Made by a program: the position numbers and the translations under genes. Positions 1-64,000 of a stretch of DNA of 64,000 bases are shown piece after piece; position 1 is the first letter of the stretch; each line of letters starts with the position of its first letter. Source of the DNA: a virus. The stretch spans positions 90,999-154,998 of IMG/VR virus record IMGVR_UViG_3300026484_000001; one strand, given 5' to 3'. The notes beneath the pieces are model-generated. The model worked only from the letters and a program-made list of their open reading frames with translations. It made no database searches and had not been told where the DNA came from.

Positions 1-537
1 TTACTATCTGAGCTCAATTCAAAAGACGGATTCGATCCATCAGTGATCATCATAGATTACATCGGTTTAATGGCTTCGTCAAGGGTTTCACTGGCTCAGT
101 CAGGCGGATCATATGCATATTTCAAGGCTATTGCTGAGGAATTACATGGTTTCGCAAAGAAATTTGACAAAGCCCTTTTCACAGCAGCACAGTTGAATCG
201 TGGTGCTTATGATAATCTGGATTCAGGTCTTGATTCAATTGCCGACAGTTTGGGTGTTATTCAGACTGCCGATACGGTTATTGCGATTTTGTCTAATGGA
301 CAGCTTCGTGAGTACAATCAAGCTTTATTCAAGTTCTTGAAAAACAGAAATACTGGTAAACTGACATCGCATCTTGTTGAGGTTGACTTCGGAACAACGA
401 GGTACACGGATCTAGATGATGGCCCAACAACTGCTTCAGGTGATCAAAAGGATGCTATGGAATCACTAAATAGTTCAGTTCTCCAGGCAGCAGTTGATAA
501 GAACAAGCCAAAAGAAAATATCATGAATTTCGATTAG
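1..537 (+). CDS. 41: Replicative DNA helicase, DnaB/gp41 family (C-terminal part)
   Basis: The reading frame is open from base 1, so the N-terminus lies outside the window; the GTG at 43 is inside the gene. A DnaB-type Walker B stretch (IIIDYIGLM) and a downstream AAQLNR segment, matching the glutamine/arginine motif of hexameric replicative helicases, identify it. In T4 this enzyme unwinds DNA ahead of the leading-strand polymerase and works with the primase. The C-terminus (ENIMNFD) lacks the DEWL tail seen on several other replication proteins here. The polymerase gene follows closely, supporting a replication operon. The family is secure; gp41 equivalence rests on context. Confidence 0.88.
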   Translation, partial: LLSELNSKDGFDPSVIIIDYIGLMASSRVSLAQSGGSYAYFKAIAEELHGFAKKFDKALFTAAQLNRGAYDNLDSGLDSIADSLGVIQTADTVIAILSNGQLREYNQALFKFLKNRNTGKLTSHLVEVDFGTTRYTDLDDGPTTASGDQKDAMESLNSSVLQAAVDKNKPKENIMNFD

Positions 538-545
538 GAGGAATT

Positions 546-809
546 ATGTTAAAATTATATATTAAGATCTGGAAGCTTTATGGCTTCTGGCATATCGTGA
601 AAAACTTCACAGCTTACTTCAAAGTCTTTAATGGGCTCCAGGTTATGGCTGAGAAGTTCAATGTTCTCAAAGAGTGGAACCAATTCAAAAGTCACACAAA
701 TGTCGGTAAAAACTTCACATATCTGAACCTTATGCAGTTAAAATACCAACTTGAATCTCAAAAAGGTATCAATTATCAAAAGAAACTTAGATTTCTTACA
801 AAGGTGTAA
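546..809 (+). CDS. Hypothetical protein, 87 aa, basic
   Basis: A strong AGGAGG site precedes the ATG by a few bases, and the gene starts 8 bases after the helicase stop. The product is basic, rich in Lys, Phe, Tyr and Trp, and has no recognisable motif. Its place between helicase and polymerase suggests an accessory replication or early function, but no role can be assigned. Confidence 0.7.
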   Translation: MLKLYIKIWKLYGFWHIVKNFTAYFKVFNGLQVMAEKFNVLKEWNQFKSHTNVGKNFTYLNLMQLKYQLESQKGINYQKKLRFLTKV

Positions 810-811
810 CT

Positions 812-1207
812 ATGTTGATAAAAAGTATAGATATTGATAATATCTGGAAGTTCCCATTCGGGACTCAGGTATTCATCAAACAAAATCAACTAGATAAAGC
901 TGATCCTGATTTATCTGAGGGTTGGTTCACTTACACGGCAAGAGACCAAGAACTCGGTGAGTTATTCGTTGATACTTATGGTGAACTATTTTGGAGTTCA
1001 GGTGAACTTTCTGGCGACACGGTTAAGATTGAGACTCAGGAAACTGAAGATTTAGTCAAAATGTTCGTGAAAGGGCTTACAGCTTACACCATCAGTCTAC
1101 ACGAAGAACCAATCATGCATGCGGAAACTATCGCATACAATGCCGTCACAACTAAAAACATGCTTGCACTACAAGAGCTATTTGAAAACGATATTAATCC
1201 GGATTAA
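812..1207 (+). CDS. Hypothetical protein, 131 aa, acidic
   Basis: It begins 2 bases after the upstream stop with an AAAGGTG ribosome site. The product is soluble and acidic, with no motif I recognise. It is the last gene before a promoter that drives the DNA polymerase, so it probably closes the helicase operon. Confidence 0.7.
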   Translation: MLIKSIDIDNIWKFPFGTQVFIKQNQLDKADPDLSEGWFTYTARDQELGELFVDTYGELFWSSGELSGDTVKIETQETEDLVKMFVKGLTAYTISLHEEPIMHAETIAYNAVTTKNMLALQELFENDINPD

Positions 1208-1236
1208 GCTGGTTCTAAGCAAGATTACGGTATAAT
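1205..1236 (+). promoter_or_regulatory. Early-type promoter before DNA polymerase
   Basis: TAAGC boxes at one-turn spacing lead to GGTATAAT, with the -10 at 1231-1236. The polymerase ATG follows 19 bases downstream. Confidence 0.75.
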
Positions 1237-1255
1237 ACTCTCATAAAGGATTACC

Positions 1256-2770
1256 ATGGCAAAACAATATGAAATGTCTTGGAGAAGTGGTACTGACTAC
1301 TTCTGTAGAACAAGAGATACTGAAACAAATGAAGTCAGTTTTGAAAAGATAGACCCTGAATGGGAGTTTTATGAAAGATCTAACGGTGGTGAGTTTTCAT
1401 CACTACTGGACAAATCAGTTCAACTACAACCTCGTATTTTCAATGATACAAAATCTCAAAAAGAGTACACTGGTATGATGGACACTTTGGGTCGCGAAGT
1501 ATTTGGTGGACAAAGACCTGAATACCATCACATTCGTAAAAACTATTGGAACAATGGTCTTGTAAGTGAAATGAGAATCTGGTTCTTCGATATTGAAGTA
1601 ATTAAAGCTGGTGATTATGCATTCCCTGATGCCCAAAAGGCTGAAAAGCCAGTTACACAAATTCAGATACTAGATTCTTACACTGATAAGATTATCATCA
1701 TTAGTACGGATAATATGAAAGAGCCTGAGAAGTTCAAGAAATGGGGAGACCAACTGGTTTTCAAATATGTTGAATCTGAAAAAGCTCTTTTTAATATGTT
1801 CTTCAAATTACTTGAGGGGCTGAAGCCTACTGTGCTCACCGCATGGGGTGGTGACAACTTTGACTTTCCATACTTAACACACCGTGCCATGAAATTAGAT
1901 GGTGTGAATTATCGTCGTCTTAGCCCTATTAATAAGGTCAGTCAGATCCGTTCAATGGGTACTGATAAGAACTATAAATGGGAGGGATTGTACTTAATTG
2001 ATATGATGGAAGCCTATAAGAAGTTCACATTTACACCGCAAACTTCGTACAGTCTTGATAACATTGCTAAAGAAGAACTTGGTCTCGGTGAGGGAAAAGT
2101 GAACTATGGTGAATTCGATAACATTATTGATTTTCATGATAATGATATTGATAAGTTCCTTGAGTATTCTATCATGGATGTTGTAATTCTTAAAAAGCTT
2201 GAAGATAAAATCAAGCTTGTCGCTCTTATGCAAATCCTGTCAGTAATGATGGGATGTAATATGGAAGACTCGATGGGGACGGTTAATCCTTGGACTCAAT
2301 ACCTGACAAATCTCGGTTATGAGAAACAACTGGTTATGCCGTACAATAAACACGGTTCACTGGATAAGACAATTATCGGTGGATATGTCCGTGACCCGAA
2401 AAAAGGTAAACATGAATGGTTGGCTTCAATCGATGTCAACTCAATGTATCCTCTATTAGGAATGCGTGCTTTCAATATGAGCCCCGAAACTTATATCGAA
2501 GAATACAAAATGCCAGCTGATCTTTTAGCTCTGAGAAACAGACTTCATACTCACGAAGATGAGAATGTTTATCTTGATGAAAGTCTACTTGAAGAGATTA
2601 AAGAAATGTGTCACAAATATGATGTGGCTTATGGTATGAATGCTTTCTTTATGAGAGATGAGGAAGGAATTATCCCTGAAAGGGTTGCTGACATTTACTC
2701 AACTCGTAAAGAAGCCAAACGAAAAATGCTTATGTATAAAGCATTCAAAGCTCGACTCAAGGTGACATAA
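1256..2770 (+). CDS. 43: DNA polymerase family B, N-terminal fragment (exonuclease and start of palm)
   Basis: This is the first part of a split T4-type DNA polymerase. It carries the 3'-5' exonuclease motifs: Exo I FFDIEV (D112, E114), Exo II NFDFPYL (D203) and Exo III EYSIMDVV (D308). It also has polymerase motif A as SIDVNSMYP (catalytic D393). It stops after RKEAKRKMLMYKAFKARLKVT-like sequence in the fingers helix, before motif B. The 504 aa plus the 403 aa of the downstream fragment total 907, close to the 898 aa of T4 gp43, so nothing essential is missing. The two chains must assemble for activity. Several Aeromonas T4-like phages also have split gene 43. Confidence 0.95.
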   Translation: MAKQYEMSWRSGTDYFCRTRDTETNEVSFEKIDPEWEFYERSNGGEFSSLLDKSVQLQPRIFNDTKSQKEYTGMMDTLGREVFGGQRPEYHHIRKNYWNNGLVSEMRIWFFDIEVIKAGDYAFPDAQKAEKPVTQIQILDSYTDKIIIISTDNMKEPEKFKKWGDQLVFKYVESEKALFNMFFKLLEGLKPTVLTAWGGDNFDFPYLTHRAMKLDGVNYRRLSPINKVSQIRSMGTDKNYKWEGLYLIDMMEAYKKFTFTPQTSYSLDNIAKEELGLGEGKVNYGEFDNIIDFHDNDIDKFLEYSIMDVVILKKLEDKIKLVALMQILSVMMGCNMEDSMGTVNPWTQYLTNLGYEKQLVMPYNKHGSLDKTIIGGYVRDPKKGKHEWLASIDVNSMYPLLGMRAFNMSPETYIEEYKMPADLLALRNRLHTHEDENVYLDESLLEEIKEMCHKYDVAYGMNAFFMRDEEGIIPERVADIYSTRKEAKRKMLMYKAFKARLKVT

Positions 2771-2903
2771 TGACTTAGTATCAATGGGCGGATGTCTATT
2801 TTTTAATGATCTTCGGTGGAGGCGGTGGAGACTTTTCTTTCGATATTTAAGCTTGTTTTAAGCTGATGTACGGTATAATATAGTATAACTAAAAAGGATT
2901 AAC
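2771..2903 (+). other. Spacer after polymerase fragment 1
   Basis: This is a 133-base gap with no supported gene. A G-rich stretch (2815-2831) could encode a 14-residue glycine-rich peptide from ATG 2806, but it has no ribosome site. The right end holds an early promoter. Confidence 0.5.
2846..2879 (+). promoter_or_regulatory. Early-type promoter
   Basis: Two TTTAAGC boxes spaced one helical turn apart are followed by TACGGTATAAT (-10 at 2874-2879) and a downstream ATAGTAT. It serves the genes inserted between the polymerase halves. Confidence 0.8.
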
Positions 2904-3269
2904 ATGCAACACTTAGACTTCATCATTTTAAACGAAAAGGACATTATCGTTGATAAGAACTGTAACTTCAATCTAGAGACTACTGTAAGTGGATTTGAAA
3001 TCTACTCAGCTGATCGTGTTCATACGGTACGAGGTGACAAAGTTTCAATGACTAAGCAAATGGATAAGATCCGTTACATACCGTTGTATATCAAGATTGA
3101 TGATTGTATGGTGAGAGTCTTTAATATGTACGGACAATTCAATCCTACTGTTACTCGTGCAAAGTCTGAAGCGATTATTCCTCAAATCGATGCGGTTAAA
3201 AAATCAATTGAGGATATGTTCACGATGATTAATGACTCAGAAAATAGTATGAAAGTTCTCATAAAATAA
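2904..3269 (+). CDS. Hypothetical protein, 121 aa, inside the split polymerase locus
   Basis: It follows its own promoter with the common leader AAAAAGGATTAAC before ATG. The product is soluble and mixed-charge, with no catalytic motif recognised. It lies between the two gene 43 fragments, where homing endonucleases are often found in other phages, but it shows no HNH, GIY-YIG or LAGLIDADG signature. Confidence 0.75.
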   Translation: MQHLDFIILNEKDIIVDKNCNFNLETTVSGFEIYSADRVHTVRGDKVSMTKQMDKIRYIPLYIKIDDCMVRVFNMYGQFNPTVTRAKSEAIIPQIDAVKKSIEDMFTMINDSENSMKVLIK

Positions 3270-3287
3270 GCTACATTACGGTACAAT
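3264..3287 (+). promoter_or_regulatory. Early-type promoter, weak -10
   Basis: TAAGC followed by TTACGGTACAAT; the -10 at 3282-3287 has C in place of T. It overlaps the end of the upstream gene and serves the small gene at 3306. Confidence 0.55.
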
Positions 3288-3305
3288 AGTATAAAAAGGT
3301 AAACT

Positions 3306-3455
3306 ATGAAAGTAAAATATATTGGTGGGAAACACCCTATGTTAAAATATGGGGAAGTGTATGAAGTGTTCACATCTAATGTGACTGGTGTCCAAGTTAG
3401 GACAAGAACTGGCTTTGCTGGTATTCAAAATGTAAATTTCACTAAGGAGAAATAA
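3306..3455 (+). CDS. Small SH3-like protein, 49 aa
   Basis: ATG follows an AAAAAGGTAAAC leader. The pattern KYIGG, a K-x-GEVYEV turn and a short beta-rich tail is typical of small SH3/KOW-like barrel proteins seen in many phages. Its stop overlaps the next start (TAATG). Function is unknown. Confidence 0.65.
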   Translation: MKVKYIGGKHPMLKYGEVYEVFTSNVTGVQVRTRTGFAGIQNVNFTKEK

Positions 3456-3724
3456 TGACTGAAGCAAAAGAACTTTCTGCTGATACAATGGATCAGCTTC
3501 GCACTCTAGCACTCGGAATGGGTGTAGATGCAAAAACTATTGAAAATATGACTGATGATGAGGTTCTTATGAATACTCGCCAAATCATAGCTGAACATGC
3601 TGGTGATCGTGCTTCTCCTCACTGGAAAGATTTACAATCTGAAGAAGATAAAAATGCTCGTTTAGCCAAGGCTGAAGCCAAAAGAGAGCGAAAAAGACTT
3701 AAAAAGACAAGATACACTGACTAA
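3455..3724 (+). CDS. Hypothetical protein, 89 aa, charged helical
   Basis: It is translationally coupled to the preceding gene through TAATG. The sequence is strongly helical, with an acidic centre and a C-terminal Lys/Arg-rich helix, suggesting nucleic-acid or protein binding. It is the last of three genes separating the polymerase fragments. Confidence 0.7.
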   Translation: MTEAKELSADTMDQLRTLALGMGVDAKTIENMTDDEVLMNTRQIIAEHAGDRASPHWKDLQSEEDKNARLAKAEAKRERKRLKKTRYTD

Positions 3725-3870
3725 GTGGTCTCGACACCCCAACCTTTCATGTGACATGTTCTGGTTCAGGAGTCGTTCGACTGTAAATACTATCCTGGAG
3801 TGAATATTACTTCTAGTGGGTAGAAAGGTAAATCGTTGTTTTTGTAAGTCAAAGGCTGTATCAGTTCTAC

Positions 3871-3890
3871 AAGCTGATTTAGTATATAAT
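3871..3890 (+). promoter_or_regulatory. Promoter for polymerase fragment 2
   Basis: AAGCTGATTT leads to AGTATATAAT, with the -10 at 3885-3890. It lacks the usual double box. It lets the second gene 43 fragment be transcribed independently. Confidence 0.55.
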
Positions 3891-3894
3891 AGTA

Positions 3895-3930
3895 TTCAAT
3901 AACAAATTACCATTCAATAACAAACTACCA
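3895..3930 (+). repeat. Tandem duplication, 18-base unit, before polymerase fragment 2
   Basis: TTCAATAACAAA(T/C)TACCA occurs twice in tandem with one difference, between the promoter and the ribosome site. Confidence 0.8.
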
Positions 3931-3946
3931 TTTAGGAGGTAAAGAT

Positions 3947-5158
3947 TTGAAACTTTCCATAGAAGAGGTTTTTGCTAAGATTGATTCAGGGGAAATGACC
4001 ATAGATGTCATCAATAACTCGGATTGGTCTCATATAGAAGATGTCAATTTTGATGCACTTGATTCAAAAATTGCATACTTTGATACCCTACAAATGGCAC
4101 TGAAAATTGCGATGAACTCCTTGTATGGAGCACTTGCAAATGTTCACTTTCCATTATTCAATCGTGACATTGCTGCGAGCATTACTGGAAACGGTCGCAT
4201 CTTTATTCAAGGGCTTGCAACTTACATTAACGGAAAGCTACAACAAGCACTTAATTCAAAGGCGAACTTCGTAGTTTACGGTGATACCGATTCAGTTTAC
4301 TTCACTCTACAGGAATTAGTTGATAAGATTTCAACTAAAGATCCGAGTCTAGACACTGCTGGACTATTGGATAAGATTTTAAGCTTCGATAAAAAGCTTC
4401 TGGACCCATGGGTCCAGGAGTATATTGATAAATATGCTGATGACTTTAACGCATTCAATAAAGATCCTATTGGGGCAAAACTTGAAAAAATTGCTGATAA
4501 GGGTATTTTCATTGCTAAAAAGAAATACGCACTGAGAGCAGTTTGGGATGAGGGTTCATTCCTCGTTGAAAATCCTAAAATGGCTGTAACTGGGCTTGAA
4601 ATCGTAAGATCTTCAACACCTATGTTTTGTCGTAAAGAGCTAAAAAAGGTCATTGATATTATCATGGACCATGACGAGCGATCTGTAGTTGACTTTATCA
4701 AAACTGCTGAAGAGGGCTGGTACAAGGCTTCAATTAATGACCTGAGTCGTGTAAGTGGTATCGGAAGCCTGAGTTATGATGGTGTTCCTGGATCACTTTT
4801 CAAAATTGATGATAAGGGTGATTTTGAACTTAATAAGAACGGTCGTAAACTATCCGCTCCTATGAATGTTCGTGCTGCGATGAACTATAATATGTTTATT
4901 GAAGAGCACAACATGAAAAGTTATCCGAAACTGACAACTGACGACAAGATCAAATATGTGTTCCTGACTACACCAAACACTCTGGGTGATGATGTGGTTG
5001 GGTTTTTAGATGAGCAATTCATACACGATGCAAACCTACTAAGATTTGTAGACAAGTCTCGTATGTGGGAAGGATTCTTCATGAGTCCGCTGAATATCAT
5101 GCTTGATGCTGTTGAATATGATATTAATACTAATTTCGAGGTTGATGAATGGTTGTAA
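3947..5158 (+). CDS. 43: DNA polymerase family B, C-terminal fragment (motifs B and C, thumb)
   Basis: Translation starts at TTG 3947 behind a perfect AGGAGGT. The fragment carries motif B KIAMNSLYG (about residues 53-61) and motif C YGDTDSVYF with catalytic D113 and D115, then the thumb region. It begins roughly where fragment 1 ends, so each chain is useless alone. The C-terminus is EVDEWL, the probable sliding-clamp-binding peptide by analogy with the acidic/aromatic C-terminal tail of T4-type polymerases. The same tail recurs on RNase H and modification enzymes in this window. The last bases contain the start codon of the next gene. Confidence 0.95.
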   Translation: MKLSIEEVFAKIDSGEMTIDVINNSDWSHIEDVNFDALDSKIAYFDTLQMALKIAMNSLYGALANVHFPLFNRDIAASITGNGRIFIQGLATYINGKLQQALNSKANFVVYGDTDSVYFTLQELVDKISTKDPSLDTAGLLDKILSFDKKLLDPWVQEYIDKYADDFNAFNKDPIGAKLEKIADKGIFIAKKKYALRAVWDEGSFLVENPKMAVTGLEIVRSSTPMFCRKELKKVIDIIMDHDERSVVDFIKTAEEGWYKASINDLSRVSGIGSLSYDGVPGSLFKIDDKGDFELNKNGRKLSAPMNVRAAMNYNMFIEEHNMKSYPKLTTDDKIKYVFLTTPNTLGDDVVGFLDEQFIHDANLLRFVDKSRMWEGFFMSPLNIMLDAVEYDINTNFEVDEWL

Positions 5159-5331
5159 ATGATTACATGGACATAGTCCAACAAACGAGGTTATTTCTTC
5201 TGACGGTGCAAGCCAACGAGGAAACTGACGAAACTTTGGCTGAAATGTCAATACTTCTGAAATCAGAAGTGACTACACATAATGTTGACCGCTTGGGTTA
5301 TCTTGTAGAAAAAATTGAAAAGGAACACTAA
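5149..5331 (+). CDS. Hypothetical protein, 60 aa
   Basis: Its ATG lies inside the last codons of the polymerase and its stop overlaps the next start, so it is translationally coupled on both sides. The product is helical and acidic with no recognised motif. Confidence 0.6.
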   Translation: MVVNDYMDIVQQTRLFLLTVQANEETDETLAEMSILLKSEVTTHNVDRLGYLVEKIEKEH

Positions 5332-6500
5332 TGCTAAATAGAAATGCCGATGTACTTTACAATGATGTAGATCAAGAGAAAATCAATTCAGCGAATCCTA
5401 AAATGTTCGCTGATGTACTTGAATTTCACAACACCTACATATTTGAGAGACATGAAATTTACAAACGGAAGGAGATTCAAAACCTCCCACAAGATGAATG
5501 GACTGATGACGAAGTCTTTCAAAAATATAGGTTCACAAATGTTCGCCGTGAGATAGATCGTGAGTCGGTGTGGCTTATTAGAAACATCAGTGAAAATAAC
5601 GACTTGACTTTAATTGAAAAGATCCTGAACTCTATCCTATTCAGAACTTTCAATAAATCATCTACGATGGAGCTGTTTGGCTGCCCAATTAAAGATTTTG
5701 ATGATATTGAAAGATATCGACCTATGTTTGAGCGATATGCTGAACTGAATCCAAAATATGTATTCTTCACTCCCGCTTTTAACACAGGTGGTCTTAAAGC
5801 TGCAAATGCATTCCCGGATGCAAATGATATGTATGAATGTACATCATCAGGGAAAGAAGTAAAAATTACCAACGGTGTAGATGAAAAGAGATTGACTCTT
5901 AGGCAAGCCAAAGATTATATTGCGATCAATGAAGATTGGTCTATTATAGGACTTGAGCCGAATATGCCGATGCGCATGATGCACTTGGTTAGAAATGCAT
6001 ATCATAACAAACTCGCTGAAAAGATACTTGAATGTACTGACCAGCGAGAGGTGTTTGATGTACTTCAGGAAGTTAAGGGGTTCAGTAAATTCCTTGCTTA
6101 TCAGGTTTTCGTTGACCTTACATACATCCCTGAATTCAAATTCAGTGAAAATGAGTTCACTGTTAGTGGACCTGGATGTCATAACGGACTTGAGTTTTTA
6201 TTCTCAGACCGTGATGGGTTAAATGATGAAGAGTTACTATTCTGGCTTAGAAATAATCTACCAAACATATGGAAACGAGAAAACCTGAAATATGATCTTA
6301 ATAAGTTATTTGACCATCTTCCTGAACACGACCGTTGCTTAAATGTGATGATGCTTGAAAATTCGTTCTGTGAACTTGGAAAGTATACAAAAGCTAGAAA
6401 GGGCATTGGTCGCCCACGAGTTACATACAAACCTACTGAAGATTCTAATGTTAGAGTTCAGATGGTGAACGAGTGTACACTTGATGAGTGGGCTGATTAA
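5331..6500 (+). CDS. Thymidine-hypermodification protein, 5-hmdU DNA kinase helical / pyrophosphorylase-like family
   Basis: The block RFTNVRREIDRESVWLIRN followed by FRTFNK, and later EFTVSGPGCHNGLEF, matches the family annotated as alpha-glutamyl/putrescinyl-thymine pyrophosphorylase or 5-hmdU-DNA-kinase helical domain. Members act on 5-hydroxymethyluracil in phage DNA, in the route that builds amino-acid-linked thymidines. In some phages this domain is fused to a P-loop kinase; here the kinase is a separate gene at 12699. The C-terminus is TLDEWAD, close to the shared clamp-like tail. It follows DNA polymerase directly, suggesting co-expression with replication. The family call is strong; the exact reaction is inferred. 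Confidence 0.82.
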   Translation: MLNRNADVLYNDVDQEKINSANPKMFADVLEFHNTYIFERHEIYKRKEIQNLPQDEWTDDEVFQKYRFTNVRREIDRESVWLIRNISENNDLTLIEKILNSILFRTFNKSSTMELFGCPIKDFDDIERYRPMFERYAELNPKYVFFTPAFNTGGLKAANAFPDANDMYECTSSGKEVKITNGVDEKRLTLRQAKDYIAINEDWSIIGLEPNMPMRMMHLVRNAYHNKLAEKILECTDQREVFDVLQEVKGFSKFLAYQVFVDLTYIPEFKFSENEFTVSGPGCHNGLEFLFSDRDGLNDEELLFWLRNNLPNIWKRENLKYDLNKLFDHLPEHDRCLNVMMLENSFCELGKYTKARKGIGRPRVTYKPTEDSNVRVQMVNECTLDEWAD

Positions 6501-6646
6501 TGGATAAGGAAGACTTCTTTGACATGTTAGTCGCATTCGTAAAATCGGTGAAGAGTCAGGATTCAACTGACGATTCATTTAGTTGGCATCTGGGTCATTT
6601 AGATTTTCCAGAGGCTATGATAGAACAATTTAATGAAATGATTTAA
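6500..6646 (+). CDS. Small hypothetical protein, 48 aa
   Basis: ATG overlaps the upstream stop (TAATG). The short acidic product has no recognised motif and sits between a modification enzyme and dUTPase in one transcription unit. Confidence 0.6.
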   Translation: MDKEDFFDMLVAFVKSVKSQDSTDDSFSWHLGHLDFPEAMIEQFNEMI

Positions 6647-6657
6647 GGATAATGAAA

Positions 6658-7350
6658 ATGGCAAAATTTAACACAATGACACACGAAGATATGAGAGCAC
6701 TTTTAACGGCACAAGCAAGTTTAAATGTAAAGTACACTGGCGAAGATTGGGCTTCTAAAGTTCCCGTGGCTCACTTCATCGCAGCAATGCAAGCGGAATA
6801 TGGTGAATTACTTGAAAGTTCTCCGAGAACTGGTGACCTTGTTGGTGATGATATGCCAAAGGGTTGGAAGTGGTGGAAGCCATATCTTGAAAATGATGTA
6901 AATAACAACAAAGTTGAGGGTGTTGACATGATTCACTTTGCAATGAGTGCTATGCTTGTTCGCCTTGGTGGTGTTGATGAAGTCATGAGTGAGATTGAGA
7001 AACTTGAGATTCAGCCTGATAAGCCAGAACAAGCTGACGAGTTCATCGCAACTGCACTTATCGGTTCTGTAAGTGGTTTCACGATTAACATTCTTTTCAC
7101 TGACTCACCTCAGGAAGTCACTGCTGCATATATTTACCTTGTTGATGCTCTTTGTGACTATTGTTTAATGACACCTGAAGAGATGGTTGAGCTTTACAAC
7201 AAGAAAAACAAACTGAACTCTGAGAGAATTGAGGGCGGTTACACTAAAGATGCTGACTCATACCAAAAGTATGATGAAGACGGAAACGAAGATAATACTA
7301 AGATGTTTGATTCAGTACCTGATACTGAATGTTCACCTTGTGAATCTTAA
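6658..7350 (+). CDS. Dimeric dUTPase (all-alpha NTP pyrophosphatase)
   Basis: It has the features of the all-alpha dimeric dUTPase/dCTPase family: E-x-x-E(L) in AEYGELLESS, a WKWWK block, a second helix with E-x-x-D (VEGVDMIHF) and a C-terminal NKLNSERIEGGY segment. It would hydrolyse dUTP to dUMP, the substrate of the hydroxymethylase at 14584, and keep plain dUTP out of DNA. The ATG at 6658 is preferred over 6652 because AAGGAT is 7 bases upstream of it. The tail after about residue 200 is acidic and cysteine-bearing. T4 gp56 belongs to the same broad class. Confidence 0.88.
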   Translation: MAKFNTMTHEDMRALLTAQASLNVKYTGEDWASKVPVAHFIAAMQAEYGELLESSPRTGDLVGDDMPKGWKWWKPYLENDVNNNKVEGVDMIHFAMSAMLVRLGGVDEVMSEIEKLEIQPDKPEQADEFIATALIGSVSGFTINILFTDSPQEVTAAYIYLVDALCDYCLMTPEEMVELYNKKNKLNSERIEGGYTKDADSYQKYDEDGNEDNTKMFDSVPDTECSPCES

Positions 7351-7380
7351 AGAATTCTAGTAAATACTAGGATTTAGTTA

Positions 7381-7406
7381 ATTATCATCTCTTTTGAGAT
7401 GATAAT
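7381..7406 (+). terminator. Hairpin after dUTPase
   Basis: ATTATCATCTC and GAGATGATAAT form a perfect 11-bp stem with a TTTT loop. No long T-run follows, so it may be a weak or factor-assisted terminator or an RNA 3'-end stabiliser. Confidence 0.55.
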
Positions 7407-7457
7407 CCAGTTAATTACCCGGAAATGGTTATTTAATATATTCCATTAAGAATAGAA

Positions 7458-7508
7458 TTTTTTTAGTATAGATAATATGGTTTTTTACTATTATCTATAC
7501 TAAAAAAA
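7458..7508 (+). repeat. 20-bp perfect inverted repeat
   Basis: Seven T plus AGTATAGATAATA at 7458-7477 is mirrored at 7489-7508 around an 11-base T-rich loop. Because the T and A tracts are inside the stem, it could terminate transcripts on both strands. Confidence 0.75.
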
Positions 7509-7533
7509 GCCTCTTTTATTTGTAAATATACAA

Positions 7534-7568
7534 TTTTAAGCTTACTCTAAGGAGTTTTTAGTTATAAT
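7534..7568 (+). promoter_or_regulatory. Early-type promoter
   Basis: TTTTAAGC and CTAAGG boxes precede TTATAAT (-10 at 7563-7568) and the AGTATAACTAAAAAGG leader. Confidence 0.75.
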
Positions 7569-7592
7569 ATAGTATAACTAAAAAGGCTTAAC

Positions 7593-7886
7593 ATGAAAAT
7601 GACACCAGAACACTTCAAAAAACTTTCTTCAATCGTAGATGACTTCATTGCGGTAAAAACTCCCGAACATTTAGTAAACTATTGTAATTCTATTGCTGGT
7701 GATGAAAGAATTCATGATCTTGAAACTCGTTTTGCATGGGACATCTACTGGGCAATCCCGAGAACTCTGCGAAGTGTTTGGTATGAAGATGCTAAACAGT
7801 ATAACGATAACCATATGACAACTGCTCTTAAGAAAGCGGTAAAAACTTCAATGGGTGAACTTTATCCATTCACGAAAAGGATATAA
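7593..7886 (+). CDS. Hypothetical protein, 97 aa
   Basis: First gene after a promoter, with the usual AAAAGGCTTAAC leader. A soluble product with a tryptophan- and tyrosine-rich centre (WDIYWAIPRTLRSVWYED) and no recognised motif. It opens the operon that probably carries host-takeover functions. Confidence 0.7.
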   Translation: MKMTPEHFKKLSSIVDDFIAVKTPEHLVNYCNSIAGDERIHDLETRFAWDIYWAIPRTLRSVWYEDAKQYNDNHMTTALKKAVKTSMGELYPFTKRI

Positions 7887-7888
7887 TT

Positions 7889-8296
7889 ATGACAAGAGCA
7901 AAATGGCAAGCAACAAGAAGAAAGGGTGTATTTTATACACAGACATTTAGCAGAGGGGCGGTTCTAGCATATTCTGAAATTGAATTCATTGATGAAATCC
8001 TTATATCAGAGCGAGACGGTGATTTATATGTGCACTTTGACATCAACTTCAAGTCAGGAGAGAAGAAGCAGCAGAAATATACCATCGAGCCTGAAATGAA
8101 AACTGTTTCAGTTTCAAGATTGTTCCGCTCAAATAAAGATGTTCAGAAGAAAATGGGCTTCCGTGACTATATTGACCTCTTATCTACTGAAGAAGCTGAA
8201 GAAAAATGTGCAGCTTATAAAGCAGCAAAATCAGACCATGCGAAGCTGACAGCAAGATTTAAGAAATATTGTAAACTATCTGCTAAATTAAGTTAG
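7889..8296 (+). CDS. Hypothetical protein, 135 aa, basic
   Basis: Starts 2 bases after the upstream stop with AAAGGAT as ribosome site. Basic at both ends, beta-rich centre, helical lysine-rich C-terminus. No family recognised; nucleic-acid binding is possible. Confidence 0.7.
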   Translation: MTRAKWQATRRKGVFYTQTFSRGAVLAYSEIEFIDEILISERDGDLYVHFDINFKSGEKKQQKYTIEPEMKTVSVSRLFRSNKDVQKKMGFRDYIDLLSTEEAEEKCAAYKAAKSDHAKLTARFKKYCKLSAKLS

Positions 8297-8320
8297 TTTT
8301 AAGTAAATACACGGTATAAT
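8290..8320 (+). promoter_or_regulatory. Early-type promoter
   Basis: TTTTAAG box, ACACGGTATAAT (-10 at 8315-8320), then ATAGTAT. It starts within the end of the upstream gene. Confidence 0.7.
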
Positions 8321-8350
8321 ATAGTATATCAAAAGTTAAAAGGAAATATT

Positions 8351-8782
8351 ATGTTAGATGTAGCAATAGCAATCACTTCAGAGGCATTCAGAGGCAAGTT
8401 CGACAAAGGTGGAAAGCCTTACATCCTTCACTGCCTTCGTGTCATGAACGGTGTTATACACTTGGGAGAGGATCATGCATGTGTAGCTATAATGCACGAT
8501 TTAATCGAAGACACAAAATACACTGCCCAGGATCTTTATGATCTAGGGTTCAACTCGGATGTTGTGAACAATGTCGTAGCTATGACACACATCAAGGGTG
8601 TACCATATTCTGAATATGTTATGGAAATTAGTAAATTTGCAATCGCAACTGAGGTTAAGAAATCAGACCTCAAGGATAACAGTGATATCACTCGTTTAAA
8701 AGGAATCACTGAGAAAGATACTAAGCGAATGGAAAAATACCATAAAGCTTACACATTCCTTACAACTGGGTCTGGATACTAA
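8351..8782 (+). CDS. HD-domain phosphohydrolase, SpoT/MESH1-like
   Basis: The HD signature is complete: H27 in ILHCLRV, H49-D50 in MHDLIEDT, and a KxxDLxDN motif near residue 110. The spacing is that of the hydrolase domain of SpoT and the small MESH1 enzymes, which remove the 3'-pyrophosphate of (p)ppGpp; some also use NADPH. At 143 aa it is a stand-alone hydrolase with no synthetase domain. Inference: it could blunt the host stringent response during infection, or act on a modified nucleotide. It follows its own promoter. Confidence 0.82.
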   Translation: MLDVAIAITSEAFRGKFDKGGKPYILHCLRVMNGVIHLGEDHACVAIMHDLIEDTKYTAQDLYDLGFNSDVVNNVVAMTHIKGVPYSEYVMEISKFAIATEVKKSDLKDNSDITRLKGITEKDTKRMEKYHKAYTFLTTGSGY

Positions 8783-8793
8783 AAAGGCAAAAT

Positions 8794-9315
8794 ATGCAAA
8801 TTAAAATGTTTAATTTCGATGGTGCTGATGATAAGCACTACAATGTGAGCAAAAGCTCGCATGTTTATGACAAACGGTTCACATCAGTGTTCCATAGGGA
8901 TGGGTTCATCTCTGATACAAGCTATAAGAAGCTCATGAGGCTCGCAATTCTAGGTGGTTTAACATCATTTAGACATAAGGGTCCAGTGGTTCTGAGTTTT
9001 GAGGACTACAGAGGTAGGAATTTCAGTATTCTTATGATTCTTGATAGATTTGACCTTGTTAATGACATTTTTATTATAACGGTTTTTAAGGGTTCAAAAG
9101 AGTTCCCATTCTACAAGCATTTCACCAAAGAGCATAACCGCCTATGGATATCCCCTGATAAGTTTGTACTGCCGTACATGGACACGAAAACTCGTACGAA
9201 GCAGAAAATGGAACGAGAACGACACTTGGTTGATATCGGGTGCTGGGACGAAGATGTGAAATTCATAGACACGATGAATCGCGCAAAAGTAAAAAGGTCA
9301 AATGGTGGATATTAA
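8794..9315 (+). CDS. Hypothetical protein, 173 aa
   Basis: It starts with AAAAAGG upstream and overlaps the MazF-like gene by 14 bases. The product is basic with a beta-rich centre. No motif is recognised. Its coupling to the MazF-like gene makes it the only adjacent candidate for a partner or antitoxin, but it is larger than usual for one. Confidence 0.65.
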   Translation: MQIKMFNFDGADDKHYNVSKSSHVYDKRFTSVFHRDGFISDTSYKKLMRLAILGGLTSFRHKGPVVLSFEDYRGRNFSILMILDRFDLVNDIFIITVFKGSKEFPFYKHFTKEHNRLWISPDKFVLPYMDTKTRTKQKMERERHLVDIGCWDEDVKFIDTMNRAKVKRSNGGY

Positions 9316-9622
9316 ACAAAATGATATTTGGATGGTGAGTCTAGGTCACGATGCCGTTGGGCATGAGCAAAAAGGTGACCGCCCATTCGTGGTGATCAGT
9401 TCTGATGAATATAATAGGAACTCGGGAACTCCCGTAGGCTTCTTTCTCAGTACATCACTCAAAAAATCAACAAACCGCTTCGCTGTAGAGCTAGTTAGTG
9501 GTGTTGCTAACATTTCTCAAGTAAGAACACTTTCAAGTCTGAGATTCAAGAAGTTCATGAACAATGCTGGTAAGGGCTCGACTCAAAGGCTTATGGAAAA
9601 ATTCATAGCAGAAGTTCTATAA
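9302..9622 (+). CDS. MazF/PemK-like mRNA interferase
   Basis: The N-terminal QNDIWMVSL...GDRPFVVIS with a following YN, and the later ISQVRTLSSLRF, match the conserved core of the MazF/PemK/CcdB fold. In MazF the GDxR(P) arginine and a Thr/Ser after the QVRT-like strand form the RNase site, and both are present. The usual length is about 110 aa; here 106. No typical MazE-like antitoxin gene lies next to it. It may cleave host mRNA during takeover, or act as a decoy for a host antitoxin. Confidence 0.85.
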   Translation: MVDIKQNDIWMVSLGHDAVGHEQKGDRPFVVISSDEYNRNSGTPVGFFLSTSLKKSTNRFAVELVSGVANISQVRTLSSLRFKKFMNNAGKGSTQRLMEKFIAEVL

Positions 9623-9656
9623 TTTAAGCTGTCCCTAAGATGTTTTTAGGTATAAT
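9623..9656 (+). promoter_or_regulatory. Early-type promoter
   Basis: TTTAAGC and CTAAG boxes, then TTTAGGTATAAT with the -10 at 9651-9656, followed by ATAGAATAAC. Confidence 0.78.
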
Positions 9657-9680
9657 ATAGAATAACTAAAAAGGACTAAC

Positions 9681-9872
9681 ATGACAGATTTAATTATATT
9701 GGGTATCGAGTGTGAATGGGATATTGGTCAAGAGGGTGTTTGTTTCTTAGGATATGATGCTGTTCATAATTTCATTAGCCGAAACTGGGATGATGAAGAA
9801 ATGGAAATGACTCAAGTCGAGGCTGAAGAGCAAGGGCTTCTTAGTACATTTAACTTTGTAGTAGAGAAATAG
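9681..9872 (+). CDS. Small acidic hypothetical protein, 63 aa
   Basis: Starts behind AAAAAGGACTAAC. Very acidic C-terminal half. First gene of the operon that carries the nucleotidase, transferase, PLP enzyme and DNA kinase, but no function can be read. Confidence 0.65.
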   Translation: MTDLIILGIECEWDIGQEGVCFLGYDAVHNFISRNWDDEEMEMTQVEAEEQGLLSTFNFVVEK

Positions 9873-9879
9873 GAGAAAT

Positions 9880-10419
9880 ATGAAAAATAAAATTATAGGG
9901 GTCGATGTAGACCTGACTTTATGTGACTCTGTTACACCATGGCAAAATTGGTATCGTGATCTAACTGGACATGATATCAGTGAAGAAATTGATGAAGTGA
10001 ATAATGATCTTCAAGACCTTATGAAGCGACACAACGATCCGCTATCATTTTGGAAAAAACCTGATCTTTATGACAAGATTCCACCGTTTCAAGATGCAAT
10101 TGATGTACTTCAGCGGTTAAGTGACAGAGGATACACAATCCTTTTTATAAGCACTTGTTTTCCTGAACATGAGAACTCAAAGAGAATGTTCCTTAAAAGA
10201 CACTTCCCCATGGGTTCTGGTTTTATTTCAACATCTGACAAGCAGTACATTACAATGGACTGGTTCATTGATGACTATAAAAAGAACTTGAAAGCGGTTC
10301 AGGCTCACCAACCTGAGTGTAATTGTTTTCACATCAAAAGTGGAATAAATAAGGCTGATGGATTCCCATTCGGTGATTGGGATGAATTTGAAAGTATGAT
10401 ATTAGCATCGGAGGATTAA
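9880..10419 (+). CDS. HAD-family 5'(3')-deoxyribonucleotidase-like phosphatase
   Basis: Motif I is VDVDLTL (nucleophile Asp and acid Asp). A later FISTCF matches motif II (Ser/Thr), a Lys lies in the SDKQYI region and WFIDDYKKN matches motif IV. This layout is that of the small HAD nucleotidases that dephosphorylate dNMPs. Placed at the head of the modification operon, it might remove dTMP or another nucleotide that competes with the hydroxymethylated one; that is inference. It ends one base before the next gene, in a shared operon. Confidence 0.78.
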   Translation: MKNKIIGVDVDLTLCDSVTPWQNWYRDLTGHDISEEIDEVNNDLQDLMKRHNDPLSFWKKPDLYDKIPPFQDAIDVLQRLSDRGYTILFISTCFPEHENSKRMFLKRHFPMGSGFISTSDKQYITMDWFIDDYKKNLKAVQAHQPECNCFHIKSGINKADGFPFGDWDEFESMILASED

Positions 10420-10420
10420 T

Positions 10421-11656
10421 ATGGATTTAAAGCGGTTCACAGAACTGAATGGTGTTGAGGAGATCAGTGACCTTGAACAAGGTATGGATTTTCGTGACCC
10501 AAAAGTTAGGCGGGAGGTTTTCCTGAGATTCTATGGTTTTCACCTTGAGTACAAATCACATCCAGGTGCAGTTTACTATGTTATGCCATTTTTAGCTAAC
10601 AAGTACAAATGGGACCTTGAAACGAAATTGTGGTTTGCATTCATTAATGGCGCAACACAGAATCCTCTAACATCTTGGGTTATTTTCAATCACTTCCCAA
10701 CAGTTGATACTGATCCCGAAGTCATGGAAAAATGGCATAGGGAATATTGGAGAAACTTAGATTATGATATTGATCGTCGTTACCAAAAGGGGCACTTCGT
10801 TGAGATGTTCGAAAATTACAAGGAGTTGTTAAATGGTAAGACTCAAGTGGAGTATTTTGGTGATATTTGTAGTTCTGATGATCCATATAAAAACTTCGAG
10901 GCTTTATGGGATGTTGTTTATAATGACTTTTTCATGTATGGTCGCCTTTCTACATTTTCATATACTGAGTATCTGAAGATTTCAGGGCTGAACATTGATT
11001 GTAATACATTACTGATACATGATAAGTCAGGCTCCAAATCACATAGGAATGGTCTTTGTAAGGTGCTCGGTCGTGACGACATGGATGTTGATAAGCGAAA
11101 CGAAATACTGATTCCTGGTCTTGAAAATGGTCACACCAAAGAGATTATGAACTGGCTTGAAAAAGAGGGTGAACTTCTTATGAGCGAAGCCAAAGAGCGG
11201 TTCGCTGGTACTGACTTCATTGAAGATGTAAATTATTACACTTTAGAGAGCACACTTTGTTGTTACAAATCGTGGCATAGGGTCAATCGTCGTTATGCGA
11301 ATGTCTATAATGATATGTTCCATGACCGCATCCTCAAGGCTGAAACTCGTGATTGGTATGAGATTGACGGTATGAGCATCAACTTCAAAGATTTTTGGGA
11401 AGCCAGGGAGGCTTATCTCCCTGAAGAACTTCGACTTGAGATTCAGGAAAATGATCCCGGATTGGTTAAGGTTAAACAAAATTGGTATAGGCTGACAGGT
11501 CAAGTGCCTATGATGGAAATGTACGACCCTGTGTTCAAGAATGACTTTCTTAAGAACTATGAAAACCGTGCAATTGAATGGTATGGCAAACCACCTACAC
11601 CAAAGCCTAAAAAGGTTAAAATAGAATCACCAGATATAACGGAGGAGTGGCTATGA
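10421..11656 (+). CDS. Amino acid:DNA transferase-like thymidine hypermodification enzyme
   Basis: The N-terminal third has FHLEYKSHPGAVYYVMPFL and LWFAFINGATQNPLTSWVIF, a pattern I associate with the amino-acid:DNA transferases of phage thymidine-hypermodification clusters. In characterised phages these displace an activated phosphate on 5-hydroxymethyluracil in DNA with an amino acid. It is next to the PLP enzyme and DNA kinase, as expected for such a pathway. The C-terminus is DITEEWL, the shared clamp-like tail. The codons of that tail (GGAGGAG) also serve as ribosome site for the next gene. The family call is fairly strong; which amino acid is used is unknown. Confidence 0.74.
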   Translation: MDLKRFTELNGVEEISDLEQGMDFRDPKVRREVFLRFYGFHLEYKSHPGAVYYVMPFLANKYKWDLETKLWFAFINGATQNPLTSWVIFNHFPTVDTDPEVMEKWHREYWRNLDYDIDRRYQKGHFVEMFENYKELLNGKTQVEYFGDICSSDDPYKNFEALWDVVYNDFFMYGRLSTFSYTEYLKISGLNIDCNTLLIHDKSGSKSHRNGLCKVLGRDDMDVDKRNEILIPGLENGHTKEIMNWLEKEGELLMSEAKERFAGTDFIEDVNYYTLESTLCCYKSWHRVNRRYANVYNDMFHDRILKAETRDWYEIDGMSINFKDFWEAREAYLPEELRLEIQENDPGLVKVKQNWYRLTGQVPMMEMYDPVFKNDFLKNYENRAIEWYGKPPTPKPKKVKIESPDITEEWL

Positions 11657-12702
11657 ATGAAAGACAGTCTATAAATGACGACACACATGACAGTGTAATT
11701 CCTGATGGGGCTGAACGATGGGCTGATTATATGAAAGTTCTTACTCCCGTAGAAAAGAAGTCAGATGGTATGTGGTACAAAAGGGAAGACAAATTTGCCC
11801 TCCTTGGTATCAATACAATCAACGGTTCAAAATGTAGACAACTTCTACACCTATTTGAAACTCGCCCAGCTGGGGTTGATACTGTAATCCATGCTACAAA
11901 TGTGAACAGTTCACCTCAAACACCCATGACTGCGGCAATGGCACACCACTATGGCCTGAGATGTATTCAAGTTGCTGGTGGTTCAAGTCATAAAAGTTTA
12001 TCAACTAAGGACTTGCCACTATTCGCTACTATGTTCGGAACTGAATATGAAACGACAATGGGCTCAGGCTTCAATGTGAATATTCAGCGAAGAGTTCGTG
12101 ATATTATGAAAGACTTCCCAAATTCGTTTACGATTGAGCGGGACATCACACTAGATCATAAATTAGAGTTCAATGGACCTGAAAAAATTCTAGCATTTCA
12201 CGATGTCGGTGCTTATCAGACTAAGAACTTTCCTGATCATATTGAGGAATTGGTCATACCGTTTGGTTCAGCAAACTCAACAACATCAGTATTGTTGGGT
12301 CTATCGAGGGATCGTCCTAAAAATCTTAAGAAAATACACCTTGTCAATGTAGGAGTTGACAAACGAGCTTATATGTTTGAAAGACTTGACATAATGGGTG
12401 CTGATTATTCTCAGTATGAATTTGTATGGCACGAAAGCGGTTACCCTTATTCAAAAACACTGAAGAATGTCAAGATTGATGATATCACATTCCATTATAG
12501 GTATGAGGCAAAAGTTTATCAGCATATACTTGATTTTCATCCTGAGTTGTTTAAAGAAACGACACTATTTTGGGTCATTGGATCTGTTCCTGACCTTGCA
12601 ACAACCGCCAAAAACATTGGCAAGGCTATCCCAGAAGAGATAAATGAATTCTTCTGGGAAGCAAAACCTGAAATTGACGAATGGCTGAAGGAGTCTGAAT
12701 GA
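11653..12702 (+). CDS. PLP-dependent enzyme, fold type II (ACC deaminase / D-cysteine desulfhydrase-like)
   Basis: WYKREDKFALLGINTINGSKCRQL contains the Schiff-base lysine in the GSK context of fold type II enzymes. The following ATNVNSSPQTPMTAAMAHHYGLRC matches their substrate-binding loop, and VIPFGSANSTTS resembles the phosphate-binding loop. Known phage hypermodification clusters include PLP enzymes that trim the amino acid attached to thymidine, for example by decarboxylation. Here it overlaps the transferase gene and the kinase gene, and it carries EIDEWL ten residues from its C-terminus. ATG 11653 is chosen over GTG 11647 because of GGAGGAG spacing. Its substrate and reaction are inferred. 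Confidence 0.76.
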   Translation: MNERQSINDDTHDSVIPDGAERWADYMKVLTPVEKKSDGMWYKREDKFALLGINTINGSKCRQLLHLFETRPAGVDTVIHATNVNSSPQTPMTAAMAHHYGLRCIQVAGGSSHKSLSTKDLPLFATMFGTEYETTMGSGFNVNIQRRVRDIMKDFPNSFTIERDITLDHKLEFNGPEKILAFHDVGAYQTKNFPDHIEELVIPFGSANSTTSVLLGLSRDRPKNLKKIHLVNVGVDKRAYMFERLDIMGADYSQYEFVWHESGYPYSKTLKNVKIDDITFHYRYEAKVYQHILDFHPELFKETTLFWVIGSVPDLATTAKNIGKAIPEEINEFFWEAKPEIDEWLKESE

Positions 12703-13412
12703 GAGTTATAAATTACATCGGTGCAAATGCAACTGGTAAATCGACAAGGGTTACTGTCCTTGTAAACTACTTAGAATCTAAGTTCGATGTTGAAGATGTA
12801 GAATTCACATATACTAAGAAGTCTAAGAAAAATGGTGACAAGCAAGTCACTACAAAAGTCGGACTTCGCTTCTCAAATGGAGTTGTAATCTTTGGTAAGT
12901 TTGACGGAAGTCGTAAATGGATTGGCCTTGACACTGGTATGTGTTCATCTTGGGATCAAAGATCAGCATTTATCACTGAAATGAAAGCTCGTGGGGCTGA
13001 AACAGTAGTATTTGAGGGTTATTTTAACAACCGCAGTAAGATTGCTGGTCCTGAGACATTTCACAATGCTGGTGCTGATGAAGTTCATATTCTAGCGAGT
13101 TTTTACGACAAATGTGAAGACTTCTTGATGAGAACTAATATCAGATCAGGAAAGTTGAGTCGTGGTATGGAATGGGCTGAAAATGCTCCTGGTTGGAAAG
13201 ACAACAAGGGCATCATCAACTCACAAAAATATTGGCTAGAACAAGCTAAAGAAAATGACACGGTCACTCGTATTGACATTGATGAATCAAGAGGTTATCT
13301 TGTTGAAAGATTCTTTGAAAAAGACTTTGATTATAATACATTTTATGAGTCATTTGAAAGTCCCTCAGTTGAAGCGAAAGCCCCTGGAGCGGACTTAGAT
13401 GAGTGGTTCTAA
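12699..13412 (+). CDS. P-loop 5-hydroxymethyl-dU DNA kinase
   Basis: INYIGANATGKST at the N-terminus is a Walker A motif, followed by about 220 aa typical of the small P-loop kinases of thymidine hypermodification clusters. Such enzymes phosphorylate 5-hydroxymethyluracil in polymerised DNA, the activation step before amino acid transfer. The gene overlaps the PLP enzyme by 4 bases (ATGA) and closes the operon. The C-terminus DLDEWF is the shared clamp-like tail. It could be a nucleotide kinase instead, but the neighbours favour a DNA kinase. Confidence 0.78.
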   Translation: MRVINYIGANATGKSTRVTVLVNYLESKFDVEDVEFTYTKKSKKNGDKQVTTKVGLRFSNGVVIFGKFDGSRKWIGLDTGMCSSWDQRSAFITEMKARGAETVVFEGYFNNRSKIAGPETFHNAGADEVHILASFYDKCEDFLMRTNIRSGKLSRGMEWAENAPGWKDNKGIINSQKYWLEQAKENDTVTRIDIDESRGYLVERFFEKDFDYNTFYESFESPSVEAKAPGADLDEWF

Positions 13413-13485
13413 CCTTATATTAACCTTAAAATGGTGTTATTAACCTTTTAAGGTTAATATAGTGATTTTAAGGTTAATATAAGGT
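13412..13485 (+). terminator. Nested inverted repeats ending the modification operon
   Basis: A 20-bp perfect inverted repeat (13412-13431 with 13466-13485) encloses an inner palindrome TTAACCTTTTAAGGTTAA. It starts in the stop codon of the kinase and abuts the next promoter, so it probably ends one transcript and insulates the next. Confidence 0.65.
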
Positions 13486-13500
13486 AATATACGGTATAAT
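13470..13500 (+). promoter_or_regulatory. Early-type promoter overlapping the inverted repeat
   Basis: TATACGGTATAAT (-10 at 13495-13500) followed by ATAGTAT. The upstream boxes are replaced by AAGGTTAATATAAGG from the inverted repeat. Confidence 0.7.
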
Positions 13501-13526
13501 ATAGTATATTTAAACAAAGGCTTAAA

Positions 13527-13757
13527 ATGAAATCTTACAACCTAGCAATGGCAAAGAACTTTTATTTCTATGCAATCACAACCTACATAACATTCATAGT
13601 GATATCACCAATAGCAATGACAATGGCGATGATAATCGGTGGACTTTCTTCAGTGAAAGACACTTATGGTAGAATCGCTGGTGAGTTCAAAAAAGTGAAC
13701 AAGGTTGAATGGAAAGAAATTAGTAATGCAGTTTATGCGAAGTATGGGGTTGCATAA
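13527..13757 (+). CDS. Small membrane protein, 76 aa
   Basis: A hydrophobic segment covers about residues 12-42, rich in Ile, Thr and Met, followed by a basic soluble tail. One or two membrane passes are likely. It heads the operon of the nuclease, hydroxymethylase and oxygenase. No function is known; the next gene starts in its stop codon. Confidence 0.65.
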   Translation: MKSYNLAMAKNFYFYAITTYITFIVISPIAMTMAMIIGGLSSVKDTYGRIAGEFKKVNKVEWKEISNAVYAKYGVA

Positions 13758-14587
13758 TGAAGAATCTTATGAAATGTGTAGTACACTATATGCAAACTGG
13801 CGAACACTATGAGTTTGACACAATGGAAGAGCAAAGAGAATACCAAAAGGTTTCTACGAAAATGTTACTTGCTGGCGGTGGTGATACTATTCGTGAGATG
13901 GCGACATTAGCTATGATACATGCAAAACCAGTTGAGGGAAAGCATGACTGGGATGGCTTACACGGAAAAACATTCGTTGAGGTCAAAAATGAAACTATGT
14001 CTGAGAAAGGCAAGTTTGGTGGAAAGGGCATCTTCAACAATCTCACTTGGAGATCATATGAGAAATATTCAAAGGGTGGTATATATCTTCAAGGCTGTTA
14101 TGGTCGTGATGGTATTTTGGTCGCAGTTGTAGCATTTCGCATTGAGCACCTACTTCCTAAGCTACATAAAGCACTGACTAGAGTAATGCCAAACGGTGAT
14201 GTCTCCGGGAAGAATGTTACGATCAATATTAGTGCCAGTGATTTCCCAGAAGAGACCGAATTAGTGTATCTTCGTGAGGATGCACATCGCTCTCTATTCC
14301 CAAAGGCAATGTGGGCTCTTATGGCCGTTAGTTATGCTAACGGAACTAAGATTAAGGGTAGATCATACCTGAAAACCGAAAAGAAGTCAAAGGTCAAATT
14401 CACTAACCAAAAGGAAACTGCCGCGAAATATACCAAAGTTGCTGAAATGGTTCGAACCATTTACAACTCAAATATATTCACGATCAACTATGATACTGAA
14501 AGAATTGAAATTGGTGATACATCAGTCAAACTTTCATCACTCAAACAACGATATCGTCGTGTAATCAAAAATAAGGAAGCTAAATGA
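13757..14587 (+). CDS. Putative PD-(D/E)XK nuclease, 276 aa
   Basis: HDWDGLHGKTFVEVKNE fits the D-x(n)-E-x-K core of PD-(D/E)XK restriction-type nucleases, with beta strands around it and an aromatic YLQGCYGRDGILVAVVAF strand after. It overlaps the hydroxymethylase gene by 4 bases (ATGA), so the two are co-translated. A nuclease linked to base modification could degrade unmodified host DNA and spare phage DNA, returning nucleotides to the pool; this is inference. The basic C-terminal half may bind DNA. Confidence 0.6.
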   Translation: MKNLMKCVVHYMQTGEHYEFDTMEEQREYQKVSTKMLLAGGGDTIREMATLAMIHAKPVEGKHDWDGLHGKTFVEVKNETMSEKGKFGGKGIFNNLTWRSYEKYSKGGIYLQGCYGRDGILVAVVAFRIEHLLPKLHKALTRVMPNGDVSGKNVTINISASDFPEETELVYLREDAHRSLFPKAMWALMAVSYANGTKIKGRSYLKTEKKSKVKFTNQKETAAKYTKVAEMVRTIYNSNIFTINYDTERIEIGDTSVKLSSLKQRYRRVIKNKEAK

Positions 14588-15693
14588 AACATATAACAGG
14601 AAAAACAATAAACGAGGTTGTGTACAAGTCGCTTGATGCACTGATTTCAGAGGGTTATAGATCCCCATCTAGGAACGGTGACATTAGTACGATTTACAAT
14701 GCATTCGTTGAAATTGAAAATCCTCGTTCTAGACATTTAAGTCTAGTTGGCCGTGATAGCAACATCTTTGCTACTATCGCTGAAACATTCTGGGTGTTCG
14801 CTGGTGATAATGCAATTGACCCTTATTTACAATTCTTTTTACCTCGTGCTAGAGATTATGCTGATGATGGTGAAACATGGCGAGGCGGTTATCCCGAGAG
14901 AATCAAAAATGGTAACCAGATTGATGATGTTATTCAGCAATTCAGAAATGAGGGGCTTTATACTCGTCGTGCTGTAACTGCTATTTATGACACAAACCTT
15001 GATACTGCTGTGAATCTGAGAAAGGTTTATGGCCTTGAAACTACTAAAGATCGCCCATGTAACCTGATTATGGACTTCTTCGTAACTCCTGACAAGCGGT
15101 TACACATGAATGTTAAGTCTCGTTCAGGTGATGTGCTTTGGGGATTTGGCTCAATTAACATTTTTGAGTGGACTTTCTACCAAGAGATGATACTTCAGTT
15201 CTTACAAGATGAGATTGACCCTGATGTTACTATGGGCGGTTACAATCACCATGTGACAAACTTACACCTATATGATTTCAGCGGTGCTCAAGGGTATGCT
15301 GTTGTTGAAAATAAGCTGAAGCAATCACTTGGTGTTCAGAACTTTGACCGTTTGGTTTTTCCTGATGTAGATTTTGTACATAGTTATTTCAAGTTCTTCG
15401 TCGCTCGTGTAAACACATTCATTGAAGAGGGTCGCACTGACTACACTGAAATGGTTGAAGAAATGACAAGGTTGTTTACTGATAATGGTATTCCAACTGA
15501 AGACAACTTACTTTATGACTACATGAGAGTGACAGTTGCATACACTGCCGCAAAGAACATGAAGCTTCCAAAGGGTATAAAAACACCCGATATTGAAGTT
15601 AATCTTGATGCTTGTGGGCCTGAGTTTGTCCGTGCTATCGCCAATTCAAAGTTTCGTAAGTTCACAATCTATTACAATGGAGTTAAGCAATGA
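14584..15693 (+). CDS. Thymidylate synthase family enzyme, probable dUMP hydroxymethylase
   Basis: The thymidylate synthase fold is clear: TFWVFAGDNAIDPYLQFFLPRARDY near the N-terminus, catalytic Cys159 in DRPCNLIMDFF, and KSRSGDVLWGFGSINIFEW. In ordinary thymidylate synthases the last block reads RSxDxxLGxPFN; here one extra residue precedes the Asn (N192), a change near the pyrimidine-binding residue. Together with the surrounding modification genes this suggests hydroxymethylation of dUMP rather than methylation. It would supply hmdUMP for incorporation in place of thymidine. True thymidylate synthase activity cannot be excluded. It overlaps genes on both sides by 4 bases. Confidence 0.82.
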   Translation: MKHITGKTINEVVYKSLDALISEGYRSPSRNGDISTIYNAFVEIENPRSRHLSLVGRDSNIFATIAETFWVFAGDNAIDPYLQFFLPRARDYADDGETWRGGYPERIKNGNQIDDVIQQFRNEGLYTRRAVTAIYDTNLDTAVNLRKVYGLETTKDRPCNLIMDFFVTPDKRLHMNVKSRSGDVLWGFGSINIFEWTFYQEMILQFLQDEIDPDVTMGGYNHHVTNLHLYDFSGAQGYAVVENKLKQSLGVQNFDRLVFPDVDFVHSYFKFFVARVNTFIEEGRTDYTEMVEEMTRLFTDNGIPTEDNLLYDYMRVTVAYTAAKNMKLPKGIKTPDIEVNLDACGPEFVRAIANSKFRKFTIYYNGVKQ

Positions 15694-16490
15694 TAAATCT
15701 AAAATCAGTCAATAAGGCACTATCTGAGGATGGAGCCTATGTGCACCGTGCTCTTGATATTGAACTTGGTATTTCGCTGGAGGGTGTTACAGCTGAATTA
15801 GATGCGATCAGTGCTTCATACAGTGATGTCGCAGTTACTCAAAAGCTTTACAGACCTCGTGAAAACCACCCTGATCGCACAGGCGATGCTGTTATGAGCA
15901 CTATTGGCGAGCCTAAACATGCTCCTTTCTTGAAGATGCAAGGCAAAAACAAAAACCTTATGCGTCTCCAAATGCAGTATAATGATATTCTAAGCTACTT
16001 CTTCGGGGAAGATATGAGTGATACAAAGTCACTAATGAATTGGCAACGGTATAGACAAGGTGGGGACAATGCTCTTCCTTTCCATGTTGATTCCGAGTTC
16101 TTCAAAGGGCAATGGGATAAAGATTATATTGATCTTGAAGATGGGTTGATCCCTCGCTTTGTGATGGTTATGATAACTGAAAATGAAAATGCTGGTGCTG
16201 GGTTACAAATCAAGGGGAAAGATGGTGAGGTTTCAAATCTTGAACTGAATCCTGGTGATATGGTGATATTTGACAATACTAAGATGCTCCATGGAGTTCC
16301 AGTATCAACACCAAATAAGAGATCAATGGTCGGCTTCCGTAATTTTGAAGCTTATCCACTTTATTTCAATAAAGTTGAATTTGATGGTTCTCAACCATAT
16401 GAAAATGGTCATATCAAGGGCTTCGCTGAAACAGTTGATCCTGATAAGGCTAGAACTATGCTATTCGAGGAGGAATTCACATATGCTTAA
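15690..16490 (+). CDS. 2-oxoglutarate/Fe(II)-dependent oxygenase
   Basis: It has the facial triad HVD (H132, D134) and H201, with R211 in NKRSMVGFRNFE as the 2-oxoglutarate-binding arginine, in the double-stranded beta-helix order. Substrates of this superfamily range from DNA bases to proteins. Its position between the hydroxymethylase and a P-loop kinase suggests it acts on a nucleotide or a modified base, possibly adding a further oxidation step. It is not obviously a TET/JBP member. The next gene begins inside its last codons, with AGGAGG as ribosome site. Confidence 0.82.
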   Translation: MINLKSVNKALSEDGAYVHRALDIELGISLEGVTAELDAISASYSDVAVTQKLYRPRENHPDRTGDAVMSTIGEPKHAPFLKMQGKNKNLMRLQMQYNDILSYFFGEDMSDTKSLMNWQRYRQGGDNALPFHVDSEFFKGQWDKDYIDLEDGLIPRFVMVMITENENAGAGLQIKGKDGEVSNLELNPGDMVIFDNTKMLHGVPVSTPNKRSMVGFRNFEAYPLYFNKVEFDGSQPYENGHIKGFAETVDPDKARTMLFEEEFTYA

Positions 16491-17019
16491 TTTAAACTTG
16501 TTCGGTGGTCCAGGGCTTGGAAAGTCCACGACTGCTGCGGGAATATTTCATGAACTGAAGAAAACTGGTTCTAAAGTTGAATACATCACTGAGTACGCAA
16601 AAGACTTGGTGTTTAGTAAAGACTTTTATCGTCTGAAAGATCAGACATACATTTTAGCTAAACAACATCACCATTTATTCAAACTCAAAGATCAGGTTGA
16701 TTTGCTAATCCATGATGGCCCATTCCTACTTGGTTTGGTTTACCTACAAGAAAAGGACGGTTTTCCGGCTCAACAATTCCGAGACTATTTATTAGCACTA
16801 TGGAATTCTTATGAGCATGTAAACATATTCCTGAAAAGAAATACTGATGCGCATGGATATCAAGAGTATGGTCGTGAACAAACACTTGAGCAAGCACAAG
16901 CACTCGATGAACAAGTTCAAGACATGATGGATAAAAACGGTATTCCGTACCACATTGTTGAAGTTGGTGAAAACTCGGTCAAACATATCCTGGAAATCCT
17001 CGTAGGTCGTAGAAGTTAA
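16483..17019 (+). CDS. P-loop nucleotide kinase / NadR-like ATPase
   Basis: FGGPGLGKSTTAAGIF is the Walker A motif. The following VEYITEYAKDLV and IHDGPFLLG are typical of the small NadR/thymidylate-kinase-like AAA domains in T4-type phages. It starts at ATG 16483 behind GAGGAGG, overlapping the oxygenase gene. In this operon a kinase for hmdUMP or another nucleotide is plausible. A nicotinamide-riboside-kinase-like activity is the alternative. Confidence 0.72.
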   Translation: MLNLNLFGGPGLGKSTTAAGIFHELKKTGSKVEYITEYAKDLVFSKDFYRLKDQTYILAKQHHHLFKLKDQVDLLIHDGPFLLGLVYLQEKDGFPAQQFRDYLLALWNSYEHVNIFLKRNTDAHGYQEYGREQTLEQAQALDEQVQDMMDKNGIPYHIVEVGENSVKHILEILVGRRS

Positions 17020-17048
17020 GCAAGGTTTAAGCTACATTATAGTATAAT
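17016..17048 (+). promoter_or_regulatory. Early-type promoter
   Basis: TTAAGC and TTTAAGC boxes, then TAGTATAAT with the -10 at 17043-17048 and a downstream ATAGTAT. It begins in the last codon of the upstream gene. Confidence 0.75.
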
Positions 17049-17075
17049 ATAGTATATTATCTGAAAAGGCTTAAA

Positions 17076-17315
17076 ATGAATAACATCCAATTAAAACTAC
17101 ACAAGATCTCAACACTTCTGAACCTCTTATCAAAGGTGACTTTGGAGGAAGAAGTGTTGATTGATACTTTCTCAACATCTATTTTATTCACTATTGATGA
17201 AATTGATGAGCGAGCTGTTCGTGAATCTTTTGAACAAAATGGTGTTGAGTTTTCATCTCGTATGGAAAGATCCGGTCGTTGGACATTTGACATTGATTTG
17301 TTAGGAGACGAGTAG
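17076..17315 (+). CDS. Hypothetical protein, 79 aa
   Basis: First gene after a promoter with the AAAAGGCTTAAA leader. Soluble, acidic; no recognised motif. Its stop overlaps the next start (TAGTG). Confidence 0.65.
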   Translation: MNNIQLKLHKISTLLNLLSKVTLEEEVLIDTFSTSILFTIDEIDERAVRESFEQNGVEFSSRMERSGRWTFDIDLLGDE

Positions 17316-17539
17316 TGACTGCGAAGGAAGTTCTTGATGAACAAAACAAAATCACGGTTGACATTGATGGGGGCGGAGACTACCTCTATTGTGTCACAAT
17401 AGGTAAATGTTGGAAATTTGTTGCTGAAACAGACTTCCAAGCTTACGAAAAAGCACTGAAATACATCATGGACAACGGTGTCAGAACTGATGCTGAAATA
17501 AAATATGAATACGAGAGAGGTAAAAATGCACTTCAATAA
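17315..17539 (+). CDS. Hypothetical protein, 74 aa
   Basis: Starts at GTG 17315 in the upstream stop, a coupled arrangement with GGAG shortly before. Mixed alpha/beta product with no recognised motif. Confidence 0.62.
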   Translation: MTAKEVLDEQNKITVDIDGGGDYLYCVTIGKCWKFVAETDFQAYEKALKYIMDNGVRTDAEIKYEYERGKNALQ

Positions 17540-17711
17540 AAAGACTATAATCAAATCATTTAAGTTACTTGTAACTACGAAGCGGAAGCAAGGGGTTGTA
17601 GTTGAAAAACCTGAACTTGTTATACTATGGGACGATTATGTTCGCTCAGCAGTTAGTCAAGGGCTTGTTAATCCCAAAATGGCGATCAAGTGGGTAAATC
17701 CATATGGTTAA
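17526..17711 (+). CDS. Small basic hypothetical protein, 61 aa
   Basis: ATG 17526 is preferred over the in-frame ATG 17505 because GAGAGG lies 5 bases before it. Lysine-rich; no motif recognised. It overlaps both neighbours by a few codons. Confidence 0.6.
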   Translation: MHFNKKTIIKSFKLLVTTKRKQGVVVEKPELVILWDDYVRSAVSQGLVNPKMAIKWVNPYG

Positions 17712-17997
17712 GTTATCATTTGAAGAATACAAAACAAACTATCAAGGTGTTCGTATCAAGGAAACTTGCTCAGCACTGAAAATGTCCAAAAAGGAGTGTG
17801 AGCAACTGCTTCGTGATGGTTACAATGACTATCTAAAAGAGTGTGGATTTGCTGGTGAGCCTATGTCATATGATGTATGGTCCAATCAACCTGGCCAAAA
17901 AGAGTTCTTCGCTAGGCTGTTTGTCTCAGAAGAGCGGTCTACTAGACACTTTAAGATGCAGCAAGCATATAAAAAATATAAGGAAAACTTCAAATGA
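17704..17997 (+). CDS. Hypothetical protein, 97 aa
   Basis: The ATG lies within the upstream gene's end. The mostly helical, basic product contains an ALKMSKKECEQLLRDGY segment that could be a helix-turn-helix. It overlaps the dNMP kinase gene by 4 bases. Confidence 0.62.
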   Translation: MVKLSFEEYKTNYQGVRIKETCSALKMSKKECEQLLRDGYNDYLKECGFAGEPMSYDVWSNQPGQKEFFARLFVSEERSTRHFKMQQAYKKYKENFK

Positions 17998-18545
17998 AAA
18001 TAGCTATTATGGGACAAGCCGGAGTCGGTAAAGATTTTGTTGTAGATGTATTTACAAAGAAATATGATTATACAAGGGTGTCATTTTCTGACCAACTGAA
18101 AAAATTAGCAGTAAAGATTTATCCTTGGTTTGAGCGGGATTATGCACCCGAAGTGAAAGAAAAGCCTCTTAACATTACAGTTGCTGGTGAACTTATCACC
18201 AAGACACCTCGTGAGATTTGGCTGAGTCTGAATAAACTCAGAGACATTGAAGATGGTATGTTCGTCCGTATGCTCGGCCAAGAAGTTAAGCTACTGAATG
18301 TCCCAAATATCATTATCAGTGATATCAGAACTCAAAATGAATATGACTGGTGTAAGGCAAATGACTACACAGTAGTTGCAGTGCTTCGTGAGAACATTGA
18401 ACATGCTGAAAATAGCTTTGATGACTTCGTAAGAAGCCAAATTGCATTCGGTAATTATGAGTATGAGTTCAGAAATGATGAAACTGGTACTGATGAGATT
18501 GAGAAGTTCATTGAAAGTTGCTTCGTGGAGATATCTGATGATTAA
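17994..18545 (+). CDS. 1: Deoxynucleoside monophosphate kinase-like P-loop protein
   Basis: IMGQAGVGKDFVVDVFTKKY is a Walker A with the G-x-GKD form found in T4 gp1-type dNMP kinases. VRMLGQEVKLL and NIIISDIRTQNEYDW follow, matching the core sheet and the conserved SDIR segment of this class. The length (183 aa) is somewhat shorter than T4 gp1 (241 aa). T4 gp1 phosphorylates dTMP, dGMP and hmdCMP, so this enzyme is a good candidate to convert hmdUMP to hmdUDP. The call rests on motifs only. Confidence 0.72.
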   Translation: MKIAIMGQAGVGKDFVVDVFTKKYDYTRVSFSDQLKKLAVKIYPWFERDYAPEVKEKPLNITVAGELITKTPREIWLSLNKLRDIEDGMFVRMLGQEVKLLNVPNIIISDIRTQNEYDWCKANDYTVVAVLRENIEHAENSFDDFVRSQIAFGNYEYEFRNDETGTDEIEKFIESCFVEISDD

Positions 18546-18906
18546 TTTTGACTTGGATCGACTAGCAGTACCACTTCGCGGTCGTGGTGGTGGACAGACC
18601 ACCTCAGGGTTAGTTCAATTATTATCTCATATGGAATTTCTAGATGAAGATGTAGTGATAATCTGCCATGAACAACAAGTCATGGAATTTCACCTTGAAC
18701 AAGCTATGAGAATCGCAAAACTCATGGGATTTAAAGCGGTTCGTGTTGCTGCTCAAACCATTGAGATTGACCGTGAAAAGCGGATTTACTGGGAACGACC
18801 AGGACATACGATTCGCCAGCGAAAGAAACATGCATACTACTTATCTTCTATCACAAAAGAACTTGTGTCTGAAGAGACTTTCTATAGAATGGATGGTCAC
18901 CAATAA
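18538..18906 (+). CDS. Hypothetical protein, 122 aa
   Basis: ATG 18538 overlaps the kinase stop; longer upstream frame is only a shadow of the kinase. A Gly-rich GRGGGQT loop near the N-terminus followed by alternating strand-helix structure is suggestive of nucleotide binding, but it is not a proper Walker A. It is followed by a terminator. Confidence 0.65.
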   Translation: MINFDLDRLAVPLRGRGGGQTTSGLVQLLSHMEFLDEDVVIICHEQQVMEFHLEQAMRIAKLMGFKAVRVAAQTIEIDREKRIYWERPGHTIRQRKKHAYYLSSITKELVSEETFYRMDGHQ

Positions 18907-18926
18907 AAATCGGGGTTTCCCCGATA
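18907..18926 (+). terminator. Intrinsic-type terminator
   Basis: ATCGGGG TTT CCCCGAT forms a strong GC-rich stem directly after the stop codon; a T-rich stretch follows after a few bases. Confidence 0.75.
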
Positions 18927-18946
18927 TCCCCAAATTTCTTATCAAT

Positions 18947-18980
18947 CTTAAGCAAGCTCTAAGCTAACTTTAGGTATAAT
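18947..18980 (+). promoter_or_regulatory. Early-type promoter
   Basis: CTTAAGC and CTAAGC boxes one turn apart, TTTAGGTATAAT (-10 at 18975-18980), then ATACTATATC. Confidence 0.8.
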
Positions 18981-19009
18981 ATACTATATCAAAACTTAAA
19001 AGGCTTAAT

Positions 19010-19255
19010 ATGAACATCTCAATTGACTTACAACTTAATGGCAAGATCGAAAACCGTGTTATTACTGAATTCGATAAACTGGTTACATTTACAGACGACG
19101 ACTTAATGAAAATCGGTAACTTACAAATTGGTGGAGTTCCTGAAGAAGTTGAGTATGAAATCTCTAAGCTGATTTTTAACCGTGTTGAGATTGCTAATCT
19201 CAGATTAGACAACGAAAAACTGGCTCTGAAAATGGCTTCCACAAGGATTGCATAA
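19010..19255 (+). CDS. Hypothetical protein, 81 aa
   Basis: Behind AAAAGGCTTAAT. Acidic, beta-rich start and helical C-terminus; no recognised motif. Confidence 0.65.
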   Translation: MNISIDLQLNGKIENRVITEFDKLVTFTDDDLMKIGNLQIGGVPEEVEYEISKLIFNRVEIANLRLDNEKLALKMASTRIA

Positions 19256-19302
19256 TATTACTTAGAATCAGCAGACAGTAAAATCAGGGTCTATTGAAGG
19301 AA

Positions 19303-19410
19303 ATGTTTGAGGACACTAGTGATTCAGAGGCTTATAATAAGCTTATGAAACTCAGAAACTCAGGCATGGGGTATAATCTACTGACATTAAAACGAATGAA
19401 AGATCGTTGA
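19303..19410 (+). CDS. Very small ORF, 35 aa
   Basis: ATG follows GAAGGAA at close spacing, inside an otherwise empty 240-base gap. The basic, helical peptide has no known relative I can name. Support is limited to the ribosome site and plausible composition. Confidence 0.35.
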   Translation: MFEDTSDSEAYNKLMKLRNSGMGYNLLTLKRMKDR

Positions 19411-19440
19411 TGCTCACTTAAAAGATATGGAAGAGATAGA

Positions 19441-19473
19441 TTAATCTAACTCTAAGCAACATTATGGTATAAC
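19441..19473 (+). promoter_or_regulatory. Early-type promoter before RNA ligase
   Basis: CTAACTCTAAGC, then TATGGTATAAC with the -10 at 19468-19473 (C for the last T). Confidence 0.6.
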
Positions 19474-19497
19474 ACCATAACAAAGAAAGGTAATTCA

Positions 19498-20571
19498 ATG
19501 GAAAAACTAATTAAAATGCCATCAATCGGGCAATTTCGCAATGCGGTTCACGACCTACAACATCAAGTAAGATTCGTGGGAGTAGATGAGGCTGGTGAGG
19601 CTATTTACGACAAGGGAATTCAATACCCTACAGTCGCATTCAAGGGAACTTGTAAGATTCACGGTACGAATGCCTCATACTGCCTAGATATAGACGGTAA
19701 CGACTGGTTTCAATCTAAGGGAAATGTCCTTTCAATTGAAAAAGACAATGCTGGCTTTTGCTTCTTCGGCACGGCTCGTAAAGAAGAATTCACTAGAATG
19801 GCTTGTGACCTTGTACTGAAAATAGGTGAACTTGAAGTTGGTGAGCGAACTGTAACACTATATGGTGAGTTCTGTGGTGGTAACATTCAAAAGGGTGTAG
19901 CTGTTTCAGGGCTTGACAAGATGTTCGTACTATTCGGTGCTAAACTATCACATGCTAATGTTGAAGACGGTGCTGCTGAATGGGTTGATATCTCAACCAT
20001 TGAGTGTGACCACTCTAAGAACATCTATAATATCAATGATTTCCCTACATGGAAAATTGCTGTTAATCTAGCTGAACCAGCTGAGGCTCAGAACACTCTT
20101 ATCAACCTGACTGAAGAAGTCGAAAGAATCTGCCCTATTGGCGCATTCTTCGGTAGAACTGATCCCGAGTCTGAGGATTACAATACAATCGGTGAGGGGA
20201 TCGTATGGGAATGCTCATTTAATGGGTCTACTGTCCGCTTTAAAGTCAAGGGCGAAAAACATAGTTCTTCAAAAGTTAAAAAACTGGCATCAGTTGATCC
20301 GGAAAAGATGGCGAATATCAAAGAATTCGTTGAATACTCAGTAACTGAAAACCGACTGAATCAAGGTGTTGAACAAGTTTTTGCAGGTGGACCAGCTATA
20401 ATTGGTGGTACTGGAGACTTCGTAAAATGGGTCAAAGGTGATGTCATCAAAGAGGAACTTGACACCATGGTGGCGAGTGGACTGGAGATGAGAGAAGTTG
20501 CTGGGCCAATTAGCAAAAAGGCCGCAAATTGGTTCAAAGAATATCTTAATAAACAATCTGGTTTGATCTAA
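19498..20571 (+). CDS. rnlB: RNA ligase, Rnl2 family
   Basis: It has the nucleotidyltransferase motifs in order: motif I KIHGTN with the adenylated Lys53, motif III TLYGEFCGG, motif IV GEGIVWE and motif V RFKVKGEKH. The C-terminal region resembles the helical domain of T4 Rnl2; the length (357 aa) is near that of T4 Rnl2 (334 aa). The enzyme seals nicks in RNA, including tRNAs cut by host defences. It has its own promoter and leads a small operon. The next start codon overlaps its stop. Confidence 0.92.
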   Translation: MEKLIKMPSIGQFRNAVHDLQHQVRFVGVDEAGEAIYDKGIQYPTVAFKGTCKIHGTNASYCLDIDGNDWFQSKGNVLSIEKDNAGFCFFGTARKEEFTRMACDLVLKIGELEVGERTVTLYGEFCGGNIQKGVAVSGLDKMFVLFGAKLSHANVEDGAAEWVDISTIECDHSKNIYNINDFPTWKIAVNLAEPAEAQNTLINLTEEVERICPIGAFFGRTDPESEDYNTIGEGIVWECSFNGSTVRFKVKGEKHSSSKVKKLASVDPEKMANIKEFVEYSVTENRLNQGVEQVFAGGPAIIGGTGDFVKWVKGDVIKEELDTMVASGLEMREVAGPISKKAANWFKEYLNKQSGLI

Positions 20572-20768
20572 TGAAAGATTTTGAGGGTTATACTCTTGAA
20601 GTTGGGATGACGGTTGTTTTTGCATATACATTTGCAAAAAATACTACACTCAAAAGAGGTACAATAACCAAAGTTGGTATCAAACAAGCTAACATGGACA
20701 TGGCTGAGATTGAGCATTCAGGTGGATCTAAGAACCGTGTCATTGGACACAAAATCACAAGGATCTGA
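20571..20768 (+). CDS. Small SH3/KOW-like protein, 65 aa
   Basis: ATG overlaps the ligase stop. The pattern L-x-VGMTVVF, RGTITKVG and an all-beta profile suggest an SH3-like barrel. Function unknown. Confidence 0.6.
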   Translation: MKDFEGYTLEVGMTVVFAYTFAKNTTLKRGTITKVGIKQANMDMAEIEHSGGSKNRVIGHKITRI

Positions 20769-20769
20769 C

Positions 20770-21102
20770 ATGAACTATAACTTCAAAATCAAGGCGAAAG
20801 CCTACTTTAAAGACTGTACACATTACGAGAAAGGGATTGCTGGTGTTGTAAGAGGCACTAAATTTATCCGATGTGATCGTTGTATGTGTGAAATTCATGA
20901 GTCTGAGACTAAATTCACGAAATTCGTTGATGGTGAACATGGAGCTGATATGGCCAAGATTTGTTCTGAATATCTAGGGATGAAGCAATACAATAGTTAT
21001 TTGAATTTTGAAGCGGTTGATGTTGATGATATTAGTGATGATTATAAAAAATTGTGTCCCGCTTGTTCTGAAGAAATATTTGAAGATTTTTATAATAATT
21101 AA
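20770..21102 (+). CDS. Zinc-ribbon protein, 110 aa
   Basis: ATG 20770 is one base after the upstream stop, with AAGGAT 4 bases before. The cysteine pairs CDRCMC (middle) and CPAC (near the C-terminus) form a likely zinc ribbon. The acidic C-terminus is typical of small phage regulators, but no role can be assigned. Confidence 0.68.
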   Translation: MNYNFKIKAKAYFKDCTHYEKGIAGVVRGTKFIRCDRCMCEIHESETKFTKFVDGEHGADMAKICSEYLGMKQYNSYLNFEAVDVDDISDDYKKLCPACSEEIFEDFYNN

Positions 21103-21131
21103 GCCTACTATAAGCTTATTTTAGGTATAAT
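21099..21131 (+). promoter_or_regulatory. Early-type promoter
   Basis: TTAAGC and TATAAGC boxes, TTTAGGTATAAT (-10 at 21126-21131), then ATAGTATAAC. Confidence 0.8.
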
Positions 21132-21155
21132 ATAGTATAACTAAAAAGGATTAAC

Positions 21156-21539
21156 ATGTTAAAAGATTATTCAAGTGAGAGTTACCCTCTCACAGTAAAC
21201 GAACAAAGGTTTATCAAAGGTTTCATGGGTGAAAATGGCTGTGGTGCCAAGACTCCTGGAGATTTACTGAATGACAATTATAGCTGGCAGTGTATTGAGG
21301 ATCTTCGTACTAATATGAAAGATCTATCAAATCGCCAAATCGCTGGTTATCTGAGCTCACTTCAAGACAAAGGTGTTCTTGGTGTTGAGGTTCGTGATGG
21401 TAAAGTGTTTGAGTCTACTTGTAAGAATGAGGAAGACCTGAAAGTTCTTCGGGATAATTTTGAGGCTGATTTGTACTGGGTTCTCGAAGAATACCTTACT
21501 ACGATCCCGAGTAACCTACAATTCGCGGAGGTGGTTTAA
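21156..21539 (+). CDS. Hypothetical protein, 127 aa, possible winged-helix
   Basis: LSNRQIAGYLSSLQDKGVLGVEVRDGKVF looks like a recognition helix followed by a beta wing, as in winged helix-turn-helix proteins. It could be a DNA-binding regulator; the call is tentative. It leads the operon of the transglycosylase. Confidence 0.55.
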   Translation: MLKDYSSESYPLTVNEQRFIKGFMGENGCGAKTPGDLLNDNYSWQCIEDLRTNMKDLSNRQIAGYLSSLQDKGVLGVEVRDGKVFESTCKNEEDLKVLRDNFEADLYWVLEEYLTTIPSNLQFAEVV

Positions 21540-21859
21540 TGTTAGTGATTGATATATCCATTAATCGTGAAGTTCGTGTTGAGGAAATTGGTATCGTCCG
21601 TATTGAGGGTGGTACAAATCCTGATGATATGAACAAATATGAGTTCGGCTTCGTAGAGAATGGTCGTCTAAGTGCTGTTCTAGGGACTACTCGCCATCGT
21701 TATGGCGATTCAGGACTGATGCTTAGTGCAAAGGTACTTAGCATCCTTAATGACCAGGATATGAGCGGAGAAATTGCTCAGACTCGTAGAACCGCCCGTG
21801 AGCGAAAAGAAGCATTTGAGCACTTTGAAGCGGTTTCCAAAGCTTTGGAGTCAAGATAA
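21539..21859 (+). CDS. Hypothetical protein, 106 aa
   Basis: Starts in the upstream stop (TAATG) with GGAGGTGG as ribosome site. The N-terminal half is beta-rich and the C-terminal half a charged helix. No family recognised. Confidence 0.65.
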   Translation: MLVIDISINREVRVEEIGIVRIEGGTNPDDMNKYEFGFVENGRLSAVLGTTRHRYGDSGLMLSAKVLSILNDQDMSGEIAQTRRTARERKEAFEHFEAVSKALESR

Positions 21860-22389
21860 TGAAGAAACTCATAGTATCTCTAGCTATGTCAGCACTGTTT
21901 ATTACAAAGGCTTATGCCCTTTCTAAGGAACAACTGACAAACTTACAAATTGCTTATTCTATTGGTAAAATCACCAAAGGCAAGGACGGTATGACCTTTG
22001 AAAAGGCTATGGCAAGCATGATGTTGACTGAATCATCCGCTGGGGTCAATAACAAAGGTGATGATGGTGCGAGTCTCGGACCTATGCAAATGCAATTGGC
22101 TACAATTCGTGATATGCAAAAGCGGATTAAGGAATTAAGCTGGTTATCAGCCTTGAGCGATAAGCAAATCAAAGAGAAACTGATCAACAGTACTCAGTTC
22201 AGCTGTATTCTAGCTGGTTTCTATATAAGACATAATTATAATTATGCTGTAAAGCAGAAGATGTGGAATCCTTATTTCAAGTCAATCAGCCGTTACAATG
22301 GCGGATGGAACAATAAAGAATACTATGGTCGTGTTATGAAAAATATGAAGATAATCAATAAGCTTATTGCTGAAGGGAAGTTGAAATGA
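21859..22389 (+). CDS. Secreted lytic transglycosylase (SLT-like endolysin)
   Basis: A cleavable-looking signal peptide (MKKLIVSLAMSALFITKAYA) precedes a lysozyme-like domain. MMLTESSAG carries the catalytic Glu58, GASLGPMQMQ matches the GxxGLMQ motif of SLT transglycosylases, and SRYNGGWNNKEYYGRV matches their YNGG...Y motif. It would cut peptidoglycan in the periplasm during lysis, exported by the host Sec system and so less dependent on a holin. No classical holin is adjacent, though small membrane proteins occur at 24414 and 38863. Confidence 0.88.
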   Translation: MKKLIVSLAMSALFITKAYALSKEQLTNLQIAYSIGKITKGKDGMTFEKAMASMMLTESSAGVNNKGDDGASLGPMQMQLATIRDMQKRIKELSWLSALSDKQIKEKLINSTQFSCILAGFYIRHNYNYAVKQKMWNPYFKSISRYNGGWNNKEYYGRVMKNMKIINKLIAEGKLK

Positions 22390-22553
22390 CAGTATATTGG
22401 GTAGATGTTGATAAACTTGAAATCAAACAAGAGAGTTTTGATGTAGGCAATTTAATGGCATTTAGTGAGGAGATGGATCAAACCCATCAGGACGGCTGGT
22501 TTGGCAATGAGGAAGATGCTCTTGAAAACCTAAAAGATCTCTTGGAGGATTAA
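22386..22553 (+). CDS. Small acidic protein, 55 aa
   Basis: ATG overlaps the transglycosylase stop (ATGA). Highly acidic, helical C-terminus. It could be an inhibitor or mimic protein; no motif is recognised. Confidence 0.6.
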   Translation: MTVYWVDVDKLEIKQESFDVGNLMAFSEEMDQTHQDGWFGNEEDALENLKDLLED

Positions 22554-22554
22554 T

Positions 22555-23304
22555 ATGAACTGCGAATCAATGAAAATAGAATGTTTCTTTACTGAACTTG
22601 AAAAGGTAAAACCAAAAATTGACCCTGTGATTGATAAAATCAACTGGAGAGAATTGAGTCGCCATATCACTATTGATGAAGCTATTCTTGATTATTACCA
22701 AAAGAATATCAACTGGACCATGATGGGTGCTCGCTTATTTAGTGAAAATGTTGACCTATTCAACAAATACGAAAACCTTGGTCTTTTTAAGATTGGGGAA
22801 CTTCGTGGACAACCGTCTTATGACCTATTAATGAGTCGTTTTTACGAAATCCATAAAGACTGTATTAATCCGAACAATTTTAGTTCTGTCAACACTATTA
22901 ATATAGTGAAGCTTATGATTGCTGATCCACGATTTACTCCCGAAGAGTTGGTTGAAATGATGTTCAGAGAGAGTAGCATGTTCAACCATTCAAAAAACCT
23001 TAGAGAGTTGATGCTTGAAACATACGGCAATGACTTCTCAATGAAGTTTTGGGCTCGTGTCGAAGAAGGAAATTCAATTGGTTATTTTGAAGATTGGATT
23101 GAACACGGCAAGGTTCGTTCATACTATGATAAAACTTTACCATCTCACCGTCGTGCTGTGCTTAATCGACTTTCTCGCAAAAGCTTAGAGGAACTAATGT
23201 TCCCAATTGATAAATTCACTCTAAGAGAACTGATTTATCACAATTTCGTATATGACCTGAAAACTATTTTCAGATTTGTATTCAAAGGAAAATTAAAATG
23301 GTAA
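22555..23304 (+). CDS. Phage protein with W-x-x-LS repeats, 249 aa
   Basis: INWRELSRHITIDEAILDYYQ and a following INWTMMG..F segment form degenerate repeats of a kind seen in many phage and giant-virus proteins of unknown function. The rest is helical. The ribosome site GGAGG lies 6 bases before ATG. Confidence 0.6.
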   Translation: MNCESMKIECFFTELEKVKPKIDPVIDKINWRELSRHITIDEAILDYYQKNINWTMMGARLFSENVDLFNKYENLGLFKIGELRGQPSYDLLMSRFYEIHKDCINPNNFSSVNTINIVKLMIADPRFTPEELVEMMFRESSMFNHSKNLRELMLETYGNDFSMKFWARVEEGNSIGYFEDWIEHGKVRSYYDKTLPSHRRAVLNRLSRKSLEELMFPIDKFTLRELIYHNFVYDLKTIFRFVFKGKLKW

Positions 23305-23651
23305 TTGCAAGATTAAAAACTACTGATAATCCAGCTATGGCTGAAATATTTCAGGGAACCCTTGGTAAGCTAGATTTGAACATGATGATGTCAATCAGCT
23401 TCGAAAGAGTTGGATATATGTCAATCAGTGACATTAGACTGAGCACCCTTACATCTTCAAGAATTGAAAGCATCAATTATGAGTACAAGGAAGAAAGTGT
23501 GTTTCTCACAGTAGCTACTAAGAATTCAATATATGTTTTTGAGGCTCTATATGATCAAGAAATACCTGAGTTTGAGGGATACAGTGAGAAACAAATCAAG
23601 CGAATAAAGCGACAAAATGAAATAGCGGAGGTGAAGCTTGAAGAGTCATAA
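23298..23651 (+). CDS. Hypothetical protein, 117 aa
   Basis: Overlaps the upstream gene by 7 bases and the downstream gene by 14. Alpha/beta product with a lysine-rich C-terminus. No recognised motif. Confidence 0.65.
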   Translation: MVIARLKTTDNPAMAEIFQGTLGKLDLNMMMSISFERVGYMSISDIRLSTLTSSRIESINYEYKEESVFLTVATKNSIYVFEALYDQEIPEFEGYSEKQIKRIKRQNEIAEVKLEES

Positions 23652-24267
23652 AGAAATCAATGATGAACTGGAGACTGTCTATAAATGTGAGCCAGTGGAA
23701 ACTGAGGAATGTGAGCCAGTGGAAACTGAGGAATGTGAGCCTGGTATGACCGAGGCTGTACCATTTGACCCGAAAACTTCAAACTTATACCAACATGCTG
23801 TTAAAGAACTTCAATGGCTCACTGAAGAAGAGGATGATGAAGATCCAAACGGTGGACCGAATAAATGGGCTTATGATAATATCCTTGAATTAATTGAGGT
23901 TTTTGCTAGACAAGGTCATTCAGGAATGTCTGCTCCTTATGTGATCAACATATTCAAAGAACTTGCTAACTACAAGATAATTGGCGGTTTGACTGGTGAA
24001 GATAATGAGTGGAATGATGTTAGTGAGTATGGTGATGGGACTATGCTTTATCAAAATAATCGTGACTCAAGAGTGTTCAAAGATGACTCCGGTGCTTGGT
24101 TTTTAGATGGGACTCTATTTGAAGATCCCATCTATCCAGGAAACTATATGTCAACAATAAAATCAAGACATTATATCAAGAGTTTTCCTTACACACCCAA
24201 AACTGTGTATAAAAAGGCTCCGATCTGGAAAAAGATTGCTGCGAGGCTATTCCCTTCTAAGTTTTAA
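23638..24267 (+). CDS. Hypothetical phage protein, 209 aa, with N-terminal Glu/Cys repeats
   Basis: TTG start behind GCGGAGGTG. A repeated CEPVETEE unit near residues 15-34 comes from a 24-base duplication. The C-terminal two-thirds (ARQGHSGMSAPYVINIF, then LTGEDNEWNDVSEYGDGTMLYQN) matches a conserved family found in many phages without known function. It ends in a basic tail. Confidence 0.68.
   Translation: MKSHKEINDELETVYKCEPVETEECEPVETEECEPGMTEAVPFDPKTSNLYQHAVKELQWLTEEEDDEDPNGGPNKWAYDNILELIEVFARQGHSGMSAPYVINIFKELANYKIIGGLTGEDNEWNDVSEYGDGTMLYQNNRDSRVFKDDSGAWFLDGTLFEDPIYPGNYMSTIKSRHYIKSFPYTPKTVYKKAPIWKKIAARLFPSKF
23686..23741 (+). repeat. 24-base coding tandem repeat
   Basis: Two identical 24-base units and a partial third encode CEPVETEE repeats. 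The identical bases suggest a recent duplication. Confidence 0.85.
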
Positions 24268-24279
24268 GTCAATATACAG

Positions 24280-24285
24280 CATAAT
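24280..24285 (+). promoter_or_regulatory. Weak early-type promoter
   Basis: TTTTAAG upstream and CAGCATAAT as -10, followed by the usual AAACAAAGGCTTAAAA leader. The -10 is poor. Confidence 0.45.
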
Positions 24286-24305
24286 ATTCAAACAAAGGCT
24301 TAAAA

Positions 24306-24405
24306 ATGAACTTCTCGGGAAAATGATGTTGGGTCTATGTTCTGTGAACAGTACGGAGCAGAGTTATTCAGTGGCTTTAATACCACCTTACAATATATCA
24401 ATTAG
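24306..24405 (+). pseudogene. Short frameshifted gene remnant
   Basis: A normal leader and ATG open a frame that stops after six codons. Skipping one A in the AAAA run at 24320-24323 gives a coding-like peptide with an acidic start and a FCEQYGAELFSGF core, ending at TAG 24405. This suggests a decayed or slippage-dependent small gene. Confidence 0.4.
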
Positions 24406-24413
24406 GAGATACA

Positions 24414-24719
24414 ATGAGAAATAAATTTAAGACAAGGAACAAATCGATGTTCAGCTTGGGTCAGAAATCCAAATTCATGATTTCAAATAGTAGCGGAATC
24501 CTCGGGCTTATCGGTATCGTATTATTCTCCACTGGTATGGTAGCCTTTTTTACATGGTGGCTAGGAGCTGGAATTACAGCTATATACAGCTTTGGGCCAT
24601 CTGGGCTCAGTATTGGTATGGCTTTATGGAATAGTGTCATATATGCCGTTTCAGCACTACTTGGCGGTGTAGTAGTTTTATCTACTGGAGTAGTATTTAT
24701 GGTCGCGAGTTATGACTGA
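24414..24719 (+). CDS. Two-pass membrane protein, 101 aa
   Basis: Two long hydrophobic segments (about residues 28-60 and 68-97) follow a basic N-terminal tail. The AGGAG ribosome site overlaps the end of the upstream remnant. The size and topology would suit a holin or other envelope protein; no sequence match is claimed. Confidence 0.65.
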   Translation: MRNKFKTRNKSMFSLGQKSKFMISNSSGILGLIGIVLFSTGMVAFFTWWLGAGITAIYSFGPSGLSIGMALWNSVIYAVSALLGGVVVLSTGVVFMVASYD

Positions 24720-25128
24720 AGAAAAGAAGCCTCTCGAGGAGACTCTTTTTGAGAAATATAACGAGTTCATAGTATTTGAACTCAAGGATGTTGACCGCAA
24801 ACTCATTGAGTTGGTTGGTGTCGTTGGATTCTATCAAAGTTCATATTTCACTCTAAAGAAAAAGTTCGATATCTACAGTAATAAGCTTGACCGCATGTGG
24901 ACTGAGAAATACTTGTACTACAAGAATGAGTACAATATCACTCTCAATAACACTGAAATCAAGCAGTTCATAGAAAAGGATCTCGAATATTTAGACCAAA
25001 AGATGAAAGTCCAAACGGTGAAAACATTAGTTGAACAAGTTGAGTTGACCCTGAAAGGGCTTGACTCTTTAGGTTGGCAGTTGAAAACTATCGTTGACTG
25101 GGAAAAATTCAAACAAGGAAGCTATTAA
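24712..25128 (+). CDS. uvsY: UvsY-like recombination mediator
   Basis: The 138 aa length, helical charged character and C-terminal GWQLKTIVDWEKFKQG resemble the end of T4 UvsY (137 aa). The gene lies immediately before uvsW, as uvsY and uvsW are near neighbours in T4. UvsY loads the UvsX recombinase on gp32-coated single strands. The N-terminal half is too diverged for certainty. It overlaps the membrane gene by 8 bases. Confidence 0.72.
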   Translation: MTEEKKPLEETLFEKYNEFIVFELKDVDRKLIELVGVVGFYQSSYFTLKKKFDIYSNKLDRMWTEKYLYYKNEYNITLNNTEIKQFIEKDLEYLDQKMKVQTVKTLVEQVELTLKGLDSLGWQLKTIVDWEKFKQGSY

Positions 25129-26816
25129 TGGAGATTTATGACCTGAATGAGTCCCACTCAATCGTTGATTTCAGTGACATGGACCCTGATGAAAGTTTAG
25201 CTATAAAACTTGAGATGATGGAATCACTGTCAGTGTTTGTTGAGGGTTACAAATTCATGCCCTCATATAGAGCTGGTGTATTTGACGGTAAAAGGCATTT
25301 CTTTGAGATGACTCCTGAAATGAATATCAAGATCCCAAAAGGGTTGGTTGAAGTTGTAATCAAGAAATTCGGTAAGTATTTGATCGAGGACTATGTCCCT
25401 ATTAAAGAGGCTCCGTCCGTTACACTTGAAACTCTGAATGAGATTGTTGCTGAATTGAATTTACCCTTTCCACCATACGATTATCAGCTTAATGCTGTAT
25501 ATATTGCCCTGAACCAGCCTCGAAAGGTGCTCGTTGCGGCAACTGGTGCTGGTAAATCACTAATCCTGTACATAATGATGCATGCTTGGCAGTCACTCGG
25601 TTTGAAAGGGTTATTAATCGTTCCGAATATCGGGTTGGCCGAACAGATGAGGTCTGACTTCATAGATTATAGTAAGAATTATCCTGACCCTGAGAAAGTG
25701 GTTGATGAATATCTTCACTTGGTCTATGGTGGTAAAGAAAAACACTTTGATAAGCCTATGACAATTAGTACATGGCAATCAGCTATTCGTATGAAAAAAG
25801 ACGGATTCCTTGGTCTTGGGTATGTTGCTATTGACGAGGCTCACTTGGCGACAGGTGATTCACTCCAACACCTACTTGAAATTAGCTCAAATTGTCAATA
25901 TAAAATTGGCTTGACTGGGACACTTCCTACTAATCATGAGCATAGATTTACTCTTGCTGCTACATTAGGGAAGTCTGAGCAAATAATCAATCCTCAAGGA
26001 TTGATTGAAAGGGGATTAGCTACACCAGTACAGATCAACATGTGGTATTTGAACTATTCTGAAGATGAGAAAAAACTCGTTAAGCGAATGAATTACCAAA
26101 AAGAGATGAAATTCGTTGAGGAGCATTTTGCTCGTAACAACTTCATTGCTAAATTGGCTATTGGTGCGACTAAGAAATTTGGGAATACTCTAGTGCTCTA
26201 TAATACGATTTCACATGGTGAATTCTTATTGACACTGATACTACAGAACAAATTCGGTATTGACTCCGCATATGTCCTTGAGAAGTGTACTCCTATGCAA
26301 GTCAAGAAGTGTTTTGAGGCTGAACCTGAGAAAATATTCACTACTAATCCATTGACCCCTAAGGACAAGAAAGCATTATCAAAGCATTTCAGTGCTAAGG
26401 AGATTGAGGAAAGATTTGATACTTTAGTTAAGTACAATATCTATCTTATCAAGGGATCAGTAGAGGGTGATATCAGAAATGACATCAGGGCTTATGTTGA
26501 AAATGCTGATGAGGCTATTGTCATTGCGACATATGGTACTGCCTCAACTGGACTGAATATTAAGCGGTTACATAATATCTTTATGACCTCAAGCACTAAA
26601 TCATCAGTCCGTCTTAGGCAGTCAACTGGTCGTGGTATGCGACTACATGGCGATAAAGACATGATGAGATTATTTGATTTCGTTGATGATTTCAGTAAAA
26701 AGCTAAAGAACGGTAAGGTACAAAATAAGAATTACATCCTCAAGCACTCATTTGAACGACTTGAAAGCTATTTCAAGGATGGATTCCCTATTATTGAAAA
26801 GGAAATTGACATTTAG
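25128..26816 (+). CDS. uvsW: UvsW-type recombination helicase
   Basis: An SF2 helicase with Walker A ATGAGKS (residues 139-144), DEAH box (236-239), motif III TGT (GLTGTLP), and C-terminal motifs including STGLNIKRLHN and the QSTGRGMR motif VI. The first 110 residues correspond to the small N-terminal domain of T4 UvsW, and the length (562 versus 587 aa) fits. UvsW unwinds R-loops and branched DNA and helps switch from origin to recombination-dependent replication. Its start overlaps the uvsY stop. Confidence 0.93.
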   Translation: MEIYDLNESHSIVDFSDMDPDESLAIKLEMMESLSVFVEGYKFMPSYRAGVFDGKRHFFEMTPEMNIKIPKGLVEVVIKKFGKYLIEDYVPIKEAPSVTLETLNEIVAELNLPFPPYDYQLNAVYIALNQPRKVLVAATGAGKSLILYIMMHAWQSLGLKGLLIVPNIGLAEQMRSDFIDYSKNYPDPEKVVDEYLHLVYGGKEKHFDKPMTISTWQSAIRMKKDGFLGLGYVAIDEAHLATGDSLQHLLEISSNCQYKIGLTGTLPTNHEHRFTLAATLGKSEQIINPQGLIERGLATPVQINMWYLNYSEDEKKLVKRMNYQKEMKFVEEHFARNNFIAKLAIGATKKFGNTLVLYNTISHGEFLLTLILQNKFGIDSAYVLEKCTPMQVKKCFEAEPEKIFTTNPLTPKDKKALSKHFSAKEIEERFDTLVKYNIYLIKGSVEGDIRNDIRAYVENADEAIVIATYGTASTGLNIKRLHNIFMTSSTKSSVRLRQSTGRGMRLHGDKDMMRLFDFVDDFSKKLKNGKVQNKNYILKHSFERLESYFKDGFPIIEKEIDI

Positions 26817-26819
26817 ACA

Positions 26820-26856
26820 GTTTTTAAGTTGTTTTTAAGTTGTTTTCAGGTATAAT
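26820..26856 (+). promoter_or_regulatory. Early-type promoter, very Campylobacter-like
   Basis: TTTTTAAGTTG occurs twice in tandem, then TTTTCAGGTATAAT (-10 at 26851-26856). TTTAAGTnTT is the published Campylobacter upstream box. Confidence 0.82.
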
Positions 26857-26884
26857 ATAGTATCTTAAAAGTAAAAGGACTTAA

Positions 26885-27466
26885 ATGAAAATCATATTTT
26901 CAACCGCCTTGCAAAAGTTGATATGGGATAAGTGTATTATCCCACAAATCGACACTGGTGTTTGGGCAAACTCAAATATGCACAATAAGATGGTTTGGTT
27001 AAGAGCTGACACTTATTCAACGGATAACACTCATGCCGGAACTGATATTCCAAAGTTTGAGACTCGTTATGACTTTTTCAAGGATGAATTCCTATTTGTT
27101 CATGGCTGGTCTATAATTGCCTATATCCGTGTTCACTACTCGTACAATGCTAAGGTATCAGTTTCTATTCCAGAGTCCGTGAGGGATCTAATAGAGCATA
27201 TCATAGCCATTGACGACCGTGATCAGAATAAAGACTACAGAATATCTCAAGTACGAAGTGTTTCTGAAATGAAATGCCGAGTTCAGGGATATAATACTGA
27301 TGCCCAAAAGCGGTTTTCAAAATTGGTTCTTGATGCTAAGTCTAAGGGATTTGAACTTAAAGATATAATCTCAGTCCTGAAGATTGAGTGTTATGACAAG
27401 CGGTCTTTAAATCGTGATATTCAAGTAATGATAAAAGATTTAAAAACTAAGCTTGTATTAAGCTAG
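26885..27466 (+). CDS. Hypothetical protein, 193 aa
   Basis: Single gene between promoters. Aromatic-rich N-terminal half; the basic C-terminal helices may bind nucleic acid. No recognised family. Confidence 0.68.
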   Translation: MKIIFSTALQKLIWDKCIIPQIDTGVWANSNMHNKMVWLRADTYSTDNTHAGTDIPKFETRYDFFKDEFLFVHGWSIIAYIRVHYSYNAKVSVSIPESVRDLIEHIIAIDDRDQNKDYRISQVRSVSEMKCRVQGYNTDAQKRFSKLVLDAKSKGFELKDIISVLKIECYDKRSLNRDIQVMIKDLKTKLVLS

Positions 27467-27479
27467 ATTACGGTATAAT
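27449..27479 (+). promoter_or_regulatory. Early-type promoter (first of two)
   Basis: AAGC and TTAAGC boxes, ATTACGGTATAAT (-10 at 27474-27479). Overlaps the end of the upstream gene. No gene starts before the second promoter at 27566. Confidence 0.72.
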
Positions 27480-27537
27480 ATACTTATAAACAAATACAAC
27501 GGTCGGACTTTTAAAAAGTTTTAAAACATGACTTAAA

Positions 27538-27571
27538 TTTAAGCTTAATCTAAGCAAAGTTACGGTATAAT
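27538..27571 (+). promoter_or_regulatory. Early-type promoter (second of two)
   Basis: TTTAAGC and CTAAGC boxes, GTTACGGTATAAT (-10 at 27566-27571). It would drive the clamp operon. Confidence 0.78.
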
Positions 27572-27600
27572 TACTGTAACTTAAAACTAAAAGGTAAAAT

Positions 27601-27912
27601 ATGCAAATCTCTGCTAATGTAATTCTTGACTTCCGTAACGAACTTGTGGCATATGCTAAATCACTTCAAACTGAGGCTCTTTCAGTTTCTCCTGTTAATT
27701 CAGCTATGGCTGATGCACTTGGTGGTATCGCTGAAGAAATCGAGCTCGCTCCTTCAAATTCAACGAACATGAATACTATCTGTGAGAAATACATTCAAAT
27801 CTTCGCTGATGACATGAAAATCAAAGGTGCTGATCGTTACCTTGCTGCTCGTATAGCTAAAGAAATGGTTCCAAAAGTGCTAGCAGATGTAATGTTAGAG
27901 ATCGAAGACTAA
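27601..27912 (+). CDS. Hypothetical protein, 103 aa, helical
   Basis: Behind AAAAGGTAAAAT. Acidic, nearly all-helical product, in one operon with the sliding clamp. No recognised motif. Confidence 0.68.
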   Translation: MQISANVILDFRNELVAYAKSLQTEALSVSPVNSAMADALGGIAEEIELAPSNSTNMNTICEKYIQIFADDMKIKGADRYLAARIAKEMVPKVLADVMLEIED

Positions 27913-27936
27913 TCCAAACCAAAACAAGGAAAATTA

Positions 27937-28623
27937 ATGTTAAATGAAAATACGAGGAAAGTGCTCAAATCACTCACTTCTGTGTCTGGCTCAGCCATTC
28001 TAAGATATCCAATATCAACTGTGTCTCAAAAGGACAAGAGTTTGATCGCATTCGTCGATCTAGAGGCTTTAGATGAGGCTGAGTTTGGTGAATTCGGTGT
28101 GAGTTACCTGAGTGACCTATTAAGTCTTATTGACTTTTATGATGATGCTAATATTGAGATCAATGCTGGTATCATCGACATTAAGACTGAAACTTCTCAT
28201 CAGAGATATCGTACAACTGAACTTGATATGATGAAAGCATTTGATGTTAGTCCTAAGATTCTTGATAATCTACTGGCTGAAACACCTCAAATCCGCTTCG
28301 ATATCTCAAAAGACGAGCTTGACCGCTATAAGAAGATTGCTTCTTTAGTGAAATCTGAGTATTTCGTAGTTCAGGACGGTAGTATCACTGTTTGTAAGCT
28401 TGATGCGACAAATACCTTACTTGATGAGTCTACAACTGACCATATCATGGATGCTTCGACTGAAGATCGTGTTGCCTTTGCCATGACAAATATCGATAAG
28501 ATCCCGTCTGGTAGTTATGAAGTTTCATTGATCAAAAATCCTAAATCTGGTAATTATATCAGCCTTTGGACTAGTGAAAATGATCCGTTCAAAATCGTGG
28601 TATCAGTAGCGAAGACTTTCTAA
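27937..28623 (+). CDS. 45: DNA polymerase sliding clamp, gp45-like
   Basis: The length is exactly that of T4 gp45 (228 aa). The internal pattern matches a two-domain clamp with acidic surface strands (YDLNG-like YLSDLLSLIDFYDDANIEI) and a C-terminal KNPKSGNYISLW strand pair. It would encircle DNA as a trimer and tether polymerase, RNase H and, by inference, the modification enzymes that share the DEWL tail. In T4 it also activates late transcription. It lies immediately upstream of gp32; the clamp-loader genes are not in the window. Confidence 0.82.
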   Translation: MLNENTRKVLKSLTSVSGSAILRYPISTVSQKDKSLIAFVDLEALDEAEFGEFGVSYLSDLLSLIDFYDDANIEINAGIIDIKTETSHQRYRTTELDMMKAFDVSPKILDNLLAETPQIRFDISKDELDRYKKIASLVKSEYFVVQDGSITVCKLDATNTLLDESTTDHIMDASTEDRVAFAMTNIDKIPSGSYEVSLIKNPKSGNYISLWTSENDPFKIVVSVAKTF

Positions 28624-28639
28624 AAAGTCTACTTTTTAG
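28620..28639 (+). terminator. Hairpin overlapping the clamp stop codon
   Basis: CTAAAAAGT and ACTTTTTAG pair around a CT dinucleotide. A similar hairpin with the same AAGTCTACTT core recurs at 28757-28772, framing the gp32 leader. Confidence 0.55.
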
Positions 28640-28672
28640 GCTTGATAAGGTGGCTTTTTAGTCACTTAGTCA

Positions 28673-28679
28673 TTAAATA
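28673..28679 (+). promoter_or_regulatory. Late-type promoter before gp32
   Basis: TTAAATA, probable counterpart of the T4 late TATAAATA box, located 23 bases before the leader mini-ORF. T4 gene 32 also has late promoters. Confidence 0.6.
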
Positions 28680-28695
28680 GCTATAAGGAGAAACA

Positions 28696-28716
28696 ATGAA
28701 AAAAGTTATGGCATAG
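28696..28716 (+). CDS. Leader mini-ORF MKKVMA in the gp32 leader
   Basis: An excellent AAGGAG site precedes ATG, but the frame stops after six codons. A near-identical arrangement (late-type box, AAGGAG, ATG AAA AAA) occurs at 44497-44555. It may be a leader peptide or a remnant. Confidence 0.4.
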   Translation: MKKVMA

Positions 28717-28837
28717 ACTGTAATTTACACAGATATCTAGGAAAATAGTTTGGGCTTTCAAGTCTACTTGAATGTCCTACACAATACGAAAATATAAAAA
28801 TATTACGCAAAATAAAAACGAAAATAAGGAACTAAAT

Positions 28838-29842
28838 ATGGGAAAATACGACTGGGGTTCAATGAAAGCTGGATTACAAAAAGGTGTTGGTGAGAAGAGT
28901 GATAAAAAGGATTATAACGATCCTCGTGAGTGGAAACTAACAGTTGATGAAAATCAAAATGGAACAGCGGTTATCCGTCTTCTTCCGGGAAAAGGTGGTA
29001 CAACTCCTCCTATTGTAAGAATCTTCGAGCACTCTGTAAGAATCTTTAACAAGAAAAGTAACAAATATCGTTACTTCATTAATCCATCTCCTGCTTCAAT
29101 TCAGGAAGACTGTCCAGCTTCTAAGCTATGGTACGAACTTGGTGACATTGGTACGGATGAGGCGAAAGCTTTACAAAAAGAGGTAAGTCGTTCAACGAAA
29201 TTCATCTCTAATATCCTTGTAATCAATGATCCAGGAAATCCTGAAAACAACGGGAAAGTGTTCTACTGGAAATACGGTGTAAAGATGTTTGAGAAGTTCC
29301 AAAAGGCACTTGAGCCTACTGAAGCACAACTCAAAGTTGGTAAAAAAGGTGTTGAGCTTTTTGATCCTATGCTTGGTGCTGATATCGTAATTGATGCTCA
29401 AAAAGTTGCTGGTTTCCGTAACTATGATGGTTCTACTATTGAAGCACCATCTGCGGCATTCGCTACTGAAGCTGAAGCTGACGAAGTTGTTGATGAAAAA
29501 TGTTTTGATTTGACTGAATTCATTTCACCTGATCATTACGAGCCATATGAGAAGTTACTTAAAAATCTTCGCTGGACTCTTGCTGGTTCTCCTATTGAGG
29601 CACTTGCAATTCTAAGTGGTTCTGAAGTTATTACTGAAGAATATAAAGAGAGAGGTAACACAAGCGGAGCAAATGCGAAAGCTGACTCTGCTACACCATC
29701 TGCTGGTACTGCTTCTAAGCCAAAAGTTGAGCCGACTCCTGAACTGGAAACGACTCCTCAACCTCAGGTTGAAAAACCAAAGCCGAAACCAAAGCCAGTT
29801 GCATCTGACGATGATGTACTTGCTATGCTAGACGATCTTTAG
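28838..29842 (+). CDS. 32: Single-stranded DNA-binding protein, gp32-like
   Basis: The start at 28838 (ATGGGAAAATAC) has AAGGAAC before it; the longer frame from 28772 lacks a ribosome site. The core has the gp32 features of basic and aromatic DNA-contact residues and a possible zinc region, followed by a Pro/Lys linker and an acidic C-terminal tail (SDDDVLAMLDDL) for protein contacts. It coats single strands during replication and recombination and recruits UvsY and UvsW partners. The 214-base leader is unusual and may allow autoregulation, as gp32 does in T4. Confidence 0.88.
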   Translation: MGKYDWGSMKAGLQKGVGEKSDKKDYNDPREWKLTVDENQNGTAVIRLLPGKGGTTPPIVRIFEHSVRIFNKKSNKYRYFINPSPASIQEDCPASKLWYELGDIGTDEAKALQKEVSRSTKFISNILVINDPGNPENNGKVFYWKYGVKMFEKFQKALEPTEAQLKVGKKGVELFDPMLGADIVIDAQKVAGFRNYDGSTIEAPSAAFATEAEADEVVDEKCFDLTEFISPDHYEPYEKLLKNLRWTLAGSPIEALAILSGSEVITEEYKERGNTSGANAKADSATPSAGTASKPKVEPTPELETTPQPQVEKPKPKPKPVASDDDVLAMLDDL

Positions 29843-30894
29843 TCATAGACTAAATCGAGTGGCTTATCCGTGGGCTTCCTTTGAGGCTCACGACCCAAAC
29901 CACTGAAGTGTTTTATAACATCTTCGTGTAGAGGAAATCTTATCTTGAGACTCCTCTTTAATTCATCCTCTGAAAAATCATCATACGGATTAATTCCTGT
30001 GATTTTAATGAAATCATCTAACTGATAAATCCTCCAACCAAACTTATGACTATGACGACCATTCTGCCATAACGGAATCCATCTGACTACATCCGCATAC
30101 ATAGGGTATTCTCTTAATCCGAGTTTCCGTTGAGTCATTCTATTCTTACTAAAAAGCTCTAGACTGATTTTTAACTCTTTGAGCACATACCCTTTCATGC
30201 CTCTTAAATGACGAGCCTGAACTTCCCCTTGCATATCTAGTATAACAATCCGAGTCTTAGGATTCAACTGAAAATGAGGTCTTGAAGATTTACCGCCTTT
30301 CGGACGACCACCCTTATTACTCTTTGGTTTAGGAATCCCTTTTTGAGCTTTGGTGATCGCTTCCTTGTGTGCTGGTGTTAAAGTTCGTTTACCACCGTAT
30401 TCCTTTAGTGCTTTGGTTTTCGCTTTAGACTCTTGGGTCTTATTTATATAAATCTCTTCTGGGACTTCATCATTAGTCTGAATATACTCTACGAAGAAGT
30501 CCGAGCTGAAAGTCGTTCCTGCACCCAAAGTCTCAGAGGTCTTGATTATAAGAAGTTCGTATTCTGATAAATCAGTGATTTGTAGGCTTCTATAATACCC
30601 CTTTATTGATCTTAAAGATTCCTTAATCTTAATTTCAAGCTGACTCTTATATAGTTCAAGTTGATCCGACCGTTTGATTTTACCTGACGGCAGCAAAAAG
30701 GTCCTGACCCTTTTAAACTTCAAGTTCGAACTATCAGATTCTAAAGACTTAAAAGTATCACCATTAACACTCGAACTCGAATAACAAAGAAAAAATAATT
30801 TATTAAAATAAGTCACTTGGTAAAGATGCATATAACTCATTTCACTACTCTCACTACTCTCACTACTCATTCCACTATTATTCATTATACTCAT
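29839..30894 (-). CDS. Putative homing endonuclease (GIY-YIG/NUMOD-like), only - strand gene
   Basis: The gene is convergent with gp32; their stop codons overlap by 4 bases. LTPAHKEAITKAQKGIPKPK resembles a NUMOD3 DNA-binding motif typical of GIY-YIG homing endonucleases, followed by a GGRPKGGKSSRP basic stretch and a domain with KTRIVIL and a recognition-like helix. The N-terminal MHLYQVTYFNKLFFLCY region could be a worn GIY-YIG domain, but its signature is not clear. The N-terminus is serine-rich from a short TCA/CTC repeat. Its opposite orientation and the adjacent repeats fit a mobile gene. Confidence 0.5.
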   Translation of the reverse strand: MSIMNNSGMSSESSESSEMSYMHLYQVTYFNKLFFLCYSSSSVNGDTFKSLESDSSNLKFKRVRTFLLPSGKIKRSDQLELYKSQLEIKIKESLRSIKGYYRSLQITDLSEYELLIIKTSETLGAGTTFSSDFFVEYIQTNDEVPEEIYINKTQESKAKTKALKEYGGKRTLTPAHKEAITKAQKGIPKPKSNKGGRPKGGKSSRPHFQLNPKTRIVILDMQGEVQARHLRGMKGYVLKELKISLELFSKNRMTQRKLGLREYPMYADVVRWIPLWQNGRHSHKFGWRIYQLDDFIKITGINPYDDFSEDELKRSLKIRFPLHEDVIKHFSGLGREPQRKPTDKPLDLVYD

Positions 30895-30998
30895 TTACAA
30901 CTCCTATTCATTATGAGCTTATTTACTATATAGATAACTATAACCTCGACATCCACAAGTGACCCTCACTCACCCTGACACATAACTACTAAATTTAG

Positions 30999-31052
30999 AC
31001 TGACTAGACTGACTAGACTGACTAGACTGACTAGACTGACTAGACTGACTAG
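30999..31052 (+). repeat. Six tandem copies of ACTGACTAG
   Basis: Perfect 9-base units with no gene reading through. Each copy contains CTAG and a TGACTAG core. Confidence 0.95.
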
Positions 31053-31151
31053 GCTCTATTGGGGGTGGTTCAGACGGTAGTTCGATATTAGTCTCTAGGA
31101 GAGGGTCACTTTCGGGTGATGAGGGGTTCAGTGCTTTTTTTGCATTTTTGG

Positions 31152-31199
31152 TTTCAGTGTTTCAGTGTTTCAGTGTTTCAGTGTTTCAGTGTTTCAGTG
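31152..31199 (+). repeat. Six tandem copies of TTTCAGTG
   Basis: Perfect 8-base units directly preceding the 28-base repeats and sharing TTTCAG with them. Confidence 0.95.
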
Positions 31200-31311
31200 C
31201 GGTTCAGGGGTTTATTTTATTTCAGGGCGGTTCAGGGGTTTATTTTATTTCAGTGCGGTTCAGGGGTTTATTTTATTTCAGTGCGGTTCAGGGGTTTATT
31301 TTATTTCAGGG
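31200..31311 (+). repeat. Four 28-base tandem repeats
   Basis: Units start at 31200, 31228, 31256 and 31284, each beginning CGGTTCAGGGGTTTATTTTA. The period is not a multiple of three, so it is not coding. GC-rich CGGTTCAGGGG alternates with an AT-rich half. Confidence 0.95.
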
Positions 31312-31550
31312 GTTTGGTCACGGTTCGCAATGGGTTTTATACCACGCACAACACTTCAGGGAACTCTTTATTAATTTTATCCCTGATCTCTTAGCTTCTT
31401 ATTATGGAACATTATCTATGCCCTTAATCACCACCTCTTCTTCACGACACGGCATACTTAAGAGTCCTTGATACAAATGCTTGAGACAACACCCGAACAG
31501 AGGAGAGGGCATCTGAGGAACTTATAAGTCACACAGTCTACTTGATGATA

Positions 31551-31585
31551 GAGTATATATGAGTATATGAGTATATGAGTATATG
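31551..31585 (+). repeat. GAGTATAT short tandem repeat
   Basis: Four copies of GAGTATAT, the first followed by an extra AT. Confidence 0.85.
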
Positions 31586-31604
31586 GTATCAGTTCCCTAA
31601 ACTT

Positions 31605-31686
31605 CTTAACTAATCCCCTGGAGTGTTACAACGGAGACCTCTAAATATAGACCTTTGAGGTCATGTGTTCGAGGGGATTAGTTAAG
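31605..31686 (+). other. Long inverted repeat, possible structured RNA
   Basis: CTTAACTAATCCCCT (31605-31619) pairs perfectly with 31672-31686. Inside, GACCTC (31636) can pair with GAGGTC (31657). The T-arm-like GTTCGAG suggested a tRNA, but the other arms do not fit. Confidence 0.6.
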
Positions 31687-31848
31687 CTTGATCAGATCAA
31701 ATCAGATGTACACGACACAGAGTACAACCCTTAAAGTCTTAAAGTCTTAATGCTCTAATAATATTATAAAAAGTTTACTATATATGGAAATGTTTATAGG
31801 GAACTAGGGAATGATAGAGGGAATGATATAGAGAACTAATCTTCACAT

Positions 31849-31914
31849 GAACTTCACACAGTCACTTGACAAAAGTATTTTGAACTTCACACAGTCACTA
31901 GACAAAAGTATTTT
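31849..31914 (+). repeat. Two 33-base tandem repeats
   Basis: Units at 31849 and 31882 begin GAACTTCACACAGTCACT and differ at one base. Confidence 0.9.
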
Positions 31915-31918
31915 GAAC

Positions 31919-31951
31919 TTAAGCTGGATCAAAGCAAATTTACGGTATAAT
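31919..31951 (+). promoter_or_regulatory. Early-type promoter with no gene behind it
   Basis: CTTAAGC and AAAGC boxes, TTTACGGTATAAT (-10 at 31946-31951). It is followed by about 490 bases without a credible coding frame. Confidence 0.72.
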
Positions 31952-31986
31952 ACGGTTGGAATGAGAACTATGGAGGATCAGAACTA

Positions 31987-32022
31987 GGTATTGGGAATGG
32001 TATTGGGAATGGTATTGGGAAC
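31987..32022 (+). repeat. Three tandem copies of GGTATTGGGAAT
   Basis: Perfect 12-base units except the last base, just downstream of the gene-less promoter. Confidence 0.92.
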
Positions 32023-32351
32023 TTTTTGAGAATAAAAACACCACCAAATGGGTTGGAGAATTTTGATGGTTGATGGTGGGTGTTTCGCCCTTTGCATTCC
32101 AAACGAACTTTTGAAAAGGGTACTGCGAACCGAGGAGTATCCCGAGATTGCCACGAAGATGCCCCGAGGAGTTTTTGAGAATAAATGTCAACTTTCTCCA
32201 GATGAAAAAGGTCCAAACTAACTTAGTAAAAAACACCAAAAAATTTTCGGGGGTGATTTTGGAAAGCCTATCGGGAATTGGAGTGAGGGAGCTCTCCGGG
32301 AGATATTCATAAACGAGTTAATTTCTTAAGGGTATTGAGGTTCAGAAAGTC

Positions 32352-32376
32352 GTTTCCGGAGCTTTCCTCCGGAAAC
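32352..32376 (+). terminator. GC-rich hairpin
   Basis: GTTTCCGGAG and CTCCGGAAAC form a perfect 10-bp stem with a CTTTC loop. It may end the upstream transcript; no T-run follows. Confidence 0.6.
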
Positions 32377-32378
32377 CT

Positions 32379-32420
32379 AAGTAACCTCTAAGTAACCTCT
32401 AAGTAAGTTTACGGTATAAT
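32379..32420 (+). promoter_or_regulatory. Early-type promoter with triplicated box
   Basis: TAAGTAACCTC is repeated so that three TAAGTAA boxes at 11-base spacing precede TTTACGGTATAAT (-10 at 32415-32420). The helical-turn spacing is especially clear here. Confidence 0.78.
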
Positions 32421-32443
32421 AGAGTAACTAAAAAGGATTAAAA

Positions 32444-32815
32444 ATGGATTACAAAAGGATTGATCTGGATAAGATCACATTCAAGTACGAAAGATCAATG
32501 AATCCTCAGGAGAGGCTCATACAACTTCATCAACTGTTCACTCGGGGTTTCGGGTTCAATCCTCACTTAGATTTGAACGAGCACATTGAGGGTTTGTCCA
32601 AGGAGCACTATATAAAAGATTGTGTGATAGCTTACTTGGAAAATGCGAATTGCTACATTACAAAGAAAGATGTGTATTGGTTTGTTGGTCTTGAAAAGGC
32701 GAATGAGTCATTTAATAAGTTCTGGGAGTTTTTAACCAGATCTAGATCTAATGGCCAATACTTGATATTTGACAAAACTGTAAATGCATGGGGATTTACT
32801 TATGACAGACTTTGA
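32444..32815 (+). CDS. Hypothetical protein, 123 aa
   Basis: First gene after the repeat island, with AAAAAGGATTAAAA before ATG. Soluble, with basic patches; YITKKDVYWFVGLEKANESFNKFW could be a DNA-binding helix pair. No family recognised. Confidence 0.68.
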   Translation: MDYKRIDLDKITFKYERSMNPQERLIQLHQLFTRGFGFNPHLDLNEHIEGLSKEHYIKDCVIAYLENANCYITKKDVYWFVGLEKANESFNKFWEFLTRSRSNGQYLIFDKTVNAWGFTYDRL

Positions 32816-33263
32816 ACTTGCAAGAGAACTAAGGCGGAAATATAAGTTACCTATTATGAAATGTAAGATGCTTACTAACTCATATGAAACTATGGAGGCA
32901 ATTGAAAATTATATTGCTGGGACAAAACCTCATCACTTTGAATTCGGAGTATTGGATTACAAAGAGTCGGATGAAATAAAACAACTAAGGAACCAAAAAA
33001 TGAAAACTGGATATATGACTGTAGAACAATTTAATGATTTTGTAACAAGATGGGGCAACTCAACTGATGTTGAAAGATTTGTTGCATTGAAAGAATACAA
33101 AAATGAGTTGCCTGATTTTAAAGTAAATATTGATAATGATGCTGTGTTTGTTACATTTGATGAACAAGCAGATGAACCCATCACACTTGATTTTGAAGAG
33201 TTCGGTTATGTCTTACTTACTGAACTCTTCAACTTCTCAGGTATCAAAGCGGAGATGGTATAA
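32802..33263 (+). CDS. Hypothetical protein, 153 aa, acidic
   Basis: ATG 32802 overlaps the upstream stop; an in-frame ATG at 32784 is possible but lies deeper in the upstream gene. No recognised motif. Ends in the start of the next gene. Confidence 0.65.
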   Translation: MTDFELARELRRKYKLPIMKCKMLTNSYETMEAIENYIAGTKPHHFEFGVLDYKESDEIKQLRNQKMKTGYMTVEQFNDFVTRWGNSTDVERFVALKEYKNELPDFKVNIDNDAVFVTFDEQADEPITLDFEEFGYVLLTELFNFSGIKAEMV

Positions 33264-33571
33264 TGGGTGCTGGACTTTGCCCTGATTATAACAATCCGAA
33301 GCCCATCTATAGAGACCGTTGCTCAATATGGAAGTTACAATTACATGATTGGGCTTCAATCATGAGTGACCGTTGTTTTATGTTTCAGGGAGAACCTTGT
33401 GTTGCTGATGTTGAGGTTTTCAGAAAGTGTAGAAAGTGCGGTATCATTCAAGAACAAAAGCACACAATGTCAAGCTCATTTTATTGGGAAGACTTGAACT
33501 CATGTGAAACAAAAATTGTTGAAGATAAACTTACTAAAGGACTTCTTTGGTTTAAGGTGTATCAAAGCTAA
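33263..33571 (+). CDS. Zinc-finger-like protein, 102 aa
   Basis: Starts in the upstream stop (TAATG) with GGAG before it. CRKCG plus other cysteines (LCPD, RCFMF, EPC) could bind zinc. Possibly a transcription or DNA-binding factor; no family recognised. Confidence 0.62.
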   Translation: MGAGLCPDYNNPKPIYRDRCSIWKLQLHDWASIMSDRCFMFQGEPCVADVEVFRKCRKCGIIQEQKHTMSSSFYWEDLNSCETKIVEDKLTKGLLWFKVYQS

Positions 33572-33584
33572 ATTATAGTATAAT
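33551..33584 (+). promoter_or_regulatory. Early-type promoter
   Basis: TTTAAGG and AAAGC boxes, TATAGTATAAT (-10 at 33579-33584). Overlaps the upstream gene end. Confidence 0.7.
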
Positions 33585-33610
33585 ATAACATATTAAAACA
33601 AAGGTCTAAA

Positions 33611-33904
33611 ATGAAATCATTTACTTCGGCTGAAATAGCTACACTAGAACAAAACTACAAAGATATGTGTGATGCGCATAACGAAATTACATTTGACGAT
33701 GTCACACAACCTATTTTGGATGAGCTTATTGAATTGATGCAAATTGTTTGCGGAGAAGCTTATGCCGTTCAAGGGATGAATATGCCTCGTTTACCTCACA
33801 TAGCATTATCCGATCTTGATGCTTCGACATTTTACGGAATGGTTGCAAAGCTTACTGAAAGTGCTCGTGACTTGCTAGTGGTAGCTAGAACTAGGAGAGT
33901 GTAG
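33611..33904 (+). CDS. Hypothetical protein, 97 aa, helical
   Basis: Mostly helical, amphipathic product; leader ACAAAGGTCTAAA. Coupled to the next gene through TAGTG. Function unknown. Confidence 0.68.
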   Translation: MKSFTSAEIATLEQNYKDMCDAHNEITFDDVTQPILDELIELMQIVCGEAYAVQGMNMPRLPHIALSDLDASTFYGMVAKLTESARDLLVVARTRRV

Positions 33905-34215
33905 TGGTGAAAATACTTAAAATACAAGACCTTGATAATATTGCTGACCAACTTAAGCTTCAACAAGGGCTTATTATTTCTCTCAATCATGCTTTATACG
34001 GAGGATTGAACTCTGAAAATATAAGTCACATTTTAAATGTGACTCTTTCGAGGGATTATTCGGTAGATGAAGAATTTACTGGTGCTATGGATGATTATCA
34101 AAATGCTCTGGATGATTTACAAAGAAAACACCGCAAAGTTCAGGATCTAACTTATAATAGACTTAATAGACTTAACAAACTCAAAACTCAAAGGAAAATT
34201 GATGGTTCTAATTGA
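33904..34215 (+). CDS. Hypothetical protein, 103 aa, coiled-coil end
   Basis: GTG start at 33904 in the upstream stop with AGGAGAG before it. The helical C-terminal third is Leu/Asn/Arg-rich and may form a coiled coil. It precedes RNase H, a place where T4 has small transcription factors, but no similarity is claimed. Confidence 0.62.
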   Translation: MVKILKIQDLDNIADQLKLQQGLIISLNHALYGGLNSENISHILNVTLSRDYSVDEEFTGAMDDYQNALDDLQRKHRKVQDLTYNRLNRLNKLKTQRKIDGSN

Positions 34216-35299
34216 TTATTCACACTTACAAATGCGCAATTTATATATTGCTTTAGGAAATGCTCGCCCAAAGAAGAAAAATGGTGTTTTCGTAACTGAA
34301 GATTTCATAAAAATGTTTTATCATCAGATGTTAATGTCATTTAACCTCATTTCCCGTGAATTTAAAGATTACGGTGAAGTGGTTGTGTGTATCGATGCTA
34401 GAACTTACTGGAGAAAGGATATTTATCCAGCATTCAAGGCTCACCGTAAAAAAGATCGCGAAGAAAGTGATATTGACTTTGATGAATTCTTCAAATATGC
34501 AACTGAATTTATTAGCTTACTTAAAACCGCCTTTCCTTACACTGTAATTGAGGTTGATAAGTCAGAAGCTGATGATATTATCGGTGTACTTGCTAAAGAG
34601 TACGGAAGAACTGAGAAAGTTGTAGCTGTGTCTTCAGATAAGGATATGAAACAGATTCTTGAAGACGGTGCGGAGCTTTATGACCCTATTAAAAAGAAAT
34701 TCATAAGAATGACACCTGAAGAATACAAAGCTTGGAAATTTGAGCATATTCTGTGTGGTGATGAGGGTGATAACATACCTCATATCAAAAGAGAAACGAT
34801 TTTCACTGAAAATTACTTAAAATATCTTGCGACTGAAGGAATTCACCTCAAAGATACAAAAACTCAGACAATTTGTGAGCAATATAATGAATTGTCTATC
34901 GCTGAACACCTTTTTGCTAAATATGATGTGTGGCGAGAGACTAAAAAGGACGGAAAGTTCAAAGATATCTACAAACCGACTCCATTTGGCCCAGCTGGTG
35001 CGGTTAAATTCATCGGAAACGGTAAAGAAGACCTTGCGGAAAGCTTAAAGAGCAACACTCTTTACATGAAGCACTTCAATCGGAATAAAGAACTTGTTCT
35101 GAACGACTATATTCCTGATTATCTCCGTGCTGAGATTATAGAGGAATATAAGACTGTTGAAAGAACTTATAACTCAAAAGATATGATGTCATTTTTCATG
35201 AAGCATGGTTTGACACAGCATATGATGAATATCACTGCTTTTGAACTCCAGGCTCAGAGAATGCACCCTACTACTTCCTCAACGGACGAATGGCTCTAG
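34202..35299 (+). CDS. rnh: RNase H / 5' nuclease, T4 Rnh-like
   Basis: FEN-family active-site blocks are visible: MVLIDYSHL, VVVCIDARTYWRKDIYPAFKAHR, DKSEADDIIGVLA and SSDKDMKQI, followed by a CGDEGDNIP helix-hairpin region. It removes RNA primers from lagging strands. At 365 aa it is longer than T4 RNase H (305 aa), with extra C-terminal sequence ending STDEWL, the same tail as DNA polymerase. FEN nucleases of archaea and eukaryotes also bind their clamp by a C-terminal peptide. ATG 34202 is preferred to TTG 34199. Fibre-like genes follow, as after rnh in T4. Confidence 0.92.
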   Translation: MVLIDYSHLQMRNLYIALGNARPKKKNGVFVTEDFIKMFYHQMLMSFNLISREFKDYGEVVVCIDARTYWRKDIYPAFKAHRKKDREESDIDFDEFFKYATEFISLLKTAFPYTVIEVDKSEADDIIGVLAKEYGRTEKVVAVSSDKDMKQILEDGAELYDPIKKKFIRMTPEEYKAWKFEHILCGDEGDNIPHIKRETIFTENYLKYLATEGIHLKDTKTQTICEQYNELSIAEHLFAKYDVWRETKKDGKFKDIYKPTPFGPAGAVKFIGNGKEDLAESLKSNTLYMKHFNRNKELVLNDYIPDYLRAEIIEEYKTVERTYNSKDMMSFFMKHGLTQHMMNITAFELQAQRMHPTTSSTDEWL

Positions 35300-35316
35300 T
35301 CATTCCGCTCCTCTCC

Positions 35317-35323
35317 TTAAATA
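35317..35323 (+). promoter_or_regulatory. Late-type promoter before fibre-like genes
   Basis: TTAAATA 26 bases before ATG 35343, after the RNase H stop. Confidence 0.65.
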
Positions 35324-35342
35324 ATCTTATCAAGGAACTCAT

Positions 35343-36233
35343 ATGTCAGAAATTTTACTTAGAAGAGATACAAAGGCGAATTTAATCGCAAATCCCCCAG
35401 TTATTGGCGAAATGGTGTATGCTTTCGATACAAATCAATATGGATGGCTACATTCCGTTGTTGGGCTAAGATGGTCTACTGAACAAGGGAAGACTGTCAT
35501 AAATTCTGAGCCATATAATCTTTCAGAATCAGAATTAGGAACAAATTACGAAGGGAAAATCGTTTTCCAGAATAAATTGAAAACTACTGAGCTGGAAGAC
35601 AAGGCTGTGTATGAACTTGCTGATGCGAATGCGCTTTATCCGAATTCATACGGAATAAAATTCATGGGATTTAGTCATGGTGCTTATAATGGCCAAGCAG
35701 AAAATGTTGGGTCTTTTATTGGACCGAAAGGAGCGAGTCCAGTATGGGAACTTCTTGGATATCTCCGCGAACAAGATGCAGAAGATCAAACTACAGCGAG
35801 CAGTGATATGCAAGAATATACAGAAAATTATGTCAACAAATATTACAAAGAAGTATTATATTTCACACCGATAGGAAATGCTCGTAGAAACGGTGTTCAC
35901 ACGATCGAAGGAATTGAAGTAGTTCTCGATGACTCTAACTGGGTAGTCGATTCTCAAGGTCAGGGTGCATATTTCATGGGTGTAAATCCAGCAGACGGGA
36001 TTGATGATGGACCATCATCAATCGCGAATACACTATCCGCGAGACAAGCTATTTTAGAAGCGATGAGTTCAGATCTAAATGTAGAATATATTTGGCATCA
36101 CGAAAAGGAAATTCCATTTACAGAATGGATATACTTAAAAGGGGATTGGGTAATAAAAAGTGACAAGTTAGAAGGAAGTGCGAATGTTGACATTTCTAGA
36201 ATGATTGACGGCACACTCGTGTTCGATTTATAG
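35343..36233 (+). CDS. Fibre/whisker-like structural protein, paralogue 1
   Basis: The N-terminus (ILLRRDTKANLIANPP..GEMVYAFDTNQYGW) resembles the N-terminal domain found in phage fibres, fibritins and tropism determinants (RR-x-T...GE...DT...). It shares that domain and the C-terminal DGTLVFDL end with the next two genes, while the middles differ. Such proteins attach to a virion appendage and face the host or its surface. Late-type promoter and AAGGAAC ribosome site. Confidence 0.68.
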   Translation: MSEILLRRDTKANLIANPPVIGEMVYAFDTNQYGWLHSVVGLRWSTEQGKTVINSEPYNLSESELGTNYEGKIVFQNKLKTTELEDKAVYELADANALYPNSYGIKFMGFSHGAYNGQAENVGSFIGPKGASPVWELLGYLREQDAEDQTTASSDMQEYTENYVNKYYKEVLYFTPIGNARRNGVHTIEGIEVVLDDSNWVVDSQGQGAYFMGVNPADGIDDGPSSIANTLSARQAILEAMSSDLNVEYIWHHEKEIPFTEWIYLKGDWVIKSDKLEGSANVDISRMIDGTLVFDL

Positions 36234-36241
36234 GGGATGAT

Positions 36242-36961
36242 ATGGCGAATGTAGGAATTATAGAAAAGAGAAACACAAAAGCTGAACTTGAAACTCAAAC
36301 CTCAATACAAGCTGAACTTGTTTACTCTACTGACACAGGCGAATTCGGTTGGCAAGATCCAGCCGGAAGTTTCGTCTGGCAAACATTTTCATTTTCAAAT
36401 ATAGGTGACAATGGACCAGATGGTCCTGGATCTAATGGTGACATCTATTTTGAAAAACGAAAAGAGCCAACCCTCAAAGAAGCTAAAAATGAAATAACAT
36501 TTTTATTTGAAGAGAACTCGCAATATAAATCTTGGACATATATGGATTTTAAGGGAATTACAAAAGGGGAAGGAACAATTTCAAGTAATATCGTTTTTGT
36601 TAAGATTGAACTCAGGAGAGGGGATTATTTGGTCGTATTTGCTGCTGCGGAACCAGTAGAGTACATATACATGAACGGAATGACTTTAAAAGTTCCTAGA
36701 TGGGAAGCTGTTGATGGTGCTTTCTTCTTCGAGATTAATAGTGGGTTTGTTGAACCAGATATTGTTGCTTTTTTAGCGACAGTTGAATCGATAACCATTG
36801 CGAATTATATGGAAATAGATTTATCATATACTTTCTTACAAGAAATGAGAGTTTGGGTATATTATGAAGACAAATGGAATGTTAAGAATACGATTTTCAT
36901 GAATGAATCAGAAAGGGACACATCTGATGATCCGACTGGAACATTATATTTACAATTTTAG
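36242..36961 (+). CDS. Fibre/whisker-like structural protein, paralogue 2
   Basis: It starts 8 bases after paralogue 1 with AGGGGATGAT. The N-terminal IIEKRNTKAELE..QAELVYSTDTGEFGW and C-terminal DDPTGTLYLQF match its neighbours. The centre is beta-rich with acidic loops. Probably part of the same virion appendage. Confidence 0.66.
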   Translation: MANVGIIEKRNTKAELETQTSIQAELVYSTDTGEFGWQDPAGSFVWQTFSFSNIGDNGPDGPGSNGDIYFEKRKEPTLKEAKNEITFLFEENSQYKSWTYMDFKGITKGEGTISSNIVFVKIELRRGDYLVVFAAAEPVEYIYMNGMTLKVPRWEAVDGAFFFEINSGFVEPDIVAFLATVESITIANYMEIDLSYTFLQEMRVWVYYEDKWNVKNTIFMNESERDTSDDPTGTLYLQF

Positions 36962-36969
36962 GGGATAAT

Positions 36970-37731
36970 ATGACGACTGGAATTATTTTAAGAAGAAAGA
37001 ACAAAACATTTTTTACCGATTCACCTCCAGAGTTTGGCGAAATAGTTTTCGCCATCGATACGAATGAACATGGGTGGAAACACACAAATGGATCAATTAT
37101 TTGGAAAGTGTTTAATACGAGTACGAGCGGTGAAGATGCACCGACTGATTCAGGGATTGTTGGTGATACATACCTACAATACGGTGTATCACCAACTCAA
37201 ACAGTTATACAAAACACGATTCACTTTGCTGAAGACGGTGGAATGATTTACCTCGCGGAAGACAATGGGTTTACTGGAGACCATTCCGGATCTATGGACT
37301 ATCCCAATGATAACATTCTATTCATTCTAGTAGATAATGATGGGACGGAAATTGACCCCAATTGGATATTTTGGTTTTATTGTAGAACTCCGATTTTAGG
37401 GTCATTTATGATGGGTGGTGTTGAGTTTATTTTCACGGTAGAACATTGGGGTTCACTAATGGGTGAGGTGAGTGTTCTATCTGCGGATCCATCTGAGCTC
37501 TATGCTGAATTGTTCGTTATGAATGATGACCAAAAGGCGGTTTGTGCTGCCATTTCAGATACTCAAGAGACTACTATTGAAACCGTGTCAACTGTTTTCA
37601 CTCCAAACAAACTTTGGGTGTATGGCGACGAAGGTTGGGAGTATCTATACAAAGAGGTGTTTGTGAAATCACCTCCGACTGATGAAAGTACGACTAACGA
37701 TCCTGTCGGGACTTTCTATATACAATATTAG
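36970..37731 (+). CDS. Fibre/whisker-like structural protein, paralogue 3
   Basis: Same architecture: IILRRKNKTFFT..GEIVFAIDTNEHGW at the start and NDPVGTFYIQY at the end, 8 bases after paralogue 2 with AGGGGATAAT. The variable middle suggests divergent binding roles after triplication. Confidence 0.66.
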   Translation: MTTGIILRRKNKTFFTDSPPEFGEIVFAIDTNEHGWKHTNGSIIWKVFNTSTSGEDAPTDSGIVGDTYLQYGVSPTQTVIQNTIHFAEDGGMIYLAEDNGFTGDHSGSMDYPNDNILFILVDNDGTEIDPNWIFWFYCRTPILGSFMMGGVEFIFTVEHWGSLMGEVSVLSADPSELYAELFVMNDDQKAVCAAISDTQETTIETVSTVFTPNKLWVYGDEGWEYLYKEVFVKSPPTDESTTNDPVGTFYIQY

Positions 37732-37739
37732 GAGACATC

Positions 37740-37871
37740 ATGGGTTTAAAATACAAATTTAATATCGGTGTGTACAAACCGAGAAAGATTTCAGTAAAAA
37801 TTGGAGACAAATTAGTCGGTGTCATCGCATGCTTTGTAAAAAGTCCGGATGGCATCAAAAAAGTTTATTAG
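37740..37871 (+). CDS. Small basic protein, 43 aa
   Basis: A TTAGGAGACATC site precedes ATG by a good distance. Basic beta-rich peptide (KISVKIGDKLVGVI). It follows the fibre paralogues with the same operon spacing, so it may be structural. Confidence 0.55.
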   Translation: MGLKYKFNIGVYKPRKISVKIGDKLVGVIACFVKSPDGIKKVY

Positions 37872-37879
37872 GAGTGAAC

Positions 37880-38293
37880 ATGAAAAAGGTAGAGTTTTAT
37901 ATTGATTTTCAAAATGACAGAAGTATTTTGGAACAAGGAATAAATGATCTCGGGAGTCCGGATCATAGAGTGGTGGTAATAACTGGTGTGGAAATTTTCC
38001 ATAGCCTCAGTGATATTGAAGTTCTTCAGGTGGAAGATCTTTCAAACCTTGAAAATATCGTAGATGGTATTTTGAGTTTATGCCAAGATGGTGAAACTAT
38101 CATTGTCAACCGTGAATTCACTAAAAGAAATTTCGAATACACCGTGACGAGAATATTCTACGGTAAAGAATTCGAATATTCAGAACTATTGGCTATCTAT
38201 GAAAGTTTCAAGAGCACAAAACCTAAATACTTCAAAAAAAGTAATATCATTTCACATATGATACAACTTCAGAACGAAATATACAAGTCTTAA
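37880..38293 (+). CDS. Hypothetical protein, 137 aa
   Basis: ATG 37880 has AGGAG 5 bases upstream. Alpha/beta product with an acidic first half and a basic end. No recognised motif. Followed by a terminator. Confidence 0.66.
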   Translation: MKKVEFYIDFQNDRSILEQGINDLGSPDHRVVVITGVEIFHSLSDIEVLQVEDLSNLENIVDGILSLCQDGETIIVNREFTKRNFEYTVTRIFYGKEFEYSELLAIYESFKSTKPKYFKKSNIISHMIQLQNEIYKS

Positions 38294-38300
38294 TCAAAAT

Positions 38301-38326
38301 TTTGGGGAATCACTCGGTTCCCCAAA
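38301..38326 (+). terminator. Hairpin terminator
   Basis: TTTGGGGAA and TTCCCCAAA form a 9-bp stem around TCACTCGG, shortly after a stop codon. Confidence 0.72.
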
Positions 38327-38329
38327 TAC

Positions 38330-38361
38330 TAAGTAAGATCTAAGCTACATTACGGTATAAT
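38330..38361 (+). promoter_or_regulatory. Early-type promoter
   Basis: TAAGTAA and CTAAGC boxes, ATTACGGTATAAT (-10 at 38356-38361). Confidence 0.76.
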
Positions 38362-38390
38362 GTAAAATATTAAGAGTAAAAAGGCTTATC

Positions 38391-38870
38391 ATGTCACAAA
38401 ACATCTTCAATCCCCAGAACAACAATCCCATATTTGAATTTCAAGGTTCTGAATACAAAGAGTTACTATCATTCGAGCAGTTTTCAGAAGTTACTGAACT
38501 TTTCAAAACTGAACAAGAACTAGATGATGCTTACATGATGTATCAAGCTCACTCAGACTCAGAAGTAGTGTTATATAAAGGATTTGCCACAGTAGCACAG
38601 GAAATGCCGGAGAAGGCATTAGAGACGGTTGTAGACGGTTCACTCGAATCGTGTAATGTAGCACTGGAAACATTCTTTGAGATGGCTCGTAAAGCTAAAT
38701 GTGAATCTACTACTATCCAGGCTATTGTCTATGGTCGCTTTATCGTAAATCGTTTTGAGTACGGTAAACGGAATCATGTACTTGAGAAAGTTTCAGAAAA
38801 GCTTGCCAGTCTTGAGAAAGTGTGTGAGTTCAACGGTGTTTCTATTTTGGATCTTTCTAAAAATGACTAA
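38391..38870 (+). CDS. Hypothetical protein, 159 aa, acidic helical
   Basis: Behind AAAAAGGCTTATC. Helical and acidic, with two cysteines; no recognised family. A small membrane peptide gene overlaps its stop. Confidence 0.68.
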   Translation: MSQNIFNPQNNNPIFEFQGSEYKELLSFEQFSEVTELFKTEQELDDAYMMYQAHSDSEVVLYKGFATVAQEMPEKALETVVDGSLESCNVALETFFEMARKAKCESTTIQAIVYGRFIVNRFEYGKRNHVLEKVSEKLASLEKVCEFNGVSILDLSKND

Positions 38871-38961
38871 GGCAAAACGGAGAGCACTCGGGGTATTCCT
38901 AATGCTGAATACTATTCTTTGCGAATGGGTCATTATAGCTTATGACTTATATCATTGGTAA
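38863..38961 (+). CDS. Small membrane peptide, 32 aa
   Basis: ATG overlaps the upstream stop. A basic start (TKAKRRA) is followed by one hydrophobic segment (GVFLMLNTILCEWVIIAY), a typical single-pass phage peptide. Reality is plausible but unproven. Confidence 0.45.
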   Translation: MTKAKRRALGVFLMLNTILCEWVIIAYDLYHW

Positions 38962-38972
38962 TTCTTTTCAAA

Positions 38973-39006
38973 TTTAAGTAGGGTCTAAGCTTACTTACAG
39001 TATAAT
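38973..39006 (+). promoter_or_regulatory. Early-type promoter
   Basis: TTTAAGT and CTAAGC boxes, TTACAGTATAAT (-10 at 39001-39006), then ATAGTAAC. Confidence 0.78.
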
Positions 39007-39028
39007 ATAGTAACTTAAAACAAAGGCT

Positions 39029-39184
39029 GTATTCTTTTTAGAATGTCCAGCTTGCGGAAACACTTATAACTATTTCGAAACTGAATATGAAGTTTTTGAT
39101 ATGTGTAGTTGTCGTGAAGATAGAATGACTCCAGTCATCATGTCTGAAGACGGATCACCTGAATATGATGGTGAAAAAAATTGA
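39029..39184 (+). pseudogene. Zinc-ribbon frame without a usable start codon
   Basis: After a normal promoter and AACAAAGGCT leader, a 52-codon frame encodes LECPACGN and MCSCRED cysteine pairs, a good zinc ribbon. No ATG, GTG or TTG stands where the start is expected; an in-frame TAA lies at 39011. The start seems lost, or a rare start codon is used. Confidence 0.45.
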
Positions 39185-39205
39185 CTTTTTTACGGAGGCT
39201 GTAAA

Positions 39206-39397
39206 TTGAAAACACAATTACAAATATGGTATATACTGAGACAAGTTGCTATTGAACGAATGATGTCTAGAGAAATGCATCCGAACGATTTACCCTTGGA
39301 TAAGATCGAACGAAAGGCTTCTTGCCTTGCAGTTCAGAATTGTTGGTATTTTTTTAATCATCAATACGAATTACCAGAACCACTTTTCAAGGCTTAA
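39206..39397 (+). CDS. Hypothetical protein, 63 aa
   Basis: TTG start behind ACGGAGG. Helical, aromatic-rich product with no recognised motif. Directly precedes the primase. Confidence 0.58.
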   Translation: MKTQLQIWYILRQVAIERMMSREMHPNDLPLDKIERKASCLAVQNCWYFFNHQYELPEPLFKA

Positions 39398-39398
39398 T

Positions 39399-40820
39399 AT
39401 GAGAACACTAGAGCATATTAATGTGAAATACTTCAAATATGCTTGTGATGAAATCGGTAAAGAAACTCCAGTTGACATTAATGCGAAGTGTATAATTTGT
39501 GGGGACTCCGATAAGGACAAGCGACAAAAAAGGCTTCACCTCTATACAAAAGCGAACTATGATGGTGATGCTATTAAATGTTTCAATTGTGAGTGGACTG
39601 GAAATATGTTTAGTTTCCTGAGAGAAGTTGACTCAAGTTTATTCGAACTTTATAAAAAAGAAACTCGTGAAAAAAGTTTCAACAACCTTAAACGAAAACA
39701 TCACGAAAAGAAGGAGTACAATGATGCAGCAATCCAGATGGGATCGTACAAGAGAAAGGCGAGAACAGAATCGGGAACGAGCAAAGCGGACGGAGTATAT
39801 GGATCTGATAGCAAAACAGAAACTGGAGGAAGCGATGAAAGCTTCAGTCAGAACAATGGGTATAGTGAGGGTGAAATAGATGAGACCAATAGCGGAAGAT
39901 CTGGACGGGATTTGCAAATTCATAGCGGAAAGGAACCACAACGACTTGATGAGAACGATGGGGGCCAGGGAGTCAATGTTGGACGGAAGCGAAATTACAG
40001 TTTCAGTATGTCAGGTTTCGCAGGAGCAAATGGGGTTGAACTTGAAGAAAGCGGTACAACAAATGCGGTCTCAAATGAGCCCATACGAGAAAGTGAAAGT
40101 GGATCTAATGGGACTGACAACGAACATCAAACCTCTGATGATAAAGTCAAAGGATTGGGAAAGCTCCCAGATGATGTATTCGAGATGCCTGACGAATTCA
40201 GACCAGCATGCGAATCAGCTGATGCCGTTGGTTATTTGCGAGGTCGTGGATTAGATCCTGAGTTTTATTACTACTCACCCGACTGGATAAACTTCAACGG
40301 AAAAAGTATGCCATTGAAACATGCTATTATTGTTCCATTATGGGTTCTCAAAGATGACAATGTAATGTACGGTTTTCAAGCTAGACATATTGACACTAAG
40401 TTCTTCTACACTTACATCCCTGAGGAAAATACGGGATTCAAAGTTTGGAATTGGTATAATATCGATAAGTCAAAACCTACTTTCATATTCGAGTCGGTAT
40501 TTGATGCTGAGTCAAGTGGTTTGCCTCAAGATCGTATTTGTGCTGCTCTCGGGGCTGATCTAAATGATGAAAGACTTGCGGAGTTGTTCGAACCAATATT
40601 TTGTTTTGACAATCAACGGTATGATGAAACATCTCGTATTAAGACCGTTAAATTATTAAAACGAGGCTTTAGGTGTTTCGTTTGGGACAAGCAGATTCAG
40701 TACAAGGATACTAATGATGCGATACAAGGCGGTTTACCAAAACCTGATATGGCTAAATATATTTTAAGTCATCTTGAGACTGGTATGACCGGAATCATTA
40801 AAACAAAATTAAAGAGGTAA
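39399..40820 (+). CDS. 61: DNA primase, gp61/DnaG-like, with long disordered insert
   Basis: The N-terminus has a zinc-binding domain (C31, C34, C61, C64). The C-terminal half is a Toprim-like primase core, with PTFIFESVFDAESSG carrying the catalytic Glu and an acidic FCFDNQRYDET segment. Residues about 107-285 are a hydrophilic, Gly/Ser/Glu/Asn-rich linker with no fold-like pattern; part of it reads well in another frame as two genes (39721 and 39880). The total of 473 aa far exceeds T4 gp61 (342 aa), which the insert explains. The enzyme makes primers for lagging strands with the helicase. Confidence 0.85.
   Translation: MRTLEHINVKYFKYACDEIGKETPVDINAKCIICGDSDKDKRQKRLHLYTKANYDGDAIKCFNCEWTGNMFSFLREVDSSLFELYKKETREKSFNNLKRKHHEKKEYNDAAIQMGSYKRKARTESGTSKADGVYGSDSKTETGGSDESFSQNNGYSEGEIDETNSGRSGRDLQIHSGKEPQRLDENDGGQGVNVGRKRNYSFSMSGFAGANGVELEESGTTNAVSNEPIRESESGSNGTDNEHQTSDDKVKGLGKLPDDVFEMPDEFRPACESADAVGYLRGRGLDPEFYYYSPDWINFNGKSMPLKHAIIVPLWVLKDDNVMYGFQARHIDTKFFYTYIPEENTGFKVWNWYNIDKSKPTFIFESVFDAESSGLPQDRICAALGADLNDERLAELFEPIFCFDNQRYDETSRIKTVKLLKRGFRCFVWDKQIQYKDTNDAIQGGLPKPDMAKYILSHLETGMTGIIKTKLKR
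39721..39879 (+). CDS. Nested gene 1 inside primase: basic helical peptide, 52 aa
   Basis: AAGAAGGAG lies 4 bases before ATG 39721, a ribosome site better than many in the window. The frame differs from that of the primase and encodes a very basic start (WDRTRERREQNRERAKR) and an amphipathic helix. It ends immediately before ATG 39880. The primase frame over the same bases is low-complexity. No relative is recognised. Confidence 0.55.
   Translation: MMQQSRWDRTRERREQNRERAKRTEYMDLIAKQKLEEAMKASVRTMGIVRVK
39880..40254 (+). CDS. Nested gene 2 inside primase: 124 aa protein
   Basis: GAGGGTG precedes ATG, which directly follows the stop of nested gene 1. The product (starting MRPIAEDLDGICKFIAERNH) looks like an ordinary globular alpha-helical protein with Met-rich helices, while the overlapping primase frame is linker-like. 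It ends where the conserved Toprim region of the primase begins. Codon choice is G-rich for this genome. Function unknown. Confidence 0.52.
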   Translation: MRPIAEDLDGICKFIAERNHNDLMRTMGARESMLDGSEITVSVCQVSQEQMGLNLKKAVQQMRSQMSPYEKVKVDLMGLTTNIKPLMIKSKDWESSQMMYSRCLTNSDQHANQLMPLVICEVVD

Positions 40821-40821
40821 C

Positions 40822-40938
40822 ATGGAACAGTCGGAACTCACATACGGAGAAGTCCAAGAAGCTAGAAAGCGGATGGCGGAAGAAGCTAGAAAGCGGATGG
40901 CGGAAGAAGCTAAAAAAGAGGTTGTGACTTATGCCTAG
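40822..40938 (+). CDS. Small repeat peptide, 38 aa
   Basis: AAAGAGG before ATG, 1 base after the primase stop. Two ARKRMAEE units come from an exact 24-base tandem duplication (40861-40908), forming a charged helix. The peptide may be real, but it may also reflect decay. Confidence 0.5.
   Translation: MEQSELTYGEVQEARKRMAEEARKRMAEEAKKEVVTYA
40861..40908 (+). repeat. 24-base coding tandem repeat
   Basis: Two identical 24-base units beginning GCTAGAAAGCGG, encoding ARKRMAEE twice. Confidence 0.9.
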
Positions 40939-41101
40939 ATTAAAAGGTTGGATTATCACGATGTGGCTGAATATGTCATCGGTAGGAGTAGGGGTGTCAA
41001 AACCAGTCAGCACTTTATATGATATGAGTGCAGAAAGTTCAGCGGACGACATGGGTTTGGTACAGAATATCCACCCTACACAGTTCATGAACAATTTTTA
41101 G
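40931..41101 (+). CDS. Small hypothetical protein, 56 aa
   Basis: Overlaps the upstream stop (ATGCCTAG). Basic start, then a neutral, Met/Ser-rich sequence; no motif. Like the nested genes it has a G-rich codon pattern. Confidence 0.48.
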   Translation: MPRLKGWIITMWLNMSSVGVGVSKPVSTLYDMSAESSADDMGLVQNIHPTQFMNNF

Positions 41102-41103
41102 CA

Positions 41104-41110
41104 TTAAATA
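41104..41110 (+). promoter_or_regulatory. Late-type promoter before AAA ATPase
   Basis: TTAAATA 27 bases before ATG 41137. Confidence 0.55.
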
Positions 41111-41136
41111 AACTCAAATAACAACGAGGATATAAA

Positions 41137-42591
41137 ATGATTAGAGCTGCAATTGCAATCGCTAACAAAACAGAGATTTCAGAATCTTCATTCAAGGCTT
41201 CTAAACTTAAAAAGGTTTCAGATCTTCTGGCATCAATTTTAGGTAAAGAACTGGGTGGAAATTTTAAACTTCTTGGTGGATCTTTCGGTACGGAAGAATT
41301 CAAGAAAAAGGGTGGTCTTTCAGGGAAAGGTTACAAATATGGTAATAATAAAGGTTACATGGTCCGTTTTGGTTGGTTGAACAAAAACAAGTCAAATTTT
41401 CAAATTCAACAAGTTGACCTTTGGGAACCAGGAATGGGCGGAAGTTGGGAAAAACCGACAATGTCTGTTACACTTTATGATTGGATGAACATCGTTGATG
41501 TTGTTGCCGAACTTAAAACAATTCTTTTAACTGGTGCGATTTCTGAAAGCCTTGATGAAAGCTTAGAAGTTCTTTCTGAGACAATCAAAGATTCAAATCG
41601 TCCTCCTCGTAAAATGATTGCATTCGCTGCATCAAAAGATGTATCTTATGACATTGAAGTTGACACATATACTGGGTTCATTAACAAGCTTAAAGATGCT
41701 GGTGTTTGGGACGAAGATGAATACAAAGGTTTCAAGGTTCAGAAAGGTGTTTCTGAAACAAACTCAACTTCATCTACTATGAAAAAAGCTGAAAAACTTC
41801 TTGCTGAAAGAAAGTTCGCTGATCCTGATATTGTATTTGATGACATTGAAAAGCTTACTAAAGTCGTTGCAATGGGTCTTCAGAATTCATTGATCGTGGC
41901 TGGTATGGCTGGTATTGGTAAGACTTTCCATGTTGAAAAACAAATGAAAGAACTTCTTGGTACTAATGAGGGTCCAAATGCTAAGTGGAGACATCGTAAG
42001 GGTGCGAAACTGAGTCCATTTGGTTTATACCTTGACTTGTTCATGAACAGAGACGATATGACTATCGTTTATGATGATTCAGATTCAGTTTGGAAGGATG
42101 CTGATGCGGTGAATATACTTAAATCTGCCCTTGATACTTACAAAGAAAGATCAATTGCTTGGACATCTCGTGCTACAACAAATGTTGAAATCATGGATGA
42201 TGAAGAAAGAGAAGCATATTATGCTAAACTTTATGACGCATTAGCAAACAGTCCTGAGGATGTTGGAACAAAAATCAAGCTTCCGAGTGGGTTCAAATTC
42301 ACAAGTCGTGTAATTTTCATCTCAAACTTAAAACCTGAGAAAATTGATTCAGCGATCCGTTCAAGATCACTATTCATGGATATTTATCTAACTCAAACTG
42401 ATGTTATCAGACGAATTAGATCAATCCTCCCGTTTGTTGAGCCGTCTATTTCGATGGAAGACAAACTTGAAGTCCTTGATTCACTTATCGAAAGTGGTGG
42501 TGACTTAACAATGAGAGCAGTAACCGCTGGGATCGCAGTTAAGTCTGGTGGATTTAACGATTGGAAACGATTGGTATCTGAATACAGCTAA
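41137..42591 (+). CDS. AAA-family ATPase, 484 aa
   Basis: A Walker A GMAGIGKT near residue 258, a Walker B-like MTIVYDDSD and a sensor-like RVIFISNLKPEKIDSAIRSRS show an AAA ATPase in the C-terminal half. The N-terminal 230 residues, including a basic GGLSGKGYKYG region, are of unknown fold. Similar ATPases occur in T4-like phages without a fixed role. The ribosome site is GAGG. A UUCG hairpin follows the gene. Confidence 0.75.
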   Translation: MIRAAIAIANKTEISESSFKASKLKKVSDLLASILGKELGGNFKLLGGSFGTEEFKKKGGLSGKGYKYGNNKGYMVRFGWLNKNKSNFQIQQVDLWEPGMGGSWEKPTMSVTLYDWMNIVDVVAELKTILLTGAISESLDESLEVLSETIKDSNRPPRKMIAFAASKDVSYDIEVDTYTGFINKLKDAGVWDEDEYKGFKVQKGVSETNSTSSTMKKAEKLLAERKFADPDIVFDDIEKLTKVVAMGLQNSLIVAGMAGIGKTFHVEKQMKELLGTNEGPNAKWRHRKGAKLSPFGLYLDLFMNRDDMTIVYDDSDSVWKDADAVNILKSALDTYKERSIAWTSRATTNVEIMDDEEREAYYAKLYDALANSPEDVGTKIKLPSGFKFTSRVIFISNLKPEKIDSAIRSRSLFMDIYLTQTDVIRRIRSILPFVEPSISMEDKLEVLDSLIESGGDLTMRAVTAGIAVKSGGFNDWKRLVSEYS

Positions 42592-42592
42592 A

Positions 42593-42608
42593 TGTGACTT
42601 CGGTCACA
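42593..42608 (+). terminator. UUCG-loop hairpin
   Basis: TGTGAC TTCG GTCACA directly after the ATPase stop, an exceptionally stable tetraloop hairpin. Confidence 0.72.
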
Positions 42609-42617
42609 CTCTTCCTT

Positions 42618-42662
42618 AAAATATACCTTTTATCTAACTTTAGGTAAAAATAGGTATATTTT
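42618..42662 (+). repeat. Inverted repeat
   Basis: AAAATATACCT (42618-42628) and AGGTATATTTT (42652-42662) form an 11-bp stem just upstream of a promoter. Confidence 0.7.
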
Positions 42663-42693
42663 AAGCTTCTTCTAAGTAACATTACGGTATAAT
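42659..42693 (+). promoter_or_regulatory. Early-type promoter
   Basis: TTTTAAGC and CTAAGT boxes, ATTACGGTATAAT (-10 at 42688-42693), then ATAGTAT. Confidence 0.8.
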
Positions 42694-42719
42694 ATAGTAT
42701 ATTTAAACAAAGGCTATAA

Positions 42720-42980
42720 ATGAACACCGACTCTCCAACCAAAACACAAATTAGACAGTTCGAAAACGAACTAGGAATAACTATGGGTTCTATCATGTAC
42801 AATAAGAATGGAAAAAATTCGGCATTCATGCTGTTTGGATCTATGTACACCACGAACTTCAAAAGGGTTAAAATTTACTCAATGGACGACCACGGCTGGG
42901 TGAAAACTGAGTCGACAGGCATCCCATTTATCTCAAAGTGTTGGCAAGTGCTGACAGGAAAGGTTAAAAAATTAAAATAA
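42720..42980 (+). CDS. Hypothetical protein, 86 aa, basic
   Basis: Leader AACAAAGGCTATAA. Basic, with a beta-rich centre; no motif recognised. Confidence 0.66.
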   Translation: MNTDSPTKTQIRQFENELGITMGSIMYNKNGKNSAFMLFGSMYTTNFKRVKIYSMDDHGWVKTESTGIPFISKCWQVLTGKVKKLK

Positions 42981-42986
42981 GGAGAA

Positions 42987-43199
42987 TTGATGTTTGATTT
43001 TATACCACAATTGGTATTCGCTATGTTGTTCCAGGTTTCTGGGATTATGTTGCTATTTATTTCTGTTTACTTGACTTTGGGGTTTTTCGTAAAGCTTGCG
43101 CAAGTGATAAAAAGCGGACGGTATGATGATGTTGCTGGTGCAACAATGATGGCGGCGATTGTAGACACAATGAGTCTATATGTTCACTGTATAATGTAA
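42987..43199 (+). CDS. Small membrane protein, 70 aa
   Basis: A long hydrophobic stretch (residues about 5-35) and a second moderately hydrophobic one near the end suggest two passes. AGGAGAATTG precedes ATG. Function unknown. Confidence 0.62.
   Translation: MMFDFIPQLVFAMLFQVSGIMLLFISVYLTLGFFVKLAQVIKSGRYDDVAGATMMAAIVDTMSLYVHCIM
43190..43195 (+). promoter_or_regulatory. Possible -10 element
   Basis: CTGTATAATGTAAAAAGG lies at the end of the upstream gene and could drive the gene at 43213. No upstream TTAAGC boxes. Confidence 0.4.
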
Positions 43200-43212
43200 A
43201 AAGGTAAAAAGT

Positions 43213-43683
43213 ATGAAAGCACTAAAATTAAGTTCAGAAGATAAAATTGTTCTTCTAGAAAATGTTTCAACGATTTCGTTGGATAGAGAACGATCTCGTA
43301 TTGTATTCAACTTCATGAATGCGATTCAGTTGGTAGGGAGAAAAACCCCTGACTATCATTATTTTCAATATGACACTGAATCGGAAGCGACAACAGCATT
43401 TGAAACTATCATTGAGATGACTTACATCAAAATGAATTTCTTAGTGAGTGAAAACTCAGATAACACTGACATAGTGAATGTCAAGGCTATAACAAGCTTT
43501 ATCCCCGATGATGAAAACCTGAAAATCGTTTTCAACCTGAACTACCCAGTTACATCGTACCGTGAACGAGACAATCGACAGGTAGAGATTTCAAAGGTTA
43601 TTTTTTGGAACTACAGAACTGACACACCATACGAGGGCGATAAATTAGAGATCGATAACTTACTAGACATTTTTGAAGTCTAG
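43213..43683 (+). CDS. Hypothetical protein, 156 aa
   Basis: AAAAAGGTAAAAAGT before ATG. Alpha/beta product, basic patches in the middle. Followed by the same TCCAAACCAAAACAAGGAAA-like leader that precedes the sliding clamp, suggesting a shared translation leader. Confidence 0.66.
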   Translation: MKALKLSSEDKIVLLENVSTISLDRERSRIVFNFMNAIQLVGRKTPDYHYFQYDTESEATTAFETIIEMTYIKMNFLVSENSDNTDIVNVKAITSFIPDDENLKIVFNLNYPVTSYRERDNRQVEISKVIFWNYRTDTPYEGDKLEIDNLLDIFEV

Positions 43684-43707
43684 TCCAAACCAAAACAAGG
43701 AAATACA

Positions 43708-44019
43708 ATGGGTATAGATATATTTGAAGAAATTGAAACAACAACAGACGGTACAGCCTCGGAAGAGATGGATTTATATGATTATGCGAAACAAGTGATT
43801 GCTTGTCAAATGGAAGTTAAGGCTATTCAGGATGACATCAAAGTCATCAAGACGGAAGCGAAAGAGAAAGGAGTTCTTGTAAAAGAGATTGACTCGGCTA
43901 TTTCACAACTGAAAAAAGAAGCTAAGCAAAATCCTCAGGAAGCTCAACTTGAAGAAGAAGTGCTTGAAAAACTGAGAGAAAATAAAGATATAATTGATTC
44001 TATATCAATGATTATCTAG
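43708..44019 (+). CDS. Coiled-coil protein, 103 aa
   Basis: Long charged helices (KAIQDDIKVIKTEAKEKG and later) give strong coiled-coil character after an acidic start. Some T4-like phages place a short helical DUF-type protein here. Leader AACAAGGAAA. Confidence 0.65.
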   Translation: MGIDIFEEIETTTDGTASEEMDLYDYAKQVIACQMEVKAIQDDIKVIKTEAKEKGVLVKEIDSAISQLKKEAKQNPQEAQLEEEVLEKLRENKDIIDSISMII

Positions 44020-44034
44020 ACTTCAGGGGTCATA

Positions 44035-44496
44035 ATGTTAATTGACAAATTGAAAGCCGACCAACTGTCGGCTCGTAAAAAAGGTTTGCCAGCTGGCAAA
44101 TATCTGACTACACTAATTGCTGAAATTGAGATGGTTGGTAAAAATGCTAGAAATGGTGCAAGCACGGAAGATGAAACTATTAGTGTAATCAAAAAGTTCA
44201 TCAAGGGTGTGATTGAAACTTATCAACTCAAAATTGCAAACGGGACTGATGATGAACTTGCTGTTCTGAATCATGAATTGCAAGTGTATGAGAAATATCT
44301 TCCAAAGCAACTGAGTCTTGAAGAACTGAAAACAGTTGTTAAACGGAGTGTTGATCGTGCCACTGATGAGAAAAATGAAAAGCTTACTATGAGAGATATG
44401 AGCTATGTAATTTCACTCATCAAAGAAGAGTATGAAAACATGTATGATGTAAAATCAGCAAGCCTACTTATTCGTGAATTAATCATGCGCAAGTAG
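44035..44496 (+). CDS. GatB/YqeY-domain protein
   Basis: The arrangement LKADQLSARK...TTLIAEIEM, DETISVIKKFIKGVIETYQ and EKYLPKQLSLEELKTVV matches the YqeY/GatB tail family, including the LPKQLS-EEL signature. Bacterial members bind near tRNA-dependent amidotransferases. The phage role is unknown; it might touch tRNA or nucleotides. The protein has the usual length (about 150 aa). Confidence 0.78.
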   Translation: MLIDKLKADQLSARKKGLPAGKYLTTLIAEIEMVGKNARNGASTEDETISVIKKFIKGVIETYQLKIANGTDDELAVLNHELQVYEKYLPKQLSLEELKTVVKRSVDRATDEKNEKLTMRDMSYVISLIKEEYENMYDVKSASLLIRELIMRK

Positions 44497-44503
44497 TTAA
44501 ATA
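44497..44503 (+). promoter_or_regulatory. Late-type promoter
   Basis: TTAAATA starting in the stop codon of the YqeY-like gene, 26 bases before the mini-ORF at 44523. Confidence 0.55.
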
Positions 44504-44522
44504 CATCAATACAAGGAGTTCA

Positions 44523-44555
44523 AATGAAAAAAATCATTTGCGGTGCAGATTGCTA
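44523..44555 (+). CDS. Leader mini-ORF MKKIICGADC
   Basis: AAGGAG precedes ATG 7 bases upstream; the frame stops after 10 codons at TAG. It mirrors the MKK mini-ORF before gp32. Confidence 0.4.
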
Positions 44556-44602
44556 GTCACTGATTGGGGTGACATCTAAAACAAATTAACAAAGGAGCAC
44601 TT

Positions 44603-44680
44603 ATGAGAAATGAAAACACATTTACCAACTATGCATCTGGAAGTTCAATTCGTTTATTCCAGGATTATGACACTTTTTAA
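44603..44680 (+). CDS. Upstream segment of an interrupted gene, 25 codons
   Basis: AAAGGAG precedes ATG at the best spacing in this locus. The frame ends with TAA 44678-44680. It is in the same frame as the 140 aa gene downstream, with 14 open codons between, so the two may be one gene broken or read through at the TAA. Confidence 0.45.
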   Translation: MRNENTFTNYASGSSIRLFQDYDTF

Positions 44681-44714
44681 GGTGGTGATCCTCTAGGAAA
44701 TTCATACCACCTTG
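44679..44714 (+). other. Hairpin at the in-frame TAA
   Basis: AAGGTGGT (44679-44686) pairs with ACCACCTT (44707-44714); the first stem bases are the last two of the TAA stop. It could cause readthrough or bypassing, or end the upstream message. Confidence 0.55.
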
Positions 44715-44722
44715 GATGTATC

Positions 44723-45145
44723 ATGCAAGGACTGTGGAAAGACAAACGAAAACATGTTTTGAAGGATAAAATCAAAATTCTTCATAGTAAGCTTTACAAG
44801 GACGAAGACTCAGTCAAAGTTCTTGAATACAAAACCAGAACTGATATAGTTTATGACTCAGCTAAATATTATAATGTTTATGCAAATGTCAGAAAGCAAA
44901 TCGGACAGTCTGGAATGAAAACTCTGTCTCATGACCGTGAAAAACTCTTTGCATACGGAAAGCCTCTCCCTGAGGATTTTTGGAACCAGTACGGTTTTTG
45001 GGCTACAAAGGCTCGCAAGTATGCTCAAAAGTATGCGAGTTCGATGGATAGACAAAATATAAGAAAGTTCATAACCAAAGGCGATTGGGATGCAGAAGTT
45101 AAGACTCATGCTCTACAAAAATCTATAGCATGGGAAATATACTAA
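44723..45145 (+). CDS. Hypothetical protein, 140 aa
   Basis: ATG 44723 has only a weak GGA upstream. Basic, aromatic-rich product with no recognised motif (KQIGQSGMKTLSHDREKLF). The frame is open upstream to a TAA at 44678, before which a well-initiated 25-codon frame lies. The true product may therefore be longer. Confidence 0.6.
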   Translation: MQGLWKDKRKHVLKDKIKILHSKLYKDEDSVKVLEYKTRTDIVYDSAKYYNVYANVRKQIGQSGMKTLSHDREKLFAYGKPLPEDFWNQYGFWATKARKYAQKYASSMDRQNIRKFITKGDWDAEVKTHALQKSIAWEIY

Positions 45146-45339
45146 TGAAAAAGAATCTCAGTAATCTTCGTAACCGCTTGAACGAACTAACATCAGATGA
45201 TCTAGATTTCATTGATGTTTTGTTCAAGAATGGTAAGAACCTCTCTATCAAGATGCGATGTATATCTAAACTCAGAGAAATACACGACCGCTTAGATGAA
45301 GTTGAAAAACTTCACTCAAAATCCCTCAAATCCTCATAA
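45145..45339 (+). CDS. Small hypothetical protein, 64 aa
   Basis: Starts in the upstream stop (TAATG). Basic, Leu/Arg-rich helical peptide; no motif. The in-frame ATG 45130 is less likely. Confidence 0.58.
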   Translation: MKKNLSNLRNRLNELTSDDLDFIDVLFKNGKNLSIKMRCISKLREIHDRLDEVEKLHSKSLKSS

Positions 45340-45341
45340 AA

Positions 45342-45379
45342 TTAAATAAATTCCGGAACAATTAAACAAATTCCGGAAT
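45342..45379 (+). repeat. Direct repeat with palindromic core
   Basis: TTAAA(T/C)AAATTCCGGAA occurs twice, 20 bases apart, and AATTCCGGAATT at the second is a perfect palindrome. A possible operator or terminator. Confidence 0.6.
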
Positions 45380-45389
45380 TTACAATAAA

Positions 45390-45423
45390 TTTAAGCAAGG
45401 TCTAAGTAATATTATGTTATAAT
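45390..45423 (+). promoter_or_regulatory. Early-type promoter
   Basis: TTTAAGC and CTAAGT boxes, TTATGTTATAAT (-10 at 45418-45423), then ATAGTATAAT. Confidence 0.74.
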
Positions 45424-45447
45424 ATAGTATAATTAAAAAGGCTTAAT

Positions 45448-45765
45448 ATGACAATCGGAAACTTAAAATTTAAAATCAAAAGATTTATTACTCTTAACAC
45501 TCGTGGTCCAAGGCAAATGTCACTTGACATTATTACTGAATGGATGAATGCATCCAACGGTGATTTCAACAATGCGAGATATTTACAACACAACAACATC
45601 ACTTACAAACTAGATATCACATATAATGGTGTTAGTACAAAATATGCATTTTACCGCCAGTCCCACAGAGTGTTTCGTTTTACATATATAGACGGTGAGA
45701 TCAGAGTGAACTGCCAAAGAAATGAGTTCAACCTACTTTATAAAATGTGGAAGGAATTAGTATAA
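45448..45765 (+). CDS. Hypothetical protein, 105 aa
   Basis: Leader AAAAAGGCTTAAT. Basic alpha/beta product; stops in the start of the nuclease gene, so translation is coupled. No family recognised. Confidence 0.66.
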   Translation: MTIGNLKFKIKRFITLNTRGPRQMSLDIITEWMNASNGDFNNARYLQHNNITYKLDITYNGVSTKYAFYRQSHRVFRFTYIDGEIRVNCQRNEFNLLYKMWKELV

Positions 45766-46715
45766 TGAAATTTACACCGTACAGCTTCAGTAAAATCAAC
45801 CTATTCGAAACTTGTCCTTTGAAATTCAAGTATCAATACATCGATAAACTAAGAACTCCGTTCAAAATGAATGCAACTCTTGAAAAGGGATCATACATCC
45901 ACCTTATGCTGGAGGAATTAGCAAAGAACGAGATGGTGGCACAAAAGGTGTCATATAACTTCAAACACTCCACTAAGGAGCAAGTACAAGGCTACAATGC
46001 GATATTCCATGACTTTGTTTTTTCAGAACTTGGTTACCACTATCTAAATAATCCTGAACAGAAGTTCTTCGGGGCTGAAGTAGAGTTTGGTGTCGTCATA
46101 GAAGACGGTGAATGGAGAGCAACTTCATACTGGAATAAGAAAGCTTTGTTCCGTGGTAAAATTGACCATGTAAACAGCTCAGATGGTGTGATGCACTTAC
46201 TTGATTGGAAGTCCGGTAAGGTTTCAGCATTTCCGGCTCCATTACAATTAGTTATGTATGCTGTGTGGTGTTTCCTGAAGTATCCTGATGTTCACACGGT
46301 TCAGACTGCATTTGTGTATCTTGAACATGGCGAGGAAAAACCTTATGTTTTCAAAAGAGAGCATCTTGAAGCACTGATGAAAAAAGTTGCAGAAAAAATC
46401 TACAATATTGAACATGAAACAAAATTTACTAAAAAAGAAAGTAAGCTTTGCGACTATTGTGAATTTCGTTTACAAGGCATTTGTGAGTCTCAAACCGGAA
46501 CTGAACTTGCTGATGATATGATGAAGTTCAATCCTAAGCCTCGTGTTAAACTTTGGTTCTACATGCATCCTGAAAGTGGTTGTGCTTGGAGACAAGATTG
46601 GCAAATGACTAATGACGAGCATGATGAATTAACTGAAGAAATCGATGAAGAGCTTTTTTGGCAACTCGAAGACCTTGGGTATGATATAGATCGTAATATA
46701 TTAAGCAAGGCTTAA
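45765..46715 (+). CDS. PD-(D/E)XK nuclease, RecB/Cas4-like
   Basis: YSFSKINLFETCPLKFKYQYIDKL is the classic N-terminal block of RecB/Cas4-type nucleases. RGKIDHV and LLDWKSGK give the D...D-x-K active site, and LQLVMYAVW is motif QxxxY-like. A Cys in the N-terminal block plus CDYCEFRLQGIC near residue 230 suggest a 4Fe-4S cluster as in Cas4 and AddB. It probably processes DNA ends during recombination or replication. Its start overlaps the upstream stop. Confidence 0.85.
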   Translation: MKFTPYSFSKINLFETCPLKFKYQYIDKLRTPFKMNATLEKGSYIHLMLEELAKNEMVAQKVSYNFKHSTKEQVQGYNAIFHDFVFSELGYHYLNNPEQKFFGAEVEFGVVIEDGEWRATSYWNKKALFRGKIDHVNSSDGVMHLLDWKSGKVSAFPAPLQLVMYAVWCFLKYPDVHTVQTAFVYLEHGEEKPYVFKREHLEALMKKVAEKIYNIEHETKFTKKESKLCDYCEFRLQGICESQTGTELADDMMKFNPKPRVKLWFYMHPESGCAWRQDWQMTNDEHDELTEEIDEELFWQLEDLGYDIDRNILSKA

Positions 46716-46733
46716 GCTACATTACAGTATAAT
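46700..46733 (+). promoter_or_regulatory. Early-type promoter
   Basis: TTAAGC and CTTAAGC boxes, ATTACAGTATAAT (-10 at 46728-46733), then ATAGTAT. Starts inside the nuclease gene. Confidence 0.78.
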
Positions 46734-46759
46734 ATAGTATATTTAAACAAAGGCGAAAA

Positions 46760-46966
46760 ATGATAAAATATCTTGGCGGAGGTGAACATGAGTTCAACCT
46801 CGAAAACGGCGAAACTATAATTTTGACTGACAGAGATCTAATCAACCTTAGAGTTGATATGCAAGCACAAGCTAAAAACACAAGCACACCAATGTATGAT
46901 ATCATGCAAATTGCTCGTGCAGAAAATCCGAGTTCAAAACATCGCAAGAAAAAAGGACGCAGATAA
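46760..46966 (+). CDS. Hypothetical protein, 68 aa
   Basis: Leader AACAAAGGCGAAAA. The N-terminal half has a small beta-rich pattern; the C-terminus is Lys/Arg-rich (KHRKKKGRR) and may bind nucleic acid. Overlaps the next start. Confidence 0.64.
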   Translation: MIKYLGGGEHEFNLENGETIILTDRDLINLRVDMQAQAKNTSTPMYDIMQIARAENPSSKHRKKKGRR

Positions 46967-47409
46967 TGAAAGAAACTATTTCAGACGCAGTGTACAATTT
47001 AGCTTGTACACTCATAGATCAGAACTTCGAGTTTGCAATACAAATTCATAATGGTAATGATTGGGACAAAGAACTTCCAGACCGTTTAAAAAGTCAAAAG
47101 GGGTTCTTACTTAAGCTTGATGGTGATACATTAGCCGATATTGAATTTGACGACAATGACAATTTCATAGTGAGTACGGAATTTGATGATGAGCTTTATA
47201 CGAAAACATTCGGACCAGCCGATGTTCAAGCGATTTACGGCATTGACTTGAAGCCACTTCTAGTTAAAAACTTCGTCGAGGCACACCCAATGCCTGAACC
47301 AAAAAGACAACCGTCTGAAGTGTCATTGACTAATAAAAGAGAGCCTGATTCAGAAGGTTTGAGGGTGTCAATGGAAATGTTTAAGAAATATAATCCAGAC
47401 CTCTTCTAA
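46966..47409 (+). CDS. Hypothetical protein, 147 aa, acidic
   Basis: Starts in the upstream stop. Acidic, with an N-terminal helix and beta-rich middle. No recognised motif. Followed by a terminator-like hairpin. Confidence 0.66.
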   Translation: MKETISDAVYNLACTLIDQNFEFAIQIHNGNDWDKELPDRLKSQKGFLLKLDGDTLADIEFDDNDNFIVSTEFDDELYTKTFGPADVQAIYGIDLKPLLVKNFVEAHPMPEPKRQPSEVSLTNKREPDSEGLRVSMEMFKKYNPDLF

Positions 47410-47433
47410 CCACCACTGGAACTTCATGTGGTG
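47410..47433 (+). terminator. Hairpin terminator
   Basis: CCACCAC and GTGGTGG pair around TGGAACTTCAT immediately after the stop codon; a second weaker hairpin (ACCAAAC/GTTTGGT) follows at 47455-47482. Confidence 0.65.
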
Positions 47434-47551
47434 GAACATTTATGTACTTTTTCACCAAACCTCTATTTATAGGAGTTTGGTCGTGAGTACCTGAATTTCA
47501 TAAACACTTTTTTATTTACAACGAGAAGTTTTAAAAACTTTTTTGCATGTA

Positions 47552-47557
47552 TATAAT
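47552..47557 (+). promoter_or_regulatory. Promoter before origin-binding-type helicase
   Basis: TGCATGTATATAAT resembles an extended -10 (TATAAT at 47552-47557) in an AT-rich stretch. It lacks the TTAAGC boxes typical of the other promoters. Confidence 0.45.
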
Positions 47558-47612
47558 AGTAATTTTTATTTTATATAAACTTATTTTTCGTAGAAATATT
47601 ATAGGACGAATA

Positions 47613-50276
47613 ATGGAAAAATTGATTAACCTTACTGTCTTCACTTCTGATTTCACGAAATCAAAAATACCAAACTCACCGTTTGGTGACAAGACATTCG
47701 AGTTCGAAACTGTAAGTTGTAGCTTCCGCGAATCTATTGATATCATGCGAGAGAACTTCATACTGAATAGATGTTATGACATACCTGAAAACACTAGATT
47801 AAGAAGAACTAAAAAAGACCTATTTAATTATAAAGAGGCAAGTTTATCTTTAGTCGTGTTGGACTTTGATGAGATCGGAAGTTTATACTCAAGAAAGAAA
47901 GTGATCCATAAACTTAAAGAGATGGATCTTTACTTCGTGCTTGGTACTTCTAGATCAAATAACGACATAGACAACTTCAATATGAAAGGTGTTATGCTTG
48001 CGACGGGAACTAACAACAGAGTTTCAGTGACCGCTATTTTACAAGAGCTGAAATCAGAACTTCACCGATATTGTAAAGTGGATCTGAGTGCGGCAAACGA
48101 TGCAGCATTTCAAGCACCGACACTGACCGGAAAAGAACTGGTGTTCCATGAGGGAAAATATATACCTCATTATGAATTAGTCGATGCACCAAAAACTCAT
48201 ATTGACTCTTCTGGAACCCATGCACACCAGCGAACTATTGACATCTGTCTTGATCATTTTAAGAATCTCGGATATCAATTAACTGCTCAGACAGATGACG
48301 GCATACTTAACTTTGAGCACCCTCAAGAAAGTACAAAGGGTGGTTGGTTTTTATACCTCAATAATCCATTTACGATGCACCACTTCAATAATTACAGATC
48401 GTTTAGCTGTTTTGATGATGTGAAATCTCGCCAACCAGTGCAAGATTTCATTGATGAATATAATGCCAAGAAGCGAGAAGAAACTCTACGAGGTGTTGGT
48501 TCTTCAAATATGGTTCTTAATGTGAACCAGCGGTATCTATCAGTAACAACAGATGTAAAGAAAATGGTCAGTGAATGGCAAGAGGCGGACGGATTACTGA
48601 AAATCAAGTCACCCATGGGTACAGGAAAGTCAAATGTTCTTGAATATATCATAGCTGATTCACTTGAGCGGAACAAACCTGTGCTATTGATTACAAATCG
48701 TATATCAGTTGCTAAGGATTTCAAAGATCGTTATAAGCTGAAGTTATACTCCGATGGTGTTTATAAGATTGGTGACTCTATGATTGTTCAGTTTGATTCA
48801 CTTTGGCGATTCAGTCTCCGTGATTTTGAAACTGTAATCATGGACGAATTTATGTCAATTTTAATTCACTCAAGAAACACACTCGGTGATTACAGTAACC
48901 TGAACAAAGTGAAGCTTCAATATGGGCTGAAAACAAAGGCGGTTGTGATTGCTGATGCATTCTTATATGGTGCCGAGGAAAACTTCCAAACTGCGAAGCC
49001 TATTTTTAGTCTGATAAATGAATTCAGGGAAGATATAGATCTACTTGAATACCCTGATGTGAATTCAATCATACAAACTCTCGTGCAACGAGGGGTTCAA
49101 GCTAAAAAGCAACGGAAAAAGGTAACTGTTAGCTGTACATCAAAGATTATGGCACAAACAATTGAGCATATCTGCATTGCTGCTGGTTTGAAGACGATGG
49201 TTTTAAGTGCTGACTCTAATGACTCTGATAAAGAGGTTATTTATGACCAGTTTAAAAGAATTCGCCACGATGCTTGGGATGTGTTCATTTATACTCCGAC
49301 ATTGACAGTTGGTGTTTCCATTTTGAATAAATGTAGTGACCATTTTCATATAGATGAATCAAATACAACCGATGTCGTTTCATCTTTACAGATGACTAGG
49401 CGATCACGAAAGGCTGAGAACATTCACTTCTTTTTGAAGGAGCGAAAGCGGTTTTTAGCTACTGATGCAGAGCAACTGAATAATGAGATCAGTAAAAACA
49501 TTCAAAAGTATTATACTAAGAATAAGAACTCGTTATTGATCTCTATAAATGATGTTGGTGACTTTGAATTATCTGACACTGGTAAATTTGTCAATGAAGT
49601 TGAGGTGGTTTACAATATTTTGGAAAACAACCACAAGCATTCATTTGAGATTCTTCTATCTCACCAAATTAAGAGTGAACCGAATATGCAAGCTGAGGCA
49701 ATAGCCAAATTTGACATTAACGGTATAAAAAAGAATATCAAGGAAGCTGAAAAAGAAGCATTACTTGCTTCTTTGAGCAGTTTAGACCCGATTGAATATG
49801 AGAAAGAGATTCTTGAAGAATATAAAGAGCGAAACTATCTTGTGACACAAAAAGACAAGACAATTAAGCTCATGAGTACAATTCAGGAGCACCTGAAGCC
49901 AACTGCTTCACAAGAGCAAGTGAGGTTAATCACGGAACTTGAAATCGCGAGTAAATTCAAATTCATTCAGGAAATGAAGCGACTAAAAATATTCCTGACT
50001 AAGAACACACAAGAGGTTAGATCTTTTATCAGCTATATTGTGTCAGAAGACATTGTGAACAAAGGGCAAATAGAATATTTCAAGTATATGTCAGCGGTCA
50101 AGACTAAAGACATAAAACTTAAAGAAAGGTTTTCAGCGAATGAAATCAAGGAAATTGACTCTAGGGTCGGGTACGGAGATTTCAAATCATTCTGTTCTAA
50201 GCTTGGTTACAAGAAGAGAGGTGGGATTTATTTCCTAAGTGGAGACCATAGTACACTTGTTCGCTTATTAAAGTAG
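47613..50276 (+). CDS. Origin-binding-protein-like SF2 helicase, 887 aa
   Basis: LLKIKSPMGTGKSNVLEYI is Walker A, followed by VLLITNRISVAKDF, IVQFDSLWRF and VIMDEFMSIL (Walker B). This order and the DSLWR step match the herpesvirus-type origin-of-replication-binding helicases. The later FIYTPTLTVGVSI and SSLQMTRRSR are the C-terminal helicase motifs. The N-terminal 330 residues have LVVLDFDEIGS and LGTSRS, faintly like archaeo-eukaryotic primases; that part is tentative. ATG 47613 follows AGGACG. It is not part of the standard T4 replication set and might initiate replication here. Confidence 0.75.
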   Translation: MEKLINLTVFTSDFTKSKIPNSPFGDKTFEFETVSCSFRESIDIMRENFILNRCYDIPENTRLRRTKKDLFNYKEASLSLVVLDFDEIGSLYSRKKVIHKLKEMDLYFVLGTSRSNNDIDNFNMKGVMLATGTNNRVSVTAILQELKSELHRYCKVDLSAANDAAFQAPTLTGKELVFHEGKYIPHYELVDAPKTHIDSSGTHAHQRTIDICLDHFKNLGYQLTAQTDDGILNFEHPQESTKGGWFLYLNNPFTMHHFNNYRSFSCFDDVKSRQPVQDFIDEYNAKKREETLRGVGSSNMVLNVNQRYLSVTTDVKKMVSEWQEADGLLKIKSPMGTGKSNVLEYIIADSLERNKPVLLITNRISVAKDFKDRYKLKLYSDGVYKIGDSMIVQFDSLWRFSLRDFETVIMDEFMSILIHSRNTLGDYSNLNKVKLQYGLKTKAVVIADAFLYGAEENFQTAKPIFSLINEFREDIDLLEYPDVNSIIQTLVQRGVQAKKQRKKVTVSCTSKIMAQTIEHICIAAGLKTMVLSADSNDSDKEVIYDQFKRIRHDAWDVFIYTPTLTVGVSILNKCSDHFHIDESNTTDVVSSLQMTRRSRKAENIHFFLKERKRFLATDAEQLNNEISKNIQKYYTKNKNSLLISINDVGDFELSDTGKFVNEVEVVYNILENNHKHSFEILLSHQIKSEPNMQAEAIAKFDINGIKKNIKEAEKEALLASLSSLDPIEYEKEILEEYKERNYLVTQKDKTIKLMSTIQEHLKPTASQEQVRLITELEIASKFKFIQEMKRLKIFLTKNTQEVRSFISYIVSEDIVNKGQIEYFKYMSAVKTKDIKLKERFSANEIKEIDSRVGYGDFKSFCSKLGYKKRGGIYFLSGDHSTLVRLLK

Positions 50277-50278
50277 AA

Positions 50279-50312
50279 TTTAAGCTTGTTTTAAGAGAAT
50301 GTACGGTATAAT
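50279..50312 (+). promoter_or_regulatory. Early-type promoter
   Basis: TTTAAGC and TTTTAAG boxes, TGTACGGTATAAT (-10 at 50307-50312). Confidence 0.8.
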
Positions 50313-50337
50313 ATAACATAACTAACGAAGGACTAAC

Positions 50338-50793
50338 ATGAAATATGTAAAAATCTCACAAGATCAACTTGATCAAATCCAGTCATTACTAGATGCTAAA
50401 GACAAACGGGTAGAAGCACTACAAAGTGAAATTAGAATCTGTAATGCTCAGTTAGAGTCATCTGGTTACAATATGATGGCTAAACAACTGTATATTGGTC
50501 GCGAAGTGATTGACACTATGCAAAAAGACCGTTGTAAAATGGTACAGGAGGCTGAGAACTTTGAAGCACAGATTGAGAAGTATCAAAATACTATCCGTAA
50601 CTTGGAGTCAGCACTAGAAGTTGGCTCTCGTGACTCCGATCAAATGTTTGAAAGAGTGAGCCGTCTTGAATGTGAACTGTCACTTCAAAAGTCAGTAAAT
50701 AAAGCAGCAGTGAAGCACCTGAATGAATTAAACAAAACTGGTTCAACTTTAGAATCAGCAGACCTTTCTAGAATTCTGGATAAAAGAGCATAG
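50338..50793 (+). CDS. Coiled-coil protein, 151 aa
   Basis: Long heptad-like helices with Leu, Gln and Glu throughout, no catalytic motif. Leader CGAAGGACTAAC. It opens the topoisomerase operon; function unknown. Confidence 0.68.
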   Translation: MKYVKISQDQLDQIQSLLDAKDKRVEALQSEIRICNAQLESSGYNMMAKQLYIGREVIDTMQKDRCKMVQEAENFEAQIEKYQNTIRNLESALEVGSRDSDQMFERVSRLECELSLQKSVNKAAVKHLNELNKTGSTLESADLSRILDKRA

Positions 50794-50794
50794 T

Positions 50795-51022
50795 ATGTTT
50801 GAAGCACAAAATCACACTTATGATATCGCTAAATTCTTAAATGACAAGGGTGTTGCTGAAGAATTTGGTGTTGATTTTAAGGCGGTATTAACAGAAGCTT
50901 GGACTGAGTCCAGAACAAAGGCTGTTTGGGTGTTCCGTGAGTGGGCTCCACATATCGGAATCTCTGACATAAAAATTGGTCTTGAGGACTATTTCAAAGA
51001 GGGTGAAAATGAAAAATCGTAA
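50795..51022 (+). CDS. Hypothetical protein, 75 aa, acidic
   Basis: Starts one base after the upstream stop and overlaps the topoisomerase start. Acidic, with helical pattern; no motif recognised. Confidence 0.62.
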   Translation: MFEAQNHTYDIAKFLNDKGVAEEFGVDFKAVLTEAWTESRTKAVWVFREWAPHIGISDIKIGLEDYFKEGENEKS

Positions 51023-52832
51023 AGTTGAAGAAAAAACAGATAGAGAATGGTTACTACTGAGACCACAAAACATCATTGGTGCGATTCAGGCTGTGAAGAC
51101 TGAGGGTTTTTTACTTGAGAATGGTAAGTTCGTTTGGAAAGATTATTACTTCGTACCAGCATTCTTTAAAATTGTCAATGAGATTATTGATAATACACTA
51201 GATGTGTATGTGAAGTCAGGTGGTAAATCAGGTGACAAGATTGATATTAAAGTTACCAACAAAAAGGTAACTGTAACAGACAATGGTTACGGAATTCCTG
51301 TTGAAAAGGATAAGGGTGCAAGTGCCTACATGCCTGAGATTGCATGGGGTCGCCCTCGTGCTGGATCTAACTTCAACGACGATGATAACCAGGGACAACT
51401 TGGAATGAACGGAATCGGTTCATATGCAACCGCTGTATTCAGTAAAAAGTTCACTGGTACAACATCAGATGGTAAGAATAAGATGGTGGTTGAATTCAAA
51501 AACAATTTACTTGAAACTAAAATCACTGGCCCGACAAAAACTAACCGCTCAGGAACAAAAGTTGAGTTTGAACCAGACTTAGAAAGATTTGGACTGACTG
51601 AGATTACTCAGGTTTATAAGAACCTGATTGAGCAACGACTCGTGAATGTAGCATTCACATATCCGAACATAAAAATCACTTTTAATGGAAAACTGATTTC
51701 AGTGAAGCCAAAAGAATTCGTGAATATGTTCAGTGATGATGCTTGTTCATTTGATGGTGACAATTACACTGTAGCATTCTTCCCGAATGACACGGATGAC
51801 TTCAAGTTCTTCGCATACACAAATGGTCTTGCGAATACTAAGCACGGATCTAATATTGACTATTTCCTTGAAAGGGTTTCAACACCTCTTACTGCTAAAA
51901 TAGACAAGCGGTTCAAGGGTATCAAACACGGTGATGTGAAAAACAAAATGACAATGCTTGTTTTCTTTAGGGGCTTCAAGGCTGCAAAGTTTGACGGTCA
52001 GATGAAAGAACAATTCACTTCACCACAAGGTAAGATTACTGAATTCCTTGGGAAAATTGATTTTACTGTGTGGGTCGATAAGCTTTATAAAAACAAGGCT
52101 CTTATAGATCCCATTATTGAAGTCTATAAGGTCAAAGAAGAACTTCAACGACGAAAGGATTTGAAAGGGCTTGAAAAACCTAAAAAGAAGATTGTTAGTG
52201 AAAAATACACACCAGCTATTGGTAAGAAAAAGTATCTCATTATATGTGAGGGTGCTTCAGCTTCGGGTGGTTTAATTCCTGTTCTTGGTCGTGATGAAAT
52301 TGGTTACTATGAATTGAAGGGAAAACCACTTAATGCTTACACGGCAACACAAAGTAAGTTTACCAACAATCCTGAGCTGAGTGAACTTTATCAGATCATA
52401 AAGAGCGAGGGATATGAATATCCAATATTCGGAACTGACCAGGATCTTGATGGGTTTGCAATCAGGGGCTTACTTGTTGGGTTCTTTCATAGATACTTGC
52501 CTGAGAAGCTACATAATGGGATGGTTGGAATGTTATCAACACCTATTATGGCAGCACGAAAGAATGGTGGTCTTGAAAAATGGGTTTATAAGTTATCTGA
52601 GAAATCAAAGCTTGACAAATTCAAAGATGTGAAGTATTACAAAGGGCTTGGGTCATGGACTGTTCCTGAACTGAAGCAAGTTGTGAAAACTGATGGATTT
52701 GAGAAGATGGTTGAGTTCTTTGAGTATGATGATGATGCTCAAGAGACTATTGATGCTTGGTTGAGTTCAAAACGACCTGAAGATAGAAAGGTTTTCCTAA
52801 GAGAGAACTCTTTTGATATTGTCAAAGCATAA
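51009..52832 (+). CDS. 39: DNA topoisomerase II large subunit (gp39+gp60 equivalent)
   Basis: GHKL ATPase motifs are present: NEIIDNTLD, VTDNGYGIPV and GQLGMNGIGSYAT. The C-terminal Toprim domain has LIICEGASASGG (catalytic Glu) and GTDQDLDGFAIRG (DxD). In T4 this subunit is split into gp39 and gp60, the latter with a translational bypass; here it is one 607 aa frame, as in many relatives. ATG 51009 has GAGGGTG before it and overlaps the upstream gene. It works with gp52 to relax and decatenate DNA. Confidence 0.94.
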   Translation: MKNRKVEEKTDREWLLLRPQNIIGAIQAVKTEGFLLENGKFVWKDYYFVPAFFKIVNEIIDNTLDVYVKSGGKSGDKIDIKVTNKKVTVTDNGYGIPVEKDKGASAYMPEIAWGRPRAGSNFNDDDNQGQLGMNGIGSYATAVFSKKFTGTTSDGKNKMVVEFKNNLLETKITGPTKTNRSGTKVEFEPDLERFGLTEITQVYKNLIEQRLVNVAFTYPNIKITFNGKLISVKPKEFVNMFSDDACSFDGDNYTVAFFPNDTDDFKFFAYTNGLANTKHGSNIDYFLERVSTPLTAKIDKRFKGIKHGDVKNKMTMLVFFRGFKAAKFDGQMKEQFTSPQGKITEFLGKIDFTVWVDKLYKNKALIDPIIEVYKVKEELQRRKDLKGLEKPKKKIVSEKYTPAIGKKKYLIICEGASASGGLIPVLGRDEIGYYELKGKPLNAYTATQSKFTNNPELSELYQIIKSEGYEYPIFGTDQDLDGFAIRGLLVGFFHRYLPEKLHNGMVGMLSTPIMAARKNGGLEKWVYKLSEKSKLDKFKDVKYYKGLGSWTVPELKQVVKTDGFEKMVEFFEYDDDAQETIDAWLSSKRPEDRKVFLRENSFDIVKA

Positions 52833-52865
52833 TTAAGTTGGTTTTAAGCTAATGTACGGTATAAT
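52833..52865 (+). promoter_or_regulatory. Early-type promoter
   Basis: TTAAGT and TTTTAAGC boxes, TGTACGGTATAAT (-10 at 52860-52865), then ATAGTAT. Confidence 0.8.
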
Positions 52866-52891
52866 ATAGTATATTTAAACAAAGGCTTAAA

Positions 52892-53173
52892 ATGAAATTT
52901 GAAGATTATGAGGCAACAGTTGCGATACTAACTAAATATGAGAAGTATGGTGACAAGGTTACAGCAAGGGAACTTGAGTTCGTTGCTAGTCGTGTAAAAG
53001 ATAAGTCTCTTGAAGAAGCTTACGAATTCTTTATGGAAAGAGAAGAGTATTTTGAAAACAAGCTTAGTAACATTTACAACGAAACTGAGCAAATGGATAT
53101 TGATAAACAAGGTGTGTCAACTGAAATGATGTATGCTATTCGTAAAATTCCCGGAGTGAAGATTACACCATGA
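52892..53173 (+). CDS. Hypothetical protein, 93 aa
   Basis: Leader AACAAAGGCTTAAA. Charged helical product in the operon of gp52. No motif recognised; overlaps the next gene by 4 bases. Confidence 0.66.
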   Translation: MKFEDYEATVAILTKYEKYGDKVTARELEFVASRVKDKSLEEAYEFFMEREEYFENKLSNIYNETEQMDIDKQGVSTEMMYAIRKIPGVKITP

Positions 53174-53358
53174 GCTTATTAGATGAAATATTGGATACTA
53201 TGGATGCTAACATCGAGTTCAACAATTTAGATGAACTCGCGAACGATGAACGAAACTGTATTTCCAAACAACAAGCTGAGTTTCAGCAAGATTTAGAAGA
53301 AATACAATTTGAAATGAGAGCAGAAGAGGCGAATAAACTTGCCCTTTGGTGGTCATGA
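53170..53358 (+). CDS. Small acidic hypothetical protein, 62 aa
   Basis: ATGA overlap with the upstream gene. Acidic and helical; no motif recognised. Confidence 0.62.
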   Translation: MSLLDEILDTMDANIEFNNLDELANDERNCISKQQAEFQQDLEEIQFEMRAEEANKLALWWS

Positions 53359-53372
53359 TTTTAGGAGATTAA

Positions 53373-54707
53373 ATGAAAATAAGTACATTTTTTGCCACTG
53401 ACTATGTAGATGCAGCAAGCTATGATTCAATTCGTAAACTCGCATCGTATAATGATGGTCTGAAAAACTCTGGAAGAAAGGCTCTTTGGGCTATTTTACA
53501 GAAGAATCTTACAAATGGTGTTAAGGTTTCACGACTGGCATCAACCGTGTCAGAGTTTACAGAGTATCTCCATGCCGAGGACTCACTTCAGGAAGTCTTA
53601 ATGAAGTTTCCAAAGCGATACCCTGGGACAAACAATATGCCTCTTCTACGGGACGAGGGAAACTTTGGGAAGCGGTTCAAGAATGAAAGTTCTGCTGCTA
53701 GATATGTATTCACTGCCCTTGAGGATTACACAAATAAGATATTCATGAAAGTTGATGATGCTACTTTAGTTCACCAGGAATTCGAGGGTATGCAAATTGA
53801 GCCTAAATATCTAGTTCCTATTCTACCGAACATTCTGATCAATGGTTCTATAGATGCGATTACAACTGGGTTCACTCAGCAAATCTTATCTAGACCAACA
53901 GCAAAAATCCTTAAAATGACTAAGGACTACATCAAGAATGGGAAAGTGAAAGTTCCTGATCCAGGGTGGAGTAACTGGGACGGCTATGTTAAGGCTGATC
54001 CAAAGGTTCACGGAAAATGGTTCATCTATGGGAAATACACAAAGCGGAATTCATATACATTGACGGTCACAGAACTTCCAGTCGGAATTGATTTAGCTAC
54101 TTATGTGCAAATTCTAGCTGACCTTGTAGAGTCAAAGGTGATTACCTCATACGAAGATAAATCTCGTGATGAGAAGTTCAACTTCATTGTAAAAGTGCCT
54201 CGTAAGTTCTTTGACATGACTGAAGAAAAGACTATGGAAACACTTGGGTTACGATTACCATTTACAGAGAAATACAACTGTATCGGTCTTGAAAATGACA
54301 TCGTTGAATTCAAAAACCTTGAAGAGTTGTTTTATGCTTATGCGGTTGTCCGTGAAAAACACTACACACTTAGAAAAGAAAAAGAAATTGAGCGGTTGAC
54401 TAAACAAATCAAAGAGAATGCATCCAAATACCTTTTTATTAAGGGAATTGTTTCAGGTACTCTTATTGTGTCAAATCGTACTAAAAAACAAATTGTAGTC
54501 GATCTTGAAAAGATGGATGGTCTCGTTAAAAGAGAAGATTCGTTTGATTACCTACTCAACATGAGCATCTATTCACTTACAACTGAAAAGATGAATGAAC
54601 TTCGCGAACAGATTAATGGATTGAAAGTCACCTTAGACTTCTTTAAGAATGTATCTGAAAAAGAGCTATGGTCTACGGACCTAGACAATCTTACAATAAA
54701 GAGTTGA
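53373..54707 (+). CDS. 52: DNA topoisomerase II medium subunit, gp52
   Basis: A GyrA-type breakage-reunion subunit of 444 aa (T4 gp52 is 442). SAARYVFTAL carries the probable catalytic tyrosine Y111; the preceding LLRDEGNFGKRF matches the conserved helix-turn region. A C-terminal coiled-coil hairpin (residues about 330-430) is as in T4. It pairs with the large subunit at 51009. Ribosome site AGGAG. Confidence 0.93.
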   Translation: MKISTFFATDYVDAASYDSIRKLASYNDGLKNSGRKALWAILQKNLTNGVKVSRLASTVSEFTEYLHAEDSLQEVLMKFPKRYPGTNNMPLLRDEGNFGKRFKNESSAARYVFTALEDYTNKIFMKVDDATLVHQEFEGMQIEPKYLVPILPNILINGSIDAITTGFTQQILSRPTAKILKMTKDYIKNGKVKVPDPGWSNWDGYVKADPKVHGKWFIYGKYTKRNSYTLTVTELPVGIDLATYVQILADLVESKVITSYEDKSRDEKFNFIVKVPRKFFDMTEEKTMETLGLRLPFTEKYNCIGLENDIVEFKNLEELFYAYAVVREKHYTLRKEKEIERLTKQIKENASKYLFIKGIVSGTLIVSNRTKKQIVVDLEKMDGLVKREDSFDYLLNMSIYSLTTEKMNELREQINGLKVTLDFFKNVSEKELWSTDLDNLTIKS

Positions 54708-54745
54708 GGATTCTCCCTCGCTCTACACTCCCCATCAAAACCTTA

Positions 54746-54752
54746 TTAAATA
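54746..54752 (+). promoter_or_regulatory. Late-type promoter before the packaging operon
   Basis: TTAAATA 25 bases before ATG 54771. Confidence 0.68.
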
Positions 54753-54770
54753 CTTCTAAAGAGGTGTACA

Positions 54771-55361
54771 ATGAACAAGCAAATACCAACTGATTTAATC
54801 GAAGTTGAATTAGAAGAAGCCTTTGCCGAAATAGACGAGATTACTGGTAACCATTCAAGGGAGTTTTCTAATATTTCAGATATGACTGAAAATCTAGGAC
54901 AACAAACTGAAGAATTGGTGCGAGGACAAACACTTCCTCAAAAGGAAGTTATCGGGGAAGTGTCAACGACTGACATGGTTATCGATTTAAGTCTTGCCAA
55001 TATAGCTAAACAGACATCCGTGAAACTTTCAAAAATGGAAACATTTTTAAGTCGGATTGAAGATAGGTTATACGATGACAAGACACTTGAAAAGATGAAC
55101 AAGCACGAATTGATGGCACTTTACACGAACACACGACTAATGAGAACGGATGCATTCAAAATGCTCGCGGAAATTAGAAGAACTGTTGACTTTAGTGCTC
55201 TAGAGGCTCAACTATTAAGTATGCACTCAAAAGAGTCTATGCGAGACGACACTGTTGGTCAAGGTGATAAGATGAAAGGTATGTTAGAGCAAATGCTAAC
55301 AAATCCGGAGTTCTTAATCACTGCAGCAGCAAACCAAAAATCAAAACTACAGGAAAAATAA
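54771..55361 (+). CDS. 16: Probable small terminase subunit (gp16-like)
   Basis: A 196 aa helical, acidic protein encoded two genes before the large terminase, behind a late-type promoter. An N-terminal acidic arm and a central coiled-coil resemble the general plan of T4 gp16 (164 aa), which forms rings and delivers concatemers to the packaging motor. Sequence similarity is too weak to be sure, and position is the main evidence. Confidence 0.5.
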   Translation: MNKQIPTDLIEVELEEAFAEIDEITGNHSREFSNISDMTENLGQQTEELVRGQTLPQKEVIGEVSTTDMVIDLSLANIAKQTSVKLSKMETFLSRIEDRLYDDKTLEKMNKHELMALYTNTRLMRTDAFKMLAEIRRTVDFSALEAQLLSMHSKESMRDDTVGQGDKMKGMLEQMLTNPEFLITAAANQKSKLQEK

Positions 55362-56213
55362 ATGAAATTCAAACTATCTGAATCGGAAACAGTAAAACCA
55401 ACGGAACTAACAGAGGCATCATTGTCTGCAATTCTTGCTCAAGAATATAGACACTTGCTTGGTGTAGAGACTCATGCTCTAGAAGACGAAAACTGGAAAA
55501 TGTTAGATGAGGTTGGTCGCTTACAATCTAAAATTGCTAAGAAACTTGCTAAGATTAAAACTCCAGTTTCATTTGATGAAAGTGCTATTGTGAATCAAAT
55601 CGTTAAAAGAATGAAAGCAGTAAACAAAAAGAACGGTTATGTTCACATGGTTGATGATCGTGGAATTGAAGTTTCAATTGACATTGATTCACTTGATGGT
55701 GATTATGTATATGGTATTGATCAACACGACAACGAGGTTGAAATTGACCTTAGATCTGGTGACTATGTAATGTTAGAAGCTTGTGACAAAGACGATGAAG
55801 AAGAAGTTGAAGAGGGTGGCGGTATCGCGAACTTTGGTAAAAAGAAAGCGAAGCCATTCAAAAAAGAGGCTGATGGTTCAACTAATGATGCCCCAGTAGT
55901 TACTCAAGGTGCTTCAACAAAATTCAAGCTTAAAACTGGGTCAAAAGACAACTTGGACGAAGTTCAAGCGAATAAAGATGTTAGTGCTAAGAAGTTAGCA
56001 GCAAAAATGGCTAAAATGAAAAAGAAAGCTCATTGTACTGGGAATAAGACTCCAGAATTAATTCCTGGGAAGAAAATCAAGTTCAAATGTTCAACTGTCG
56101 ACAAAGCTAAATCTCGTGCAGCTTCAAAAGCTGGTAAGAAAAGAGCTCAATCTGCGGCTGGTAAACAAGCAGCAAAAGCAGCAGCAAAAACTAGAGCATT
56201 TAGAGCAAAATAA
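55362..56213 (+). CDS. Late protein with acidic centre and basic histone-like tail, 283 aa
   Basis: It has a helical N-terminus, a strongly acidic centre (DKDDEEEVEEGGG) and a Lys/Ala-rich tail (AGKKRAQSAAGKQAAKAAAK), with two cysteine-containing segments in between. It might be an internal head or DNA-binding structural protein, encoded between the putative small and large terminase genes. No family is recognised. Confidence 0.6.
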   Translation: MKFKLSESETVKPTELTEASLSAILAQEYRHLLGVETHALEDENWKMLDEVGRLQSKIAKKLAKIKTPVSFDESAIVNQIVKRMKAVNKKNGYVHMVDDRGIEVSIDIDSLDGDYVYGIDQHDNEVEIDLRSGDYVMLEACDKDDEEEVEEGGGIANFGKKKAKPFKKEADGSTNDAPVVTQGASTKFKLKTGSKDNLDEVQANKDVSAKKLAAKMAKMKKKAHCTGNKTPELIPGKKIKFKCSTVDKAKSRAASKAGKKRAQSAAGKQAAKAAAKTRAFRAK

Positions 56214-56225
56214 AAAGAGGTCATA

Positions 56226-58055
56226 ATGGAACTTAATGAAAATATGACAGAACTTACAGATTATGATTTAAAACATCTTTATGATCTGTATGCACGAACA
56301 AACGGTTATACAGAAACTCCGCCTACTATCGAGGAGTTTATTTCTGACCCTTACTTCCTTGGTGACTCACTTAATTTCGGCGAGGCAGTTTTCCCATATT
56401 GGAGGGAAATTCTCGTCGATGTCTACCCTACACCATTCTATGAAACGAATAAATACAAGGTTATTGTACTATCTGGTGCAACTGGTATCGGTAAATCTAC
56501 AGTTTCGAGTATTATTTTCTTATATGACTTGGCTCGTTTATTATGTCTAGATGAACCTCAACTCAAGTTTAAACTCCCAAAATCTGCGAAGATGTATTTC
56601 ACTTTGACCAACAGTACATTAGAGAATGTGGAACAAGTCAACTATGACCCGATTATGTCTCTTATTAGACAATCACCATTCTTTAGATCGAAGTTCAATA
56701 ACACGAAAACAAAAGCTTCTTTATTTATAAATAACATTGATATTAACATGGTGTCTAGAAAGGTTTCATTAGTTGGTAAGAATGTCTATGCAGCGAGTTC
56801 GGATGAGATTAACCAGGAAATCAATAAGGGTGGTTCGAAAAACATTGTAACGGAGATGTACAATAGAATTAACTCCCGTTTTCTTATCAAAGGAAATAAT
56901 TGGCCAGCACACTACACGATGATTTCATCAGCTACGACGGAAAGTTCACTTATTCAAACTATGATGGACAATGCGGAAGAAAAGGATGACTCGTCGTTTA
57001 ATAAAAATGATATCCTTGTACTTGCCGCACCTCGTTTTGCTGTTCTAGAACACAAGATTGATTACTGTGGTGAATATTTCAAAATATTCGTTGGTGACTT
57101 TCAGTCTGACCCTTTCTTCATAGAAAATGATACTGATCAGGTAAGAGCGGAAATGCTCGATCCCACGAAGATTTTTGAAGTGCCGATTGAGCACCTTGGA
57201 GAGTTTGAAAACGAAATGTATGCTGGTATTCGAGATGTTCTCGGTTTATCGGTTTCTGATGTTAGGACATTTATTCCCTTCAAAGATAAGGTTAAGAAAA
57301 GCCTTCAACTATCTCGTATATGCGAGCTTGATGAAATTATTCTCGATGAGGACTCTAAACTTATAGATTTCTTTAATAAAGACTTAATTGACTCATTCAA
57401 ACCAGGATCTCAAAAGGTCATTGGTCTAGATATTGCTTATGCTGGGGATAGATATGGGTTGGCTATGGCTCATGTACACGATGCGGTTGGAGCTGGTGAT
57501 TTACAGGAAATGACATGTTGGGTTGACTTTGCGGTTGGTATAAGACCGCCAAAAGGTAAGCAGTTGCAACTTTATCAAATCCGTGAGTTCATTACAGACC
57601 TCATGAATATGGGTGTTGGGATTACATATGTGGTTTCGGATAGCTTCCAGTCTACAGATACACTCCAGCTACTTGCTAAACAAGGTATTGAGACAATTAT
57701 GAATTCAGTCGATAGAAAGAAAGATGCATACTATGGTCTTAGAAATGGTATTCTAGAGAATAGACTTTTTATGCCTTACAATAAGATCTTATATCAGGAA
57801 CTTGTTTTTCTTAAAGAGACTGAAAAAAAAGTGGATCACCCTGACTTCTTCCCAGACGGAACGGTTGGTTCTAAGGATATCGCGGATGCAGTTTGTAATG
57901 CGATTTATATATGTCAGACTAAAATGGATTATATACCGTATGCGGATTCTAAATTCATAGATGAGCTGAGTGCCCTCATAGATGATGAAGCGGATGATGA
58001 TTTCGCCTCAAAGGTATTCGGAAAAGGAACAGAAGCGACATTCGTCGATATGTAA
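56226..58055 (+). CDS. 17: Terminase large subunit, gp17-like
   Basis: The ATPase domain has Walker A SGATGIGKSTV (residues 83-93), Walker B-like VYAASSDEINQ and a SSAT coupling motif. The nuclease domain has acidic residues in GLDIAYAGDRYG, VVSDSFQSTD and DIADAVCNAIYI. The length is 609 aa against 610 for T4 gp17. It cuts concatemers and drives DNA into the prohead. Ribosome site AAGAGG. In T4 the tail sheath and tube genes 18 and 19 lie between 17 and 20; here the portal follows directly. Confidence 0.92.
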   Translation: MELNENMTELTDYDLKHLYDLYARTNGYTETPPTIEEFISDPYFLGDSLNFGEAVFPYWREILVDVYPTPFYETNKYKVIVLSGATGIGKSTVSSIIFLYDLARLLCLDEPQLKFKLPKSAKMYFTLTNSTLENVEQVNYDPIMSLIRQSPFFRSKFNNTKTKASLFINNIDINMVSRKVSLVGKNVYAASSDEINQEINKGGSKNIVTEMYNRINSRFLIKGNNWPAHYTMISSATTESSLIQTMMDNAEEKDDSSFNKNDILVLAAPRFAVLEHKIDYCGEYFKIFVGDFQSDPFFIENDTDQVRAEMLDPTKIFEVPIEHLGEFENEMYAGIRDVLGLSVSDVRTFIPFKDKVKKSLQLSRICELDEIILDEDSKLIDFFNKDLIDSFKPGSQKVIGLDIAYAGDRYGLAMAHVHDAVGAGDLQEMTCWVDFAVGIRPPKGKQLQLYQIREFITDLMNMGVGITYVVSDSFQSTDTLQLLAKQGIETIMNSVDRKKDAYYGLRNGILENRLFMPYNKILYQELVFLKETEKKVDHPDFFPDGTVGSKDIADAVCNAIYICQTKMDYIPYADSKFIDELSALIDDEADDDFASKVFGKGTEATFVDM

Positions 58056-58075
58056 GTGTCACTTAGTTGACACTT
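58054..58075 (+). terminator. Hairpin after terminase overlapping a late-type promoter
   Basis: AAGTGTCA and TGACACTT form an 8-bp stem that starts in the stop codon and ends inside the TTAAATA box. Confidence 0.6.
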
Positions 58076-58080
58076 AAATA
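58074..58080 (+). promoter_or_regulatory. Late-type promoter before portal
   Basis: TTAAATA 35 bases before ATG 58109. Confidence 0.68.
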
Positions 58081-58108
58081 AAGGTGATAAGACAATAAAG
58101 GAGAGTTC

Positions 58109-59575
58109 ATGTTCGATGGATTAAACAAAAATTTTAAGCAGTTGACCAATAAAATGTTTAACTGGACTATGTCAATGGATCCAGCAATCATGGCTCAGCA
58201 ACAAATGGCTGGGGCAAAAGAAAGCACTATTAACCAACATCTTTTAACGAAGTTTTTTGACATCAGTAACACGAAAGAGGGTATCATTGCAGATATCGAT
58301 TCTATTAAAGAGTTCTACTTCTCACAAATGATCGTAGATAGAATTCTTGATGATGCTCTGAATCCTACTGGTAATGATAATAGAACTTTTAAGATTGACA
58401 TCTTAGCTTCTGATAAGACAGTTGATAAGACTGCCACACAATTAGTTGGTGATTTCCTTGAAGAGTTCAATATACAAAAACTTGTGATTGACCTTGCGGC
58501 AGATCTACTATATTATGGAGAATATTTCATTCGTTTAGATGTGAACGGTGAAAGTAGTGAAAACTCTACAAAAGGAATCTTCAATATCCACGATGATGTT
58601 GATATCACTACTGCACTTCCAGTATTCCGTGACTCAGATGTGAGTTACATTTTAAAGCTTGGTGATAAATCAATTGAAACGGTTCAACCGACATCAATGA
58701 TCTATTTTTCACTTCCTTCGAGTCGACTTAAAATTAAGATTGACGGAATTAGTGATAAGATTACATACCTTAGAATGGGGAAGAGTCTTCTATACCCAGT
58801 TTATGGATTAATAAAAGAATTGAAATTCCTTGAGGCTCTTATGCCTATTGGGTTTATCAATGATGCATTGAGCACGAAGCTTGTTTCGGTAAATGTTCCG
58901 AGTACAACAAAACCAGCTGAAGCACAGAAGATCGCCCAAACATTCGAAAAGATGATCAATAAATCACTAACAATCAAACAGTCTGACCGCACCGAAGATG
59001 CTATTATTAAGCAAGTTTCTTCTAAGGTGGGTGAAGTTAAGGTTATCCCGAACTTCGGCGATAAGGGTGATTTACAAGCCGAAGACTTCAACTCTGATAA
59101 CAACTATGACGAGATGAATGATAAGATTACAGATCTTAGAAAAATGATCCTCACGACTATCGGTATTCCGGCATCTATTATGGATGAAGAGGGCATGAAG
59201 TCAGATGTGATCAAAGACCATATCCGTTATACTAAGAAGTTGAAATCTATCCAATTTGCAATTAAAGAGGGTCTTCAGCGAATGATGATTGTCCATCTTA
59301 CAAATAATGGGTTTAGTAACTATCTTAAAGAGGATATCCGTGTCACATTCTTAAATGTATTGAACACAGATGACCTTGAGAAATTAGAATACATTGACCT
59401 TACTGTGAGTATGATTGACAACTTCAAATCTTTCGTTGAAGATTTTGATGACAATGAACATGTTGATGTAAACTATAAAGAATATGTTGCATTCATTAAC
59501 AAACAATTTGAAAATGTAGCTGGGTTCAACCTATTTACATATAAAGAACCTGATGAAGATGGAGATGATTTTTAA
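58109..59575 (+). CDS. 20: Portal protein, gp20-like
   Basis: The 488 aa product has the portal plan: an N-terminal wing region, YGEYFIRLD, a central PVYGLIKELKFLEALMPIGFINDAL helix region, and LTTIGIPASIMDEEG before a stem-crown region and an acidic C-terminus. T4 gp20 is 524 aa. The dodecameric portal sits at one vertex and is the docking point of the terminase. AAAGGAGAGTTC precedes ATG. Position between terminase and protease supports the call. Confidence 0.9.
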   Translation: MFDGLNKNFKQLTNKMFNWTMSMDPAIMAQQQMAGAKESTINQHLLTKFFDISNTKEGIIADIDSIKEFYFSQMIVDRILDDALNPTGNDNRTFKIDILASDKTVDKTATQLVGDFLEEFNIQKLVIDLAADLLYYGEYFIRLDVNGESSENSTKGIFNIHDDVDITTALPVFRDSDVSYILKLGDKSIETVQPTSMIYFSLPSSRLKIKIDGISDKITYLRMGKSLLYPVYGLIKELKFLEALMPIGFINDALSTKLVSVNVPSTTKPAEAQKIAQTFEKMINKSLTIKQSDRTEDAIIKQVSSKVGEVKVIPNFGDKGDLQAEDFNSDNNYDEMNDKITDLRKMILTTIGIPASIMDEEGMKSDVIKDHIRYTKKLKSIQFAIKEGLQRMMIVHLTNNGFSNYLKEDIRVTFLNVLNTDDLEKLEYIDLTVSMIDNFKSFVEDFDDNEHVDVNYKEYVAFINKQFENVAGFNLFTYKEPDEDGDDF

Positions 59576-60285
59576 TGAAATTCAAAAATAAAACAGATGA
59601 AATGCAATATAAGATTCTTCGCCTTGACGAAGTAGAAGTCCGTAAAAGATTTCTACTTGTTGGAAAGGTTAAAGACCTTAAAAAAGTGCGCACATCAAAA
59701 GACCAATGGCGAAATAACAAGGCTTCTATTAAAAAGGGGCTTGCAAAATGGCATACATCTACTGCTGGGAAGCGGTTTCACCGTGCTCTTGGCAGATTCA
59801 ATGCACTTCGTGAGACAGTAGGGTATCAATATTACTATTCTCGTGAGTCAGATCCTATTGTTTCAGACAGTGCGGTAAAAACTTTGACTATGGCACAAGT
59901 AAATGACGCACTTTTAAGTTTGAGCTCTATAGAAACACACTTGAACCTTGAACTTGGTTTTTACGAACCAGATCCAGAAGCAATGTCACAATTTATTGAC
60001 ATTGTAAAGATGTTCCATGTTGATGCTAATGTACTTCGCTCTAAATTAGTAATGGCATATGGTACTGGTGAAATTACAGTTGAAGATTATATGCTGTTGA
60101 ATGACATCATCCAATTCTTTCAAGATCCTAAAATGTATGTTTATTCAAAGCGAGAATTAGAGGGGTTCAGTAATGACTCCGATACTATCGACTTTGTAGA
60201 ACAAGTTTCACTGGCTGAAGCTACAAACCATTGTACACCAGGAAATGAAATCTACGAAGCAATAGATAAATTGTTCGTTAAATAA
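59575..60285 (+). CDS. Late head-region protein, 236 aa
   Basis: Starts in the portal stop (TAATG). It occupies the place of T4 prohead core genes 67 and 68 but is longer than those. The first 80 residues are very basic and the remainder helical. A role in the prohead core or neck is possible; no motif is recognised. Confidence 0.62.
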   Translation: MKFKNKTDEMQYKILRLDEVEVRKRFLLVGKVKDLKKVRTSKDQWRNNKASIKKGLAKWHTSTAGKRFHRALGRFNALRETVGYQYYYSRESDPIVSDSAVKTLTMAQVNDALLSLSSIETHLNLELGFYEPDPEAMSQFIDIVKMFHVDANVLRSKLVMAYGTGEITVEDYMLLNDIIQFFQDPKMYVYSKRELEGFSNDSDTIDFVEQVSLAEATNHCTPGNEIYEAIDKLFVK

Positions 60286-60307
60286 TAATAATTAAGGAGA
60301 GTTTTAT

Positions 60308-62164
60308 ATGGAAGAATTATTTGAAAATATACCATCTAGCGGACTCGTTATACAAGAGGCGAAAGGCGGTTTAAAAGAAGGAGTTTTGGCAGTAGTCAAA
60401 GGTCCATCATTTTTCAGTGACGGATATTCAAGAAACGGTCGTTTCTATCCAAAAGAACTTTGGGAAAATGCACTGAAAGTAAACAACACAAAAGAGGCTA
60501 TTTCTCGTGGTCTTATGTTTGGTTGTATTGGTCATCCGAAGGACTATTCACTTGACGAACTTCTAGAAAGTGGTAAAGTGTCACACAAAGTAGTTGATAT
60601 CACTCTTGACCCAAAGACTGGTGACGGAATCGCTACATACGAAATTATGGATACACCATCAGGTCGTATTCTAAATACAATTCTTCGTTCAGGGTCAGAA
60701 ATGTATGTTTCTACTCGTGCATTCGGTGGTTTCACTAATGAGACAAAACGAAAGGGTGGTAAAGAATATAAGATTCTTGACACTAAGAACTTTGAACTTG
60801 AGTCGATTGACTTTGTAATCCAGCCTGGATTTTTACAAACTAATCCGAAGTTGGTTGAAAGTATCTCTGAAGACATGGCCATGTTAATGGAAGATAAATC
60901 TGAAATTAAATGTTCTGAAGGAATTTGCCAACTACATGAAGACATGGGTTCTATCAATGAAGATTTGGACGGTGCTCCTGACCTTTTTGAAGATATCGAA
61001 GATCTCAGTAAAGCAGACATCATCAACATGCTTAAAAATGTTGTAGCTGAGAACAAGATTCTCAGTGAAGAACAAGCTCCAGTATCTACGAATACTGAAG
61101 CGGACAAAGAAGAAGTTGTTGATGTGAACAAAAAGCTACTCGCAACTTTCCTAAGCTATGTTGAAATTTTAACAAAGTTGGTTCGTTATTCTGTTGAATT
61201 TGAAGCCCACTATGAAGCACTAATCGAATTCTTAGATAAAGACAACAAAATGTCTATTGCAGATGTGAAAAGCATGTCTGCAATCGTTGAAAAGATTTTA
61301 GCTGAAGAACTTTTAGATGAATCTATCATCGTTGTTTGTAATAATATTCAAAATGTGATAGCAGTAATTAGTTCTACAAAAACTGATGAAGAAAAGATTG
61401 AGTCATTTGATGACAACTTGGCCGAAGTTATGGCTTCACTAATTTTTAGAGAGTCTACGAATTTCGCATTAGTTGAGGCTGAGTCAACTGTCTTAGAATT
61501 AAAAGGTCAAAATGCTCGTCTCCGTGAAGCTACTATCGTTCTTTCCGAACAGCCTATGAAGACTGAAATCGTTGAAGTTGAGAAAGAAGTTGTAATTGAG
61601 AAAGAAGTTTCCGTGACTCCAAAGGCGATTACTGAAAAACTTGTAACTCTGACTGAAGAAAATAAGCGATTGTTAGAAGAAGTTGAGAATGCTCGTTCTG
61701 AAATATCTGACATGAGTGAGGGACAAGAGGAATTAGTTGAGGAATTATCAGCTGAGGTCGAAAGCCTTAAAGAAACTATATCAGAAAACAATGGTTTTGC
61801 GAAAGAAGCTCTTATTGAAAATAAAGCTACTATTAAAGAACTACAAGAAAGTCTAGCAACTGCTGAAAATACGGTATCCGTCCACGAGGCGAAAGTTTCT
61901 AAGATGGTTGCTAAAGTTGCATCAGCTGAAAAAGCTAAACTTGAAGCTCAAATCGCTTGTGAGTCTAGTGTGTATAGATTAGACAAAAAGATCGTTGCTA
62001 CGATCTTTGAAAACTTCAAAGGAAAGGCTGAAAGAGAGTCTGCTCTGAAGAAACAAGTTAAAATGCAACGAAAAAATAAGCCTATTAAGGAAGAAGTTCC
62101 CCAATATGAGCCTAAAAAGCGACAAAGAGAAGCTACTTCTCGCCTGGAAAGCCTTATCTCTTAA
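60308..62164 (+). CDS. 21: Fused prohead protease and scaffold, gp21/gp22-like
   Basis: Residues 1-200 are a prohead protease: KGPSFFSDGYSRNGRFYP, IGHPKD (His76) and MYVSTRAFG (Ser135) match the His-Ser catalytic pair of T4 gp21. Residues about 200-618 are acidic and coiled-coil, as in a scaffolding core protein (T4 gp22), ending in a Lys/Arg-rich tail. T4 encodes these functions in separate genes. A fused product would assemble as scaffold and then mature the head by cleavage. Strong AAGGAG site before ATG. Confidence 0.86.
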   Translation: MEELFENIPSSGLVIQEAKGGLKEGVLAVVKGPSFFSDGYSRNGRFYPKELWENALKVNNTKEAISRGLMFGCIGHPKDYSLDELLESGKVSHKVVDITLDPKTGDGIATYEIMDTPSGRILNTILRSGSEMYVSTRAFGGFTNETKRKGGKEYKILDTKNFELESIDFVIQPGFLQTNPKLVESISEDMAMLMEDKSEIKCSEGICQLHEDMGSINEDLDGAPDLFEDIEDLSKADIINMLKNVVAENKILSEEQAPVSTNTEADKEEVVDVNKKLLATFLSYVEILTKLVRYSVEFEAHYEALIEFLDKDNKMSIADVKSMSAIVEKILAEELLDESIIVVCNNIQNVIAVISSTKTDEEKIESFDDNLAEVMASLIFRESTNFALVEAESTVLELKGQNARLREATIVLSEQPMKTEIVEVEKEVVIEKEVSVTPKAITEKLVTLTEENKRLLEEVENARSEISDMSEGQEELVEELSAEVESLKETISENNGFAKEALIENKATIKELQESLATAENTVSVHEAKVSKMVAKVASAEKAKLEAQIACESSVYRLDKKIVATIFENFKGKAERESALKKQVKMQRKNKPIKEEVPQYEPKKRQREATSRLESLIS

Positions 62165-62183
62165 AAAAGGCAAGGTTTGAGGC

Positions 62184-62190
62184 TTAAATA
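62184..62190 (+). promoter_or_regulatory. Late-type promoter before the major capsid gene
   Basis: TTAAATA about 100 bases upstream of ATG 62285, giving a 5' leader of some 90 bases, longer than for other late genes. Confidence 0.62.
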
Positions 62191-62284
62191 AAATTAACTA
62201 TAACAGGTAAGAACGATTTTGGGTAGCAAAGAATGCCTTAGATTCTACGACTTAAAACAAAAAAATAAAACAAGGAGAGTTAAA

Positions 62285-63688
62285 ATGACTCATACTAAAA
62301 TGAACGACAAGGTAGAACAATATTTCGAAGCATACCGTGATCACATGGAATTTTTCGAAGCTAAATCAAATGTGGCTGGTACTCGTGGAGTAACTAACGA
62401 AGATTTATTCGCACTTGGTCAACAACTAGAAAATTATGAAGATTTTCAAGCATTCACTGAAGCAAATGGTTCAAAAGGTGATCTTGGTGTTCTTCCAAAT
62501 ATCGCTCTTGATGTAATTACTGCATCATCTGCTCAAAGTCCTATTGCATTATTTGCATCAATCCAACCTCTACAAGAAGAGCAAGGTACAATCTACTTCA
62601 AAAATGTAGTAGCTTCAACAACTCGTGGTAACATCTCAAAAGGTGATACTCTTACTAATGTTGCAAACGGTCGTGTTAAAAGACCTCAAGCATTTTCTGG
62701 TGAAGAAGTTTACGGTGAAGAAAGTGGTGTTGTTGGTGATGGTACTGAAAAGGCTGCAAGTTTCACAGTAAACTATGCCCCAGTTCGTGCTCGTAATGTT
62801 GAAGTAACTCTTGATGACGGTGGAGCTGTTAAGCTTATCGACGATGGTCAAGGTAACTTAATTGGTCTTGGTGGTCAAGGTACAGTTGATTATGTTACTG
62901 GTGCTGTTACAATTAACTTTGTAGATGCTCCTGCTGATGGTGTTAAGGTTCTTGTATCTTATGCTACTAACTTCGAAGTAATGAATGAGATTCCTACAAT
63001 CCGTTCTGAATTCGATTCAATTGGTGTTCGTGCTCGTACATTCGCACTTCGTTCTGATATCGGTTTATTCAAGTCTTTCAGTCTTGGTAAAAGATTTGGA
63101 ATCAATGTTGAAGAAACTATGGCAAAAGATCTTACTCAAGAACTTACAACTGAAGTTGCTTCTGGTGTTGTTATGCAAGCTTATCTTGCTGCTACTGGAA
63201 ATACAAACTGGGATAAAGCGGTTCCAGCTGATGCTTCTTACTCATACACTGAGCACAAACTAACTTTCTTCGACGCACTTGCTGAGTCTGAGTCTGTAAT
63301 GTTAGCTAATGCTGGTCGTTCTGGTGGAGCTACTGCAATGGTTGCTGGTCACAAAGCTTGTTCAATCATGCGCACAATGCCAGGATTCAAAACTGCTGGT
63401 GATTTAAATGCTGTTCTTGGGACACATTTCTATGGTACACTTGATGGTAAACCAGTTATTCGTACAAGTGTTATTCCTGCAAACGAGATTATCCTTATCT
63501 CTAAGGGAACAAGTATGTTTGACACATCTGTTGTTTATGCACCTTATCTTCCATTATTCGTAACGAATATGACAGACGGTGGGATTGATCACAATCCACT
63601 TCGTAACCAAAAAGGTGTTGCTCTACAAGCCGGAATGGTTGCTCCAGTTCCAACACTAATCACAAAAATCACTATCATTAATCCGTAA
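62285..63688 (+). CDS. 23: Major capsid protein, gp23-like
   Basis: AAGGAG lies before ATG 62285; the frame upstream has no ribosome site. The N-terminal 70 residues (helical and acidic) look like a cleavable segment, and VLPNIALDVITASSAQSPIALFASIQPL, FEVMNEIPTIRSEFDSIGVRARTFALRSDIG and the C-terminal domain match T4 gp23 and its HK97 fold. The length of 467 aa is somewhat shorter than T4 (521). A conserved cleavage site near residue 60 is expected but not exactly placed. Codon usage is regular and rich in GGT/GCT, as for highly expressed genes. Confidence 0.93.
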   Translation: MTHTKMNDKVEQYFEAYRDHMEFFEAKSNVAGTRGVTNEDLFALGQQLENYEDFQAFTEANGSKGDLGVLPNIALDVITASSAQSPIALFASIQPLQEEQGTIYFKNVVASTTRGNISKGDTLTNVANGRVKRPQAFSGEEVYGEESGVVGDGTEKAASFTVNYAPVRARNVEVTLDDGGAVKLIDDGQGNLIGLGGQGTVDYVTGAVTINFVDAPADGVKVLVSYATNFEVMNEIPTIRSEFDSIGVRARTFALRSDIGLFKSFSLGKRFGINVEETMAKDLTQELTTEVASGVVMQAYLAATGNTNWDKAVPADASYSYTEHKLTFFDALAESESVMLANAGRSGGATAMVAGHKACSIMRTMPGFKTAGDLNAVLGTHFYGTLDGKPVIRTSVIPANEIILISKGTSMFDTSVVYAPYLPLFVTNMTDGGIDHNPLRNQKGVALQAGMVAPVPTLITKITIINP

Positions 63689-63705
63689 GGATTAATGGTG
63701 ACAAT

Positions 63706-63724
63706 GAGTAGGATTTTCCTACTC
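63706..63724 (+). terminator. Hairpin after major capsid
   Basis: GAGTAGGA and TCCTACTC form an 8-bp stem around TTT, 17 bases after the stop codon. Confidence 0.72.
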
Positions 63725-63742
63725 TTGTGCTTTGCAATGCAA

Positions 63743-63749
63743 TTAAATA
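63743..63749 (+). promoter_or_regulatory. Late-type promoter
   Basis: TTAAATA 42 bases before GTG 63785. Confidence 0.6.
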
Positions 63750-63784
63750 TAAGTAATTATATCTCAAAACACAAGGAGAACAAA

Positions 63785-64000
63785 GTGATTGTACCAAAAT
63801 ATAATGCGAAAAACTTACTAGAACATACTGTGATCTTAAAGATCAATACAGTACCGACATCTATCCCAAAAGGGAAGACGACAGTCGTTGAATTCACAGA
63901 AGGAAAAGATTTAGTCCTATTCCCAAAAGGATCAATTGAGTTCACTCCATATGGATCAAATGATGAGGCTGAAAAAGCTAAAGAAGCACTTGAGGCTGAA
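63785..64000 (+). CDS. Late gene, 5' part (72 codons in the window)
   Basis: A GTG start at 63785 stands 6 bases after AAGGAG, behind a late-type promoter. The frame is open to the window end. The start (VPKYNAKNLLEHTVI) is beta-rich and followed by an acidic Ala/Glu helix. It probably encodes a virion protein; it does not resemble gp24, which follows gene 23 in T4. Confidence 0.62.
   Translation, partial: MIVPKYNAKNLLEHTVILKINTVPTSIPKGKTTVVEFTEGKDLVLFPKGSIEFTPYGSNDEAEKAKEALEAE

Follow-up and report, generated by a model that had tools for sequence, protein, structure and literature searches.

Clamp-binding tails and thymine hypermodification in known phages

In T4 and RB69, gp43, gp55 and gp33 carry a sliding-clamp-binding motif (SCBM) of the SLDFLF type, which is C-terminal, hydrophobic and acidic, and follows a divergent linker. 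The peptide is near-identical on the polymerase and the late-transcription proteins, and each genome has one gp45-type clamp. T4 gp55 and gp33 bind gp45 through interchangeable C-termini (PMC2988020, PMC7892883), and such interchangeability between proteins has been shown for T4 only (PMC2988020). T4 alpha-glucosyltransferase also binds gp45 (Sommer 2004), as confirmed by pull-down in a 2026 study, which found that the alpha/beta ratio is set mainly by expression and not by clamp binding (PMC13216743). The locus described here resembles this case in that DNA-modifying enzymes would have the phage clamp as a partner, although binding is only inferred here. It differs in that the T4 case concerns a single enzyme, whose C-terminus, KEQFDIITK, is not a tail of the T4 polymerase type. 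A YEFLY stretch is found about 20 residues upstream of this C-terminus.

In ViI and phiW-14, much of the thymine is replaced by bulky bases, which are made on DNA after its synthesis. It is an open question how the modification enzymes match the pace of replication and why nascent DNA does not meet host nucleases in unmodified form. The gene clusters of M6, ViI and phiW-14 contain an HMUDK_hel protein, a P-loop kinase, a PLP enzyme and a thymidylate-synthase-like (TS-like) enzyme and serve post-replicative 5-hmdU chemistry, and the cluster described here is of the same kind. A shared tail on the enzymes of such clusters is not mentioned in the open-licence literature that we searched.

A shared C-terminal peptide on six proteins

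We analysed a window of 64,000 nucleotides (positions 90,999 to 154,998 of the IMG/VR record IMGVR_UViG_3300026484_000001). Coordinates refer to the window unless the record is named. The preliminary description had reported that six otherwise unrelated proteins end in or near the same peptide, and all six tails were observed at those genes:

5141..5155, + strand: VDEWL, tail of the C-part of a split family B DNA polymerase (ORF 3947-5158; PolB Pfam/PHROG matches)
6480..6497, + strand: LDEWAD, tail of the HMUDK_hel protein, 389 aa (ORF 5331-6500; PF18723, E 1.3e-61)
11639..11653, + strand: TEEWL, tail of a 411-aa transferase-like protein (ORF 10421-11656; homolog annotation)
12673..12699, + strand: IDEWLKESE, tail of a PLP-type enzyme, 351 aa (ORF 11647-12702; homolog annotation)
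13395..13409, + strand: LDEWF, tail of an HMUD2-type 5-hmdU DNA kinase, 237 aa (ORF 12699-13412; PF18747, E 3.7e-9)
35282..35296, + strand: TDEWL, tail of a T4-type RNase H, 366 aa (ORF 34199-35299; PF02739, RNaseH_C)

The bodies differ in family: four belong to PolB, HMUDK_hel, HMUD2 and 5'-3' exonuclease/RNaseH_C, respectively, and the remaining two have no Pfam match. A seventh tail, AVSEWE, was found upstream of the window (record 83906-84160) on an 84-aa gp33-like protein, whose match to Pfam Trans_coact is weak (E 0.002). The C-terminus of the gp55-like candidate encoded here is MDSFMYK, without EW.

In the 155 kb record, [DE]EW stands at or near the C-terminus of exactly six ORFs. Scanning the last 15 residues of all ORFs of at least 40 aa in the 154,998-base record for [DE][DE]W returned those six and no others. 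[DE]EW[LFA] lies within the last 9 residues of six proteins, where 0.026 are expected (Poisson p ~4e-13), and when the last 40 residues of 197 genes were shuffled in 5000 trials, there were never more than two such tails. None of 20,000 random gene sets from the same genome reached the mean pairwise similarity of the six tails. These counts argue against chance or compositional bias. A recent DNA segment copied to several gene ends could also produce a shared peptide, and the codons of the DEWL stretches are identical in two of four; elsewhere, however, they differ at synonymous sites. Together with the divergence described below, this leaves chance, bias or copying with a practically negligible probability. 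Another look-alike, TEWEK on a 527-aa protein (record 45205-46788), was taken as chance and dropped as a clamp client because the relatives of this protein lack that tail.

Tailed enzymes of the modification cluster

HMUDK_hel is the 5-hmdU DNA kinase helical domain (PF18723). Homologs of the 411-aa transferase-like protein are annotated as alpha-glutamyl/putrescinyl thymine pyrophosphorylase clade 2, and those of the PLP-type enzyme as tryptophan synthase beta-like or threonine ammonia lyase. 5-hmdU DNA kinase families and a TS-like enzyme occur together in this genome (PF18723, PF18747, PF00303), as expected for thymidine hypermodification, although this rests on the gene content of an uncultured phage. 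In the predicted structure of the HMUDK_hel protein the body is confident, and residues 370-389 are disordered, at very low confidence (pLDDT about 38), with a short helix at 384-388.

One enzyme of the same cluster provides an internal contrast:

14584..15693, + strand: TS-like enzyme, without the tail

The TS-like and nucleotide kinase steps, which use free nucleotide, lack such a tail. This bears on the possibility that the peptide is a metabolon or compartment tag, which would gather the modification enzymes and the polymerase on one scaffold or in a phage-made compartment and not on the clamp. Cargo tags can also look like lineage-specific short peptides shared by several proteins. Such a tag, however, fits poorly with an untailed free-nucleotide enzyme of the same pathway and with tails on polymerase, RNase H, gp55-type and gp33-like proteins; moreover, no scaffold candidate was seen. 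We regard it as very unlikely.

Conservation in close relatives

Megablast of 13.5 kb against phages detected no relatives and tblastn with the kinase gave no match, so relatives were traced through the HMUDK_hel and transferase-like proteins. The preliminary description had stated that its reading would be refuted if close relatives kept the enzymes but lacked the tail, and the opposite was observed. The tail is retained in nearly all close relatives on the polymerase, HMUDK_hel protein, transferase-like protein, kinase and RNase H, the last of these in G002, G003, G004 and L244, and the tail of the PLP enzyme is retained in G001 and G008. Alignments of seven protein families from uncultured relatives revealed a conserved tail, a variable linker and diverged bodies. 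Thus, as in the T4 SCBM, the peptide lies at the extreme C-terminus behind a linker that diverges in both length and sequence. Tails that persist while linkers and bodies diverge are not what a recently copied segment would leave.

Lineage-specific tails in more distant phages

More distant phages have other tail letters, which are again common to proteins within one genome: VNLL.MM in ViI and KN2-1, [KR][KR]LW in Vibrio 1.244.A, [VL].DFF in Cygsa01 and LG.FF in phiW-14. In phiW-14, an LG.F tail is common to an amino acid:DNA transferase (PF18724), a DexA-like nuclease, gp33 and the polymerase. That the same gene set bears other letters elsewhere is a further point against chance or a copied segment. 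Within-genome tail similarity exceeded that of all 20,000 random sets for 7 of 8 gene sets. When lineages were exhaustively reassigned across families, the true pairing was the best (1 of 13,824), and gp55 tails track polymerase tails over seven lineages (2 of 5040 permutations).

The V/L-D-E-W-L/F tails are hydrophobic and acidic, as in the T4 SCBM, but those of the KRLW and VNLL.MM types, which occur in other lineages, are not. DEWL in this phage also differs from DFLF in T4/RB69. Like a PIP box, the tail would be a short peptide for a trimeric clamp (binding is inferred here), and LG.FF of phiW-14 and.DFF of Cygsa01 resemble its aromatic end. Unlike a PIP box (Q-x-x-hydrophobic-x-x-aromatic-aromatic), the tails have no conserved Gln, and the EW, KRLW and VNLL.MM versions are off the pattern, the EW tails lacking both Gln and paired aromatics. 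The tail could also be a signal for degradation or bind the host beta clamp, since in bacteria both kinds of peptide are short and C-terminal. The tails, however, are unlike ssrA-type tags and do not fit the beta-clamp pentapeptide (QL.LF or QL[SD]LF-like), their lineage letters follow those of the phage polymerase and gp55, and the phages encode a gp45-like clamp of their own. Either possibility is extremely unlikely.

Several exceptions count against the clamp reading, as do the MDSFMYK end of the gp55-like candidate and the low confidence of half of the clamp model described below. The PLP enzymes of ViI, KN2-1, 1.244.A, phiA8-29 and Cygsa01 have no tail. The C-part of the polymerase and the kinase of VPALA also lack it; a frameshift was considered for these two, but no KRLW was found in the other frames just past the stops. 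Modification enzymes and polymerase do not match in phiA8-29 and contig L113: the former have K[KR]LW at the C-terminus and the latter VLKFFK or VFSFIKKK, which leaves room for different pockets or partners there.

A gp45-type clamp as the proposed partner

The proposed common partner of the tails is encoded within the window:

27937..28623, + strand: gp45-type sliding clamp (tblastn, Foldseek, iterated profile)

This gene had been called gp45 in the preliminary description, and fold, tblastn and profile evidence agree on a gp45-type clamp. The closest annotated clamp match is that of Campylobacter phage NCTC12673 (tblastn E 2e-6 to its gp45). A sequence search against the PDB found no clamp; fold comparison and transitive profiles did. 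The best Foldseek matches of the model, which has low confidence in its N-terminal half, are T4/RB69 gp45 (6drt, 1czd, 1b77), and an iterated profile groups the protein with T4 gp45 and Ackermannviridae clamps. Thus, a gp45-type clamp and the tails are present in the same genome. We make no claim that the net charge of the clamp tracks that of the tail (acidic EW, basic KRLW), because, although Vibrio 1.244.A has the most acidic clamp, those of phiA8-29 and VPALA are unremarkable.

Three observations link the tail to the clamp. In T4, when the search was seeded with the polymerase tail only, the next best genes were gp55 and gp33. M6, which has the same modified-base class, differs from the phage described here in having no shared tail, and no gp45-like clamp was found in the 50 kb searched of its 59.4 kb. 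In Campylobacter phage NCTC12673, gp43 ends in LDEWL, RNase H in FDDWM (SLFDDWM), the gp55-type sigma in LDIWE and the gp33-like protein in DIDIWE. A tail common to the polymerase and gp55/gp33, as in T4, is thus observed in this phage; in the window's clade it is observed for the polymerase and the weakly matched gp33-like protein, but not for the gp55-like candidate. The tail might instead bind another replisome protein, namely SSB (gp32), the clamp loader or the helicase-primase. This would account equally well for the sharing among polymerase, RNase H and modification enzymes, and the differing tails in phiA8-29 and L113 are in its favour. Yet gp55-type sigma and gp33-like proteins are also among the tailed proteins, and their T4 counterparts direct their C-terminal peptide to gp45, and the T4 control retrieves precisely gp55 and gp33. 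Such a partner is unlikely, although it is the alternative that we would discount least.

Taken with the matching of polymerase and gp55 tails and the identity of gp45, these observations support the clamp-binding tag proposed in the preliminary description, but physical binding remains unshown. Without binding data, we consider it very probable that the tail is a T4-type C-terminal SCBM serving both replication and DNA-level modification.

Possible coupling of modification to replication

We propose that a flexible, fast-evolving linker bears a short peptide with a hydrophobic anchor, which would dock in a pocket of the gp45-like clamp trimer, on its C-terminal face; this docking is inferred. 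The polymerase would use its tail for processivity and RNase H would use its own at Okazaki fragments. The HMUDK_hel protein, the HMUD2 kinase, the transferase-like protein and, here, also the PLP enzyme act on the DNA polymer and bear the same peptide. Because they do, phosphorylation and substitution of the 5-hydroxymethyl-dU inserted by the polymerase could follow directly behind the fork. The three clamp pockets may serve as a tool belt; hand-over between enzymes, like the coupling of modification to the fork, is an inference. Although binding data are lacking, the analysis points strongly to DNA-modifying enzymes that are held on the sliding clamp and travel along with the fork. A clamp tag on the kinase and the transferase would be a direct and testable answer to the question of replication pace and nascent DNA.

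In T4, only the polymerase, gp55 and gp33 carry the motif, whereas here RNase H and four DNA-hypermodification enzymes carry it as well. The preliminary description knew of no account tying base modification to the fork. A connection of base modification with the clamp has a partial precedent in T4 alpha-glucosyltransferase and gp45, which concerns one enzyme. What appears new is that several enzymes of a single hypermodification pathway, those acting at the DNA level, carry one and the same tag, which we did not find described in the open-licence papers searched.

We lean, with some reserve, towards a more general view: in T4-like phages with hypermodified thymine, every DNA-polymer enzyme would carry the clamp peptide of its lineage, so that the clamp trimer would organise the pathway as an assembly line running alongside replication, and the peptide would be a genome-internal code for locating more clamp clients whose function is unknown. 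Lineage-specific tail matching could give a sequence-only readout of the clamp interactome in any T4-like phage, and the tail/clamp pairs could be used to build DNA-modifying enzymes that work processively in vitro.

Tail matching also flags a D12 adenine methyltransferase, a DUF4326 protein and a small Cys-rich protein linked to DNA ligase.

Shared tails in one genome

All six C-terminal tails reported in the preliminary description were found at the places given there, and their carriers, said there to be otherwise unrelated, fall into six distinct families.

VDEWL: family B polymerase, C-terminal part of a split gene
LDEWAD: HMUDK_hel (PF18723)
TEEWL: transferase-like PHROG_3271 protein; relatives are annotated alpha-glutamyl/putrescinyl thymine pyrophosphorylase
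IDEWLKESE: PLP-type enzyme
LDEWF: HMUD2 kinase (PF18747)
TDEWL: T4-type RNase H

The window spans bases 90,999-154,998 of a record 154,998 bases long. Beyond these six, no ORF of 40 aa or longer in that record carries [DE][DE]W within the last 15 residues. C-terminal [DE]EW[LFA] was observed six times against 0.026 expected from its frequency in the rest of the proteome. In a model of the HMUDK_hel protein (31 sequences), the body was confident and residues 370-389 were disordered, with a short helix at DEWAD. A thymidylate-synthase-like gene adjoins the tailed genes, and its own C-terminus has no tail. Comparison with relatives revealed a seventh carrier, an 84-aa protein (record 83906-84160, tail AVSEWE) whose relatives match PHROG_254 and the Pfam late-transcription coactivator family (gp33; E 0.002-0.003, under the curated cut-off).

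The polymerase (window 1256-5158) is divided between ORFs 1256-2770 and 3947-5158, which are separated by small ORFs; it is also split in Vibrio 1.244.A and phiKT1024, and unsplit in the uncultured contig G009. By eye only, 9302-9622 resembles a PemK/MazF-type endoribonuclease and 15690-16490 a 2-oxoglutarate-dependent oxygenase (46% conserved in contig G001).

Conservation in uncultured relatives

Tail conservation against body divergence had been proposed as a check: in relatives the tail is kept while the bodies are 50-80% identical, and linkers vary in length and letters.

Tails in close relatives
Polymerase: LDDWDF, LEEWF, MDEWLI, MEEWM, MEEWI
HMUDK_hel: SLENW, TDEWLKTH, SISEWL, SIDEWL, SLKEW
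Transferase-like: IIDDWA, ISEWL, IEEWV, LGEWI
Kinase: IFDEW, DTEWF, MDEWL, MDEWI
RNase H: SLSEWV, GLEEWV, AMDEWI, GLSEWV
gp33-like: IEEWV, LDEWI, MSEWL
PLP enzyme: EIENW, INEWIGE

PLP enzymes are tailed in the window's clade only, and the PLP-family match in contig G002 has no tail. In many small uncultured phages, the same enzymes stop at the end of the fold. A 700-aa fusion of GNAT acetyltransferase, amidoligase-like region and HMUD2 kinase ends in MDEWL (contig L118, 16313-18415; also in G004, 18398-20500). Contig L096 encodes a D12-class N6-adenine DNA methyltransferase whose tail is SIDEWL (11152-11931; PF02086, E 4.8e-11). Its gene adjoins that of HMUDK_hel: another modification chemistry carries the same tag.

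Matching tails in cultured phages

In cultured phages, the same enzymes have different tail letters, again common within each genome.

Tails in cultured phages
ViI: polymerase VNLLSMMGKKG; HMUDK_hel VNLLDRLKKPE; transferase-like VNLMSLLKR; kinase VSLLGLMRKA
KN2-1 (polymerase and enzyme set): VNLLAMM, VNLLERM, VNLMSLM, NVLAMM
LIMEstone1, Serratia 3M: ViI/KN2-1 type
Vibrio 1.244.A (polymerase and enzyme set): RKLW, KRLW, RKLW, KRLW
Cygsa01 (polymerase and enzyme set): VMDFF, VLDLF, LMGFF, VFDLF
phiW-14: polymerase KLGAFF; amino acid:DNA transferase (PF18724) GLGSFF; DexA-like nuclease GLGGFF; gp33 SLGGF; P-loop protein GLGGFF; DUF4326 protein GLGAFF

In seven of eight genomes, none of 20,000 random gene sets had tails as similar as those of the set; VPALA was the exception, with 10 of 20,000 doing so. 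When each tail type was represented by a single genome (four lineages, four families), the actual lineage assignment was the single best of 13,824. Alignments in the permutation tests used one scoring matrix and hand-picked families; these were set by homology before tail scoring, but the first genomes' tails had already been seen. Given this matching, tails change together across lineages, as expected if they have one partner in common.

There are exceptions. phiA8-29 and contig L113 have K[KR]LW on modification enzymes, whereas their polymerases end in VLKFFK and VFSFIKKK, and the small Cys-rich protein and gp55 tails side with the polymerase. Thus, that lineage may have two pockets, two affinities or two partners. 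The VPALA polymerase C-part and kinase have no tail.

In phiW-14, the DUF4326 protein (81170-81487) ends in that phage's clamp-type tail, GLGAFFT; its function is unknown, and it is a candidate for an enzyme acting at the DNA level. An annotated terminase small subunit (31347-32132, tail HGLGGFFKG, only weak P-loop matches) is possibly a misnamed DNA kinase.

The sliding clamp as probable partner

The assignment of window ORF 27937-28623 to gp45, the T4-type clamp, was borne out: Campylobacter phage clamps are its closest annotated matches (E 2e-6), its model (N-half of low confidence) matches T4 and RB69 gp45 first, and iterated profiles joined it with T4 gp45. Four results, the identity of this ORF among them, point to such a clamp as the tails' partner, although binding has not been shown. 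As a positive control, T4 gene ends were searched with the T4 polymerase tail alone; gp55 (SLDFLY) and gp33 (TLDFLL) ranked next, two proteins that bind gp45 through interchangeable C-termini (PMC2988020, PMC7892883). Campylobacter phage NCTC12673, which encodes the closest annotated clamp and lacks the hypermodification enzymes, also has such tails: gp43 carries NTLDEWL, RNase H SLFDDWM, the gp55-type sigma SELDIWEN, and the gp33-like protein's homolog (HMM E 3e-7) SDIDIWE. gp55 tails track polymerase tails (T4, Cygsa01, phiA8-29, NCTC12673, phiW-14, ViI, 1.244.A), with 2 of 5040 permutations reaching the observed fit. By contrast, phage M6, with 5-hmdU kinase-type enzymes and a hypermodified thymidine (PMC6449724), showed no tail similarity and, over the 50 kb searched of its 59.4 kb, no gp45-like protein.

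The tag is found on enzymes that work on the DNA polymer and is absent from those acting on free nucleotides. The simplest reading of the observed tails, their conservation, their within-genome matching and their company of known clamp clients is that 5-hmdU is modified near the fork by clamp-held enzymes: the polymerase would place 5-hmdU in DNA, and enzymes on the clamp would phosphorylate and substitute it close to the fork. Docking, fork coupling and the order of hand-over are inferred.

The preliminary description knew of no described link between modification and the fork. This holds only in part: an interaction of T4 alpha-glucosyltransferase with gp45 was already known (Sommer 2004; PMC13216743 confirms it), but no description of a clamp tail on thymidine-hypermodification enzymes was found in the openly licensed literature, outside which some key papers lie. 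The T4 alpha/beta ratio is set mainly by expression, not by this interaction (PMC13216743), and the C-terminal similarity of gp43, gp55 and gp33 is not kept in all T4-like phages (PMC2988020). About 20 residues before its C-terminus, T4 alpha-glucosyltransferase (36624-37826) has YEFLY, resembling the gp55 tail; judged by this likeness, without binding data, it could be the gp45 contact.

A small Cys-rich protein

A small Cys-rich (zinc-ribbon-like) protein always ends in the same type of tail as the polymerase of its phage.

Small Cys-rich protein (record coordinates)
ViI 30355-30567
KN2-1 39015-39230
Vibrio 1.244.A 60010-60306
Cygsa01 109399-109710
LIMEstone1 26219-26443
phiA8-29 67069-67290

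Possibly it serves as an adaptor between ligase and clamp. In KN2-1, the gene directly downstream of it has an end that matches the ViI DNA ligase, and it apparently forms the front part of a ligase-like fusion protein in 3M (135321-137018) and VPALA (54673-56496), the latter with an internal AKPLW.
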